Source of the DNA: an uncultured Bacilli bacterium
GTDB taxonomy: Bacteria > Bacillota_I > Bacilli_A > RF39 > UBA660
Length of the DNA stretch: 46,653 nt
Direction: 5' to 3'
NCBI GenBank assembly: GCA_944332715.1
Contig: CALVKN010000007.1
Coordinates: 1 to 46,653 of the forward strand
Notes under the pieces: model-generated
What the model saw: the letters and a program-made list of their open reading frames with translations, nothing else
What the model was told of the DNA's origin: nothing
The model's database searches: none
In this document: in pieces, positions 1 through 46,653 of the stretch
Position numbering within the stretch: the first letter of the stretch is position 1
How the letters are laid out: each line of letters starts with the position of its first letter
Made by a program: the position numbers and the translations under genes

Positions 1-77
1 ATAACTAAAAATATACAAAGCCCAATAACTAAAAGGACACATAAACCAATAACTATATATAATACTTTATTTTTCAT
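1..77 (-). CDS. N-terminal part of a membrane-anchored protein (cut by window edge)
   Basis: The minus strand reads ATG AAA AAT AAA and continues open to the window edge for 25 complete codons. After a short basic start (MKNK) the peptide is one hydrophobic segment rich in Leu, Ile, Val and Gly, so it is a signal anchor or first transmembrane helix. A GGGTGG-like ribosome binding site lies just upstream of the ATG. It lies 47 bases downstream of gmk on the same strand and is probably cotranscribed. Only the first helix is visible, so no family can be named. Confidence 0.6.
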   Translation of the reverse strand, partial: MKNKVLYIVIGLCVLLVIGLCIFLV

Positions 78-124
78 ACTACCACCCATTAAAGAATATC
101 ACACGTAATAATTATACGCAACAG

Positions 125-799
125 TTACTCATAATTTTTTTCATTAATAAATTCTTTATCCATCAATAGTTCATGAATTATTTCTTCTTCATTTTCCACA
201 CTTAACTCTTCAATTCTATCTACTCGAAGTTTTTCACTTGTTAGTATGGCTTCTACTTTTGCTACGGCATTATCTAAATCATCATTGACTACAACATAGT
301 TATAAGCATTAATTTGATTTATTTCGTTGTAAGCAACTTTAAACCTAGAAATTATTTGATCGATATTTTCATCACCGCGCATCATAATTCTTCTTTTTAC
401 TTCCCGCATTGATGGGGCCATTATAAATATTAAAATAGTACTTGGGTAAAGTTCTTTTATTTGTTTTGCCCCTTGAACATCTATTTCAAGTATTACATCT
501 TTTCCACTATTTAAAAGTTCTAACACTTCCTTTTTAGGTGTACCATAATATGCCCCATATTGAACTTGGGCATATTCTAAAAAGTCTCCATTTTTTATTT
601 TTCTTTCAAATTCCTCTGGAGTTACAAAGTAATAATCAACGCCATCAACTTCACTATCTCTTTTAGGTCTTGATGTATATGATGTTGATAATACTATATC
701 ATTATGATTAGCAAGTAACCTTTTTATAACTGTTCCTTTACCAGCACAAGTGGTACCAGATATAATTATTAAATCACCTTTACTTTTAGTTTTTATCAC
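125..799 (-). CDS. gmk: Guanylate kinase
   Basis: Phosphorylates GMP (or dGMP) to GDP with ATP in the cytoplasm. The protein has an N-terminal P-loop (SGTTCAGKGT, residues about 15-24), then the GMP-binding region with TSRPKR..EVDGVDYYFV, the FLEYAQVQYGAYYGTP segment and a lid with RRIMMRG. At 224 aa it is longer than the usual 190-210 aa because of an acidic C-terminal tail of about 25 residues. The start is GTG with GAGG upstream; the ATG four bases earlier runs straight into TGA. Odd point: the usual GPSGVGKGT P-loop reads GTTCAGKGT, keeping GKGT but replacing the P-S-G stretch. The usual partner rpoZ does not follow. Confidence 0.95.
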   Translation of the reverse strand: MIKTKSKGDLIIISGTTCAGKGTVIKRLLANHNDIVLSTSYTSRPKRDSEVDGVDYYFVTPEEFERKIKNGDFLEYAQVQYGAYYGTPKKEVLELLNSGKDVILEIDVQGAKQIKELYPSTILIFIMAPSMREVKRRIMMRGDENIDQIISRFKVAYNEINQINAYNYVVVNDDLDNAVAKVEAILTSEKLRVDRIEELSVENEEEIIHELLMDKEFINEKNYE

Positions 800-890
800 A
801 TTTATCCCTCACTTTTTCTAATAATTATAGCAAATTATTGATTATTTTCAAGGTAAAATTAGTTTTAAAATGTGAAAATGTGAAAAAGTA

Positions 891-919
891 TTGTCAAATA
901 AAAGTAATTGTGATATATT
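891..919 (+). promoter_or_regulatory. Sigma-A-type promoter of tRNA-Met
   Basis: The -35 box TTGTCA (891-896) and -10 box TATATT (914-919) are separated by 17 bases, and the tRNA begins 17 bases after the -10 box. A TG dinucleotide at 911-912 lies just upstream of the -10. Confidence 0.75.
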
Positions 920-935
920 ATTATTGCAATTTCAT

Positions 936-1012
936 GGCGATGTAGCTCAGTTGGCTAGAGCATCCGGTTCATACCCGGCAGGTCGTGTGTTCGAATCACA
1001 CCGTCGCTACCA
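936..1012 (+). tRNA. tRNA-Met (CAT anticodon), elongator-type
   Basis: A full cloverleaf is visible. The acceptor strand GGCGATG pairs with CGTCGCT using G-T wobbles, the D-loop carries AGCTCAGTTGG, the anticodon loop is TTCATAC, and the T-arm is GTGTG-TTCGAAT-CACAC. The 3' CCA is encoded. The body resembles Bacillota elongator tRNA-Met rather than the initiator, which lacks a G-T or Watson-Crick first acceptor pair. A tRNA-Ile2 whose CAT is later modified to lysidine cannot be fully excluded from sequence alone. Confidence 0.93.
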
Positions 1013-1022
1013 ATTTGTAATT

Positions 1023-1053
1023 AACTAGATAGAAATATCTAGTTTTATTTTTG
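1023..1053 (+). terminator. Intrinsic terminator after tRNA-Met
   Basis: The 8-bp stem AACTAGAT/ATCTAGTT (1023-1030 and 1037-1044) has a 6-base loop and is followed by a T-rich tract. Confidence 0.75.
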
Positions 1054-1087
1054 GCTAATTTTATATTATAATAATTATGGTGATATA

Positions 1088-1501
1088 ATGCTAAAGACAA
1101 TGTTGTTAGATAAAAGTAATAAAAAACTAATTAAAGAAATAAAAGATATTTTAATTAATTGGGAGAATTCTAATACAGATATTTTAGATGATATAGCTAC
1201 TATTACTCTACTTGATGATGATAATTTAATTGGATTTTATCGTATTGTTTTGCATGATAATGATAATACAAACTATGCCCCATGGATTGCTAATATTTAT
1301 ATAAAAGAAAATTATCGAAATAAAGGAAATGGAAGATATTTAATTAATACTATTCCTAATTATTTAGAAAAATTAAATATATCTAATATTTATTTACATA
1401 CAAGACATGAAAATTTTTATGAGAAATTTGGATGGCATTTATTACAGCCACTAGATTTACATGATGGAATAAAAAGAAATATTTATGCACTTAAAAAGTA
1501 G
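1088..1501 (+). CDS. GNAT-family N-acetyltransferase
   Basis: A 137-residue single-domain GNAT enzyme that transfers an acetyl group from acetyl-CoA to an amine or protein N-terminus; the substrate is unknown. The acetyl-CoA-binding motif A is clear (IYIKENYRNKGNGRYLI, with the Arg-x-x-Gly-x-Gly pyrophosphate loop), and the C-terminus has the typical FYEKFGW signature. The start has GGTGAT six bases upstream. It is one of few plus-strand genes, follows the tRNA terminator and converges on the lipid kinase gene with a shared terminator. Confidence 0.85.
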   Translation: MLKTMLLDKSNKKLIKEIKDILINWENSNTDILDDIATITLLDDDNLIGFYRIVLHDNDNTNYAPWIANIYIKENYRNKGNGRYLINTIPNYLEKLNISNIYLHTRHENFYEKFGWHLLQPLDLHDGIKRNIYALKK

Positions 1502-1519
1502 GAGCATCCCTACTTTTTT
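1493..1519. terminator. Bidirectional terminator between GNAT and lipid kinase genes
   Basis: AAAAAGTAGG (1493-1502) pairs perfectly with CCTACTTTTT (1509-1518) around a 6-base loop. A runs on one side and T runs on the other let it act on both convergent transcripts. It overlaps both stop codons. Confidence 0.8.
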
Positions 1520-2382
1520 CTGATTAAGTTTAAAACTCTGTTATTTTTAACAACTTTTATTTTGCCGGCGTTAGCATCAATTTTAAATTGATCACTATAA
1601 ATAATTTCGCCATCAACATTAGCAGTTACAGGATTTTCACTAGTTATGGTTATGGTCTTGGCAGTTGTTTTAACTAAACCATCAGTTTCTTCATGTGTTC
1701 CATTAATAACCTTTTTTAAGAAAACAGGCATTTGATATTTCTTAAGCCCTGCAACCATATATACTACAGCCCCTGGAGTACGCATGTCAGCAGATGGGGC
1801 AATTTCAAAACCATGCCCATAAAACTTACCATTACAAACTGTAACCATAGTCATACTTGGATCATAATATTTATCATTATCAGCCTCAACTAACATAGGT
1901 TCATTTTTATGTTTGAAAAAGGCATAAGCAATTCCTAAGTTATATATTTGACTTCTTGGAACCTTTAATTTTTTCATTTTATCTGCCGCTTCACAAATTT
2001 CAGCATCAATTCCTGTACTAAATATATTTAAACAATACATATCATTAACTTTTAAGACATTACATTCTGTAACTAATTTATCATATTCTTTTAAAGTGCG
2101 ATAAGTATCATTTCCAGAACCAAATGGAACAATTCCAAGCAAAGCTTTACCACCGATGATAGAATTTAATACGGCATTAATTGTTCCATCTCCTCCGACA
2201 GCATAAACAACACAAAATTCATCTTTGAAACGTTTAGCGATATCTATAGTTGATGCTCTTTGATCCGTTGTAAAAATCTCATAATCGACTTCTAAAGCCC
2301 GACATATACCATGGATTTCTTCAATTCTTTCAGCAGTCTTACCAGCATTAGAATTAACATTTACTATAAATACATGCTTCAC
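1510..2382 (-). CDS. Diacylglycerol/lipid kinase, DagK/YegS family
   Basis: Soluble-type lipid kinase, probably phosphorylating diacylglycerol for reuse in phospholipid synthesis at the membrane. It shows the N-terminal VNVNSNAGK nucleotide-binding strand, the hallmark YAVGGDGTINAVLN motif and the GIVPFGSGNDTYRTL segment, then the C-terminal beta domain. Length is about 290 aa, as expected. An ATG exists at 2397, but the GTG at 2382 is preferred because GGGGGTG lies six bases before it and the protein then starts KHVFIVN like its relatives. The gene overlaps the end of miaB on the same strand, so the two are translationally coupled. Confidence 0.88.
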   Translation of the reverse strand: MKHVFIVNVNSNAGKTAERIEEIHGICRALEVDYEIFTTDQRASTIDIAKRFKDEFCVVYAVGGDGTINAVLNSIIGGKALLGIVPFGSGNDTYRTLKEYDKLVTECNVLKVNDMYCLNIFSTGIDAEICEAADKMKKLKVPRSQIYNLGIAYAFFKHKNEPMLVEADNDKYYDPSMTMVTVCNGKFYGHGFEIAPSADMRTPGAVVYMVAGLKKYQMPVFLKKVINGTHEETDGLVKTTAKTITITSENPVTANVDGEIIYSDQFKIDANAGKIKVVKNNRVLNLIRKK

Positions 2383-3781
2383 TTTCAACACCCCCATCTA
2401 AACTGAAACTTTTAGCCTCATTTATTTTGACATTAACAATTTTACCAATTAAATCTTTAGAACCTTCAATATTTACGAGTTTCATTGTATCAGTATAACC
2501 ACAGACTTTATTTTCTCCTTTATCACTTGGACCTGTAACTAATACGGGTACAGTTTTACCAACATATTTTTTATTACTTTCTAAAGAATATTTGTTAACA
2601 AGTTCATTTAATCTATGTAGCCTTGCTTCCTTTTCTTCCACTTGAACTTTATCTTCCATTAAGGCAGCAGCAGTACCTACGCGTGGAGAAAAGATAAAAG
2701 TAAATGCTCCATCAAATTTACAATAATCAACTATATCTAAAGTCGCTTGGAAGTCTTCTTCTGTTTCATTAGGAAAACCTACGATAATATCAGTTGTAAT
2801 ACTAACACCTGGAACTTTTTCTTTAATTGTATTAAATAAATGTTTATATTCCTCTACTGTATACCTACGATTCATTTTTTTTAGTATAGTATCACTACCC
2901 GATTGAATAGGCAAATGAATATAAGGCATAATATTTGGATACTTTGCAATTACATCAATCATTTTATCAGTAAAGTTCCAAGGGTGGCTTGTTACAAAAC
3001 GAATTCTAGGTATCCCTATTTTAGCAGTTTCTTCAAGCAATGTAGCAAAATCATACCCTAAATCTAAATCTTTACCATAAGCGTTAACATTTTGACCTAA
3101 AAGAGTTACTTCCATATAGCCGTTATCTTTTAAATATTGTACTTCTTTTAGGATACTTTCTATTTTTCTACTTCGTTCACGACCTCTAGTAAAGGGAACT
3201 ATACAATAAGTACAAAATTTATCACAACCAAGTTGAATATTTATCCAAGCAGATATTTTAGAATCTCTACTATATTTGATATTTTCATGTACTTCATCAC
3301 TATTTGAGTAAACCTCTACAGTTTGTTTACCACTGGCATCAACTATCAACTTTGGTAATTCACTTAAATTATGAGTACCGATTACAATATCAATATATTT
3401 ATGATTTTTTATTATTTCCTCAACTTCACTAGGTTGCTGTGTAAGACAACCACATAAACAAATTATTAAATCTTTTTTTATCTTTTTTAAATGTTTACAT
3501 CTTCCTAAATAACCAAATACTTTGTCTTTAGCATTTTCTCTGATAGCACAAGTATTTAAAACTACTATATCAGCATCTTCCAAAACTTCACTTGGTGTAT
3601 ATCCTAATGCTTCAAGATAATATTTAATTTCTTCAGAATCATGAACATTCATTTGGCAACCGTAAGTTCTAAGAAAATATTTTTTACCTTTAAAAACAGG
3701 TTGGATATCTAAATCAAGATCAATATAGTTTATTTTAACTTTCTCTCTATTCTTAGCAATACATAAATCCGGTTTGTTCAC
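2354..3781 (-). CDS. miaB: tRNA-2-methylthio-N6-dimethylallyladenosine synthase
   Basis: Radical-SAM enzyme that adds a methylthio group to i6A37 of tRNAs reading UNN codons. Domains in order: UPF0004 (FLRTYGCQMNVHDSE, LNTCAIRENA, CGCLTQQ, carrying the three cluster cysteines), the radical-SAM core with GCDKFCTYCIVPFTRGRERSR, and a C-terminal TRAM domain. A frame opens with TTG at 3799, but GTG at 3781 has GGGTGA upstream and is preferred. About 35 residues precede the UPF0004 domain. A promoter with an extended -10 lies directly upstream. Confidence 0.95.
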   Translation of the reverse strand: MNKPDLCIAKNREKVKINYIDLDLDIQPVFKGKKYFLRTYGCQMNVHDSEEIKYYLEALGYTPSEVLEDADIVVLNTCAIRENAKDKVFGYLGRCKHLKKIKKDLIICLCGCLTQQPSEVEEIIKNHKYIDIVIGTHNLSELPKLIVDASGKQTVEVYSNSDEVHENIKYSRDSKISAWINIQLGCDKFCTYCIVPFTRGRERSRKIESILKEVQYLKDNGYMEVTLLGQNVNAYGKDLDLGYDFATLLEETAKIGIPRIRFVTSHPWNFTDKMIDVIAKYPNIMPYIHLPIQSGSDTILKKMNRRYTVEEYKHLFNTIKEKVPGVSITTDIIVGFPNETEEDFQATLDIVDYCKFDGAFTFIFSPRVGTAAALMEDKVQVEEKEARLHRLNELVNKYSLESNKKYVGKTVPVLVTGPSDKGENKVCGYTDTMKLVNIEGSKDLIGKIVNVKINEAKSFSLDGGVESEACIYSKC

Positions 3782-3805
3782 TAAATCACCCGCTTTCAAG
3801 ACTTT

Positions 3806-3833
3806 ATTTTAGCACACTATCAAAAAATGTGAA
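3806..3833 (-). promoter_or_regulatory. Proximal promoter of miaB
   Basis: On the minus strand, the -35-like TTCACA (3828-3833) and -10 TAAAAT (3806-3811) are 16 bases apart, and TGC directly precedes the -10 (extended -10). Confidence 0.55.
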
Positions 3834-3878
3834 AGCGGAATTTTGATGAGTGTGAAATAAAGTTGTGTAGAAAGGTTG

Positions 3879-3909
3879 TGTTATAATAGCATATACAAAC
3901 ACTATATGC
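3879..3909 (+). promoter_or_regulatory. Extended -10 element with adjoining dyad
   Basis: The plus strand carries TGTTATAAT (extended -10, 3879-3887), directly followed by a perfect 7-7-7 inverted repeat, GCATATA/TATATGC (3889-3909), at the expected transcription start. No good -35 box and no convincing ORF downstream are visible. This may be the start of a short regulated RNA, or the dyad may serve minus-strand transcription through the region. The rest of 3910-3979 shows nothing recognisable. Confidence 0.35.
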
Positions 3910-3979
3910 AAAGGATAGAAAAAAGTAAAATGTATTGATTAATAGATATTTTTTTACCAAAACCCCGCTTTCAACAACC

Positions 3980-4060
3980 ATTTTAACAGCATTTTTTATT
4001 ATTGCAAGCGATTCGACAAAAGTAGAAAAAACAAGACAAAATGCGATAAAATTCGACAAA
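3980..4060 (-). promoter_or_regulatory. Distal minus-strand promoter with two TTTGTCGAAT boxes
   Basis: On the minus strand, TTGCAA (4002-4007) and TAAAAT (3980-3985) are 16 bases apart, with TGT before the -10. The sequence TTTGTCGAAT lies three bases upstream of the -35 (4011-4020) and again at 4051-4060. The boxes match the shape of Spo0A (0A) boxes, consensus TTTGTCRAA. The promoter would make a long leader into miaB or an independent small RNA. Confidence 0.4.
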
Positions 4061-4092
4061 AAGTGTCTTTACATAAGTTTACATTTAAAAAG

Positions 4093-4130
4093 ACAACTAG
4101 ATTAGTTATCTAGTTGTTTTTGTCTTTTTC
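4093..4130. terminator. Terminator at the 3' end of the zinc-ribbon gene
   Basis: A perfect 10-bp stem ACAACTAGAT/ATCTAGTTGT (4093-4102 and 4108-4117) with a 5-base loop, flanked by A-rich and T-rich tracts, works in either direction. It overlaps the stop codon at 4110. Confidence 0.75.
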
Positions 4131-5564
4131 ACTCTTAACTTTACCTGTAAATTCTACACCTCTTACCGAAGTGTTATTTGCTCCGAGCATTCTAGAGTTT
4201 GATAATTCTTTTAAACGCATTACATAACTATCTTTTTTTCGTAAGTTAGTAATAGTTCTTTTAGTTTCTAATTCATGTCTATGTCGAGCATTTTTATTGC
4301 GATATTTATAATATATAATAAAGTAATAAATAATACCCAAACTAAGAAAAAGATAACTATAATCAAAATCAACAAAGAGCATTAGTATTATTCCTAATAG
4401 TTCAACTAAGGCTGATATTGCCAGTAACTTTGGTATATGTATTGGAACACTTCCCATAACTTCTTTAGTTCTAGCATTGACTGCTACATAATGTAAAGTC
4501 TTTTTATTACCACGCACTTCTTGATAACTATATAACCAAACAGGTAAGTATGCTGATTTCCATTGTTCTCCCAAAACATCTAAGGTCTCACTGCTCCATG
4601 CAACACCTCTATCATATTCTGTTAAAGATTCATTAGCAACAAATCTTGAAATATCTTTAAATTGGGCATTTACTAATGGTTTTAAATCTTCAATATTGAT
4701 ATCTCTTCGCTCAGATGTACACCCTCTTAAATAATTGGCATTCCACTTGACAGCATTTTCAATATCAAAAGGCATTATAGCATTAATAACATTATTAGTT
4801 TTATCATCATCACTTTTATTTAATCTATCAGAATTAGATTCAACTGTTAGGCCTTCAACTGTCAAGTCAAACTCGCGGGATACATCATAAAGGTCCGCAT
4901 CATAATAAGTTCTTCTATGCTCATTATCACCACGAGTATACCTTCTAACTAGTCTTTCACCTTGCCCAACTAATCTAGCATGAGCATTCAAATCAACTAT
5001 CATATAGGGAAAATAAACACTCATTATATTGTTAGTTGTAAACTCTTGTTTAAATTTAGTATTGGCATAAAACTTTCTTTTATTAACAAACGCTCTAATA
5101 ACACTTTGCGCCTCTTCTTTTTTTACTGCAAAAGGTAAAACGACATCAGGAATACTACCATTAGGTATTTGCTCATTAATCGATAATGTATTACGACACC
5201 AGTGACATCTTGCTTGAGTAACTTCAGAAGTATCAATTACAACTTCCGCACCACAACTACTACATTTTAAAGTAACTATATCATTAGTATCTGCAATGAT
5301 ATTTTGAGCACCACTAGCAATAACACTTCCCTCTAAGTCACTAATATCAGTTTCAAAACCTTCAACTTTAACTGGTTCAAATTCATATCTACAGAAATTA
5401 CAACGCAATTTGCCTGTATTTATATTAAGTGCTATATCTGTTGCCCCACATTTTGGGCATTTATCTTGACCATTACTTGCACCATTATCAGTTTTGACAA
5501 TTTTGACATCTGATTGTATAGAAGAATTTTGTTTTTTAATATCTTCATTCAAATCAGGTTTCAT
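4110..5564 (-). CDS. Double zinc-ribbon membrane protein, YdjG-like SPFH partner
   Basis: 484-aa protein with two zinc ribbons near the N-terminus (Cys 36, 39, 55, 58 and Cys 101, 104, 120, 123), a long soluble middle region, and two adjacent transmembrane helices around residues 378-420, followed by a basic tail. It sits four bases downstream of the SPFH gene. In Bacillus subtilis, YdjG (zinc ribbon plus membrane segments) and the SPFH protein YdjI form a membrane complex linked to PspA-type envelope stress. The architecture and gene order here match that pair, so it probably anchors or recruits the SPFH protein. The exact molecular function is not known. Confidence 0.65.
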   Translation of the reverse strand: MKPDLNEDIKKQNSSIQSDVKIVKTDNGASNGQDKCPKCGATDIALNINTGKLRCNFCRYEFEPVKVEGFETDISDLEGSVIASGAQNIIADTNDIVTLKCSSCGAEVVIDTSEVTQARCHWCRNTLSINEQIPNGSIPDVVLPFAVKKEEAQSVIRAFVNKRKFYANTKFKQEFTTNNIMSVYFPYMIVDLNAHARLVGQGERLVRRYTRGDNEHRRTYYDADLYDVSREFDLTVEGLTVESNSDRLNKSDDDKTNNVINAIMPFDIENAVKWNANYLRGCTSERRDINIEDLKPLVNAQFKDISRFVANESLTEYDRGVAWSSETLDVLGEQWKSAYLPVWLYSYQEVRGNKKTLHYVAVNARTKEVMGSVPIHIPKLLAISALVELLGIILMLFVDFDYSYLFLSLGIIYYFIIYYKYRNKNARHRHELETKRTITNLRKKDSYVMRLKELSNSRMLGANNTSVRGVEFTGKVKSEKDKNN

Positions 5565-5568
5565 AATA

Positions 5569-6801
5569 CTATATTCCTAACAATTGAGCTTTTACTTTAT
5601 CGTAATCTTCTTGTGTAATTGCTCCAGCATCAAGAAGTTTTTTCATTTCTAAAAGTTTAGTTGTAGCATCACTTTGAGTATTTTGCGCTGGTGCTACATT
5701 TTGTTCTGGAGCCACTTGTTGTGGAGCACTTTGTGGTTGATTGAATGCCGGTTGGTAACTTGAAGGTGTTGGTTGTTGTTGCATACCACTAACCATTCCA
5801 CCAGCTGCTTGCATTCCCATTCCCATGAAAGCAAGACCAGTTCCACCACCGTTTTCTCCAGCAGATTGCATGCCACGAGCGGCTGCTTGTTGCATAAAGG
5901 CATTTCCTCTAGCACCAGATAAAGCATCAGCTTTCTTAACATCGCTCATAAGTGCTTTAGTATCTTCATCGTATTCGATAGCAAGTATTGCTGTTTTAAC
6001 AATTTCTAGACCACGAGTTGATTTCCATTGATAAGCATCTTCAACGGCTTTAGCCATTGCTTGAGCAAAACCAATTTGATCTCCTTGAATCTTAGAAATA
6101 CGATTACCCTTTGATGGATCGTTAGTATAATTAGAAAATGCTGCGGATAAAGTACCTACCACTTCATTAAATAATTGCGTTGCAGCATCATTATCCATAT
6201 CAGCAAAGTCAAATACTTTAGCATTTGCTTGTAAATACTGAGCAGGAACAAAATTTTTCACAAATAACATTGGGTCAACTATTTTTAAAGTATAAGTACC
6301 TCTAGTTACACATCCTACTTGTGTTCCAAAGTAAGCATCATCCCAATAAATTTCTGATTGTGTTCCAAATTTGTTATTAGGAATTTCTTTTAAATTAATG
6401 TAGAATGCTAATTGTTGAGAACCTGGTTGTCCACCAAATTTAAATCTTTCCCAGGATTGACTAAGAGTTGATGAAATTATACCATCTCCTCCAAAAAATG
6501 ATCTGGAATTTGGATCATCTGATTTAAATTCAAATCCTCCTGGTTCTGCAATCAAGCCAGTAATTTGACCATCTTGAACTGTAATTAATGCAGTTCCTTC
6601 TGGAACGATTATTTTACTTCCATTGGAAATAATATTTTCGCTTCCTTTAGTATTTTCGCCACGTCCGGCATTAGTTCCACTAGCAACTGCTGGAAAAACT
6701 GCTGCTGTTGCGGGAACATTTGGTATTGGAGCATAAAAATCTTTCCATTGGTCAGCAAAGGTGCCACCAAGGGCTCCGGCAAAAGCTTTAATAAATCCCA
6801 T
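5569..6801 (-). CDS. SPFH-domain protein with C-terminal SHOCT domain, YdjI-like
   Basis: 410-aa protein of the YdjI / virion-core-like SPFH family. The N-terminal half includes EGTALITVQDGQITGL and ALLAIEYDEDTK-like SPFH segments, then a Gln/Pro/Gly-rich linker (about residues 320-375). The last 35 residues form a SHOCT module (LLEMKKLLDAGAITQEDYDKVK). There is no transmembrane helix, so membrane attachment probably comes from the adjacent zinc-ribbon protein. The ATG has AGAGG seven bases upstream. It is first in a two-gene operon with its own promoter and a palindrome in the leader. A role in membrane organisation or envelope stress is inferred. Confidence 0.78.
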   Translation of the reverse strand: MGFIKAFAGALGGTFADQWKDFYAPIPNVPATAAVFPAVASGTNAGRGENTKGSENIISNGSKIIVPEGTALITVQDGQITGLIAEPGGFEFKSDDPNSRSFFGGDGIISSTLSQSWERFKFGGQPGSQQLAFYINLKEIPNNKFGTQSEIYWDDAYFGTQVGCVTRGTYTLKIVDPMLFVKNFVPAQYLQANAKVFDFADMDNDAATQLFNEVVGTLSAAFSNYTNDPSKGNRISKIQGDQIGFAQAMAKAVEDAYQWKSTRGLEIVKTAILAIEYDEDTKALMSDVKKADALSGARGNAFMQQAAARGMQSAGENGGGTGLAFMGMGMQAAGGMVSGMQQQPTPSSYQPAFNQPQSAPQQVAPEQNVAPAQNTQSDATTKLLEMKKLLDAGAITQEDYDKVKAQLLGI

Positions 6802-6830
6802 AAAAACTACCTCTTTTCTTTAAAAGCTTA

Positions 6831-6870
6831 ATAGGAATCTTCCTATCCTTTTTAATTATATCATATTATA
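6831..6870 (-). promoter_or_regulatory. Promoter and leader palindrome of the SPFH operon
   Basis: On the minus strand two TATAAT boxes occur (6865-6870 and 6855-6860). The second has TGA before it (extended -10), but no good -35 is seen. Just after it comes the near-perfect dyad ATAGGAA-TC-TTCCTAT (6831-6846), lying in the 5' leader about 9 bases beyond the -10. This is a plausible repressor site or a small mRNA hairpin. Confidence 0.5.
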
Positions 6871-6885
6871 TCGAAATTTTTATAC

Positions 6886-6919
6886 AAAAACCTAAGGACT
6901 TTACTTATCCTTAGGTTTT
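6886..6919 (-). terminator. Terminator of the serS operon
   Basis: A perfect stem AAAACCTAAGGA/TCCTTAGGTTTT (from 6887 and 6908-6919) with a 9-base loop is followed by T residues on the minus strand. It begins inside the last codons of the gene ending at 6901. Confidence 0.8.
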
Positions 6920-7584
6920 CTTCTAACCAAATTTTTATTTTTTTCTTCATCTAACTTATAAAATCTAATATCGCCTTCAAAAGTTTGTACTAAAGAAGCT
7001 ACCATTATATCCGTAAATACTTCATCAATCCAAGGACACCTAATATATTCTTTTGATCCAATATATATTTGATATAAAATATGCATTAATGTATCCATTT
7101 TTGTTTGTGGGTCTAACTTCTCGTAAGTTTTAGCACTTTCATCACTTACAGAAATATCATCATCACCATTATAGTAAAAATATATTACAACAGGCCTTCC
7201 TTCTTCAAAATAGCCAACGTAATATTCACGATATTCGGTTTGAATTTCGATATGTTCATCTGTAGTATCAATTACATATTTTTTAACTGGACCATAATCC
7301 TGCTCAAATTGTTCAATTTCACACACAAATGATTTCATATCCTTTTTTCGGGTTACCCAATCTTTAATTGCCCAAGCTAAATTAACTACAGGTATATAGT
7401 CATACCACTCTGGTTTTTTATCTAACTTATCAATCATATAATCTCTAAGTCCATCTGGTATACCTTTTTCTTTAGCTATATCATGAAATTCAGCAACATT
7501 TTTATTAATTACATGGCATTTAATAGCATAAGTTGAAACAAAATTAGCAATATATAACCCTAGTAAAAATTCAAATGTTGGCAT
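6901..7584 (-). CDS. Unknown protein, third gene of the serS operon
   Basis: 227 aa, not recognised. A short hydrophobic stretch at residues 4-20 could be a signal or weak anchor. A second moderately hydrophobic region (YIPVVNLAWAIKDWV, about 63-77) may be amphipathic. The rest is soluble, rich in charged and aromatic residues, with an acidic middle (NGDDDISVSDESAK) and a basic end. It starts one base after serS stops and ends in a strong terminator, so it is cotranscribed with the T-box-controlled genes. Any link to serine or translation is inference from position only. Confidence 0.6.
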   Translation of the reverse strand: MPTFEFLLGLYIANFVSTYAIKCHVINKNVAEFHDIAKEKGIPDGLRDYMIDKLDKKPEWYDYIPVVNLAWAIKDWVTRKKDMKSFVCEIEQFEQDYGPVKKYVIDTTDEHIEIQTEYREYYVGYFEEGRPVVIYFYYNGDDDISVSDESAKTYEKLDPQTKMDTLMHILYQIYIGSKEYIRCPWIDEVFTDIMVASLVQTFEGDIRFYKLDEEKNKNLVRRKPKDK

Positions 7585-7585
7585 A

Positions 7586-8872
7586 TTACTTTTTAGGGAC
7601 TAACTTTTTTATACCACCCATATATGGTTGTAATACTTCAGGAATAAGTACAGTTCCATCACTTTGATAATTATTTTCAAGTAAGGCAATCATTGCTCTA
7701 CTTGATGCAAGTACTGTATTATTTAAAGTATGTAAAAAGTATGTTCCCTTTTCCCCTTTTGCTCTAATTCCTAAACGTCGTGCTTGGGCATCTCCTAAAT
7801 TTGAACATGAACCAACTTCAAAATATTTTTGTTGTCTTGGACTCCATGCTTCAACATCACAAGATTTAACTTTCAAATCAGCTAGGTCTCCACTACAACA
7901 TTCAAGAGTTCTAACTGGAATATCTAAATTTCTAAACAATTCAACTGTATATTTCCACATTTTTTCATACCAATCCATTGATTCATTTGGTTCACAAATA
8001 ACAATCATTTCTTGTTTTTCAAATTGGTGAACTCGATATATTCCCCGTTCTTCAATACCATGAGCACCGACTTCTTTTCTAAAACATGGTGAATATGAAG
8101 TCATGGTGATAGGAAGTGCTTCAGGCTTTATAATTTGATCTTTAAATCTACCAATCATTGAGTGTTCACTTGTACCAATTAAGTATAAATCTTCCCCTTC
8201 AATTTTATACATCATCGCATCCATTTCCGCAAAAGACATAACACCAGTTACAACATCACTACGAATCATAAATGGTGGGATTGCATATGTAAAACCTTTA
8301 TCAATCATAAAGTCTCTTGCATAAGATAACATTGCACTATGAAGTCTTGCTATATCACCAATTAGATAATAAAAGCCATTACCACTAGTTCTTCCAGCAG
8401 ATTCTTTATCCCAACCGTTAAAACTTTCCATAATTTCCGCATGATATGGTATTTCATAAGCCGGAACAATCGGTTCTCCAAATCTTTCATTTTCAACATT
8501 TTCAGTGTCATCTTTACCAATTGGAACACTTTCATCAATAATATTTGGAATAACCATCATTCTTGATTTTATTTCTTCTTCCAGTCTTGCTTCTTTTTCT
8601 TCTAGTTCAGTAATACGCGTATTAATTTCACTTACTTCACTCTTGATTTTTTCGGCTTCATCCTTCTTACCATCACGCATAAGGCCACCAATTTGACCAC
8701 TTAAATCGTTACGTTTTGCTCTTAGGTTATCTCCTTCTTGTTTATATTCCCGGTAAGTTAAATCATATTCATAAACTTCATCAACTAAACCTAGTTTTTC
8801 ATCTTGAAATTTTTTCTTAATATTTTCCTTTACTAATTCTCTATTTTCTCTAATTAATTTAATATCTATCAT
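7586..8872 (-). CDS. serS: Seryl-tRNA synthetase
   Basis: Charges tRNA-Ser (and tRNA-Sec where present) with serine. 428 aa, the normal length. An N-terminal coiled-coil arm (about residues 30-110, rich in Lys/Glu) is followed by the class II core with TSEHSMIGRF, motif 2 (YSPCFRKEVGAHG..ERGIYRVHQFEKQE), and motif 3 near the end (NNTVLASSRAMIALLENN). Its ATG overlaps the TGA of the upstream dipeptidase gene (ATGA), with AAGGAGG ahead. Expression is controlled by the serine-type T-box upstream of the dipeptidase. Confidence 0.97.
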   Translation of the reverse strand: MIDIKLIRENRELVKENIKKKFQDEKLGLVDEVYEYDLTYREYKQEGDNLRAKRNDLSGQIGGLMRDGKKDEAEKIKSEVSEINTRITELEEKEARLEEEIKSRMMVIPNIIDESVPIGKDDTENVENERFGEPIVPAYEIPYHAEIMESFNGWDKESAGRTSGNGFYYLIGDIARLHSAMLSYARDFMIDKGFTYAIPPFMIRSDVVTGVMSFAEMDAMMYKIEGEDLYLIGTSEHSMIGRFKDQIIKPEALPITMTSYSPCFRKEVGAHGIEERGIYRVHQFEKQEMIVICEPNESMDWYEKMWKYTVELFRNLDIPVRTLECCSGDLADLKVKSCDVEAWSPRQQKYFEVGSCSNLGDAQARRLGIRAKGEKGTYFLHTLNNTVLASSRAMIALLENNYQSDGTVLIPEVLQPYMGGIKKLVPKK

Positions 8873-9801
8873 ATTTCTTCCTCCTTAAATAATTTATTTT
8901 TAATATTTAAATATAATATTTTATCTATTTCTTCTTTACTGAAATCTTTTTCTAATAACTTAATTAATTCTTCTTTTAAGTTTTCATATGGAAATATTAT
9001 TCTTTTTACAGGGTTACCAAATAATACTTCATCATATCCCATATCATCGGTGGATACTCCCACATTATCAATACCAAGTATTTCTACAACTTTTTTAACA
9101 TGAGTTAAGTATTTTATCTTTAAGGTATTTATATCTTCATCTTTATTTGTTAAAAAATAAGAATAACTTACTAGCCCCATTATAGGGTTAAATTCCTTCA
9201 GACTACTTATTTGATTTTCGGTGATATTCCTTGGATGACTATAAAGGTCCGCAACAAGCGAGTGACTAACGATCACTTTAGGATTTAAACCATTTTTCTT
9301 GGCATCCTTTAAAACATCAACAGTATCAATAAATGTTTCTTTATTCATGTGGGATAAATCAATGGCTAGGTCTAATTTTATCGCTTCATATATGAAGTTT
9401 TTTCCTTTATCTGTAAGACCTCCGGTAGCTTTAGCACCACTTCCATATTTATTTTTATTATTCCAAACAAGTAAGATACTTCCAAGACCTAAATCTTTTA
9501 ATTTTTTTAATTCTTTAGTATTTTTTATATAGTCGCAGCCTTCGATACTAAATACGACTTCAATGTTTGGAAAATATTTTTTAAATAATTTAGTAGATAC
9601 TTTAAACATTTCTACTACATCAATTTTTTTACCCATCATTTCCTGAGCCATTTCAGCCTCACTCATAAAATATAGATTAGCAATTAATCCTTTTACATTT
9701 TCTTCATTAAAATACTTCTGTAATTTAATTACATAACTAAAATCATTACGTAGGTAACAATAATAAAGAATCGATAATAAATCATAATGCATATCAATCA
9801 T
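8869..9801 (-). CDS. Membrane dipeptidase, peptidase family M19
   Basis: Zinc dipeptidase of the renal-dipeptidase fold, releasing free amino acids from dipeptides. Visible ligands are DMHYDLL (His-x-Asp), the bridging Glu in FSIEGCDYI, His in AIDLSHMN, then SHSL..HPRN and VGVSTDDMG near the end. About 310 aa, slightly short for the family. The start at 9801 is chosen because AAGGAG lies seven bases before it; longer frames would translate the T-box terminator stem. It is first in an operon with serS under a T-box. That suggests it scavenges serine from peptides when tRNA-Ser is uncharged (inference). Confidence 0.85.
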   Translation of the reverse strand: MIDMHYDLLSILYYCYLRNDFSYVIKLQKYFNEENVKGLIANLYFMSEAEMAQEMMGKKIDVVEMFKVSTKLFKKYFPNIEVVFSIEGCDYIKNTKELKKLKDLGLGSILLVWNNKNKYGSGAKATGGLTDKGKNFIYEAIKLDLAIDLSHMNKETFIDTVDVLKDAKKNGLNPKVIVSHSLVADLYSHPRNITENQISSLKEFNPIMGLVSYSYFLTNKDEDINTLKIKYLTHVKKVVEILGIDNVGVSTDDMGYDEVLFGNPVKRIIFPYENLKEELIKLLEKDFSKEEIDKILYLNIKNKLFKEEEI

Positions 9802-9811
9802 AGGCATTCTC

Positions 9812-10013
9812 CTTAAAAATAAAAAGGATGATGCCAAGGAGTGCAAGTGCACGGTACCACCCTTTATTTAACTCATTTTTGATAACGGTATTCTCCGGGA
9901 TTTATTAAATCCAACTCCAAAGGTAGATTCATTATACTTCCATTTTTAGTTTCCACCAGCCACTAAATCTCTATAAACTTCCATATAATTACTTATCCTT
10001 TATCTTCGTTGAT
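9812..10013 (-). promoter_or_regulatory. T-box riboswitch leader, serine specifier (UCU)
   Basis: Read on the minus strand, the leader has stem I with the AGTA motif and a GGAAG...AGAG and GCTGGTGGAAAC apical region. A specifier region GAA-TCT-ACC follows (TCT = Ser, at 9927-9925), then the hallmark T-box sequence AGGGTGGTACCGTG (about 9854-9866). The terminator pairs AAAGG-TGGTACC with GGCATCATCCTTT, followed by TTTTTATTTTT. Uncharged tRNA-Ser binding should favour the antiterminator and transcription of dipeptidase-serS. The codon call is by alignment to the usual GAA-NNN-ACC pattern and agrees with the serS target. Confidence 0.9.
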
Positions 10014-10019
10014 GTAAAT

Positions 10020-10049
10020 AATATACCACAAAACATTTAGTTAATGCAA
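10020..10049 (-). promoter_or_regulatory. Promoter of the T-box leader
   Basis: On the minus strand, TTGCAT (10044-10049) and TATATT (10020-10025) are 18 bases apart. Transcription would start near 10013, just before stem I. Confidence 0.65.
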
Positions 10050-10092
10050 GCACAATTTATTAAGTGAAATTCATAATATTTAAAAACATTAC

Positions 10093-10149
10093 TTTGTCGA
10101 ATTTTGTCATACGATTTTTCTTGCATTTATAAATATATTACTCTAGAAT
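10093..10149 (+). promoter_or_regulatory. Promoter of the small hydrophobic peptide gene with upstream TTTGTCGAAT box
   Basis: On the plus strand, TTGCAT (10121-10126) and TAGAAT (10144-10149) are 17 bases apart, placing the start near 10156. TTTGTCGAAT lies at 10093-10102, upstream of the -35. The same 10-mer precedes another promoter near 4011. Confidence 0.6.
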
Positions 10150-10156
10150 AGATAAC

Positions 10157-10414
10157 CGTTACCTGCTAGTGGTAGTGCCTGCTTTAAATCTGAGTAATCT
10201 ATTACTACTCAAATATTGGGGGTTTTGGATGCAAGGAGGCAAAGAGATGAAAGAAGAAACAATTGAAAAACTTTTAGTAATCATAATTATGTTACTCGTA
10301 ATTATATTGCGTTTAATATAAAAAATAGACACTAGCCTTGTAGCCCCAATTTTGATTGGGCAGGTATAGTGTCTAAGCAAAGATATTTGCAGGCATTATC
10401 CACTAGGGGTAACG
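10157..10414. repeat. 26-bp imperfect inverted repeat enclosing the peptide gene
   Basis: The left arm 10157-10182 (CGTTACC..CTAGTGG.TA.TGCCTGC) is complementary to the right arm 10389-10414, with a G-T wobble and a small bulge. In a plus-strand transcript the two arms would form a long 5'-3' closing stem around the ORF. The minus-strand RNA starts with the same sequence as the mRNA 5' end. Confidence 0.75.
10247..10321 (+). CDS. 24-aa hydrophobic peptide, candidate type I toxin
   Basis: The ORF has an optimal ribosome binding site (AAGGAGG, 10233-10239, seven bases before ATG) and encodes a charged start (MKEETIEK), a solid Leu/Ile/Val/Met stretch of about 13 residues with one Arg near the end, and a TAA stop. 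Size and profile resemble the Ibs, Fst and TxpA/BsrG classes of membrane toxins. The predicted mRNA begins near 10156 and its 5' and 3' ends are complementary. A separate small RNA gene reads toward it from the opposite strand across its 3' region, as in txpA/RatA and bsrG/SR4. Toxicity is inferred, not shown. Confidence 0.6.
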   Translation: MKEETIEKLLVIIIMLLVIILRLI

Positions 10415-10419
10415 CTCAC
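10319..10419 (-). ncRNA. Small RNA opposite the peptide mRNA 3' region, candidate antitoxin
   Basis: A minus-strand transcription unit of about 100 nt has no coding potential of note. Its promoter (10426-10454) is near consensus. It ends in a strong intrinsic terminator: AGACACTA/TAGTGTCT stem (10327-10334 and 10367-10374) with an inner CCCAAT/ATTGGG hairpin, then ATTTTTT. The transcript is fully complementary to the 3' untranslated part of the predicted peptide mRNA. That arrangement is typical of antisense antitoxins with 3' overlap. Confidence 0.6.
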
Positions 10420-10425
10420 GTTTAT

Positions 10426-10454
10426 AATATATCAAATTTTGTTTATTTTATCAA
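10426..10454 (-). promoter_or_regulatory. Promoter of the small antisense RNA
   Basis: On the minus strand, TTGATA (10449-10454) and TATATT (10426-10431) are exactly 17 bases apart. It overlaps the last codons of the gene ending at 10451. Confidence 0.7.
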
Positions 10455-11119
10455 TAGATAACAGATTCAATGCCATCAATACCTTCTATTTGACTAACTA
10501 TTTCATCTATATTATCTAAATTATCCAAATTTATTATAAAACTATCCGATAAAGGATTTTCCTCCAAATATCCAAATACTTCATTAAATATATCGTTTGA
10601 TTCACTCATTTCTTTTCGCCATTCATCTCTACTTTTAAATGTTACTGAACTTATATTTTCAATTTTTTCTATTTTTTCTTTTATAACTTGAATTTCTTCA
10701 CTATCTACACTATTGTTAATATAGGCTACAATATTTACATCACTAGGAGATACAACAAGTTCTACTTTTGTTACATTTTCTATTTGAGCAGGACTTGTTT
10801 CCTTTATTTCTCCTGAAAAAGTTATTTCAAAATTATTGTAAATAGAAATTAAATTAGTTAAATGAGTAAGACTAATCTCTTTTCCTAAATAAATAATACT
10901 AGTGTCATCAGTAATTTCAAATGAATATTCTCCAATAAAGTTAGCATCATTAGCATTCACTGTTATAATTTGGTTTGTAATATCTGTTATTGTTGCTTCG
11001 AATGTTGTTATTTCTAGCGAATCATCTTTATTAATTAACAAAGAAATTACTAAGCCAATAATTATTACTATTAAAACCATACCTATGCTTATACATAGGA
11101 TTTTTAACTCTTTTTTCAT
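10451..11119 (-). CDS. Membrane-anchored DUF3221-like plus FtsX-ectodomain-like protein
   Basis: 222 aa from the ATG at 11119, chosen because AGGGAGG lies six bases upstream (a longer TTG-start frame would translate the ribosome binding site). An N-terminal helix (about residues 5-29) is followed by an OB-like region resembling DUF3221 (ATITDITNQIITVN ... FSGEIKETSPAQIENVTKV). The C-terminal domain matches the extracellular domain of the division protein FtsX: VNIVAYINNSVDSEE, ISSVTFKSRDEW, LEENPLSDSFIINLDN and a final GIDGIESVIY. No permease helices are present, so it cannot be FtsX itself. It may bind peptidoglycan hydrolases or FtsX partners outside the cell (inference). Confidence 0.6.
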   Translation of the reverse strand: MKKELKILCISIGMVLIVIIIGLVISLLINKDDSLEITTFEATITDITNQIITVNANDANFIGEYSFEITDDTSIIYLGKEISLTHLTNLISIYNNFEITFSGEIKETSPAQIENVTKVELVVSPSDVNIVAYINNSVDSEEIQVIKEKIEKIENISSVTFKSRDEWRKEMSESNDIFNEVFGYLEENPLSDSFIINLDNLDNIDEIVSQIEGIDGIESVIY

Positions 11120-11139
11120 TATTTTCCTCCCTAGGTTCA

Positions 11140-11167
11140 ATTATACTTTTTTTACATTATTTGTAAA
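11140..11167 (-). promoter_or_regulatory. Promoter of the FtsX-ectodomain-like gene
   Basis: On the minus strand, TTTACA (11162-11167) and TATAAT (11140-11145) are 16 bases apart. Confidence 0.6.
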
Positions 11168-11184
11168 GATTTGATAGTGAATAA

Positions 11185-11406
11185 TTTGTGAAAATGAGAA
11201 ATTTCATTTGAAATTCCGGTATTGGTAGAAAACTGCAATAAATGTGATTATAGTAGTAATATCTTTCTTTGCCAAGAAAAGGAGGATGGAAATGAAGAGC
11301 TGGAAACATTTAACTTTTGAACAAAAAAAAGTTATATCTAATGGTATTTCACACAATTATAAATTAAAAGAAATTGCTGAATCTTTGGGATTTGATCCAA
11401 CAAGCA
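11185..11406 (+). mobile_element. IS30-family relic (transposase N-terminus only)
   Basis: From ATG 11292 (AAGGAGG upstream at 11278) the plus strand encodes about 40 residues typical of the IS30 N-terminal helix-turn-helix: KSWKHLTFEQKKVI, NYKLKEIAESLGFDPTSI. Homology ends abruptly near 11406, where the frame runs into antisense of the ABM gene; the DDE catalytic domain is absent. The AT-rich stretch from about 11185 (GAGAAATTTCATTTGAAATT) may be the left end of the element. It is a dead fragment that appears to have replaced the 3' end of the neighbouring gene. Confidence 0.6.
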
Positions 11407-11668
11407 TTCTTAAATTATATTTTTCTCTTAAAGCAGCAATTTTTGGCATCATTTCCGATTTATGATGCAAATCCAGGGCATGACGATTTTCCCAACGATC
11501 AATTAACAAAACCGTTTCTGGATCATTTTCAGGATAGAAATATTCATATTTCATATTTCCCGGTTCATTTCTAACAGCTTCTATCAAACCACTAGAAAGC
11601 ATTTCTTTAGCAAATTCTTTAGCACTGCCATTTTGGCCAGTATAATAAATATTAACAATTAAACTCAT
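11357..11668 (-). CDS. ABM-domain monooxygenase-like protein, 3' end altered by IS30 relic
   Basis: Small antibiotic-biosynthesis-monooxygenase fold protein (YgiN/quinol monooxygenase type): IVNIYYTGQNGSAKEFAKEM, EPGNMKYEYFYPENDPETVLLIDRWENRHALDLHHKSEMM, LREKYNLRM. Such dimeric alpha/beta-barrel proteins oxidise quinols or act on small aromatics; the substrate here is unknown. The last 15 or so residues (after LRM) are encoded by antisense IS30 sequence and replace the normal end. It lies 17 bases after the CAP gene with its own GGAGGAGG, so it is probably cotranscribed. Activity may survive because the core is intact. Confidence 0.75.
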   Translation of the reverse strand: MSLIVNIYYTGQNGSAKEFAKEMLSSGLIEAVRNEPGNMKYEYFYPENDPETVLLIDRWENRHALDLHHKSEMMPKIAALREKYNLRMLVGSNPKDSAISFNL

Positions 11669-11685
11669 AATATCCTCCTCCTTAA

Positions 11686-12975
11686 TTAATAGCTAAATAT
11701 TTGTACCCAATAATAAGTGTCATTAAAGTAAGCAATTCCAACCCCCATTTTAGTAAAACTAGCATCGACCATATTAGCGTGATGTCCCGGAGATTTGTCC
11801 CAAGTGCTTACTACTCTAGATGGTGTACTTTGCCCAGCTGCAATATTTTCTGCATTAAAATTAAACCCAAATTCATTTCCGATAGTAAAACAAAGTGAAC
11901 CATCAGGTCGATAATGCGAAACATTTCCGCCATAACTTATTTCTAGCGACCTAATCATTGCCATAGTTGTAAGCGTTGTATCTAAAGATAAAGGAGCTAC
12001 ACCTTCTTTAGTTCTAATATCATTAACTAAATTTAATATTTCATTAACTTTAGCACTATATTTTGAGGCATTCGATAAAGCTTCTGGTTTTAAAGTATCT
12101 GTTGTACCATTGTAGCCGGAATAATCATATTCTTTTTCTAAAACTGTCGTTTTACTCAGTTCTTCAGTACCATCAGTGTATTTTATATAATCATCGATAT
12201 ATTTGGTAATTTCAATTAAACCATATTTATAACTATTAGTTTCCTCTCTAATTTTAGAATAAGTTCCCGCATATTCTTTATACGTACTATTATCGCTATT
12301 ATTATCACTAGGTTTATTTTCATTATTTGGTTTATTAGTATTACTTGAAGTGTCATCTTTATTATTGGTATTTGTAGTTTTATCAGTTGAGGAAATTGTA
12401 AGCATTGCTTCTTTAGTTACTTTATTTTCTGCAGTATCACTGGCATTTATTACGATTTTATATTCTCCTTCATCTTCGTAAGTAGCCATTTTTTCATCAT
12501 CAAAGTTTAAAATACATGATTCATTAGAATTATCAGTACAACTTACAACGAAGTCTTCAATACTGTATTCAGAATTTTTGTTGATTTCTAAATCTTTAAC
12601 TTCTAAGTTTGGGGATGATAAGTCTTTTATTGTTAAAGTAGTAGAATAATCTTTCCCATCTATAGTAATTAGAACTTCATATTCACCAAGTGCATCATAC
12701 TTATCTTTTAAATAAACCAATTCACCATTTTGGTAATAATTAATTACATAGTCATTAGAAGTTACATCTTTATTAAAAAACTTAGAAACTGGTAAAATGT
12801 TAGAGTTTAAATCAACTTCTATGTTTTCTTTAATTTTTAGTTCAGTTGTAATTGGTTTCGAATTACTACTTACTTCTATTTTTTTATTATTTATAATAAG
12901 TAGTATTACTATACAGGAAATTACTAATATAACTCCAATAACACTTAAAATAATTATAAGTTTTCTTTTTTTCAT
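11686..12975 (-). CDS. Membrane-anchored surface protein with Ig-like region and CAP (SCP/PR-1) domain
   Basis: 429 aa. An N-terminal transmembrane anchor (about residues 4-28) is followed by an extracellular region with an Ig-like/DUF5011-type module (GEYKIVINASDTAENKVTKEA), then a low-complexity linker of Asn, Thr, Ser, Lys and Asp (about 195-235). The C-terminal CAP domain occupies about 310-429 with LVNDIRTKEGVAPLSLD, MAMIRSLEIS, NVSHYRPDGS, NIAAGQ and SPGHHANMVD. Bacterial CAP proteins (YkwD type) are secreted and of uncertain activity. AGGTGA lies upstream of the ATG. Confidence 0.85.
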   Translation of the reverse strand: MKKRKLIIILSVIGVILVISCIVILLIINNKKIEVSSNSKPITTELKIKENIEVDLNSNILPVSKFFNKDVTSNDYVINYYQNGELVYLKDKYDALGEYEVLITIDGKDYSTTLTIKDLSSPNLEVKDLEINKNSEYSIEDFVVSCTDNSNESCILNFDDEKMATYEDEGEYKIVINASDTAENKVTKEAMLTISSTDKTTNTNNKDDTSSNTNKPNNENKPSDNNSDNSTYKEYAGTYSKIREETNSYKYGLIEITKYIDDYIKYTDGTEELSKTTVLEKEYDYSGYNGTTDTLKPEALSNASKYSAKVNEILNLVNDIRTKEGVAPLSLDTTLTTMAMIRSLEISYGGNVSHYRPDGSLCFTIGNEFGFNFNAENIAAGQSTPSRVVSTWDKSPGHHANMVDASFTKMGVGIAYFNDTYYWVQIFSY

Positions 12976-13039
12976 TTTACTTCACCTAATTTTATTTTAC
13001 TAGTTATTTAAAAAAATGTCCATAGAAATAAAGATATGA

Positions 13040-13045
13040 TATAAT
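13040..13045 (+). promoter_or_regulatory. Extended -10 promoter element of the zinc-ribbon gene
   Basis: TGATATAAT (13037-13045) predicts transcription start near 13052, which excludes the upstream ATG at 13051 and supports the start at 13072. The -35 region is weak. Confidence 0.5.
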
Positions 13046-13071
13046 AGTTTATGAAAGGAATTAGTGAAAAT

Positions 13072-13383
13072 ATGTATTGTAGTGACTGTGGAAAAAAAGT
13101 AAAAGATGGTGCTGATATTTGTTTTAATTGCGGTAAGGAAATACCTAGAGGTATCAATAAATATATAACCGCAGAAAATTTGCCTGAAGAATACAAACCC
13201 ATTTCGATGTGGGGATACTTTGGTTATCAAATTCTTTTTGCCATTCCTATTATTGGTTGGATAATTTTAATTGTATATGCTATTGGTGGTGCACCAAATA
13301 TTAATGTTCGCAATTTTGCAAGGTCTTATTTTTGCTTTTATATAATTGCAGCAACACTTCTTTTAATAGTTTATCTAAGTTAA
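13072..13383 (+). CDS. Small zinc-ribbon membrane protein
   Basis: 103 aa. An N-terminal zinc ribbon (YCSDCGKKV ... CFNCGKE) is followed by a linker and two hydrophobic helices (LFAIPIIGWIILIVYAIGG and the C-terminal YIIAATLLLIVYL) separated by NINVRNFARSYF. The start at 13072 puts Cys at residue 3, as in other zinc_ribbon_2 proteins, and has AAAGGAA upstream. Such proteins are common and uncharacterised. It is divergent from the CAP gene and convergent with the DUF1287 gene. Confidence 0.8.
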   Translation: MYCSDCGKKVKDGADICFNCGKEIPRGINKYITAENLPEEYKPISMWGYFGYQILFAIPIIGWIILIVYAIGGAPNINVRNFARSYFCFYIIAATLLLIVYLS

Positions 13384-13414
13384 AAAGTCAAACTTTTAAG
13401 CAGTTTGGCTTTTT
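13382..13414. terminator. Bidirectional terminator
   Basis: AAAAAGTCAAACT (13382-13394) pairs with AGTTTGGCTTTTT (13402-13414) with one wobble, between two convergent genes. Confidence 0.75.
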
Positions 13415-14066
13415 AACTTATTCTGTAATGACCTACTATATCTGATCTATATTCTAATATATCTTCTTCATAAAATTTTTGATAAGGATTAGCATGATGG
13501 ATAACAAAAGGAACTCCATCTTTATTTCTAGCATCAGAAATTATTCCTATGTGACTATCAAAAATTACTATATCTCCACCCTGCCAAGCTGAGATATCAG
13601 AAATATCAGTTGTTAAAGATATAGCATTGTTAGCAAAATAAACTTTCAAGTTTTGAACTCTCCTGAAGTCGATATTTTTATCAATGTTATCTATATTGTA
13701 GTTATTTGGATTATTTTTAATATCTTCATTTACGAGTTCCATTAAGTCATATCCGGCATCTATTAGAGCAAAGGCTACAACATCGGTACAAACACCATAG
13801 TTATCAGTGGGATATCCTCCATCATAATAAACACTTTTATACTTAGGATTTGTTGCAATATATTTTTTAGCATTATTTAAAATATCTGTTTGGTCATCTA
13901 TTCCATCAGAATCTTTATCTATATCACTTATATATGGAGTAATATTAAAATCTTCATTAGTATATTTTTTATGTGGTATATAGTTAAACACATACAATAA
14001 ATAAACTATCAAAATAATAATTACTAATAAAACTGTAGATATAATTAATATTTTTTTCTTTTTCAT
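13413..14066 (-). CDS. Membrane-anchored DUF1287 protein (NlpC/P60-like fold)
   Basis: 217 aa. An N-terminal anchor (about residues 5-27) precedes a DUF1287 domain: YDGGYPTDNYGVCTDVVAFALIDAGYDL, NIDKNIDFRRVQNL, GGDIVIFDSHIGIISD, VIHHANPY and the closing GHYRIS. The Cys in GVCTD and His in SHIGI correspond to the catalytic Cys/His expected of this papain-like family, which is thought to act on cell-wall peptides. A DKDSDGIDD segment (about 50-58) looks like an EF-hand/dockerin-type calcium loop. It shares its 3' terminator with the convergent zinc-ribbon gene. Confidence 0.82.
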   Translation of the reverse strand: MKKKKILIISTVLLVIIILIVYLLYVFNYIPHKKYTNEDFNITPYISDIDKDSDGIDDQTDILNNAKKYIATNPKYKSVYYDGGYPTDNYGVCTDVVAFALIDAGYDLMELVNEDIKNNPNNYNIDNIDKNIDFRRVQNLKVYFANNAISLTTDISDISAWQGGDIVIFDSHIGIISDARNKDGVPFVIHHANPYQKFYEEDILEYRSDIVGHYRIS

Positions 14067-14100
14067 AATTCCTCTTTTTATCTATTATATTATAAATTAT

Positions 14101-14262
14101 CTAAGTATCAAATTCCAAATAATAAAATATATTAGTATCTAAATCATAAAAAGCAATAGTAAAATTAAAGGAATATCTACCAAACAAATCTTCATCACTA
14201 TGTTCATCTGTTACTCCATCATGTCTATCTATGAATAAATAGTAGGAAACATGTGTTCCATT
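14101..14262 (-). pseudogene. C-terminal fragment of an unidentified gene
   Basis: A minus-strand frame different from that of the ATPase fragment stays open to TAG at 14101-14103 and reads VSYYLFIDRHDGVTD, then EHSDEDLFGRYSFNFTIAF and a final FYYLEFDT. It has no start codon of its own and enters from inside the ATPase remnant, so it looks like the tail of another gene joined by deletion. The family is not recognised. Confidence 0.4.
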
Positions 14263-14618
14263 TCTACTTTTCCTACTGGAAATGATGAACTAAATCTATT
14301 TTGCTTAACTCCTAGCAGTGATCCTGCACATATTATTTTATAATTGTTTGCACTTTCACAAAAATACTTTAAAGATGTTATAAATTTTTCTGAAACTTGA
14401 ACTTCATCAAAAAATATTACAGTATTATCAATATCGATAGTTTTTTCTAGCCTTACTTCGATATTTTTTATTATTTCTTCAGGTTTAAGTGTATTTTCAA
14501 ATATTTTTGTAATTTCAACATCTTTTTCTAAATTAAAATATAAATAGTTTTCAAAATTTTCTTTACAAAACTTTTCAATAGTATATGTTTTGCCTATTTG
14601 TCTAGCCCCGATAATCAT
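14229..14618 (-). pseudogene. Truncated AAA ATPase of the DUF4143 (AAA_14) type
   Basis: The fragment has Walker A GARQIGKT, the AAA_14 strand YLYFNLEKD, Walker B NTVIFFDEVQVSE, the sensor-like KIICAGSLLGV and SSFPVGKVEMEHMFP, typical of the large ATP-binding AAA/DUF4143 family (about 400-430 aa). Only about 130 residues remain: homology stops after HMFP and the DUF4143 half is missing. Upstream, the frame is open through a repeat array (KKWCQKVAFFHKPL before MIIGARQ, like the usual N-terminus) but lacks a start codon or ribosome binding site. It is therefore a decayed gene. Confidence 0.75.
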
Positions 14619-14636
14619 TAATGGCTTATGAAAAAA

Positions 14637-14704
14637 TGCAACTTTTTGGCACCACTTTTTAAGTAAAATTGCAACTTTTTGGCACCACTTTGCTAATTTG
14701 GTGC
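14637..14704. repeat. Two 21-bp direct repeats plus an inverted half copy at the ATPase 5' end
   Basis: TGCAACTTTTTGGCACCACTT occurs at 14637-14657 and 14670-14690 (33-bp period), followed by an inverted partial copy, TTTGGTGC, at 14697-14704. A TATGAT-like element for minus-strand transcription lies just beyond. This could be a regulator-binding array, a tandem duplication within the ATPase N-terminus (both copies encode KWCQKVA), or the multi-repeat end of a transposable element such as IS21; no transposase is seen. Confidence 0.65.
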
Positions 14705-14755
14705 TATGATCATATATAAAGACATTTCTAAATTAACTAGAGTTTTAAATTAAAT

Positions 14756-14965
14756 ATGAATAAACATTATATATTTACGGAATATGATACTAATTTATCA
14801 AAGATTATGTATGATGATAAATATGTCGATTACCATATTGAATTTTTTATGGCTGGTTTAAACGCTATTATCAAAAAATGGTTAAATAATGGCTACCTTG
14901 AGTCTCCAGAAGAAATAAATAAAATTTTGCAAGATGAATATAAACATATAGTTATTAATAAATAG
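14756..14965 (+). pseudogene. C-terminal fragment of a TetR-family regulator
   Basis: The 69-residue frame matches only the effector-domain tail of TetR/AcrR regulators (HIEFFMAGLNAIIKKWLNNG, ESPEEINKIL). The DNA-binding half is absent, no ribosome binding site precedes the ATG, and the upstream frame is closed. It is either a relic or, less likely, a short free-standing protein. Confidence 0.5.
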
Positions 14966-14966
14966 A

Positions 14967-14995
14967 AAAAAGAATACAATCAGGTATTCTCTTTT
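14967..14995. terminator. Bidirectional terminator
   Basis: AGAATAC (14971-14977) pairs with GTATTCT (14984-14990), flanked by an A run and TTTT, at the stop of the lipoprotein gene ending at 14994. Confidence 0.65.
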
Positions 14996-15440
14996 AGTCT
15001 ATAGTAAATTCTACATAAAAATATTCTCTATCTTCTTCTGTTGCTTCTCTTTCTAAAAATGGTATAAAGTATTTTACAATACGGTACTCTCCACTTTCAA
15101 GTGCTCCATAACAATATTCCCAATTGATATTAAAAACTATTGATTTATCATCATCAACTTGTAATCCAACATCATTAAATTCGCAAGTATTAATTGTAGA
15201 AACTTTAAGCCATACATTATCTACAAACTTTTCAATTTCATACCACTCACCGTAAGTGTTGGGATTTTCCATATCTTCAGAAACAGTAAATGATAAGCCT
15301 GTATTAGTTATAGATTCGCCATCTAATTCTATTGCCAAAGTGTAATTGGGATTGAATGGTATGTCTACTTCTTGTTTAGGTGTGCCTTGGCAACCTGTTA
15401 AAGTTAAACATAAAATTGCTAATATTATTATCTTTTTCAT
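14994..15440 (-). CDS. Lipoprotein with Ig-like (Big_14-type) domain
   Basis: 148 aa. A lipoprotein signal with lipobox LTGC (Cys 17) is followed by a beta-rich domain with SITNTGLSFTVSED, YGEWYEIEKF and a C-terminal YGALESGEYRIVKYFIPF. This pattern fits the bacterial immunoglobulin-like domain often attached to BlaR-like or lipoprotein genes. It lies eight bases after the upstream lipoprotein gene, with AAGGAG overlapping that gene's stop, so the two are one operon. Function unknown; it is probably on the outer face of the membrane. Confidence 0.75.
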   Translation of the reverse strand: MKKIIILAILCLTLTGCQGTPKQEVDIPFNPNYTLAIELDGESITNTGLSFTVSEDMENPNTYGEWYEIEKFVDNVWLKVSTINTCEFNDVGLQVDDDKSIVFNINWEYCYGALESGEYRIVKYFIPFLEREATEEDREYFYVEFTID

Positions 15441-15448
15441 TTTTCTCC

Positions 15449-15898
15449 TTAAAACTTATAATCAGTTTCACTTTCGATTATATTTTTAACTGTGTTTTCA
15501 CCTTGGACATTAAAATAACAGTTATTGGATGAGTTTTCCGGTCTAATTCTTTCTATGTTTGGCCAAAAATCAATTGTATCTAACAAATTATCGTTTTCGT
15601 CATACATTTCTAGTTCCATTTGATGAGCATCCGCTAGACAATCAGATCCGCTATAACTACTATTTGAAATTGCAGCGATTAATTCGTTAATAGTTTCACT
15701 ATCTGTGATTGTGCCAACTATTTTATCTTCCGTTAATTCTCTTATGTCTACTCTTACAGTATTTTTCAAATTATCTATTATTTCACTTTCAACATATACA
15801 GTTTCATTTTTCTCTGGAACGTTAGCCTCATCTTTATTACATCCTGTTAGTGAAAAGCCCAACATAATTAAAAATATACCTAACAATATTTTTTTCAT
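15449..15898 (-). CDS. Hypothetical lipoprotein
   Basis: 149 aa. A lipoprotein signal with lipobox LTGC (Cys 20) precedes an acidic mature part that includes IVGTITDSETINELIAAI and two later cysteines (DCLAD, NNCYF) that could form a disulfide. GGAGG lies upstream of the ATG. No family is recognised. It is first of a two-lipoprotein operon inside a region full of gene fragments. Confidence 0.7.
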   Translation of the reverse strand: MKKILLGIFLIMLGFSLTGCNKDEANVPEKNETVYVESEIIDNLKNTVRVDIRELTEDKIVGTITDSETINELIAAISNSSYSGSDCLADAHQMELEMYDENDNLLDTIDFWPNIERIRPENSSNNCYFNVQGENTVKNIIESETDYKF

Positions 15899-15954
15899 AG
15901 CCTTATATCCTCCTTTGCTACTTTAAGTATATCATATACAATTTAAAAGGCAAG

Positions 15955-15980
15955 AAAAAACACTTAGTGTAAAACTAAGT
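15955..15980 (-). terminator. Intrinsic terminator after the ASCH fragment
   Basis: On the minus strand, ACTTAG/CTAAGT (15975-15980 and 15962-15967) with a 7-base loop is followed by GTTTTTTC. Confidence 0.65.
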
Positions 15981-16130
15981 ATCAATTTCATAATTCCATA
16001 TACTAAGTTGCCCTTTTGCCTTAATTGGAGTTTCTAAAGGTTCAATGTTATCTAAAATCCAAGCATATCTTCCTTCTTGGTATTCACCACAAATATACTC
16101 TTGATAGTTTTCTTTTATTAGCAAATGCTG
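15975..16130 (-). pseudogene. C-terminal fragment of an ASCH-domain-like protein
   Basis: The minus-strand frame ending at TAG (15975-15977) reads YICGEYQEGRYAWIL, DNIEPLETPIKAKGQLSIWN. This is the characteristic end of small ASCH-type RNA-binding-fold proteins (G-x-Y-x-x-GRYAWIL ... PI-x-a-K-G ... lWn). There is no start codon; upstream it is fused out of frame to an AlbA_2-type N-terminus. Confidence 0.5.
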
Positions 16131-16227
16131 AGACTGATTTAAGCCAACTTTTTGGCTTACTATATTCGACCTTTTCTTTAAATTCGATATTTGTACTCTC
16201 TATCTTTCCATAATCCTCTAAATGCAT
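16081..16227 (-). pseudogene. N-terminal fragment of an AlbA_2/Schlafen-type ATP-binding regulator
   Basis: A proper start (GGAGGAG, three bases, ATG at 16227) opens MHLEDYGKIESTNIEFKEKV and PKSWLKSVSAFAN, the canonical N-terminus of the AlbA_2 (divergent AAA-4/Schlafen-like) family of several hundred residues. Homology stops after about 38 residues, where the frame enters ASCH sequence out of frame and ends at TGA (16081). The promoter and repeat array upstream look intact. Confidence 0.65.
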
Positions 16228-16245
16228 TTTCTCCTCCATTCAGTT

Positions 16246-16366
16246 TCAAAAACCGGACTTTTTTCTCAAAAACCGGACTTTTTTACTTAATTCTACCATA
16301 AAAGTCCGGTTTTTATATTATTTTTGAATCGAAAACCGGACTTTTTTTCTCGAAAACCGGACTTTT
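16246..16366. repeat. Five-copy repeat array (core AAACCGGACTTTT) around a promoter
   Basis: The motif AAAACCGGACTTTT occurs in direct orientation near 16249-16264, 16269-16284, 16332-16347 and 16353-16366, and inverted at 16300-16315. Pairs are spaced 20-21 bp. A minus-strand -10 (TAGAAT, 16290-16295) sits between the copies, with the inverted copy over its -35 region. The layout suggests multi-site binding controlling the promoter of the AlbA_2-type gene at 16227. The rightmost copy overlaps the copZ stop codon. Confidence 0.8.
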
Positions 16367-16568
16367 ATCTTTCTACTTCAAAACCTAAATTTTCAATCTT
16401 AGTAATTACTTCATTTAATATCTTTTCTTTTTTTACTTTTATAGTTAATGATTTATTTTCTAGTGATACATTAAATGATTCTACACCTTTAATGGTATTT
16501 AAAACATTATTGATACGATTTACGCATCCTTCACATTTCATTCCGTTAATTGTTAATTTATATTCCAT
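16365..16568 (-). CDS. copZ: Copper chaperone, HMA domain
   Basis: 67-aa heavy-metal-associated domain with the metal site GMKCEGC (residues 9-15) and the usual beta-alpha-beta-beta-alpha-beta pattern ending LGFEVE. It delivers Cu(I) to the P-type ATPase or a regulator. Its ATG overlaps the TAA of the copA-like gene by one base (TAATG), with AGGAGG inside the end of that gene, so translation is coupled. Confidence 0.88.
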   Translation of the reverse strand: MEYKLTINGMKCEGCVNRINNVLNTIKGVESFNVSLENKSLTIKVKKEKILNEVITKIENLGFEVER

Positions 16569-18742
16569 TATATTTTCCTCCTTCCAAATATATATGAATT
16601 TAAAACAACGGTTAAACTACTTATAGTCATAGCAATACTTCCAAACATCGGAGTCATCTTTATACTTGCAAATACTCCAGCAGCAATAGGAATCATACAT
16701 AAGTTGTAGATAAATGCCCAGAAGAGATTTTGTTTAATAACCCGATAAGACTTTTTACTAATATTGATTAAATCTAGGATATTATTTATATCATTATTCA
16801 TCAAAATTACATCTGATGAAGATGCTGCAATATCTGTGCCATCGGATATACTTATACCAACGGTTGCTTTAACTAAGGCTGGGGCATCATTAATACCATC
16901 ACCTACCATGGCAACTTTTTTACCTTCATTAATTAAATTATCAATAGTATTTGCTTTATCTTGGGGTAAAACATCAGCATAGATGTTGGTAATACCTATT
17001 TCACTAGCAATAATACTAGCTGTTTCTTTATTATCTCCGGTAAGCATTATGACTTCAATTCCTGAGTCTTGGAATTTCTTAATAACGTGCTGAATATCTT
17101 TTCTAATTGTATCCCGAAGCCCAATTAAGCCGATGACCTTTTTGTTTTGAATGACATAAATTATACTACAACCAGCACTAGTTAATTCTTGATAGTTTTC
17201 AGTGTAAGCATCTTCAATATTTAAATCTTTTAAGATACTTGCATTACCAAGATAATAGGTTTTATGAGTAATACTACCCTTTATTCCCTTACCGGGGATA
17301 ACTTGATAGTTAGTAACATTTAATTTCTCTTTTACTTTGAAAGCTTGCGCTATAGGATGATTAGATAAATTTTCAATGTTAGCAACTATATTTAATAGTT
17401 CTTTATCTGTAAGTGTAGAATAATTAAACATTTTATAAATATTTAATTTGCCATATGTTAATGTTCCTGTTTTATCAAATACTAACGTATCAATATCCTT
17501 GGCTTTCTCTAATACTTCTCCATTACGTAAAAATATTCCTTTTTTAGCACATAATCCATTTGCTACAACATTTACTAGTGGTACTGCTAGACCTAAAGCG
17601 CATGGACAAGCAACAACTAAAATGGTAACAAAATGCGTTAGAGAATCAGTGAGTGATGAACCTAAAGTCAAGTGAACTATAAATGTTAAAATGGCTATAA
17701 CTATAACTATTGGTACAAAGTAACCACTTATTTTATCAGCAAGGCGTTCAATCTTACTCTTGTTAGATGTAGCATTAATTACTATTTCAATAATTTGGGA
17801 TATTGTTGAAGATTTACCTATTCTTTTAGCGTTGTACTCTAAATAACCATCATAAAGGATGGATCCTGCGATAACATTATCTCCAGCCCTTTTTAATACA
17901 GGATTAGATTCTCCGGTGATAAAAGATTCATCAACATAGCTTTTACCGCTTTTAACGATACCATCAACCGCAATTTTTTCTCCGGCTTTACTTATGAGCA
18001 AATCATCTTCTTTTACTTCATCGATGGTTACTTTAACTTCTTCATCTTCTTTTTTTAACACTGCATATTCGGGAGTAATTTGTACTAATTCTTTTAAGGC
18101 ACTTTTAGTTTTTTCTTTACCAAGGGTTTCAATGAAGCGCCCTAATTTAATAAAATAAATAACCATACAAGCAGATTCAAAATAAAGATTGTGGATAAAA
18201 TTAGAGTTACCAACAAGTATTTCAATATAGCCATATAAACTATATAAAAAACTACATAGGACACTAAACATAACTAAAGTATCCATATTGGGCATTTTAT
18301 GAATTAAATTTTTAATACCACTTTTGATAATATCGAAGCCATAGATTAAAAATATAATTGAAACTAATAACATAAACGTTGCAAGTATTACGGGATGATT
18401 GTGATTAATCAAGGGAAATGCTGGAGCATTTATCATGTGATACATAGAAACATACATTAAAAATATTATAACTACACCTAAAATAATTAATTTATATTTA
18501 TCACTAGAATTAGATTCTAATTCATCTATTCTTTTAAATTCGCCGAGACTTTTAAAACCTGCTTCCGAAATATATTTTTCGATCGTCTTAACTGAAATAC
18601 TATCATATTCTACTGTTGCTAAGGATAATACTAAGTTTACGGATGCGCTAATTATTCCTTTTTGTTTAGAAAGGTATTTTTCTAAACCAGAAGAACAAGC
18701 ACTACAAGTCATCCCTGAAATTTTTAAAACTATTTTCTTCAT
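16568..18742 (-). CDS. copA: Copper-transporting P1B-type ATPase
   Basis: Exports Cu(I) across the cytoplasmic membrane using ATP. Counting from the upstream GTG at 18751, the 727-residue protein has one N-terminal HMA domain (GMTCSAC, 13-19), eight predicted transmembrane helices, the actuator TGES (about 279-282), the metal-binding CPC (382-384), the phosphorylation site DKTGT (426-430), an HP-type motif (SNHPIAQAF) and GDGINDAPAL. The ATG at 18742 gives the conventional MKKIVLKISG start; neither start has a strong ribosome binding site. With copZ it forms a copper-efflux operon; no copY/csoR lies nearby. Confidence 0.93.
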   Translation of the reverse strand: MKKIVLKISGMTCSACSSGLEKYLSKQKGIISASVNLVLSLATVEYDSISVKTIEKYISEAGFKSLGEFKRIDELESNSSDKYKLIILGVVIIFLMYVSMYHMINAPAFPLINHNHPVILATFMLLVSIIFLIYGFDIIKSGIKNLIHKMPNMDTLVMFSVLCSFLYSLYGYIEILVGNSNFIHNLYFESACMVIYFIKLGRFIETLGKEKTKSALKELVQITPEYAVLKKEDEEVKVTIDEVKEDDLLISKAGEKIAVDGIVKSGKSYVDESFITGESNPVLKRAGDNVIAGSILYDGYLEYNAKRIGKSSTISQIIEIVINATSNKSKIERLADKISGYFVPIVIVIAILTFIVHLTLGSSLTDSLTHFVTILVVACPCALGLAVPLVNVVANGLCAKKGIFLRNGEVLEKAKDIDTLVFDKTGTLTYGKLNIYKMFNYSTLTDKELLNIVANIENLSNHPIAQAFKVKEKLNVTNYQVIPGKGIKGSITHKTYYLGNASILKDLNIEDAYTENYQELTSAGCSIIYVIQNKKVIGLIGLRDTIRKDIQHVIKKFQDSGIEVIMLTGDNKETASIIASEIGITNIYADVLPQDKANTIDNLINEGKKVAMVGDGINDAPALVKATVGISISDGTDIAASSSDVILMNNDINNILDLINISKKSYRVIKQNLFWAFIYNLCMIPIAAGVFASIKMTPMFGSIAMTISSLTVVLNSYIFGRRKI

Positions 18743-18753
18743 ATCAATCACTA

Positions 18754-18788
18754 ATTATATTATATAATAATTAAATAAAACTAGACAA
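18754..18788 (-). promoter_or_regulatory. Promoter of copA-copZ
   Basis: On the minus strand, TTGTCT (18783-18788) and TATAAT (18759-18764) are 18 bases apart; a second overlapping TATAAT is at 18754-18759. No clear CopY or CsoR operator is seen. Confidence 0.5.
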
Positions 18789-18837
18789 CGAAAAAATGCA
18801 GTATACCATATAATGACAATTTACCTACAAAAATTTT

Positions 18838-19071
18838 TTACACCCTTAACTCTGGTCTTGCTTGACTTTGCAATTCTTTTTTAGCTTCAGCACAACATTC
18901 ATAATAGTCATATGGATAATCCTTAACAGTTTCTACTTTAAATAGATCTGCTCCTGTTTTGGCAGCAATTTTTTCAGCAACTATTTCGGTATTACCTTTA
19001 TCGATGTTTCTAATGCCATCACTCATATAGTTTTCCCCAGTATGAGAAAAATAAATTACTAATTTTTTCAT
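18838..19071 (-). pseudogene. Truncated flavodoxin
   Basis: The N-terminal 70 or so residues are flavodoxin-like: MKKLVIYFSHTGENYMSDG (phosphate-binding loop), TEIVAEKIAAKTGADLFKVE and YPYDYYECCAEAKKELQSQARPEL. The protein stops at ELRV, before the flavin-binding WWG/90s-loop region, at half of normal length (about 150 aa). The promoter and ribosome binding site look functional, so the gene was probably lost recently by a 3' deletion. Confidence 0.7.
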
Positions 19072-19095
19072 AATCCTCCTTTATTAACTAATTAT

Positions 19096-19126
19096 ATCAT
19101 AACGTCTGGAGATAACTCTAAGTCAA
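19096..19126 (-). promoter_or_regulatory. MerR-type promoter (19-bp spacer) of the flavodoxin gene
   Basis: On the minus strand, TTGACT (19121-19126) and TATGAT (19096-19101) are separated by 19 bases that contain an imperfect dyad, TAGAGTTATCTCCA. An overlong spacer with a centred dyad is the hallmark of promoters remodelled by MerR-family activators. No MerR gene is in the window. Confidence 0.6.
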
Positions 19127-19158
19127 GAGTAAAAGAAAAAAACTCTTGCGAGTTTACA

Positions 19159-20046
19159 TTAATGATGATGGTGGTGAGTACTATTTGATACTTTTACTAC
19201 ACAATCGTGTTCAGGACATTTTTCCTTAGAACTTTCTAGTTCGATAGTGCTATGAGCAATTCCATGTTCCTTTAAGCATTCTTTTATAGCTTTTTTGGTA
19301 GCAGTTAAATCTTTAACATCACTTACAGCATGAAGTGTTGCATAGTTATTTACCCCATCGATGCTCCAGATATGGATATGATGAATATCATTTATATTAG
19401 GAATTTCTAATAATTCTTTTTTTATGTGATCAATATCGATTGAAGCAGGAGTTTTCACTAAGAATAAATCTAGGACAGATTTTAAATTCTTTAGGGCATG
19501 AATTAAAATATAGCAAGCAATACCAATACTCATAATAGAATCGATATAGGAAATATCGGTAAACTTCATTAAAATTGATCCGATGAATACTACAATCCAA
19601 CCTAGGACATCTTCAAGCATATGTAAGTTTACTGACTTTTGATTCAATGAATCTCCATCTTTAGTTTGATAAGCAGCTAGAAAATTTACAATGATACCAA
19701 TAATAGAAATTATAATCATGCCATTATAATGAACTGCCACAGGATTAAATAAACGATTGATTGCACTTATCATAACTACTATGGAACCAGCAGCAAGAAA
19801 AGTAGTTGTTAGAAAGGCTCCAAGGACTGAGAAACGCATATAACCATAGGTATATTTATAATCTGGTTTCTTTTTACTTTTTCTTTCCAAAATATAGGAT
19901 AAGCCAATACTAAAAGCATCAACAAAATCGTGGAAAGCATCTGAAATAATTGCAATACTGCTTGTAAGTAAGCCTCCGATAATTTCAAAAATAGAAAAAC
20001 CTAAGTTTAGTATAAAGGCAATTAAAATATTTTTATCAGTTTTCAT
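19159..20046 (-). CDS. Cation diffusion facilitator (zinc/cadmium exporter, CzcD/ZitB type)
   Basis: 295 aa with six transmembrane helices. The metal site is formed by SDAFHDFVD in helix 2 and HMLEDVLG in helix 5, followed by a cytoplasmic C-terminal domain with HHIHIWSIDG. The extreme C-terminus is His-rich (five His in a row) and contains CPEHDC, a likely metal-sensing tail. It exports Zn(II) or related ions in exchange for protons. Its ATG overlaps the end of the TetR gene by 11 bases, with GGAGG ahead, so the regulator and exporter are coupled. Confidence 0.9.
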   Translation of the reverse strand: MKTDKNILIAFILNLGFSIFEIIGGLLTSSIAIISDAFHDFVDAFSIGLSYILERKSKKKPDYKYTYGYMRFSVLGAFLTTTFLAAGSIVVMISAINRLFNPVAVHYNGMIIISIIGIIVNFLAAYQTKDGDSLNQKSVNLHMLEDVLGWIVVFIGSILMKFTDISYIDSIMSIGIACYILIHALKNLKSVLDLFLVKTPASIDIDHIKKELLEIPNINDIHHIHIWSIDGVNNYATLHAVSDVKDLTATKKAIKECLKEHGIAHSTIELESSKEKCPEHDCVVKVSNSTHHHHH

Positions 20047-20638
20047 GAGTATCCTCCATCATATATTCTATTAGTTTAATAGTTTCTTCTTTCATAAATT
20101 CATAATCATACCCTTCGTGTTGATGATAAACTATTTCATGACATAAGTTATCAACCATATTAATTAATAAATGAACTTTTTCTTTAATGTTGGCAGTATT
20201 AGGAAAGTTATTTACTAATTTTTCGGTTGCAGTTTCTTCATTGCAGTTAAATATCGTAAATACTTCATTATCTAGACAACTCATTGACATGAGTTCTTTG
20301 TGAGCATTTTTAGTAAGTGTATGTGCTTTAATAGCATCATCAATCATATTGCGCAATATTTTATCAAAATTTTCCTTAGTAATATTTTTATTTTCTAAAG
20401 CGTTTAGCATTGGAAACATTAACTTTTCCGCATAAAGTTTTGTTCCAGCGATGAAAATATCTAATTTATCTTTAAAATATTGATAGATTATGCCAGTTGA
20501 AACATTGGCAGAAGCAGCAATGTCAACACAAGAGATGTTATGATAACCTTTTTCACACATAAGGCGAAATCCAACATCAATTATTTTTCGTTTCTTTTCT
20601 TTGGATGATTCTTTGATTGGTTCACGAACATTAGGCAT
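20036..20638 (-). CDS. TetR/AcrR-family regulator
   Basis: 200 aa from the ATG at 20638. An upstream in-frame ATG at 20647 lies too close to the AAAGG ribosome binding site. The N-terminal helix-turn-helix has [41 protein letters not shown]; the rest is the helical ligand domain with several Cys and His ([30 protein letters not shown]). It is coupled to a CDF exporter, recalling SczA, the zinc-sensing TetR regulator of czcD in streptococci. Metal sensing here is inference. Confidence 0.85.
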
Positions 20639-21332
20639 TATCTTCATCCTTTAAGTAATAATGTTTAATTGGTTTTAAGTTATCATCTAGTTCATAAACT
20701 AAAGGTACTCCGGTAGGGATTTCTAAGTTCATGACTTCATCATCTGATAGATTATCTAAATATTTAACAAGACCCCGAAGGGAATTACCATGAGCAACAA
20801 TGATTATTTTCTTACCTAATTTTAAGTCTAGTACAATAGTAGATTCATAGTAGTCCACTACTCTTTTGATGGTATCAACAAGATTTTCTGTTAAAGGTAA
20901 TTCACTTTCCGGTAATCCTTTGTACATTGGATCATTTCCTGGATATCTTGGATCGTCTTTAGTTAAGGCTGGAGGTCTAACTTCAGCACTTCTTCGCCAT
21001 AATCTTACTTGTTCTTCGCCATATTTTTGTCTTGTTTCATCTTTGTTTAAGCCCTGCAGTGCTCCATAATGGCGTTCATTTAGTTTGTAGTTTTCAATAA
21101 CAGGAATATCTAAATCTAATTCTTTTAAAATTAGATTCAGAGTATCTTGAGCTCTTTTTAATACCGAGGTATAAGCAACATCAAAAGTGTAATCCAACTT
21201 TTTTAGAGTCTTACCGGCATTAATTGCTTCTTTAATTCCATTATCTGATAAACCAACATTAGTCCAACCAGTAAATTTATTTTCTAAATTCCAAATACTC
21301 TCTCCATGTCTAACAATCACTAATTTTTGCAT
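20631..21332 (-). CDS. gpmA: 2,3-bisphosphoglycerate-dependent phosphoglycerate mutase
   Basis: Interconverts 3- and 2-phosphoglycerate in glycolysis. The phospho-acceptor His is in [27 protein letters not shown]; the family blocks [26 protein letters not shown] and [17 protein letters not shown] follow. 233 aa is normal. It lies eight bases after the SufB-like gene and overlaps the TetR gene, so a glycolytic enzyme sits inside an Fe-S/metal operon. GGTGG precedes the ATG. Confidence 0.95.
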
Positions 21333-21340
21333 TATTCCAC

Positions 21341-22258
21341 CTACTTCAAGAATCCTTCAATTATTGCCGCTTCGGCATCTTTCTCACTTAAACCCAGAGA
21401 CATAAGTTTTAATAGTTGTTCACCAGCAATTTTGCCAATCGCTGCTTCGTGAATTAAATTGGCATCAACATATCCGGCATAAATTTCCGGAATTGCTTTA
21501 ACACGGCCATTATCTTTAATTATGGCATCGCATTCAACATGAGCATAACACTTAGTATTACCTGTAACATTTGATTTAAATTCTTGATAAGAGTCATCTG
21601 TTGCTACACTTCTACTAGTTACATGAGTGCTAGCATTTTCACCATTTAGTTCAATATTAAATTCAGTCTTAGCGCTTTGAGCATTATTGGTAAGTATTTT
21701 TTCATTAACAACAAGCGTTGTATTTTCGGCAAGTTCTGCTTTGGTAATACGAATAGTATCATCAACTCCCTTTATTTGGACACTATCCATAGTCATAGAT
21801 GAACCTGGTTTCATATATATTTCGGTAGTTGGATTTAATACTCTTTTCCCATCACCTTTACCTTCACCATAGTGTTTTTCAACATATTTTACTTTGGAGT
21901 TTTCACTTAAGAAAAATCGATGGATGCCATCATGTTCACTATCCTTATGTAAATCATTGTGAATTCCACAGCCTGCCAGGATAATGACATTAGAGTTTTT
22001 ACCGATGTAAAAATCATTATAAACAACATCAGTTAAACCACTTTCCGTAATAATAACAGGGATATGCACAATACCAAATTTAACGTTATCTTTAACAATT
22101 ATATCGATACCACTTTTATCTTTTTTAGAAACTATATCGATATATGGTGAAACACTTCTTTTAATGCTTTCCCCATTTTTACGAATATTGATAGCATCAG
22201 CATGTTCATAATCACTACCTAGAACTTCAGTTAATAATTCTTCATCAACTTTATTCAT
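21341..22258 (-). CDS. SufB/SufD-like Fe-S scaffold of the minimal SufBC (SMS) type
   Basis: 305 aa, much shorter than bacterial SufB (about 465). It has the parallel beta-helix core, [23 protein letters not shown] in the middle, and the conserved SufBD end [30 protein letters not shown] followed by IIEGFLK. Only SufC accompanies it, with no SufD, SufS or SufU in the operon. This is the pattern of the two-component SMS system described in archaea and anaerobes. It would assemble Fe-S clusters with the SufC-like ATPase. The start overlaps the upstream stop by four bases (ATGA). Confidence 0.8.
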
Positions 22259-22962
22259 TTCATCACCTTCTTACAGCATTTAGAATCGCATAATATTCTA
22301 TCTAGCATATCTTTACTAGTACCTGTCTCCGTAATTTGACCATTTTCTAAAAGAATTATTTCATCAGCAATATCTAATATTCTTTCTTGGTGTGATATAA
22401 CTAGAATTACACCTTTATAATTAGTTTCTAATTCTTTAAAAACACTATTTAAATTTTGGAAACTCCATAAATCAATACCTGCTTCAGGTTCATCAAATAT
22501 GGCAACGCTGGGATCACGAGCAATTATAGTAGCAATTTCAATGCGTTTTAGTTCACCACCAGAAAGAGAATTGTTAATCTCTCTATCAACATATTCTAAG
22601 GCACATAAACCAACTTTTGATAAATACTCACATGCATCTTTTCTAGTGATATTTTTATTTGTGGCAAACTTCAATAAATCAAAGACTGTTATACCTTTAA
22701 AACGAACTGGTTGTTGAAAAGCAAAACCAATTCCCATATTGGCTCTTTCAACTATTGATTTATCAGTTATATCTACCCCATTTAAGTAGATTTTTCCCTC
22801 AGTTGGCTTTTCTATTCCCATGATTATTTTGGCAAGTGTCGATTTACCAGAACCATTGGGGCCAGTTATACAATAAAATTTTTCATCATCTAATTTTAAA
22901 TTTATATTATTTAATATTGTTTTATTATCTTTTTTAAAAGAGATATTTTTAAGTTCAATCAT
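22255..22962 (-). CDS. SufC-like Fe-S assembly ATPase
   Basis: 235-aa ABC ATPase with Walker A GPNGSGKST, Q-loop FAFQQPVRF, signature SLSGGELKR, Walker B VAIFDEPEAGID and H-loop ISHQ. The SufC traits IMGIEKPTEGKIYLNG and DEPEAGIDLW are evident. It pairs with the SufB-like protein for ATP-dependent Fe-S cluster assembly in the cytoplasm. GGGAGG precedes the ATG, and a clear promoter lies upstream inside the end of ogt. It is first gene of the five-gene operon with the SufB-like gene, gpmA, tetR and the CDF gene. Confidence 0.88.
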   Translation of the reverse strand: MIELKNISFKKDNKTILNNINLKLDDEKFYCITGPNGSGKSTLAKIIMGIEKPTEGKIYLNGVDITDKSIVERANMGIGFAFQQPVRFKGITVFDLLKFATNKNITRKDACEYLSKVGLCALEYVDREINNSLSGGELKRIEIATIIARDPSVAIFDEPEAGIDLWSFQNLNSVFKELETNYKGVILVISHQERILDIADEIILLENGQITETGTSKDMLDRILCDSKCCKKVMK

Positions 22963-22996
22963 ATGAGCCTCCCTATATGAAAATTATTTCACATTA

Positions 22997-23026
22997 ATTA
23001 TATATCTTTATACTATTATGAGTCAA
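22997..23026 (-). promoter_or_regulatory. Promoter of the suf-like/gpmA operon
   Basis: On the minus strand, TTGACT (23021-23026) and TATAAT (22997-23002) are 18 bases apart. The -35 overlaps the last codons of ogt. Confidence 0.7.
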
Positions 23027-23522
23027 CATGTTTCTTATTATTGTTGGCAATATTTGTAGATTCTAATTTTAACAAATATTCTTTTTTATCAATACCTCCG
23101 GCATAGCCAGTTAAGGAATTATTCTTTCCTACCACCCGGTGGCAAGGGACAATTATGCTTATAGGATTTTTACCAACAGCAGTTCCAACGGCTCTTGCGG
23201 ATGTATGTAATAAACTTGCCAACTCGCCATAAGTTGTAGTATACCCATAAGGAATATTTAAAAGACTTTGCCAAACACGATTTTGAAAATCAGTACCATA
23301 AAATTTAATAGGAATATTAAAATCTGGATTTAACCCTTTAAAATATAAATCTAACCACTTTTTAGTTAAAGCAAATATTTCCAAACTTTTTTCTAAAGCA
23401 TCATTATCTAAATTTTTGGCATAGTATTTTTGATTTGCAAACCAAAGACCTGTTAGAGACTTGCCATCACTTGCTAAAAGGATGCTACCAAGTGGGGAAT
23501 CATAGTAAGAAATATATTTCAT
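23016..23522 (-). CDS. ogt: Methylated-DNA--protein-cysteine methyltransferase
   Basis: Suicide repair enzyme for O6-methylguanine. 168 aa. The acceptor Cys is in IIVPCHRVVG; the helix-turn-helix/arginine-finger region TTTYGELASLLHTSARAVGTAVGKNPISI precedes it, and TGYAGGIDKKEYLLKLE follows. The N-terminal half is the usual variable RNase-H-like domain. It follows the ABC permease gene by a single base, so it is probably the last gene of that transcript. Confidence 0.93.
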   Translation of the reverse strand: MKYISYYDSPLGSILLASDGKSLTGLWFANQKYYAKNLDNDALEKSLEIFALTKKWLDLYFKGLNPDFNIPIKFYGTDFQNRVWQSLLNIPYGYTTTYGELASLLHTSARAVGTAVGKNPISIIVPCHRVVGKNNSLTGYAGGIDKKEYLLKLESTNIANNNKKHVDS

Positions 23523-23523
23523 T

Positions 23524-25107
23524 TTACCTCAACTTGAAGGTCTTCGGAGCATACCGATAGACTAAAAATAAGGAGACTAAAGAATAGATTATCGCAAATA
23601 AAATCATAATTATACCAAAAGTAAGAGATGATACTTTTAAATCGGATATGTAATAACAAAGCCAATAAGTAACTAGGCTTGCTATGGTATAAGTAGCGCT
23701 TTTCATTTCCATACCAATATTATAAGGTTGAAGTAAATAATATAAAATAAGATTATGAACAGAAAAGAAAATAGACATAGCAATAATTGATAAAAATACA
23801 ACAATATAAGTTATATAAGACGCTCCTCCGCTTAGAGCTAAAAGAATTGAAATAACTAAACTCATTGTAAATGCTGGAATTATATTTAAAACAATTAAAG
23901 TTTTTAGCCTTTCTCTAAATAACGAAAGTAAAGTCTTTGGCTGACGAAAAAAGCGATAACTAAGCATCGAGTGATCACAATTCATAAACATCGCATTAGT
24001 CACAACTTTACCAGTGTTAATAAAATACATTAAAAGTAAGATAAATGGTAGATAATTCATGATAAAGTTATTAATTGGGCTCTTTGCTTCAGGAACTAAA
24101 AATATAACAAACAATAGAACAATACCAACTAGTAAAATACCTAATGTTGTTTTTTTAGCACTATCACTTAGAATCTTACGATGTCTTTTAACAAATAAAT
24201 CATGAAAATAAGCAAATCCTTCTTTATTACTAGCAATACTTGTATCAACGCTTATTCGTTTTAAATTACTTTCAATTAAAGTGTTCTTTTGAACATCTTC
24301 ACTACTTACAAAAATATTATTTTGATTTAATAATTTCTTATATAAATTAGCATAGTTAGGATAAGTAAATACTGACTTAATTGATATTAAACCGAGAATT
24401 ATGATGATAACACTTATAATTAAGAAAACATATTCTGGGATAATAATATTAAAATATGGAAGGCCATAGGCTAAACCCCAAAAAAGAATAATTAAACCAA
24501 AGTAAAGTGTCCAAGATTTAGGTTTATTTTCATTAATTACTTCATCCTTTATTTTCATGCGATAAAAATAAATATTAATTGCAATAAACTTTAACATAAT
24601 GGTAATTAGACAAAGTAATAAGATAAAATACCATGGTACTAAATTATGAGCAAGGATGAGCATTGATACTAATTGACCTACAAAAATACTACCTAGAAAA
24701 TAGAGAAAGTTACTGATAGCATGATTGCGAGCATTCATTTTCATTAAAACTATCATATAATATTTATCCTTGGTAGGATTAAATATTTCCGTATTGGCAA
24801 AAGCCCCGATGATGGCTAAAAACAAGTATATGTGCATGAATAGTTCACTACTGTTACTTTTAAATAAACTTAAAGGTAGTATTAAAAATACAGCGATATA
24901 TAATAATTTATAGCCAAATATTTTTATTACCTCGCGGATAAAAGTAATAAGAAAACTAAGTAGTTTAAAAAATTTTATTTTATAAAAGGTACTCGGAATA
25001 AATTTACCGATTAGAGGGAGTCTTTGCAAGCCATAGATAAATTGATTTACAGTATAAGCATTCTTAACTTGGAATGAAATGTGAAAATCTCTAAGCATTT
25101 TCTTCAC
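23524..25107 (-). CDS. ABC transporter permease (exporter type)
   Basis: 527 aa, almost entirely hydrophobic, with about 12 or more transmembrane helices arranged in two halves joined by a cytoplasmic stretch (about residues 255-310, NLYKKLLNQNNIFVSSEDVQ). No named family is certain; it looks like the large permeases paired with a single ABC-2-type ATPase. It overlaps the ATPase gene by 17 bases. Substrate unknown; two transmembrane halves in one chain suggest one permease per transporter. Confidence 0.75.
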   Translation of the reverse strand: MKKMLRDFHISFQVKNAYTVNQFIYGLQRLPLIGKFIPSTFYKIKFFKLLSFLITFIREVIKIFGYKLLYIAVFLILPLSLFKSNSSELFMHIYLFLAIIGAFANTEIFNPTKDKYYMIVLMKMNARNHAISNFLYFLGSIFVGQLVSMLILAHNLVPWYFILLLCLITIMLKFIAINIYFYRMKIKDEVINENKPKSWTLYFGLIILFWGLAYGLPYFNIIIPEYVFLIISVIIIILGLISIKSVFTYPNYANLYKKLLNQNNIFVSSEDVQKNTLIESNLKRISVDTSIASNKEGFAYFHDLFVKRHRKILSDSAKKTTLGILLVGIVLLFVIFLVPEAKSPINNFIMNYLPFILLLMYFINTGKVVTNAMFMNCDHSMLSYRFFRQPKTLLSLFRERLKTLIVLNIIPAFTMSLVISILLALSGGASYITYIVVFLSIIAMSIFFSVHNLILYYLLQPYNIGMEMKSATYTIASLVTYWLCYYISDLKVSSLTFGIIMILFAIIYSLVSLFLVYRYAPKTFKLR

Positions 25108-25795
25108 CTTTTAAAACATGGATAATCTTTTCTTTAAATTTTTCATTATTAAGATTGTTTTTATCGATACTTTCAAGGACCCCATTATTTATAACTACTA
25201 TTTCATCACATAAATCTAGGGCAAGTTCCATGATATGAGTTGAAAAAATTAAAATATGGCCTTTTTTTAATTTCTTTAAGAGTTCTTTCATTTCTTCAGC
25301 CACAACAACATCAAATGAAGTAAGAGGTTCATCTAGGAGCAAAATGCTAGGGCTAGCAATAATATGAACTAACATTTGCATCTTATTTTTCATCCCATGA
25401 GAATAATCTTTCATTAATTTATCTCTGTCATCAGCATCAATTTTTATTAAATCAAAGTATTCATCTATCGACTTTAAATCAGGAATATTTTCTTTATTGA
25501 TATCAATGAAGAACTTTAAAAATTCACGACCTGTTAAAAACTCTGGGACTACTGGTGTTGATAACATATAACCAATATCTTTAGATTCTATTTTGCGGGG
25601 TTTGTCATCAACAATATAAAACTCACCGGCATCAATGTCTAAATCTTCATTTAAGCAGTTAAATAGTGTCGTTTTACCAGCACCATTGCGACCTAAAAGG
25701 CCATAGATTTTGCCACTCGAAAAATCAAAATTTATGTCTTTTAAGACTTCTTTTTTCTCAAAACTTTTCTTTAAATTTTTTATTACTAATTTCAT
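25091..25795 (-). CDS. ABC transporter ATP-binding protein
   Basis: 234 aa from ATG 25795, with GAGGT five bases upstream; a longer GTG-start frame is less likely. Motifs: Walker A GLLGRNGAGKTT, signature YSHGMKNKM, Walker B ILLLDEPLTSFD, H-loop FSTHIME. The signature is the SHGM variant common in ABC-2 type exporters. It forms a transporter with the overlapping 527-aa permease. Confidence 0.9.
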   Translation of the reverse strand: MKLVIKNLKKSFEKKEVLKDINFDFSSGKIYGLLGRNGAGKTTLFNCLNEDLDIDAGEFYIVDDKPRKIESKDIGYMLSTPVVPEFLTGREFLKFFIDINKENIPDLKSIDEYFDLIKIDADDRDKLMKDYSHGMKNKMQMLVHIIASPSILLLDEPLTSFDVVVAEEMKELLKKLKKGHILIFSTHIMELALDLCDEIVVINNGVLESIDKNNLNNEKFKEKIIHVLKGEENA

Positions 25796-25847
25796 AAAAT
25801 ACCTCACTAAACATTAGTATATCAAAAATGCATTTATAAGCAAGAAA

Positions 25848-25869
25848 AAAATGAGCTTTCACTCATTTT
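25848..25869 (-). terminator. Terminator of the coiled-coil protein gene
   Basis: AAAATGAG/CTCATTTT stem (25848-25855 and 25862-25869) followed on the minus strand by TTTC. It overlaps the stop codon. Confidence 0.7.
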
Positions 25870-26473
25870 ATGAACATGTTGGATTTACCCTACTTCGACA
25901 AAAGTCTTTTTCTTGAGTAATGTTTACTTTGCTTTTTTCTTTGCGACTACGATTTTCTTGAATGAATTTTAGTATTTCTTCGATAACTTGTTTTTCCGAA
26001 TCAATATCAGCAATTGTATATTCTAATTTTCTTAAAATAGCATGTGTGTGATCCCTGTTACTTTCTAACATGGCAATTTCATTTTTTAATACTTTGATAT
26101 CATTTGAAATATCTAGTTTCCAAGTACTCTTAAGTTCACTAATTAATTTAATATATTTTGGTACATTTAGTAAAAGATATACTAAAATAAGATAAGATAA
26201 AGCCATATTAATAGTTACTCCAAAACCAAATATTATTAAAGAAATTAACACATTTTGGGTCATCAATTTATTTAAATTGTTATGAATATCCCTACTATTT
26301 TTTTCTTTAGTAACTAAATTGTCTAATTCTTGATAATTTAAGCTTAATTTATCTTCTAGATCTTCTAATCTAAGTTCAACTTGTTCTATTTCTTCTTCTG
26401 TTTTAACTTTTTTATCTTCTAAACTTTGAATTCTTTGTTTTTTTCGCGATACTACATCTGCGACCTGTTCCAT
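25868..26473 (-). CDS. Coiled-coil membrane protein of unknown function
   Basis: 201 aa from ATG 26473, with AAGGGGTG upstream. A long N-terminal coiled coil (about residues 10-70, heptads of Leu, Glu and Lys) leads to one or two hydrophobic segments (about 76-105: NVLISLIIFGFGV and LSYLILVYLLLNV), then a second coiled coil (about 120-175). The C-terminus ends with two Cys. It may be a structural or scaffold protein at the membrane. No family recognised. Confidence 0.6.
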   Translation of the reverse strand: MEQVADVVSRKKQRIQSLEDKKVKTEEEIEQVELRLEDLEDKLSLNYQELDNLVTKEKNSRDIHNNLNKLMTQNVLISLIIFGFGVTINMALSYLILVYLLLNVPKYIKLISELKSTWKLDISNDIKVLKNEIAMLESNRDHTHAILRKLEYTIADIDSEKQVIEEILKFIQENRSRKEKSKVNITQEKDFCRSRVNPTCS

Positions 26474-26541
26474 AATGCACCCCTTCAATTGAGTGATAGT
26501 ATTGTATCTCTTTTAACTAATAAAGTCAAGTAGTATAAAAA

Positions 26542-27543
26542 TTACTTAGTATTATAGATTTTTTCTTGATTTTCTTTAGAATAACCATGTAATGCTTCTG
26601 GTGTTTTTTGAAGCAAAATATTATAAAGTTCATTATATGCTTCTTCTTTATCTTTGTTTGTAATATTTATTTTACCAACAAAGTATTTCTTTTTATTATT
26701 TGTTACTATACAAATACTAGATGAAGTAGTAATGCCACTTTGTTTGACTTCATACGGATATAACCAGATAATATCATTTATATTTAATATGTTTAAACCA
26801 TTTTTATAACTAATTATATAATTAGTTGTTATATATATTTTACATAATGAATTATATATTACATTTGGATCTTCCAGTTCTTGTTCTACTTCATCTAGAC
26901 TTTTGCGATATTTATAGATGTTATCTTTTATCTTTGCTTGTTTATTTATATAAAACATTAAAATTACTAAACCAATTACAGTTATTATTCCAAAAACTAT
27001 GGCAATATCCATTATGGTATTTGTTTTAGTTATATAAGTATTTATTAAAAAAGGATAAATAACATTGTTATAATTATTGATATTTACTTCACTTAACCCC
27101 AAATCTTCTTGGAGGTATTCAACTGCAAAATTAGCAATATCACTAGGTATATCTTCAGATGTACCAGAAATCATTACAGAGTCTGGTTCTTCGAGCGTTG
27201 GATCAGTACTATAATTGTAATCATAATTAGCTTTTAATTTAGCAAATGTTTCATCATCCATCTTAGCAATATATAAATATCCTTCAGTATCAGTAATAAA
27301 GTAATATTTTTCTAAAGAATTATTAGTTTCAAGTGTTGCAAAATGACTAGTTACTAAAGATACATCAACCTCGGAATATATATTTGGCTCATTAACATCA
27401 CGTAAATTAGTGGCATCTTCTTTACTTACAAAAAATGTAAGGACACCACCACCGAAAAGGCCAATAACTATAATGATTAAGCCTAATACTAAAAGAGTCT
27501 TTTTAGGTTTAGTTAAATTTCTTAAAATATTATTCTTTACCAC
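26542..27543 (-). CDS. Membrane protein of unknown function downstream of the two-component system
   Basis: 333 aa. Two transmembrane helices (about residues 15-40 and 178-200) enclose an extracellular part of about 135 residues with an acidic surface. The C-terminal cytoplasmic domain includes NSLCKIYITTNYIISYKNG and INDIIWLYPYEVKQSG, which looks like a small beta-rich PH-like domain. It lies 48 bases downstream of the kinase gene on the same strand. Function not recognised. Confidence 0.6.
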   Translation of the reverse strand: MVKNNILRNLTKPKKTLLVLGLIIIVIGLFGGGVLTFFVSKEDATNLRDVNEPNIYSEVDVSLVTSHFATLETNNSLEKYYFITDTEGYLYIAKMDDETFAKLKANYDYNYSTDPTLEEPDSVMISGTSEDIPSDIANFAVEYLQEDLGLSEVNINNYNNVIYPFLINTYITKTNTIMDIAIVFGIITVIGLVILMFYINKQAKIKDNIYKYRKSLDEVEQELEDPNVIYNSLCKIYITTNYIISYKNGLNILNINDIIWLYPYEVKQSGITTSSSICIVTNNKKKYFVGKINITNKDKEEAYNELYNILLQKTPEALHGYSKENQEKIYNTK

Positions 27544-27591
27544 TTTATCACCCTCTTTTAAAATTATACTTAATTAATTTAAAGAAGTAAA

Positions 27592-28785
27592 CTATTTATA
27601 ATAACGAATTTTAAATGTTGTCCCTTTGTTTAATTCTGATTCTACTTTTATTTTGCCATTATCCTTATTAATAATTTCTTTAGCAAGAGACAACCCTATA
27701 CCAAAATTATTAGAATTACTAATATTTCCTTTGTAAAATCTTTCAAATATTTTATTTTTTTCGTTCTTGCTCATGCCAGGGCCTTCATCTTCGATAATAA
27801 TTTCGGTATACATATTAGTTTCCCGATACTTAATATAAATATTTTTATTTTCAGGTGTATATTCTAAGCAATTTTTTAAAATATTACTTATTGCTTCATA
27901 TTCCCATTTGTAATCACCAATTAGTGTTGATGCATTATCCCCAGTAATATGAATATCAATATTTTTTACTTCTCTTATAATATCTATATGTTTTAATATA
28001 TCGATTAATAAATTTTTAACGTTTATTTTTTCTTCTTTAAAGGTAACGACATTAGCATCAAAACGGGATAATTTAAGTAAAACAATTATTAAGTAATTAA
28101 TACTTTCTATTTGATTTTTAATATCTAATAAAAATTCTTTTTGAGTATTAGTATCAATTTCTTCATCTAATAAGTTATCAACAAGAAGAGATATGGATGT
28201 AAGTGGAGTTTTTAATTGATGCGATATATTAGTTAGGGAATCTTTTAAATTAATTTTATCTTGTAATTCTTTTTCAGCTTGCTTGCGAAGCATTACGGTA
28301 GTTGTATATATTTCATTTTTTAATATCGACAAGTTTCCTTCTTTATTTAAATCAATATTAAGATTATAATTACCACGATTTAACTCTTTTAAATAACTAA
28401 TTATATCATTTAAATTCTTTTTATTTTTATGTTCTTTAGCAATAATAATTATAATAAATATAGTAGATATAATAACAAATACACTTATATTTATTATTAG
28501 TTCTTTAGTAAATTCTTCCTTTAGTGATGAAAGAATACTTATATCATTTTCAGTAAATCCATAATTAGTAAGTATATCAGAAGTTGTATAATCACTAGAA
28601 TTAATAATATCAATAATTGTAGTCATATCAACATCTGGATAATTAGTATCAATAACTTCAACTACATTAGAAACAAAAGCATTGGTAAGATGCGTATAGC
28701 GATAATAGGAATAATATGATAAAAAGACTGTTATTATTAATGTTACTATTATTAGTATAATTATAATGCGTTTATAACTTTTCAT
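27592..28785 (-). CDS. Sensor histidine kinase
   Basis: 397 aa. Two transmembrane helices (about residues 6-26 and 97-116) enclose an extracellular loop of about 70 residues. HAMP-like and linker regions follow, then the DHp domain with phospho-acceptor His189 in NISHQLKTPLTS. The catalytic domain has N box NILKNCLEYTP, G1 EDEGPGM, F box FERFYKG and G2 GIGLSLAKEI. The N box shows NCLEYTP where NAIKYTP is usual. It overlaps the response regulator gene by four bases. The next genes upstream encode an ABC transporter of the type often sensed or controlled by such pairs. Confidence 0.93.
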   Translation of the reverse strand: MKSYKRIIIILIIVTLIITVFLSYYSYYRYTHLTNAFVSNVVEVIDTNYPDVDMTTIIDIINSSDYTTSDILTNYGFTENDISILSSLKEEFTKELIINISVFVIISTIFIIIIIAKEHKNKKNLNDIISYLKELNRGNYNLNIDLNKEGNLSILKNEIYTTTVMLRKQAEKELQDKINLKDSLTNISHQLKTPLTSISLLVDNLLDEEIDTNTQKEFLLDIKNQIESINYLIIVLLKLSRFDANVVTFKEEKINVKNLLIDILKHIDIIREVKNIDIHITGDNASTLIGDYKWEYEAISNILKNCLEYTPENKNIYIKYRETNMYTEIIIEDEGPGMSKNEKNKIFERFYKGNISNSNNFGIGLSLAKEIINKDNGKIKVESELNKGTTFKIRYYK

Positions 28786-29429
28786 TTATCCACCCTGTAA
28801 CCTATCCCTTTAATAGTTTTTATTATATCATCATTACCTAATTTTTCACGAATTCTTTTTATATATACTGTTAGAGTATTATCTTCAACATATTTATGCG
28901 TGATATCCCAAATACGGTCGATTAAAATATCTCTAGTTACTATTCTATTTAAGTTTTGAAAAAGAAGTAATAAAATACGATATTCTAGGCTTGTTAAAAT
29001 TATTTCATTATTATCAACAAATACTCTACCTGCTTCAGTATCCACTGAAACATTACCAACTGTAATTATTTCATTATCTTTATTTCTTTTAAGTATTTTA
29101 TTAATTCTAGCAAGTAATTCTTTAGATCTAAATGGTTTGATAATATAATCTTCAATGCCGGAATCTAGAGAACTAGATATAATATCTTCATCATCTTTAG
29201 CGGTTAGGACTAGTGTTGCTTTATTTTTTAGATACTCTTCATAAAAGTCTAGTCCATCACCATCAGGAAGCATTAAATCAAGTATTATTAAATCATATTT
29301 ATTTTCAATTAATGTTTTGGCACCATTAAGTGTACTTGCAACAGTTACCTTAAAGTTATTTGCCTCAAGTAAATATTTTATTCCTTTAATTATATATTCA
29401 TTATCTTCGATAAGTAATATGCTATACAT
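28782..29429 (-). CDS. OmpR-family response regulator
   Basis: 215 aa. The receiver domain has acidic EDN (8-10), phospho-acceptor Asp51 in LIILDLMLPDGDG, TAKDD and KPF. The C-terminal winged helix includes LTSLEYRILLLLFQNLNRIVTRDILIDRIWD and NTLTVYIKRIREKLG..IKTIKGIGYR. It is paired with the kinase and probably regulates the adjacent ABC transporter genes. A TGTTACAAT extended -10 lies upstream near the GGTGAT ribosome binding site. Confidence 0.95.
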   Translation of the reverse strand: MYSILLIEDNEYIIKGIKYLLEANNFKVTVASTLNGAKTLIENKYDLIILDLMLPDGDGLDFYEEYLKNKATLVLTAKDDEDIISSSLDSGIEDYIIKPFRSKELLARINKILKRNKDNEIITVGNVSVDTEAGRVFVDNNEIILTSLEYRILLLLFQNLNRIVTRDILIDRIWDITHKYVEDNTLTVYIKRIREKLGNDDIIKTIKGIGYRVDK

Positions 29430-29517
29430 ATTTGGATCACCGCTTATATTGTAACAAAAATTAAGGTATATTAAAACCTATAGAGTAACATACTGATTCT
29501 ATTTTTTATTAGATAAA

Positions 29518-29537
29518 AGCATATTTTATGCTATACT
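29518..29537 (+). promoter_or_regulatory. Extended -10 overlapped by a dyad, promoter of the 82-aa gene
   Basis: AGCATA-TTT-TATGCT (29518-29532) is a perfect 6-3-6 inverted repeat that runs into the extended -10 TGCTATACT (29529-29537). A repressor on the dyad would block the promoter. No strong -35 is seen. Confidence 0.5.
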
Positions 29538-29556
29538 ATTATTAGGTGAAGTGGAT

Positions 29557-29802
29557 ATGAAAAAGTATAATTGGGTAAATGATGAAATAAAGATAGATTT
29601 TAAAGTACCTAGGTCTATACGGCATCAAATTGAAGAATTGGAAAAACTAGATGAGGAAAAAAGAATACTTTATTTTGATTATTGTGATCACTTAGATGTA
29701 CTTGCTAAAAATGCTTATGCTGAAGGAATGATTCCTAAAAAAGAGTGGGATGCATTAGTAATGCGTTATGACATTAGAGCAGAAGATTATAAAGATGTCT
29801 AA
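29557..29802 (+). CDS. Small unknown protein
   Basis: 81 aa from ATG 29557, with AGGTGA seven bases upstream (a GTG six bases earlier is possible). Soluble and charged, with KIDFKVPRSIRHQIEELEKLDEE, DYCDHLDVLAKNAYAEGMI and KKEWDALVMRY. The pattern suggests a small helical protein; similar short proteins accompany mobile or accessory genes, but no family can be named. It is the only plus-strand gene in the two-component/ABC region and has its own dyad-covered promoter and terminator. Confidence 0.65.
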   Translation: MKKYNWVNDEIKIDFKVPRSIRHQIEELEKLDEEKRILYFDYCDHLDVLAKNAYAEGMIPKKEWDALVMRYDIRAEDYKDV

Positions 29803-29832
29803 TTTAAAAAATTGTAAACTAAATAATGCACT

Positions 29833-29866
29833 AAAAAACTTACCAAATTAATGGTAAGCCTTTTTT
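29833..29866. terminator. Bidirectional terminator
   Basis: A run of A residues leads into CTTACC/GGTAAG, then CCTTTTTT, between the convergent 82-aa-class gene and the ABC permease gene. Confidence 0.75.
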
Positions 29867-32441
29867 ATATGTTTTCATTTCTAATTGTTTCTATTATATT
29901 TTGTTTGTTAATCTTTTTAACTGATACATGCATTATTAAACCTATAAGTAAGAATACTATTACAACTGCAATTAGTATAGCAAGATACGGAACAATAAAT
30001 CCGAAATCATTACCAACAGCAAATGCTTTATAGATACCGAATGAGCCAAGTAAACCTAAAGGGATACCAATAAGTAATGATTTTGTTCCATAGAATATAC
30101 TTTCTAAGTGGACCATTCTATTAAATTCACGTTTTGTCATACCAATTGATTTTAACATAGCAAACTCGCGACTTCTTAAATTCATATTAGTAGTTATAGT
30201 ATTAAATATGTTGGTAATACCAATTAAACTTATTACTATGATAAAGCCATAAAGGAATATAGAAATTAGTAAAATCATGGATTTTTGAGCATTTACTTCT
30301 TCTTCAACATTATATAAATAATATTCATAATCAGTATTTTCTAAGTAGTCATTAATATCACTTTCTAACTCAGTTGTATCACTACTATTTATAAATAAGC
30401 TATTATAGGAATAATCTAAAGAATCCATCATGCTATCAGATACGATGATATAACCACTTGATGAATATAGATTTTCAAGTCCCATTGGTCTTTCATCAGC
30501 TCTAGCAACAATATTTAAAGAGTAGTCTGTACCATTTTCAAGGGTTCCAGTAATGGTATCACCAGGATCAACATTATAAATATTAAAGTGTTCATAATGT
30601 TCATCGATATACATTGAACCATCATCAATTAAAATACCACCATTTTGATAATCTTCTTTATTACCACCGATGCGTTCAATGAATCTTTCGTATTCAGCAT
30701 CTCCTAGAGATACAAGTTCAATATTTACTAAAGATTCTTCATTAAATTCATCTTTTGGATCGCCATAGTAATTGAAAAATCCATCATCAGATAAGTATTT
30801 TTTACCATCTACTTCTAGTAAAGTACGACGTTCTAAAGAATACTTATCAATATTATTTAGCGATAAAATATCATTATATGCCGATAATATATCATCATTG
30901 GTAGTTTCGGTATCAGTTGCTTTAGGATAAATTGATACTTCCATATTAAATCCTAAATCTTTATAATACATTCCTGTTAAATTAAAGCCATAATTTAAAA
31001 GCGAAGATAAAGATATGAATACTGCAACACTTACTACTAAAGATATAACTGTAGTACGATATTTCTTACGGCTTCTCTTTAAATTTTTGTAAGCGATTTC
31101 TCCGCCGATACCAAAGATCTTGCCAATAACTTTTGGTGTTTTCAACTTTTTAGGATTGATTTTTATTTCATTGTTGTTGCGGATGGCTTCAATTGGAGAA
31201 ATCTTACTAGACTTACGAGCTGCAGAAATAACTGACAAATAAATAGTAATTACTGCTAATGCTACACTTAATAGAATTGGCAATATTGGCACACTAAAGA
31301 CAAATGTGGTATCACGAATAAACTCCGGCATTAAGAAATTGACAACATTACATAGGATAAAAACAGCGAGTATTCCACACAAAATACCTATGGGGATACC
31401 TATTAAACCTAAAATAAATCCTTCATATAACACATTTTTCTTAATTTGTTTACTGGTTGCTCCGATACTTGCAAGCATACCATATTGTTTAGTTTTTTCT
31501 GTTATTGAGATATTAAAACTATTACGAATAACAAAAACACTAGTAATTATAATTATAGCTATTACAACACCTGCCACAGTATAAAGCATTGTTTGATTTG
31601 ATCCGCTTAATCCAACACCTTCCCAACGAAGTAAATCGGCATTTAAAGTATAGTTATAATCTTTTAAGTCATCACTGTTAGCTAAAGTATTTATGAAATC
31701 TTTATAATAACCAGGATCTTTAAATAAAAGTGATACATTATATGAATTACTTGATAAATTATCAGTATAAGTAATGACAGTATATCCCGGAGCATTGTAC
31801 GATTCAATATTATAATCAAAACGTTCCATAATACCTACGACCGTATATTCTTTAGTATACTCGTAATTTAGGGTTTCATTACATTCATCAATTTCGTTAT
31901 AGCCTTCTTCATAAACAAAGTATGGATTATTTTGAGTCATTATTGAGCCATCACTACAAACCCGAGATCCAATATCAAGAGAAATACGATTACCAATTTC
32001 AATATTTACTTCAGCATTATCAATAATACTTTTAGAAATTATTATTTCTGATGCATTTTGAGGAAGTCTTCCATCTACTAAAGTTATTTTAGTATTATCA
32101 AAAGCTTCTTCAGTATAAGCAATTACATACATATATGGCTTGTATGGATTTTTACTACCTGTAAGAGGAGCATAACCTAAATTTTCAATTATGTACATTG
32201 ATTCAACGTGGCGATTGTTCTCAAAATATTTTAAGTCATCACTTTTGATACCTTCAACCGTTATATGCTGATTTCCATTATTTTCTTTAGCGCTAGCAAT
32301 AAGTGTTGCTTGAAGACTACTAACCATACCCGCAACAGCACAAATTAAGGCAGTTGCTAAAATAATCCCAATTATTGTTACAATTGTTCTTTTTTTATTT
32401 AATTTTAAATTTCTAATAGTTAATTTGTTTAATATGTTCAT
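29865..32441 (-). CDS. ABC transporter permease with two FtsX-type modules (MacB/antimicrobial-peptide type)
   Basis: 858 aa. The N-terminal helix (about residues 15-40) has the FtsX-family start LNKLTIRNLKLNKKRT. A large extracellular domain is followed by a helix trio (about 290-400), a second N-terminal-like helix (ERRYRTTVISLVVSVAVFISL-type, about 460-485), a second ectodomain, and a final helix trio with LKSIGMTKREFNRMVHLESIFYG. This duplicated layout is that of macrolide, lantibiotic or Vex-type exporters and detoxification pumps. It starts three bases after the ATPase gene. With the neighbouring two-component system it probably forms an antimicrobial peptide response module. Confidence 0.85.
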   Translation of the reverse strand: MNILNKLTIRNLKLNKKRTIVTIIGIILATALICAVAGMVSSLQATLIASAKENNGNQHITVEGIKSDDLKYFENNRHVESMYIIENLGYAPLTGSKNPYKPYMYVIAYTEEAFDNTKITLVDGRLPQNASEIIISKSIIDNAEVNIEIGNRISLDIGSRVCSDGSIMTQNNPYFVYEEGYNEIDECNETLNYEYTKEYTVVGIMERFDYNIESYNAPGYTVITYTDNLSSNSYNVSLLFKDPGYYKDFINTLANSDDLKDYNYTLNADLLRWEGVGLSGSNQTMLYTVAGVVIAIIIITSVFVIRNSFNISITEKTKQYGMLASIGATSKQIKKNVLYEGFILGLIGIPIGILCGILAVFILCNVVNFLMPEFIRDTTFVFSVPILPILLSVALAVITIYLSVISAARKSSKISPIEAIRNNNEIKINPKKLKTPKVIGKIFGIGGEIAYKNLKRSRKKYRTTVISLVVSVAVFISLSSLLNYGFNLTGMYYKDLGFNMEVSIYPKATDTETTNDDILSAYNDILSLNNIDKYSLERRTLLEVDGKKYLSDDGFFNYYGDPKDEFNEESLVNIELVSLGDAEYERFIERIGGNKEDYQNGGILIDDGSMYIDEHYEHFNIYNVDPGDTITGTLENGTDYSLNIVARADERPMGLENLYSSSGYIIVSDSMMDSLDYSYNSLFINSSDTTELESDINDYLENTDYEYYLYNVEEEVNAQKSMILLISIFLYGFIIVISLIGITNIFNTITTNMNLRSREFAMLKSIGMTKREFNRMVHLESIFYGTKSLLIGIPLGLLGSFGIYKAFAVGNDFGFIVPYLAILIAVVIVFLLIGLIMHVSVKKINKQNIIETIRNENI

Positions 32442-32443
32442 GA

Positions 32444-33121
32444 TTAGTTCCTTACATCACTAATTATTTTACCATCTTCGATAGTAATAATACGATTTGC
32501 TTCACTGGCTATTTCTAAATCATGAGTTATAACAATAATTGTTTGATTATATTTTTCATTGGATTTTTTTAGTAAAGCAATTATTTCATCACTAGCTTTA
32601 GAATCCAAATTTCCTGTTGGTTCATCTGCTAAAACAAGTGCTGGGGTATTAATCATTGCTCTTCCAATTGAAACTCTTTGTTGTTGACCTCCGGATAGTT
32701 CGTTAGGTAAATGATGTTTTCTATTTTCTAAACCTAGAGTTTCAAGTAAATCTTTTAAGTGACTTTTATCAACATTCCTTCCATCAAGTTTAGCAGGAAG
32801 TGTTATATTTTCTTCAACATCTAATATAGGTATCAGATTATAAAATTGATAAATAAGACCTACTTGTCTTCTTCTAAAAATGGCTAGAGCATCATTATCC
32901 ATCGCATAGATATCTACCCCATCGATAAATACTTTTCCTTTTGTGGGTCTATCTACTCCTCCAAGTAAGTGTAAAAGTGTTGATTTACCGGAACCTGATG
33001 CCCCAACAATAGCAACAAAGTCTCCTTTTTCCACACTAAATGAAATATCATCTACGGCTTTAATTTTATTTTCACCTTTACCATAGATTTTCGATAAATT
33101 TTCAACTTTTAAAATTTCCAT
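32444..33121 (-). CDS. ABC transporter ATP-binding protein, MacB/LolD type
   Basis: 225 aa with Walker A GASGSGKST, QFYNLIPILDVEEN after the Q-loop, signature LSGGQQQRV, Walker B LVLADEPTGNLD and H-loop ITHD. NLDSKASDEII follows Walker B as in MacB/LolD proteins. It drives the 858-aa permease, with which it is cotranscribed. The gene upstream (33186-33938) encodes an anchored accessory protein of unknown role. Confidence 0.95.
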   Translation of the reverse strand: MEILKVENLSKIYGKGENKIKAVDDISFSVEKGDFVAIVGASGSGKSTLLHLLGGVDRPTKGKVFIDGVDIYAMDNDALAIFRRRQVGLIYQFYNLIPILDVEENITLPAKLDGRNVDKSHLKDLLETLGLENRKHHLPNELSGGQQQRVSIGRAMINTPALVLADEPTGNLDSKASDEIIALLKKSNEKYNQTIIVITHDLEIASEANRIITIEDGKIISDVRN

Positions 33122-33185
33122 CTAATCAGTCCTTTCAATATAAGTATATTTTTTTAAAGTGACTATTAAATGACTTTTGACAAGT

Positions 33186-33938
33186 TTATGCAAAAGATTC
33201 AAAATCGCTAGAAAAATCCATGTTATTGATAATATCAAGATAATGATTATATTCTTCAAGTAATTCATCAGTATCAAAATAAATATAATCTTCATCCATG
33301 GTCCAATACTCAGCATTATCACTTAAAAAGGTGAAGAAATCTGTATAGGTATCAAGCATTGCTAAAAGATAATCAATATTTTGTTCGATATCTTCTTTAT
33401 TTTCGTTAAGAATAGTATCATCGATCATCATGCTTTTATAATAATCAACATAATACCAACTTAAATTGTACTTTTCTGCATATGACATAATAGTATTTTC
33501 ATCAAAGTAATATGTTAAATTATTACCAATTTCTTCTAGTTCGTTAGATTTTTCAGAAAGTACTCTTTTAGAATAACTGAATTCCGGTGCATCTTCATCA
33601 AAATTATATAAATATAATACTGTAGTTAAAGGTAAATCTTCATAAATGGCATTAAGTTTTCGACATTCTGTTAAAAGATCTTTAAAGTAATCTTTTATAG
33701 CCATTTCTACATAAAGATATTCACCTTCAGAAACATAGTTATTTAATCTTATATCAATATTTGTATTTGTTATACCATCACGATTAATTAAATATTCTAT
33801 TTCTGCAAACTCATTATCTAGTCTACTTTCAATTTGTAAGCCATCCACAACAAAATACCCCACAACAAAGAAAAATATTAAAATTACTGTATATATTGCC
33901 ATTAGTGTGACAGTAAATGCTTTACTCGTTCTTTTCAT
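33186..33938 (-). CDS. Membrane-anchored extracellular protein, possible ABC-module accessory
   Basis: 250 aa. An N-terminal transmembrane helix (about residues 9-30) is followed by an all-extracellular, strongly acidic, aromatic-rich helical region (many Tyr, Asp and Glu; one Cys at LLTECRKL). GGTGAT precedes the ATG and a TATAAT box lies about 20 bases upstream. It is 64 bases upstream of the ABC ATPase gene and is probably cotranscribed. It could trap peptides or sense them for the transporter (inference). Confidence 0.65.
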   Translation of the reverse strand: MKRTSKAFTVTLMAIYTVILIFFFVVGYFVVDGLQIESRLDNEFAEIEYLINRDGITNTNIDIRLNNYVSEGEYLYVEMAIKDYFKDLLTECRKLNAIYEDLPLTTVLYLYNFDEDAPEFSYSKRVLSEKSNELEEIGNNLTYYFDENTIMSYAEKYNLSWYYVDYYKSMMIDDTILNENKEDIEQNIDYLLAMLDTYTDFFTFLSDNAEYWTMDEDYIYFDTDELLEEYNHYLDIINNMDFSSDFESFA

Positions 33939-34021
33939 TAGATCACCGTACTTTAATTATACCAAAAAATTACAGTTTATAAAATATAAATTAGTTAACA
34001 ATATTACTGGAGGTAAAATTG

Positions 34022-34234
34022 ATGAAAAATGTAGAAAATATGATTTCCACAAAAGATGCAGCATATATTAAAGATATGTTTAATTGGAATTTTGTGGCAA
34101 TGAAAAAATTTGATGATTATTTAGGCAATGTGGAAAACGAAGATATTGCTAAAAAGTTAGATGAACTTGCCCAGATGCATTTTAAAAATTGTAACAGTCT
34201 AATTGAGTTGTTAGAAGGTGATACTGATGAGTGA
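34022..34234 (+). CDS. Small CotF-like protein
   Basis: 70 aa from ATG 34022, with GGAGGT seven bases upstream. The sequence MISTKDAAYIKDMFNWNFVAMKKFDDYL, then EDIAKKLDELAQMHFKNCNSLIELL, resembles small proteins found next to CotF-type spore-coat genes in Clostridia (STKD..YI.DMFNWN pattern). It should fold as a short helical hairpin. Its stop overlaps the start of the next gene, so the two are a pair. Family assignment is from memory of the pattern. Confidence 0.6.
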   Translation: MKNVENMISTKDAAYIKDMFNWNFVAMKKFDDYLGNVENEDIAKKLDELAQMHFKNCNSLIELLEGDTDE

Positions 34235-34502
34235 TAAAGAATATTTAATGGATACTTTAGATACTTTAAAATGTTTATCAGTAAATATGACTTATGCCAT
34301 GAATGAAGCAAGTTGTGATAAAATATATAAAGAATATCTAAGTATGTTTAAAGAAATAAATAAAGAAACTAAAGAAGTATTTGATTTAGCATATAGACTC
34401 GGATATTATACTTTGGAGAGTGAAGATGAAAAAAATATAAAATCTGCAATAAAGACTTTATCTCAAGAATTAGAATCTTCTTCTGAAGAAGATAAAAAAT
34501 AA
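34227..34502 (+). CDS. CotF-like spore-coat-type protein
   Basis: 91 aa from ATG 34227, with GAAGGTGA upstream. Ferritin-like CotF pattern: DTLKCLSVNMTYAMNEASCDKIYKEYLSMFKEI, then EVFDLAYRLGYYTLES (usually MF..GWY). The start overlaps the previous gene by eight bases. In spore formers these are coat components; here they could be spore proteins or relics of a sporulating ancestor. The 3' end overlaps the convergent membrane gene by 40 bases. Confidence 0.65.
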   Translation: MSDKEYLMDTLDTLKCLSVNMTYAMNEASCDKIYKEYLSMFKEINKETKEVFDLAYRLGYYTLESEDEKNIKSAIKTLSQELESSSEEDKK

Positions 34503-34957
34503 ATGCGGGATGATGCTAGTTTGCGAAGGCGATATATACGAATATAGTCTTTGCTGGAATCAGCTAGAAAACTATAAACTGATTCCCAAATGGCTAGCCA
34601 TCCTAATATTAAGATAATTTCACTTAATACTTCAATAAAAGATAAATAATAGATTACTATTAAAACTATCCCTATCAAAAAGAGGATAGTTTTTTTGAAT
34701 TTGGCTTTTTCATAATAGTATAGTTCATCTTGAACTTTTAATCCAAACGTTCTTCTTATAGTATCCATCATATCATTTTTTTCATTTTTACTAATCTTTA
34801 ATTTAGTATAAATATTTATAACAATATTATTTTTATAATCTTCACCATAACATTCATTATAAATAAAATCAGTCAATTCAGAATTTAATTTTTGATTAGA
34901 ATATCTACTATAAAAATCTTCTTTTTTCTTTAAATTAATATTGATCATTGTTTTCAT
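34463..34957 (-). CDS. Unknown membrane protein
   Basis: 164 aa from ATG 34957, with AGGGTGG five bases upstream overlapping the stop of the preceding gene. An N-terminal soluble helical region (ELTDFIYNECYGEDYKNN) is followed by two transmembrane helices (about residues 88-125: TILFLIGIVLIVIYYLSF and EIILILGWLAIW) and a basic tail ending in SSSEEDSNS. It appears cotranscribed with the gene at 34968-35450. No family recognised. Confidence 0.6.
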   Translation of the reverse strand: MKTMININLKKKEDFYSRYSNQKLNSELTDFIYNECYGEDYKNNIVINIYTKLKISKNEKNDMMDTIRRTFGLKVQDELYYYEKAKFKKTILFLIGIVLIVIYYLSFIEVLSEIILILGWLAIWESVYSFLADSSKDYIRIYRLRKLASSRIYFLSSSEEDSNS

Positions 34958-34967
34958 TTTATCCACC

Positions 34968-35450
34968 CTATTCATTCTTTATTCTTGATAATTTCCAATT
35001 ACTACTAGCAATCATTTCTCTTATGTCTTCACCTATTTCATCTTTTTGCACAAAAAGGTATTGGTACTTTTTTACTTTATCTTTCATGTGGATAATTATT
35101 GGTTCAATTCCTAGATTTTCACTTAGTAAAACAATGGTGTTAATATCATCTGGCAAAGTAAAACGTTTCGTAAACCAAATTATTTTTTCTCCAGATGTTT
35201 TAAAATATAATTCATCAAATATTTCAACTCTACCATCAATTATACATCCTTCTTCAACAAAGTGAGGACCTATTTGCATATTTAAACCATTTTCTTCTAG
35301 TTTACGGACAAATTCTGGAATAATGTCTAAAATATCTGTTCCTTTACATAAAGTATTAAAAGAAATATAGATAGGAACTTTAGGATCTAGAGTTTTTAAA
35401 TAACTAATAATTTCTTCTACACTTAAAGAAAAATCAATATTAACCCACAT
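34968..35450 (-). CDS. Unknown cytoplasmic protein
   Basis: 160 aa from ATG 35450, preceded by GGGTGG. No signal or membrane segment. Alternating beta strands and helices with VPIYISFNTLCKGTDILDIIPEFV, FVEEGCIIDGRVEIFDELYFKTSGEKIIWFTKRF and IIIHMKDKVKKYQYLF. Not recognised. It is next after the 29-codon ORF and could share its promoter; a TATAAT also lies just ahead of this gene. Confidence 0.6.
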   Translation of the reverse strand: MWVNIDFSLSVEEIISYLKTLDPKVPIYISFNTLCKGTDILDIIPEFVRKLEENGLNMQIGPHFVEEGCIIDGRVEIFDELYFKTSGEKIIWFTKRFTLPDDINTIVLLSENLGIEPIIIHMKDKVKKYQYLFVQKDEIGEDIREMIASSNWKLSRIKNE

Positions 35451-35492
35451 GTAAACCACCCTTATACTAATTATAATATCTTTTTTAAAATT

Positions 35493-35582
35493 TTAAAAGT
35501 GAAGAATGACACAACTTGCTTGGCGGCGACGAGTATTGACAATGCTCTTACCATTTTTCCATAAAATGATGTGTAATTTCAT
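35493..35582 (-). CDS. 29-codon ORF with consensus promoter, possible leader peptide
   Basis: The minus strand has ATG at 35582 with GGTGAT five bases upstream and a TAA stop at 35493. The product is MKLHIILWKNGKSIV, then NTRRRQASC and VILHF. The Arg run uses CGT CGC CGC inside a GC-rich patch unlike its AT-rich surroundings. It lies 42 bases ahead of the gene at 35450. It may be a regulatory leader peptide, a small stand-alone protein, or the remnant of a transferred sequence. Confidence 0.45.
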   Translation of the reverse strand: MKLHIILWKNGKSIVNTRRRQASCVILHF

Positions 35583-35603
35583 AGTTTATCACCATCGTTG
35601 GTT

Positions 35604-35632
35604 AGTATATCAATAAATTAGGATTTTGGCAA
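35604..35632 (-). promoter_or_regulatory. Consensus promoter of the 29-codon ORF
   Basis: On the minus strand, TTGCCA (35627-35632) and TATACT (35604-35609) are exactly 17 bases apart. It begins right after the T run of the terminator of the XRE gene. Confidence 0.75.
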
Positions 35633-35633
35633 T

Positions 35634-35655
35634 GAAAAAAGTAGGTTTCCCTACT
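35634..35655 (-). terminator. Terminator of the XRE membrane regulator gene
   Basis: On the minus strand, AGTAGG-GAAA-CCTACT (GNRA-type tetraloop) followed by TTTTTTC. The stem includes the stop codon. Confidence 0.85.
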
Positions 35656-37168
35656 CCATCACACTATAAATGTTATCTAATTTTTCTTGTAATTCCGCAA
35701 GTTGTTCTTCTAAATCATATATTTGATTATCTTTTGCATCTAATTCACTATATAATCTATCTATTTCATTAATATAGTAATTGTATTCTTCTGCTTGTTC
35801 TTCAAGTTGCTTATGGTAAGCATCAATATTATTTTTAATTATTTCAATATTAGCACTACTAGTAGTAATCGTAATATCTGCTCTACTTAATAAATCATAA
35901 TTATATATTTTTTTGTTCTTTAAATCATTTATAACAATATCTAAGATATTCAAAGTATCATCCCAAATATGATAAGACCCTATAGTAAGTTCATTATTAT
36001 TAATGTTTGTTTCTATTTTGATATAATCACTATAGTAATCAACACTTAGTTCTACTTCTTCTGTTTTTGTTTCATCTACAACATAAATCAAATCACCATA
36101 GTATAGATTTGGTATGATATATAAATCATTACTCATTGGATAATTTTCTGTTATGTTATTTAACTTAGCATAATCTGGTATATCATCGATAAAATCCACC
36201 TTAGAAAATTCATAAGCCGTTAAGCCGGAACCGATTCCAAAGGAAATAAGACCAATTAAGAATACTAAAAACATTCTTTTAAATGGGATATTACTACTTA
36301 GTAGGAATCTTATAAATAGTTCCATAATGATACATACAGATACAGTTGCTCCGAGAAGAGCAATAAATACGCCGATATAATGAAGTCCAATAAACTGAGC
36401 AATTAAAGCAATGGTTGTACAGATTACCAAAAAGACAAAAGTAATGATTAAGGGGATTACTAAAAATATTAAACATATTTTAATGAATATATTAAATAGT
36501 GAACCAAGAAAGTCAAATAATATAAAGGAATGCCTTTCTTTTGGTTTATGTTCTTCAACTACTTTTTCAGTAATTACTTCTTCCGTTTCTTTTTCTTCTA
36601 CTTTTTTGACAACACTTTGTTCATAGTTATATTTATCTAGGAATCTTATTTTATAAACATAAATGAATACCGTTACAAACAAAATTAAATAGATGATATT
36701 TGATAAAAATAACCAAATACTATTAAGAGTATAAAATGTTTTATCAGAAAAATTGATGAAAATATCTCTAGCAAGTGAATCAATATAACTAAATGGTATT
36801 TTGAATAATAGTAAAATAATTGCTAAAATAAATAATTCAGTTATACACTTTACTATTTCTTTTTTGTTCATGTTTTTAAACATTTCAACACTTTTATTAA
36901 TCATATCAATGATTGCATAGACAAAGTTGCTGAAATTGCTTTTTGTTTTTTCTTTTAAGTCTTTATCAGTTACTTCATCATTGGTTAAGTCATCAAGAGT
37001 TACATCAAATATTTTACATAAACTTAATAACTTATCCATTTCGGGATAGGTTGTACCACTTTCCCATTTTGATACAGATTGACGAGATACATCTAGTAAA
37101 TCTGCTAATTGTTCTTGCGACATATTTTTTTCTTTACGCAATTTTTGGAGTTTTTCACAAAACTTCAT
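35651..37168 (-). CDS. XRE-type membrane-bound regulator
   Basis: 505 aa. The N-terminal Cro/CI helix-turn-helix (residues 3-60: LQKLRKEKNMSQEQLADLLDVSRQSVSKWESG) is followed by about six transmembrane helices in two groups (about 105-185 and 220-320), separated by a Glu/Lys/Val-rich cytoplasmic stretch. An extracellular beta-rich region (about 330-440, resembling repetitive adhesin-like folds such as DUF4097) and a final coiled coil of about 50 residues complete the protein. Such proteins couple DNA binding to a membrane or extracellular signal; the target is unknown. GAGGTGAGG precedes the ATG. Confidence 0.75.
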   Translation of the reverse strand: MKFCEKLQKLRKEKNMSQEQLADLLDVSRQSVSKWESGTTYPEMDKLLSLCKIFDVTLDDLTNDEVTDKDLKEKTKSNFSNFVYAIIDMINKSVEMFKNMNKKEIVKCITELFILAIILLLFKIPFSYIDSLARDIFINFSDKTFYTLNSIWLFLSNIIYLILFVTVFIYVYKIRFLDKYNYEQSVVKKVEEKETEEVITEKVVEEHKPKERHSFILFDFLGSLFNIFIKICLIFLVIPLIITFVFLVICTTIALIAQFIGLHYIGVFIALLGATVSVCIIMELFIRFLLSSNIPFKRMFLVFLIGLISFGIGSGLTAYEFSKVDFIDDIPDYAKLNNITENYPMSNDLYIIPNLYYGDLIYVVDETKTEEVELSVDYYSDYIKIETNINNNELTIGSYHIWDDTLNILDIVINDLKNKKIYNYDLLSRADITITTSSANIEIIKNNIDAYHKQLEEQAEEYNYYINEIDRLYSELDAKDNQIYDLEEQLAELQEKLDNIYSVME

Positions 37169-37248
37169 TTTTCCTCACCTCGCCATAAATTGTATTAAAA
37201 ATCACATAATTTAACTACCAACTTTCGGTTGATTTTTGTAAAAATTTG

Positions 37249-37277
37249 GTTGCATTGCAACTTTGTTGCGTGTTTTT
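37249..37277. other. Mutually exclusive hairpins in the XRE-GH25 intergenic space
   Basis: GTTGCA-T-TGCAAC (37249-37261) is a perfect inverted repeat. Its right arm can instead pair with the following GTTGC (37265-37269) as GCAAC-TTT-GTTGC, which on the plus strand is followed by GTGTTTTTTTC. The 5' part of the spacer also holds CAAC-TTTCG-GTTG. No gene is seen here. Confidence 0.4.
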
Positions 37278-37288
37278 TTCTTATTTTG

Positions 37289-38488
37289 CTACTCGGTTGA
37301 CAAATATCTAATGTTAATGTCAACATCACCATCAATGCCATCGACACGCCCATTATTACAAATTTGCCAGAAGTCAAAGTCCCCTTCATAGTTAGTTTGA
37401 CTTGTATAATGAGCAAGCCAGATTGGATAGTTAGTATCAAGCCAAATTCTTTCTAAATATGTTTTGCTACTATAAAGCATACCTTCATATCCGGCATCTT
37501 CAAAAACATTTAAGAAACTACTAGCCATATCAGTTAAACCAAAGAAACTTAAATTGAAATCGTTATAAAAGCTCCAATTTTCCCAGTCAAAGGCAATTGG
37601 TAAATCAACTTCGTAACCTTCAATTTGTTCAAGGATCCAGTTAGCATCCGCAACCGCTCTTTCTTTAGTATCAGCATAGGAATAAAAGTATATACCAACA
37701 GGTATTCCAACTTTGTTAGCGCCTTCAATATTTTGTTTAAACTTACTATCTAATACATAATCTCCACCGATACCATCAGCTGTGCCAACACGGATAATAA
37801 TAAATTCTACTCCTGCATTCTTTAATTCTTCAAAATCAATATCACCTTGCCAACGTGACACATCAATACCAATTTCTGTATTTTCGTTTTTATATTCCCT
37901 AATTACATCAGCAAAATCAGTTCTAGTTCTAGAAGAACTTGAAGAACCTCCCCCACTTGATGGTTCACGAACATTTAGAGTAAATTCATGTTCTGTTACA
38001 TTTCCGCTAGAATCAGTTGCTTTATATACTAAATCATAACTACCCGCTTCATTCATATTATATTCGCCGATAACTTCACATACGGGATTTGGATCATAAT
38101 CATCACCACATAATACATCATCAACTAAACTTACAGTACTACCAACAGTTACATTATACGAGTTATTTAACCAAACAAGTGGTGGTGTTACATCAACAAC
38201 TTCGATATTATAAGAACATTTAAGTTTAATTCCATCATCGTTAATGTATTCGAATTCTATTTTTTGTTCACCAACTTTTGTTGTATCAATTTTTTTATCA
38301 TCAATAATTTCGCCGTTAATACTTTCAATAAAATCTGATACTTTAGCATCACTTAGAAATTCAACAGTCAAATCATCAACTAAAACAAGTTCAATTTTAG
38401 CAAATTTTACTCTTAGAAAATTCCCTAAAAATAATCCTCCGATGATTAAACTTAAGACAATACCACCAATAATAAAATACTTCTTCAT
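37289..38488 (-). CDS. Membrane-anchored GH25 muramidase with Ig-like module
   Basis: 399 aa. An N-terminal anchor (about residues 4-26) is followed by an Ig-like/DUF5011-type domain (about 75-175: VTPPLVWLNNSYNVTVGSTVSL, GSYDLVYKATDSSGNVTEHE), a Gly/Ser linker (about 178-186), then a GH25 lysozyme domain starting GIDVSRWQGDIDF (Asp209). The catalytic pair is DWE (301-303) in IAFDWENW, and WLAHYTSQTNYEG..FWQICNNGRVDGIDG..D closes the barrel. It cleaves the MurNAc-GlcNAc bond of peptidoglycan at the cell surface, for wall turnover or attack on other cells. The Ig module resembles that of the CAP protein. Confidence 0.9.
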   Translation of the reverse strand: MKKYFIIGGIVLSLIIGGLFLGNFLRVKFAKIELVLVDDLTVEFLSDAKVSDFIESINGEIIDDKKIDTTKVGEQKIEFEYINDDGIKLKCSYNIEVVDVTPPLVWLNNSYNVTVGSTVSLVDDVLCGDDYDPNPVCEVIGEYNMNEAGSYDLVYKATDSSGNVTEHEFTLNVREPSSGGGSSSSSRTRTDFADVIREYKNENTEIGIDVSRWQGDIDFEELKNAGVEFIIIRVGTADGIGGDYVLDSKFKQNIEGANKVGIPVGIYFYSYADTKERAVADANWILEQIEGYEVDLPIAFDWENWSFYNDFNLSFFGLTDMASSFLNVFEDAGYEGMLYSSKTYLERIWLDTNYPIWLAHYTSQTNYEGDFDFWQICNNGRVDGIDGDVDINIRYLSTE

Positions 38489-38510
38489 ATACTCACCTAA
38501 CAGTAGTATA

Positions 38511-38624
38511 TCATAAGTGTAAGTATCGAATAAAGAAAAATACTAATATAAGGAGTAAAATTACCAAAATAATATAAATTATTACCATTAATAAAGCAAT
38601 TATTTGATTAATAAAATTTGTCAT
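38511..38624 (-). CDS. 37-aa single-helix membrane peptide
   Basis: ATG at 38624 with GGTGAT six bases upstream encodes MTNFINQIIALLMV, a continuous Ile/Leu/Val/Phe helix, and a basic end (IRYLHL), stopping at TGA 38511. It fits a small membrane protein or toxin-like peptide. No own promoter is clear and it follows the terminator of the gene at 38700. The 22 bases to the GH25 gene suggest cotranscription with it. Confidence 0.4.
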   Translation of the reverse strand: MTNFINQIIALLMVIIYIILVILLLILVFFFIRYLHL

Positions 38625-38644
38625 TTTTTCATCACCAATACCAA

Positions 38645-38678
38645 AATAAAAAAATTGATAGTAATTTACTACCAATTT
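38645..38678 (-). terminator. Terminator of the exported protein gene
   Basis: On the minus strand, AAATTGGTAG pairs with CTATCAATTT (one wobble) around a 7-base loop, followed by TTTTTTTAT. Confidence 0.7.
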
Positions 38679-38699
38679 CAAGTTTCTTTTTGGTGAATT

Positions 38700-39635
38700 T
38701 TAGTTGCTAATATATTCTGTGCTATACCAATAGTAATTATTTAATGAATCTAGTTTGTATGTTATTTTTATTTTTCCAGTTTGATTTTTTTCTTTATAAT
38801 GATTAACTAATTCGGTAATTTGTTCTGAAGATACATATTCACCAATACCACCCATTACATCAAAATAATAGTCTATACCATCAACTTTGTTTTCTTTATT
38901 TGGGTCACTATATAAAGCAAATGCTTCGATATCTTCTTCGGAATAATTCTTTGTTAGACTTTCGTAATCACCACAACCCATGTCAGCACCACAACCAGCT
39001 AGTGAAGAGGTATCAGCGAATAGATAATCAGCATATACTATCAAATCTCCATTTTCAATGGTTGAATAATCATAAACAATATAGGTATTTCCATCGTAAC
39101 TATATGAAGAACCACTACCAAAACTTTCATATGTTTCATTAGTTGTACAAGATATTCTATTTTTTCTAAGTGTATCTATTCCACAGTATAAATCTAAGAG
39201 CTCATTACTGATGATGAATCCTTCTGAATAGTCGATTTGAGCATCACTTTCAAATATACTTTTATATATTTCTTCGTAGTCACTTTGACGAAAGAATGAT
39301 ATTGTATCTCCTGGATCAATTGGAAAATTATATGATTCATTTGGTTGAATTTTATTGTAAACAATTGCAAATTTATCATTTTCAGATAAATCATTAATTG
39401 TTATGTTTTCGCCATCATAATAATAAAAATTATTAAACTCATTTTTTCCTAAGTTTTCAACTAAGACCTCATCATAATCACAATTACATGCACAAGTAGT
39501 TTCAGTATTTGGACAATCTGATAATAAAACCGTATTATTTTTTTCTATTTCCTTATATAAAATATATGATCCACTACCTATAACTAGTATTATAAGCATT
39601 CCTAAAACAATATTTACTATGATTTTTTTTCGCAC
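38700..39635 (-). CDS. Exported Cys-rich protein of unknown function
   Basis: 311 aa from the GTG at 39635, with GGGTGAT four bases upstream; a longer frame has no ribosome binding site. After an N-terminal anchor (RKKIIVNIVLGMLIILVIGSG) comes a cluster of cysteines (SDCPNTETTCACNCDYDE), then a Tyr/Asp/Ser-rich region with further Cys (DLYCGID, SCTTNE, GCGADMGCGDYE), so disulfides are likely. It has no recognised domain. It ends in its own terminator and probably faces the outside of the cell. Confidence 0.65.
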   Translation of the reverse strand: MRKKIIVNIVLGMLIILVIGSGSYILYKEIEKNNTVLLSDCPNTETTCACNCDYDEVLVENLGKNEFNNFYYYDGENITINDLSENDKFAIVYNKIQPNESYNFPIDPGDTISFFRQSDYEEIYKSIFESDAQIDYSEGFIISNELLDLYCGIDTLRKNRISCTTNETYESFGSGSSYSYDGNTYIVYDYSTIENGDLIVYADYLFADTSSLAGCGADMGCGDYESLTKNYSEEDIEAFALYSDPNKENKVDGIDYYFDVMGGIGEYVSSEQITELVNHYKEKNQTGKIKITYKLDSLNNYYWYSTEYISN

Positions 39636-39698
39636 TACAATCACCCTTATTATTTTTATTTTATCATAAAGCAAAATAAAAAGCCATTAATTGGCTGA

Positions 39699-40454
39699 TT
39701 ATTTACCTAACTTTTTTCCTTGGATGTGATATGCTATAAGTAACTGAAAGCGGTATGGGGCGAATCTTGTTAAAAATAATGTAAGTTTCATACGTAAAGT
39801 TGGAACTATTATCATTTTTCTTTTAAACATTTTATCAATAGCATATTTAGCGACATATGTTGGGTCTGCTTCTTTAATGGAAAACTTTCCATGAGCTACT
39901 TTATTAAAGTTGGTGTTTACTGGTCCTGGACATAATGCTGAAATTGACACATTACTTCCCGCTTGGCGTAATTCTTCATTTATAGCCATGGTAAGTTTTG
40001 TTATATAATTTTTAGTAGCATAATAAGTACTAAGTCTTGGTCCCGCCATAAAACCAGCACTGGAACAAACATTTAAAATATAACCTGTATCTTTTTTGAT
40101 AAAATCACACAAAAATAATTTAGTTAATATGTGATATGCTTTAATATTTAAATCAATCATTTCAAGTTCTCTATTAAGGTCAGTCTCGGCAAATGTACCA
40201 AAAAGACCAAAGCCGGCGTTATTAATTAAAATATCAATGTTATCATTTTTAGTTTCTTCATAAAGTTTGTAAACATTTTCTTCTTTAAGTAAATCAAGTG
40301 TTAATATTTTGACATTTACTTTGACACTTTTTTTAATGTGTTCCATTTCTTTTTTGCTGCGTGCTACTAATATTAAATCGATATTTTGGCTTGCTAAATA
40401 ATATGCTATGTGTTTTCCTATACCACTAGATGCTCCAGTTACTAAAGCCTTCAT
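39699..40454 (-). CDS. Short-chain dehydrogenase/reductase
   Basis: 251 aa. Rossmann cofactor motif TGASSGIGKHIA at the N-terminus, NNAGFG in the middle, catalytic Ser in CSSAGF and the YATKNYITK Tyr-x-x-x-Lys pair, then CPGPVNT. The VARSK after strand 2 suggests NADP preference. The substrate is unknown; C-terminal features resemble the lipid- or steroid-type SDRs (a hydrophobic tail with RFAPYRFQLL). It begins immediately after the stop of the pyrophosphatase gene (TAG ATG), with GGTGAT ahead, so the two are coupled. Confidence 0.9.
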   Translation of the reverse strand: MKALVTGASSGIGKHIAYYLASQNIDLILVARSKKEMEHIKKSVKVNVKILTLDLLKEENVYKLYEETKNDNIDILINNAGFGLFGTFAETDLNRELEMIDLNIKAYHILTKLFLCDFIKKDTGYILNVCSSAGFMAGPRLSTYYATKNYITKLTMAINEELRQAGSNVSISALCPGPVNTNFNKVAHGKFSIKEADPTYVAKYAIDKMFKRKMIIVPTLRMKLTLFLTRFAPYRFQLLIAYHIQGKKLGK

Positions 40455-42071
40455 CTAATCACCTTCAAGTACACTTATAATATTTGGTTGTATTTGTTTT
40501 TTACGAGAAACAATTTTAGGTAAGAACATACATTGGTGAATACTTTTTAAACCAAAACTATCTTGAATGATACCTGCAGCTGCATCATTATAAATTACAT
40601 ATGAACCATTTTTGATAATATCGGTTATAAAAATAGTAACAATAGTATACTTATCTTCTACCATTTCATTAAGTTTAGCAATATATGCATCAATATTTTC
40701 TTCAATTTTTTCAATATCCATAGTCATAATTTGACTAATACCTAAAAGTTTATCTCCAACAACATATGATTTAAAGTCAGTTTTGATTAATTCTTCAACA
40801 CTCTTGCCTTCGATAGAACTTGATGCCTTTAACATTTCCATACCATATTTATCAATATCAACTTTGGCAATATTGGCAAGTTTTACTGCAGCAAATTTAT
40901 CATCTTCTGTAGTTGTAGGACTTGTTAAAAGTAAAGTGTCAGAAAGAATTGCTGAAAGCATAAGACCTGCCATGTTTTTAGGAATAGGTACATGTTGTTC
41001 TTTATACATTTCATAAATCATAGTTGATGTACAGCCTACTGGTTTACTTCTAAAATTAATTGGAAGAGATGTACCAATATCTCCGATATTATGATGGTCG
41101 ATTATTTCTAAAATATTCGCTTCATCAAGGCCATCAACAGATTGCGCAAAGTTATTGTGATCTACTAAAATTACTTTTTGTTTTTCATATTCATTTGGTC
41201 CAGTTAATTTAATTAAACCAAGACATTCACCCTTGTTATTTACTACAGGATAATTTGAGTGGTTAACTCGGTGAGTCATATTTTTAAATTCCGTATAATA
41301 ATCTTCATTATTTATAGTAATTGGACTTTTATTTAAATTAATGCTTTTAACAAAATTACTTAGCAATATCTTATTGGCAATTTGGAAACTATCTAATTCT
41401 GAAGCAATTATATTAACTTTATTTTTTTCGGCCTTTTTAATTATCTTTTTGTCCAAATTAACATTTAATGGCAATATAATTAATCTTACATGTGATTCTA
41501 TAGCATATTCCAATACTTTATAACGATCTCCCACAATTAATATATCGTGGGGTGATAAATCTATTTCTTGTTGAATTGTTTTAGATTGTAAACCTGCAAT
41601 TAGAATGTCTCCGGAAATATATTCATCAAATTTGGTTATTACTTTAGCATTGAGGGTTTCGATTATATTGTCTAAAGTGGTATGAACTATTTCTTTATTG
41701 CCATTTATTAAATACTTAGCAATTTCTTTTAATGTTACATAACCTGTTAATTTTTTCTTATCATCAATTAATGGTATAGCAGTTATATTTTGATGTTGCA
41801 TAACTTTAAATGCTTCATTAATTGATTTTTCTTCAGATATATATGCCTTTTTATCATATTTGATATTTTTTATTCTAACTCGTACGTCATTTAAATAACT
41901 TGGTACGGGAACTTTAAAAAATTCTAAAGCAAATTTAGTTTCATTATTAATATTGCCTAGAACCTTAGGGGCAGTTTTACCTCCAGTTTCATTTTTTAAA
42001 TAGGATAATGCAATGCTTGAGCATACTGAATCAGTATCAGGATTTTTATGTCCAAAAATAAATGTTGTCAT
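40455..42071 (-). CDS. ppaC: Manganese-dependent inorganic pyrophosphatase with CBS and DRTGG domains
   Basis: Family II pyrophosphatase (DHH superfamily), hydrolysing PPi to phosphate. The N-terminal metal site is FGHKNPDTDSVCSS (His8, Asp12, Asp14). A regulatory insert of two CBS motifs flanking a DRTGG domain (about residues 70-300) follows, then LVDHNNFAQ and EIIDHHNIGDIGTSLP complete the DHH domain, and the C-terminal DHHA2 domain ends with RKKQIQP (substrate-binding Arg-Lys-Lys). At 538 aa it belongs to the adenine-nucleotide-regulated CBS-PPase group. GGAGGT precedes the ATG. Confidence 0.93.
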   Translation of the reverse strand: MTTFIFGHKNPDTDSVCSSIALSYLKNETGGKTAPKVLGNINNETKFALEFFKVPVPSYLNDVRVRIKNIKYDKKAYISEEKSINEAFKVMQHQNITAIPLIDDKKKLTGYVTLKEIAKYLINGNKEIVHTTLDNIIETLNAKVITKFDEYISGDILIAGLQSKTIQQEIDLSPHDILIVGDRYKVLEYAIESHVRLIILPLNVNLDKKIIKKAEKNKVNIIASELDSFQIANKILLSNFVKSINLNKSPITINNEDYYTEFKNMTHRVNHSNYPVVNNKGECLGLIKLTGPNEYEKQKVILVDHNNFAQSVDGLDEANILEIIDHHNIGDIGTSLPINFRSKPVGCTSTMIYEMYKEQHVPIPKNMAGLMLSAILSDTLLLTSPTTTEDDKFAAVKLANIAKVDIDKYGMEMLKASSSIEGKSVEELIKTDFKSYVVGDKLLGISQIMTMDIEKIEENIDAYIAKLNEMVEDKYTIVTIFITDIIKNGSYVIYNDAAAGIIQDSFGLKSIHQCMFLPKIVSRKKQIQPNIISVLEGD

Positions 42072-42117
42072 TTTATTACCTCCAATTGTCTTGATTTTAC
42101 CATATCATAAAGTATTT

Positions 42118-44064
42118 TTAAATACCTTTCATTTCAAATAAAATGTCACGAAGTTCCATAGCTCTTTCAAAATCTAATTTACGTGCTGCTTCTTTCATTT
42201 CATCTTCAATTTGTAAAATCATCTTTTCTTTTTCTTTCTTACTTACTTTCTTTTTCTTTTCTTCACTAACCATATTATTAGTTACTACTTCTTTTATTTC
42301 TTTAATAATAGTTTTAGGAACAATTCCATGTTCTTCATTGTAATGCTCTTGGATTTCTCTTCTTCTTTTGGTTTCTTTGATAGCTTCATCCATGGCTTCA
42401 CTTACTGTATCGGCATACATGATTACTTTACCATTTTGATTACGAGCACATCTACCGATTGTTTGGATGAGACTTCTGCCACTTCGCAAGAAACCTTGTT
42501 TATCGGCATCTAAAATACAGATTAAACTTACTTCTGGTATATCTAGTCCTTCCCGCAAAAGATTTATACCAACTACACAGTCATATGTTCCAAGTCGTAA
42601 ATCTTGAATAATTTTAAGCCGTTCTAGAGTTTTAATCTCACTATGCAAATATGCAACTTTAATATTCATTTCTTTTAAATAATTAGTTAGCTCTTCACTC
42701 ATTCTAATAGTAAGTGTTGTAATTAGTACTCTTTCGTTTTTTCCAATTCTATCTTTTATTTCGCCGATGATGTCATCAATTTGACCATCAGTAGGTCTTA
42801 CTTCAATTAGTGGATCAAGTAGACCTGTAGGTCGAATTATTTGTTCAACAAATTTATTATTAGTTTTTTCAAGTTCATAATCACCTGGCGTTGCTGATAC
42901 ATAAATTGCTTGATTAATTTTTTTGTTAAATTCATCAAATGTTAGTGGTCTATTATCAAGAGCACTAGGAAGTCGGAATCCATAATCAACAAGTGTTTGT
43001 TTTCTTTGTCTATCGCCATTATACATTCCCCGAACTTGAGGAAGTGTTACGTGTGATTCATCAACTACAAGTAAAAAGTCCTTAGGAAAGAAATCAATTA
43101 AACAACTTGGTGTTTCTCCCGCTTCTCTTAAAGCTAAATGTCTTGAATAGTTTTCAACGCCATTACAAAAGCCCGTTTCACGGAGCATTTCGATATCATA
43201 ATTTGTTCTTTCGCGCAAACGTTGTTCTTCAATTAATTTATTTTGATCATGTAATTCTTTTAATCTATCTTTTAATTCTGCTTCAATACGAGTAATTGCT
43301 ATATCTAGTTTATCTTTACTAGTTACAAAGTGCGATGCTGGGGAAATAGTAATACTTTTTTTATTTTGCGTTACTACTCCAGTTAAGGGGTCAAATAAAG
43401 CAATCGAATCAACCGTGTCATCTTCTAGAGAAACTCTTATACCACTAGCATGTTCATTAACAGGAACAATATCAATGTTATTACCACGAACACGAAATGT
43501 TCCCCGGTGAAAATCCAAATCACTTCTTTCATAAGTCATATCTATTAAACGATTTAAAATTTTATTACGAGATATAGTATCACCGATATTTAAAATGAGC
43601 ATATTTTTTTCATATTCTTCTTTTTCCCCGATACCATATATACAAGAAACTGATGCAACTACTATAACATCACGATAGTTAATTAAAGCCGAAGTTGCAG
43701 CGTGTCTAAGTTCATCGATTTCATCATTAATTGATGCATCTTTTTCAATATAGGTATCACTACTTGGGACATATGCTTCGGGTTGATAATAATCATAGTA
43801 CGATACAAAATATTCAACATGGTTATTTGGAAAAAATTCTTTTAATTCCGCATAGAGTTGACCTGCTAGGGTTTTATTGTGGGCTAAAACAAGGGTTGGT
43901 TTATTAACATTTTTAATAACATTAGCAATAGTAAAAGTCTTACCGGTTCCAGTTGCTCCAAGTAAAACTTGTTCTTTTTTACCTTCATTAATGCCATCAG
44001 TTAATTCCTTAATAGCTTCGGGTTGATCTCCAGATGGTGCAAATTTCGATACCAATTCAAACAT
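42118..44064 (-). CDS. uvrB: UvrABC excision-repair subunit B
   Basis: 648 aa from ATG 44064, with AAGGAGGGG seven bases upstream; an ORF starting earlier has no ribosome binding site and adds 26 unrelated residues. Helicase motif [11 protein letters not shown], the beta-hairpin region [29 protein letters not shown], motif [13 protein letters not shown], then SATPGDYE and [13 protein letters not shown]...[11 protein letters not shown]-terminal UVR domain ([15 protein letters not shown]) is preserved. It has its own near-consensus promoter. No uvrA is in the window. Confidence 0.97.
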
Positions 44065-44128
44065 AGTTATCCCCTCCTTAATTAGTTTTAACAATTTAAT
44101 ACATAATATTAAGTTTTTAAGTACCATT

Positions 44129-44157
44129 ACAATACCACGCAAACTTTATACTGTCAA
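44129..44157 (-). promoter_or_regulatory. Promoter of uvrB
   Basis: On the minus strand, a perfect -35 TTGACA (44152-44157), a 17-base spacer and -10 TATTGT (44129-44134). No LexA-type GAAC..GTTC box is evident. Confidence 0.75.
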
Positions 44158-44169
44158 GAAGCTGTGAAG

Positions 44170-44205
44170 AAAAAACAAATAACCTGATGTAATAATCAAG
44201 TTATT
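44170..44205 (-). terminator. Terminator of the 44214-44717 gene
   Basis: On the minus strand, AATAACTTGAT pairs with ATCAGGTTATT (one wobble) and is followed by TGTTTTTTC. Confidence 0.65.
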
Positions 44206-44213
44206 ATTTTTAT

Positions 44214-44717
44214 TTATTCAAAATTTATGACAAACCATAGAAATATATTTTGGCATTGAATTTTAAATAAAAATTTATTTTCTTCTAATTTCGTTATTTT
44301 AAATACTGGATCATAACTATAAAAATTATCTTTACTAGGAAAATAAATTGGTTCAAATTCATCATGGCTTTGAAATAGTGTTAATCCCTCGTTAATAAAT
44401 TCGGTTATGTTCTTTGTATCATTTATTTCTAAACTATTTAATTCGTCTAAAGATTTTTCTAAAGCAAAGTCAAATGAATAATCAATATCATTTAAAGTAG
44501 CACTAATAGAGAAAAACATAATTGGATATTTACCTTTTTTTACTACTTTACTATTTTTGTATTGAACAAATTCGAATTCATCAAAATAATATTCTAAATA
44601 AGCATTACTTAAATCTTGATTTAAATAATTAAAAACATAATCTGTTACTTTAAGTTTACATCTAATGGATTTGCTAGAATTCATATTACCAATTTGACCA
44701 AAACTAGCTTTAGACAT
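44214..44717 (-). CDS. Unknown small protein at the end of the csaA-region gene cluster
   Basis: 167 aa from ATG 44717, with GGAGAT upstream; the frame overlaps the amidotransferase gene end by eight bases. It is soluble and beta-rich, with SIRCKLKVTDYVFNYLNQDL, LEYYFDEFEFVQYK, YPIMFFSISATLNDIDYSFDFALEKSLDEL and an aromatic end. Not recognised. It closes the run dgkA, csaA, methyltransferase, amidotransferase and is followed by a terminator. Confidence 0.6.
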   Translation of the reverse strand: MSKASFGQIGNMNSSKSIRCKLKVTDYVFNYLNQDLSNAYLEYYFDEFEFVQYKNSKVVKKGKYPIMFFSISATLNDIDYSFDFALEKSLDELNSLEINDTKNITEFINEGLTLFQSHDEFEPIYFPSKDNFYSYDPVFKITKLEENKFLFKIQCQNIFLWFVINFE

Positions 44718-45447
44718 TTTTATCTCCAATATTATCTATGAAATACTTAACTATTTTATCACTTGGGTTAGTTTCTGGATGAAATTGGGTACCTATCCAA
44801 AACAAATCATTATTAGTTGATTCGATTGCTTCAATTACTCCGCCGGGAGATTTGCCAACAATGTTAAACAAACTTCCTACTCTACTTACTTGATAATTAT
44901 GCAAGCAAATTATATCAATAACTTTATTTTGATAAATTTTATAAAACAAACTATTTTCAGAAATTTCTAATTTATGATGAGCTTTACTAATTGGTTCATT
45001 ATCTAGTAGCACATCATGAATTTCACCATTGTCTATTTTAATTATTATAGGATTATTCTCAATTATTTTATTATATGCATCTATTACATTATCTATAGTT
45101 AATTCTTGATTTTCTAAATAATCTAATATAATAGAAAATATTGATAAAGATTGCATGCCCATGCATATTCCTAAAATAGGTTTTTTATTTTTATAAGCAT
45201 AAATTAAAAGTTCATAAACGCTTTTATCAATTCTCTGGCCTCCGGGAAGTAAGAAAGCATCACACAGTGCTAGTTGTTCTTCATTAATATGTCCATTATC
45301 AAGCACTAAGCCAACAGGAATTGCATCACATTCAAAAATTTTATGAGGGTAATGAATAATAAATTCATATCTTTTATGATATGGGTGATGTTCTTCTTCT
45401 ATTCTAACAGTTGGAAATAACCCAATTATCTTTTTCATGTCATGCAC
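44710..45447 (-). CDS. Class I glutamine amidotransferase-like hydrolase (peptidase C26)
   Basis: 245 aa. The nucleophile Cys sits in ILGICMGMQSLSIF after the oxyanion strand AFLLPGGQRID; the His-Glu part of the triad is in WIGTQFHPETNPSD. It resembles the gamma-glutamyl-GABA hydrolase (PuuD) group, which hydrolyses gamma-glutamyl amides. GLVLDNGHINEEQLALC precedes the GG loop. The ATG overlaps the end of the methyltransferase gene (about eight bases); an in-frame ATG three codons later is an alternative start. Confidence 0.8.
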   Translation of the reverse strand: MHDMKKIIGLFPTVRIEEEHHPYHKRYEFIIHYPHKIFECDAIPVGLVLDNGHINEEQLALCDAFLLPGGQRIDKSVYELLIYAYKNKKPILGICMGMQSLSIFSIILDYLENQELTIDNVIDAYNKIIENNPIIIKIDNGEIHDVLLDNEPISKAHHKLEISENSLFYKIYQNKVIDIICLHNYQVSRVGSLFNIVGKSPGGVIEAIESTNNDLFWIGTQFHPETNPSDKIVKYFIDNIGDKNV

Positions 45448-46048
45448 TTCTCAATATAAAATTAATAAACTTTGTTGGAGATTTATATTGATTACTTTCC
45501 CAAGTTTTTAATAAATCATATTTTACATTTAATTTTTTTAATATAGCATTAAATTTTTCCTCAGTCATATCATTATAAAATCTCGATTTTTCATCAAATC
45601 TAGTATCACTACCTAATTTAAATGAACAATATAATATTCCAGTGTTTTTTAAAGATTTATGGGTTCTTTCTAAGACATTGATTAAATCTTTGTTGTCTAA
45701 ATGTAGCAATGATGCACAAGCAAATACTCCATCAAATTCATTATTATAATCCATATCAAGAAAATTTAGTTCGCGGACAGGCATGTTTAAAAATGCTGAT
45801 GCCATCTTACAAAATTCCTTAGAGCCATCAACTGCAGTTACTTTATAACCACGATTTAAAAAATATTTACTATCTCTTCCTGTGCCACAACCTAAGTCTA
45901 ATATAGATGCTCCATTTGGTAAATATGACAAAAAAATATCAGGAATTGTAAAATCATAATTGGCTAAAAATTCATCAGTCCACTCTCTTTTATAATCTTC
46001 GGCATTAGTCTCATAATAATCCAGTGTTTTTTTCATGTAATCTTGCAT
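45440..46048 (-). CDS. SAM-dependent class I methyltransferase
   Basis: 202 aa. Motif I ASILDLGCGTGRDSKYFLNRG binds S-adenosylmethionine and VTAVDGSKEFCKMA holds the acidic post-I residue; NEFDGVFACASLLHLD and ILYCSFKLG follow. The substrate cannot be told; the sequence resembles small-molecule (tellurite-resistance or thiopurine-like) methyltransferases. AAGGAG is seven bases before the ATG. Nine bases separate it from csaA, in one operon. Confidence 0.85.
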   Translation of the reverse strand: MQDYMKKTLDYYETNAEDYKREWTDEFLANYDFTIPDIFLSYLPNGASILDLGCGTGRDSKYFLNRGYKVTAVDGSKEFCKMASAFLNMPVRELNFLDMDYNNEFDGVFACASLLHLDNKDLINVLERTHKSLKNTGILYCSFKLGSDTRFDEKSRFYNDMTEEKFNAILKKLNVKYDLLKTWESNQYKSPTKFINFILRSA

Positions 46049-46057
46049 ATATACTCC

Positions 46058-46384
46058 TTAAGATATTAATGAGCCGTTGGGAGTTTCTTTATCTAAAGAT
46101 AACAATATTACTCCACCTTTAGTTTCAGCACCCAGTATTCTTACTTCACTTTTTACTTCTGATATTCTAATTGGTTCAAAATTCATTACAGCAATAACTT
46201 GCTTTCCAACTAAATCAGTTGGTTCATAAAGTTCAGTTATTTGAGCAGATGAATTTTTTATTCCCAATTCTCCAAAATCGATTTTTAATTTGTAAGCTGG
46301 TTTTCGTGCTCCCTTATTAATACTAGCAGAAATTATAGTACCAACACGCATTTCAACGCGTTCAAAATCATTTAAAGTAATCAT
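46058..46384 (-). CDS. csaA: tRNA-binding-domain protein, CsaA type
   Basis: 108-aa free-standing EMAP/tRNA-binding OB domain. ERVEMRVGTIISASINKGARKPAYKLKIDFG and NSSAQITELYEPTDLVGKQVIAVMNFEP match CsaA, which was described as a secretion chaperone in Bacillus and whose fold is that of tRNA-binding domains. A final LGAETKGGVILLSLDKE and PNG are typical. The start ATG overlaps the dgkA TGA (ATGA). Confidence 0.92.
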   Translation of the reverse strand: MITLNDFERVEMRVGTIISASINKGARKPAYKLKIDFGELGIKNSSAQITELYEPTDLVGKQVIAVMNFEPIRISEVKSEVRILGAETKGGVILLSLDKETPNGSLIS

Positions 46385-46653
46385 AATATGGTCTCCAAAA
46401 ATGCTAGGACTTTTGGTATAAATATAATTAAACCAATTACGGCAGATGCTATGGCCATAATTAAGACTCCACCAGCTGCAACATCTTTAACAAATTTTGC
46501 TCTTGGGTCTTTCTCTGGCATAGCAATATCTACCATTTGTTCTAATGCAGTATTAAATATTTCAGCACTAATTACTATCGCAAAACAAATAATACATACA
46601 AACCATTCTACTATGCTAATATTAAGAATTAACCCAAAAATAATAACGAGAGC
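46381..46653 (-). CDS. dgkA: Undecaprenol/diacylglycerol kinase DgkA family (C-terminal part)
   Basis: The frame runs in from the right window edge and ends at TGA 46381-46383, overlapping the start of csaA. The visible 90 residues contain a transmembrane helix, then ISAEIFNTALEQMVDIAM (the active-site Glu-x-x-Asn-Thr-Ala block), DPRAKFVKDVAAGGVLIMAIASAVIG (second family signature and helix) and IIFIPKVL. In Gram-positive bacteria this enzyme phosphorylates undecaprenol for cell-wall synthesis. The N-terminus is outside the window. Confidence 0.9.
   Translation of the reverse strand, partial: ALVIIFGLILNISIVEWFVCIICFAIVISAEIFNTALEQMVDIAMPEKDPRAKFVKDVAAGGVLIMAIASAVIGLIIFIPKVLAFLETIL

Follow-up and report, generated by a model that had tools for sequence, protein, structure and literature searches.

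How FtsEX keeps its hydrolases in check, and how it sets them off, is under active study. In this complex, two FtsX ectodomains grasp a single coiled-coil protein and are moved at the expense of ATP (PMC7668044, PMC10694151), and an ectodomain that has neither permease nor ATPase separates gripping from activating. The window analyzed here, a stretch of 46,653 nucleotides from an uncultured Bacilli bacterium whose assembly comprises 1.52 Mb in 75 contigs, holds a gene whose product, P0001, appears to be such an ectodomain. What would a cell do with it? The initial annotation of the window, made from the sequence alone, had described P0001 as an FtsX-type ectodomain fused to a DUF3221-like domain, and had suggested that it could compete with or replace FtsX in controlling a nearby hydrolase of the CAP, GH25 or DUF1287 type.

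P0001 is a single-helix protein ending in an FtsX ectodomain

P0001 is encoded by an open reading frame of 222 codons running from ATG to stop (Table 1). This frame is not due to chance, since an open run of that length has a probability of 3e-11 in random sequence of matching composition and since its synonymous codon use falls within the range of the neighbouring genes. The ATG is preceded by a ribosome-binding site and, further upstream, by a promoter-like site; as a result, P0001 may be its own transcription unit and is presumably expressed, although matches of this kind are common in the AT-rich surroundings (17 found, 11.9 expected).

The C-terminal half of the protein matches the FtsX_ECD family (PF18075) with 72.4 bits for a gathering cut-off of 23.5 (E 4.9e-20), the alignment of residues 128–220 covering the whole profile (positions 1–96 of 96), and P0001 is thus a member of this family. 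The protein stops directly after the conserved tyrosine that precedes TM2 in FtsX: SVDTVKYGEGMVDN... in the FtsX of the host corresponds to GIESVIY-stop in P0001. Because it ends at the point where TM2 of FtsX starts, P0001 is devoid of a permease domain, as the initial annotation had it. It therefore shares with FtsX the entire ectodomain profile, the fold and the X-lobe with its hydrophobic grip residues (see below), but it is not a full-length FtsX: it has 222 residues and one N-terminal helix (residues 2–29), compared to a permease with four transmembrane helices, and it scores only 56 bits with NF038347 (FtsX_Gpos, cut-off 225) and 45 bits with TIGR00439 (cut-off 255). Nor is ftsE adjacent, the ftsE–ftsX pair being on another contig (C3) while P0001 is flanked by M19–serS and ABM/CAP genes. 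The charges flanking the helix (MKKELK...NKDDSLE) suggest an N-in/C-out topology.

Table 1. Position of the features discussed in the text (window coordinates unless a locus is named).
Feature	Position	Strand	Basis
T-box leader RF00230 (100.9 bits), upstream of the M19 peptidase–serS operon	9834–10015	-	Rfam
Species-specific segment (P0001, ABM, CAP, DUF1287, CopA-type ATPase, others)	9853–21340		Comparison with relatives
P0001 gene: TM helix, DUF3221-like barrel, free-standing FtsX ectodomain	10451–11119	-	ORF, Pfam, models
FtsX_ECD, residues 128–222 (Porter-type beta-alpha-beta core and X-lobe)	10454–10738	-	Pfam, model, PDB matches
X-lobe, residues 161–194 (including M171, F178, F182, L185)	10538–10639	-	HMMER alignment to 6tpi
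DUF3221/YobA-like beta-barrel (OB-like), about residues 36–126	10742–11014	-	Sub-threshold homologues, model, Foldseek
Single N-terminal TM helix, residues 2–29	11033–11116	-	Structure models
Ribosome-binding site GGGAGG before the ATG of P0001	11126–11131	-	Direct sequence reading
Promoter-like site TTTACA-16-TATAAT (11/12 match)	11140–11167	-	Consensus match
IS transposase N-terminus remnant HTH_38 (E 3.1e-6)	11292–11465	+	Overlaps 3' end of ABM gene
CAP protein gene	11686–12975		Pfam
DUF1287 protein gene	13413–14066		Pfam
sufC–sufD, adjoining the species-specific segment	21341–22962		
GH25 gene	37289–38488		
Tandem CC_PcsB + M23 hydrolases behind ftsEX	L076:3467–5992 (3467–4711 and 4760–5992)		

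In an AlphaFold2 model of P0001 built on 44 rows, the ectodomain was predicted with a pLDDT of 84–97, while the N-terminal half was poorly modelled because it had no aligned relatives in that alignment. As MAFFT placed N-terminal-only homologues onto the ectodomain, the two halves were modelled separately. The ectodomain model matched the FtsX ectodomains of the PDB (6he6, 6hfx, 6tpi and 4n8n), as judged from both Foldseek and VIA-align. With Foldseek, places 1–14 were all occupied by FtsX, with TM-scores by target length of 0.63–0.80 for isolated domains and of 0.68–0.80 for the four structures just named. VIA-align gave Z-scores of 12.4–13.7 and an rmsd of 1.9–2.4 over 94–98 residues (Z 13.7 with 6tpi, the E. 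coli domain bound to EnvC, 13.3 with the mycobacterial and 12.6 with the pneumococcal domain), whereas unrelated ferredoxin-like folds scored lower (Z ~8). The model also displays the X-lobe between the two beta-alpha-beta halves, as in FtsX. The predicted fold thus agrees with that of FtsX ectodomains, and the mismatch that had been named in advance as grounds for abandoning the assignment did not occur.

The N-terminal half is probably DUF3221-like

When modelled alone with five homologues, the N-terminal half gave the helix followed by a beta-barrel (pLDDT 84). Its best fold matches in Foldseek were OB-fold domains; the YobA structures 4qy7 and 2jqo came at ranks 28 and 33, with weak scores (E about 0.05), and tRNA synthetase domains of the OB fold were placed ahead of them. 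A Pfam search of P0001 itself returned no match to DUF3221 (PF11518) at E <= 10, whereas three homologues of its N-terminal half matched this family below the gathering score (17.7–21.5 bits for 26.4; E values 3e-4, 1.3e-3 and 4.6e-3). The DUF3221-like domain of the initial annotation therefore stands as a probable likeness, to which the sub-threshold homologues and the weak YobA match point, rather than as family membership. P0001 probably shares the N-terminal barrel with DUF3221 and its representative, B. subtilis YobA, but in P0001 this barrel is fused to an FtsX ectodomain and the protein misses the profile. The N-terminal half also occurs by itself, as single-helix proteins of ~120–145 residues, in four relatives (G009, G354, G226 and G413).

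The X-lobe retains putative hydrolase-contact residues

In E. coli, FtsX takes hold of the coiled coil of EnvC through residues F152, F158, L162 and L165 of the X-lobe and through Y114 of the core (PMC7668044). In the HMMER alignment to 6tpi, these residues align with M171, F178, F182, L185 and Y133 of P0001, respectively; L115 and F126 of S. pneumoniae FtsX fall at M171 and F182, the alignment of the lobe being uncertain by 1–2 residues. A free ectodomain is able to bind its partner: indeed, isolated ECL1 of S. pneumoniae binds the PcsB coiled coil via the same lobe, with a Kd of about 34 uM (PMC6355983), and residues 110–209 of the E. coli protein, taken alone, gave an interaction with EnvC by two-hybrid (PMC7668044). 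With its contact residues preserved, P0001 is a putative ligand of the coiled coil of a PcsB-, CwlO-, RipC- or EnvC-type protein.

P0001 has kept 14 of the 19 X-lobe positions conserved in the FtsX proteins of the genus and 12 of the 28 core positions (Fisher p 0.07), and two ordinary FtsX proteins from other genera display nearly the same ratio. This contrast leans towards preserved binding and relaxed coupling, but it is not statistically secure, and strong selection on the X-lobe was set aside for this reason.

The host has its own FtsEX and two coiled-coil hydrolases

The host is a small Gram-positive-type bacterium with a normal FtsX besides the free-standing ectodomain protein: contig C3 carries an ordinary ftsE–ftsX pair, the FtsX protein scoring 285 bits for a cut-off of 225. 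Since this pair is intact, P0001 is unlikely to replace FtsX; competition with FtsX, the other half of the original suggestion, is plausible because the lobe that grips the coiled coil is preserved. Directly downstream of ftsEX are encoded two tandem proteins, each of which has a coiled coil of the CC_PcsB type as well as an M23 peptidase domain whose zinc ligands (H, D, HxH) appear, by eye, to be present. Any FtsX ectodomain of the host would be expected to bind these proteins, and they make more natural partners for P0001 than the CAP, GH25 and DUF1287 proteins. The CAP and DUF1287 proteins of the window were dropped as primary ligands, as Pfam detected no coiled-coil domain of the PcsB type in either. 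Genomes of the genus mostly encode one CC_PcsB protein. A link between P0001 and the hydrolase duplication was also rejected: two copies are found in 4 of the 30 genomes, and P0001 in one alone.

Free-standing FtsX ectodomains are very rare

To see where else the architecture occurs, we searched 30 genomes of the genus, 386 of the family, 385 of the order, 346 of the class and 215 of the phylum. These samples overlap; all matches were listed for the class and the phylum, and what is said of the family and the order holds among the matches listed. The full P0001 architecture was found in no genus genome besides the host, nor among the matches listed for the family and the order. The survey of the domain pair that had been proposed along with the initial reading thus recovered the pair in the host, but no second genome among the matches listed from genus to phylum. 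In the class and phylum samples, all above-cut-off FtsX_ECD matches lie in permease-sized open frames of at least 296 residues, with two exceptions, namely P0001 and one frame near a contig end. Free-standing copies of the FtsX ectodomain are therefore very rare, and we found no paper describing one in the open-access literature.

Among the matches listed for the family, there is one further strong free-standing ectodomain, in the lipoprotein L061 (genome G354, contig C42; 195 residues to the contig end). Like P0001, it bears the X-lobe (its ectodomain is 42% identical, with 52–54 bits), and a transposase-like gene adjoins it, just as an IS remnant lies near P0001; unlike P0001, it has a lipid-anchor-like N-terminus, another N-terminal domain and a C-terminus cut by the contig end. 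The same genome has the best separate copy of the N-terminal half of P0001. Counterparts of both halves are thus present there as separate genes, encoding an ectodomain lipoprotein (L082, G354:C42) and a 129-residue N-terminal-module protein (L036, G354:C6). That the halves are fused in P0001 and separate in G354 hints, in this one case, at a functional link.

Weaker copies, diverged or without X-lobe, are carried by other lipoproteins and by RDD membrane proteins, indicating that the fold has been re-used in the family. The lipoproteins (L065, L066, L067, L068 and L070), for which no family name was found, combine an FtsX_ECD-like (Porter-type) domain with a C-terminal domain that gives weak lipocalin-like matches in some of them; in several genera, their genes have a sigma-factor, DivIVA-like or YqeH-type GTPase gene as a neighbour. 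The RDD-family proteins (L062:1297–2286 and L064) contain an FtsX_ECD-like insert between TM segments, and their genes sit between those of an HtrA-type protease and a MacB-type ABC transporter.

Origin of the P0001 gene

The P0001 gene belongs to a segment specific to this species, since the relatives compared carry sufS–sufU in its place: sufS–sufU (identified by sequence, not by profile search) is found upstream of M19–serS in seven of the eight loci, and the eighth is on a short contig. The HTH_38 remnant is located 0.2 kb upstream of P0001. A mobile or phage origin was set aside, as tblastn gave 0 matches in 72,556 plasmids, 50,697 phages and viral contigs.

P0001 is 40–45% identical to the FtsX proteins of the genus, and a divergence of this extent in which the residues critical for the fold are retained suggests that the protein has been under constraint for some time; three core positions that are invariant in these proteins are changed (N145V, T207I and K221I). 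In a tree of 42 ectodomains, P0001 and L061 are both on long branches (1.4 changes per site for P0001). Neither a P0001–L061 clade (p-AU 0.44) nor a grouping of P0001 with the FtsX proteins of the genus (p-AU 0.24) is rejected, so that the tree is compatible with an origin from the ftsX gene of the genus as well as from another source.

A possible decoy for FtsEX-controlled hydrolases

We tentatively propose, with somewhat less than even confidence, that P0001 is an FtsX ectodomain which domain shuffling has uncoupled from ATP, and that its targets for tethering or sequestration are the hydrolases controlled by FtsEX, and not the nearby CAP, DUF1287 or GH25 proteins. The TM helix and the DUF3221-like barrel would hold the ectodomain outside the membrane, where its intact X-lobe would bind the coiled-coil region of the two CC_PcsB–M23 hydrolases encoded after ftsX. 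With neither permease nor FtsE, P0001 would be unable to pass on the ATP-driven activating movement; it would therefore capture without activating and, by drawing hydrolase away from FtsEX, might serve as a decoy or a local reservoir that damps hydrolysis. The profile score, the fold match (which includes the EnvC-bound structure), the alignment of the four lobe residues with the main EnvC contacts, the binding of PcsB and EnvC by the ectodomain alone, the presence of ftsE–ftsX and two CC_PcsB–M23 proteins in the host, and the promoter-like and ribosome-binding sites of the gene all argue for this proposal. It is weakened by the modest lobe-versus-core contrast, by the lack of linkage of the gene to ftsEX or the hydrolases, by the failure to find an ortholog with the full architecture among the matches listed and by a hydrolase duplication that does not track P0001; moreover, FtsX grips EnvC with two ectodomains, hence a single one may bind weakly. 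The broader notion that such natural, ATP-uncoupled ectodomains are membrane-tethered antagonists of FtsEX-controlled hydrolases, forming a layer of divisome control that arose by domain shuffling and of which L061 would be a second example, appears doubtful. If P0001 does bind a hydrolase, it would be a natural means of testing whether capture is by itself inhibitory, and the FtsX ectodomain would have been re-used as an independent part.

Alternatively, the fold may have been kept for a ligand other than a hydrolase, for instance the ectodomain of FtsX or another envelope protein from the species-specific segment, in an adhesion or scaffolding role. The long branch, the changed core positions and the FtsX_ECD-like domains on unrelated lipoprotein and RDD frames are in keeping with this; however, the hydrolase-specific X-lobe is kept in P0001 and lost in the lipoprotein L068 (1 of 19 conserved positions), and we hold such an exaptation to be possible but not likely. 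An evolutionary accident, i.e. a transient, IS-associated fusion of a DUF3221-like gene with a copy of an FtsX ectodomain, with no selected function, would account for the occurrence in a single genome (among the matches listed in the searched samples), for the nearby IS-type remnant and for the species-specific locus. Yet it fits poorly with an intact frame of normal codon use, clean domain boundaries, a promoter-like site and ribosome-binding site, and a divergence that suggests constraint, which makes it rather improbable. Finally, P0001 could help FtsEX instead of competing with it, by presenting the hydrolase or localizing it, in the manner of SweC and SweD, which are essential for FtsEX–CwlO in B. 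subtilis (PMC6705773). Like P0001, these are small single-pass proteins tied to the control of an FtsEX hydrolase, but their soluble domains are cytoplasmic and show no homology to P0001 (PMC6705773), and nearly all relatives manage without P0001; a role as positive cofactor is thus highly improbable.

Other features near P0001

Apart from the T-box leader, no structured RNA was detected near P0001 by Rfam at gathering score. At 10229–10420 (plus strand), a small hydrophobic ORF (MKEETIEKLLVIIIMLLVIILRLI) with a strong Shine-Dalgarno sequence is followed by a stable hairpin (fold z-score -4.07 in the interval 10300–10420). It has no match in Pfam, nor in Rfam at gathering score; together with the hairpin, it resembles a type I toxin–antitoxin module.
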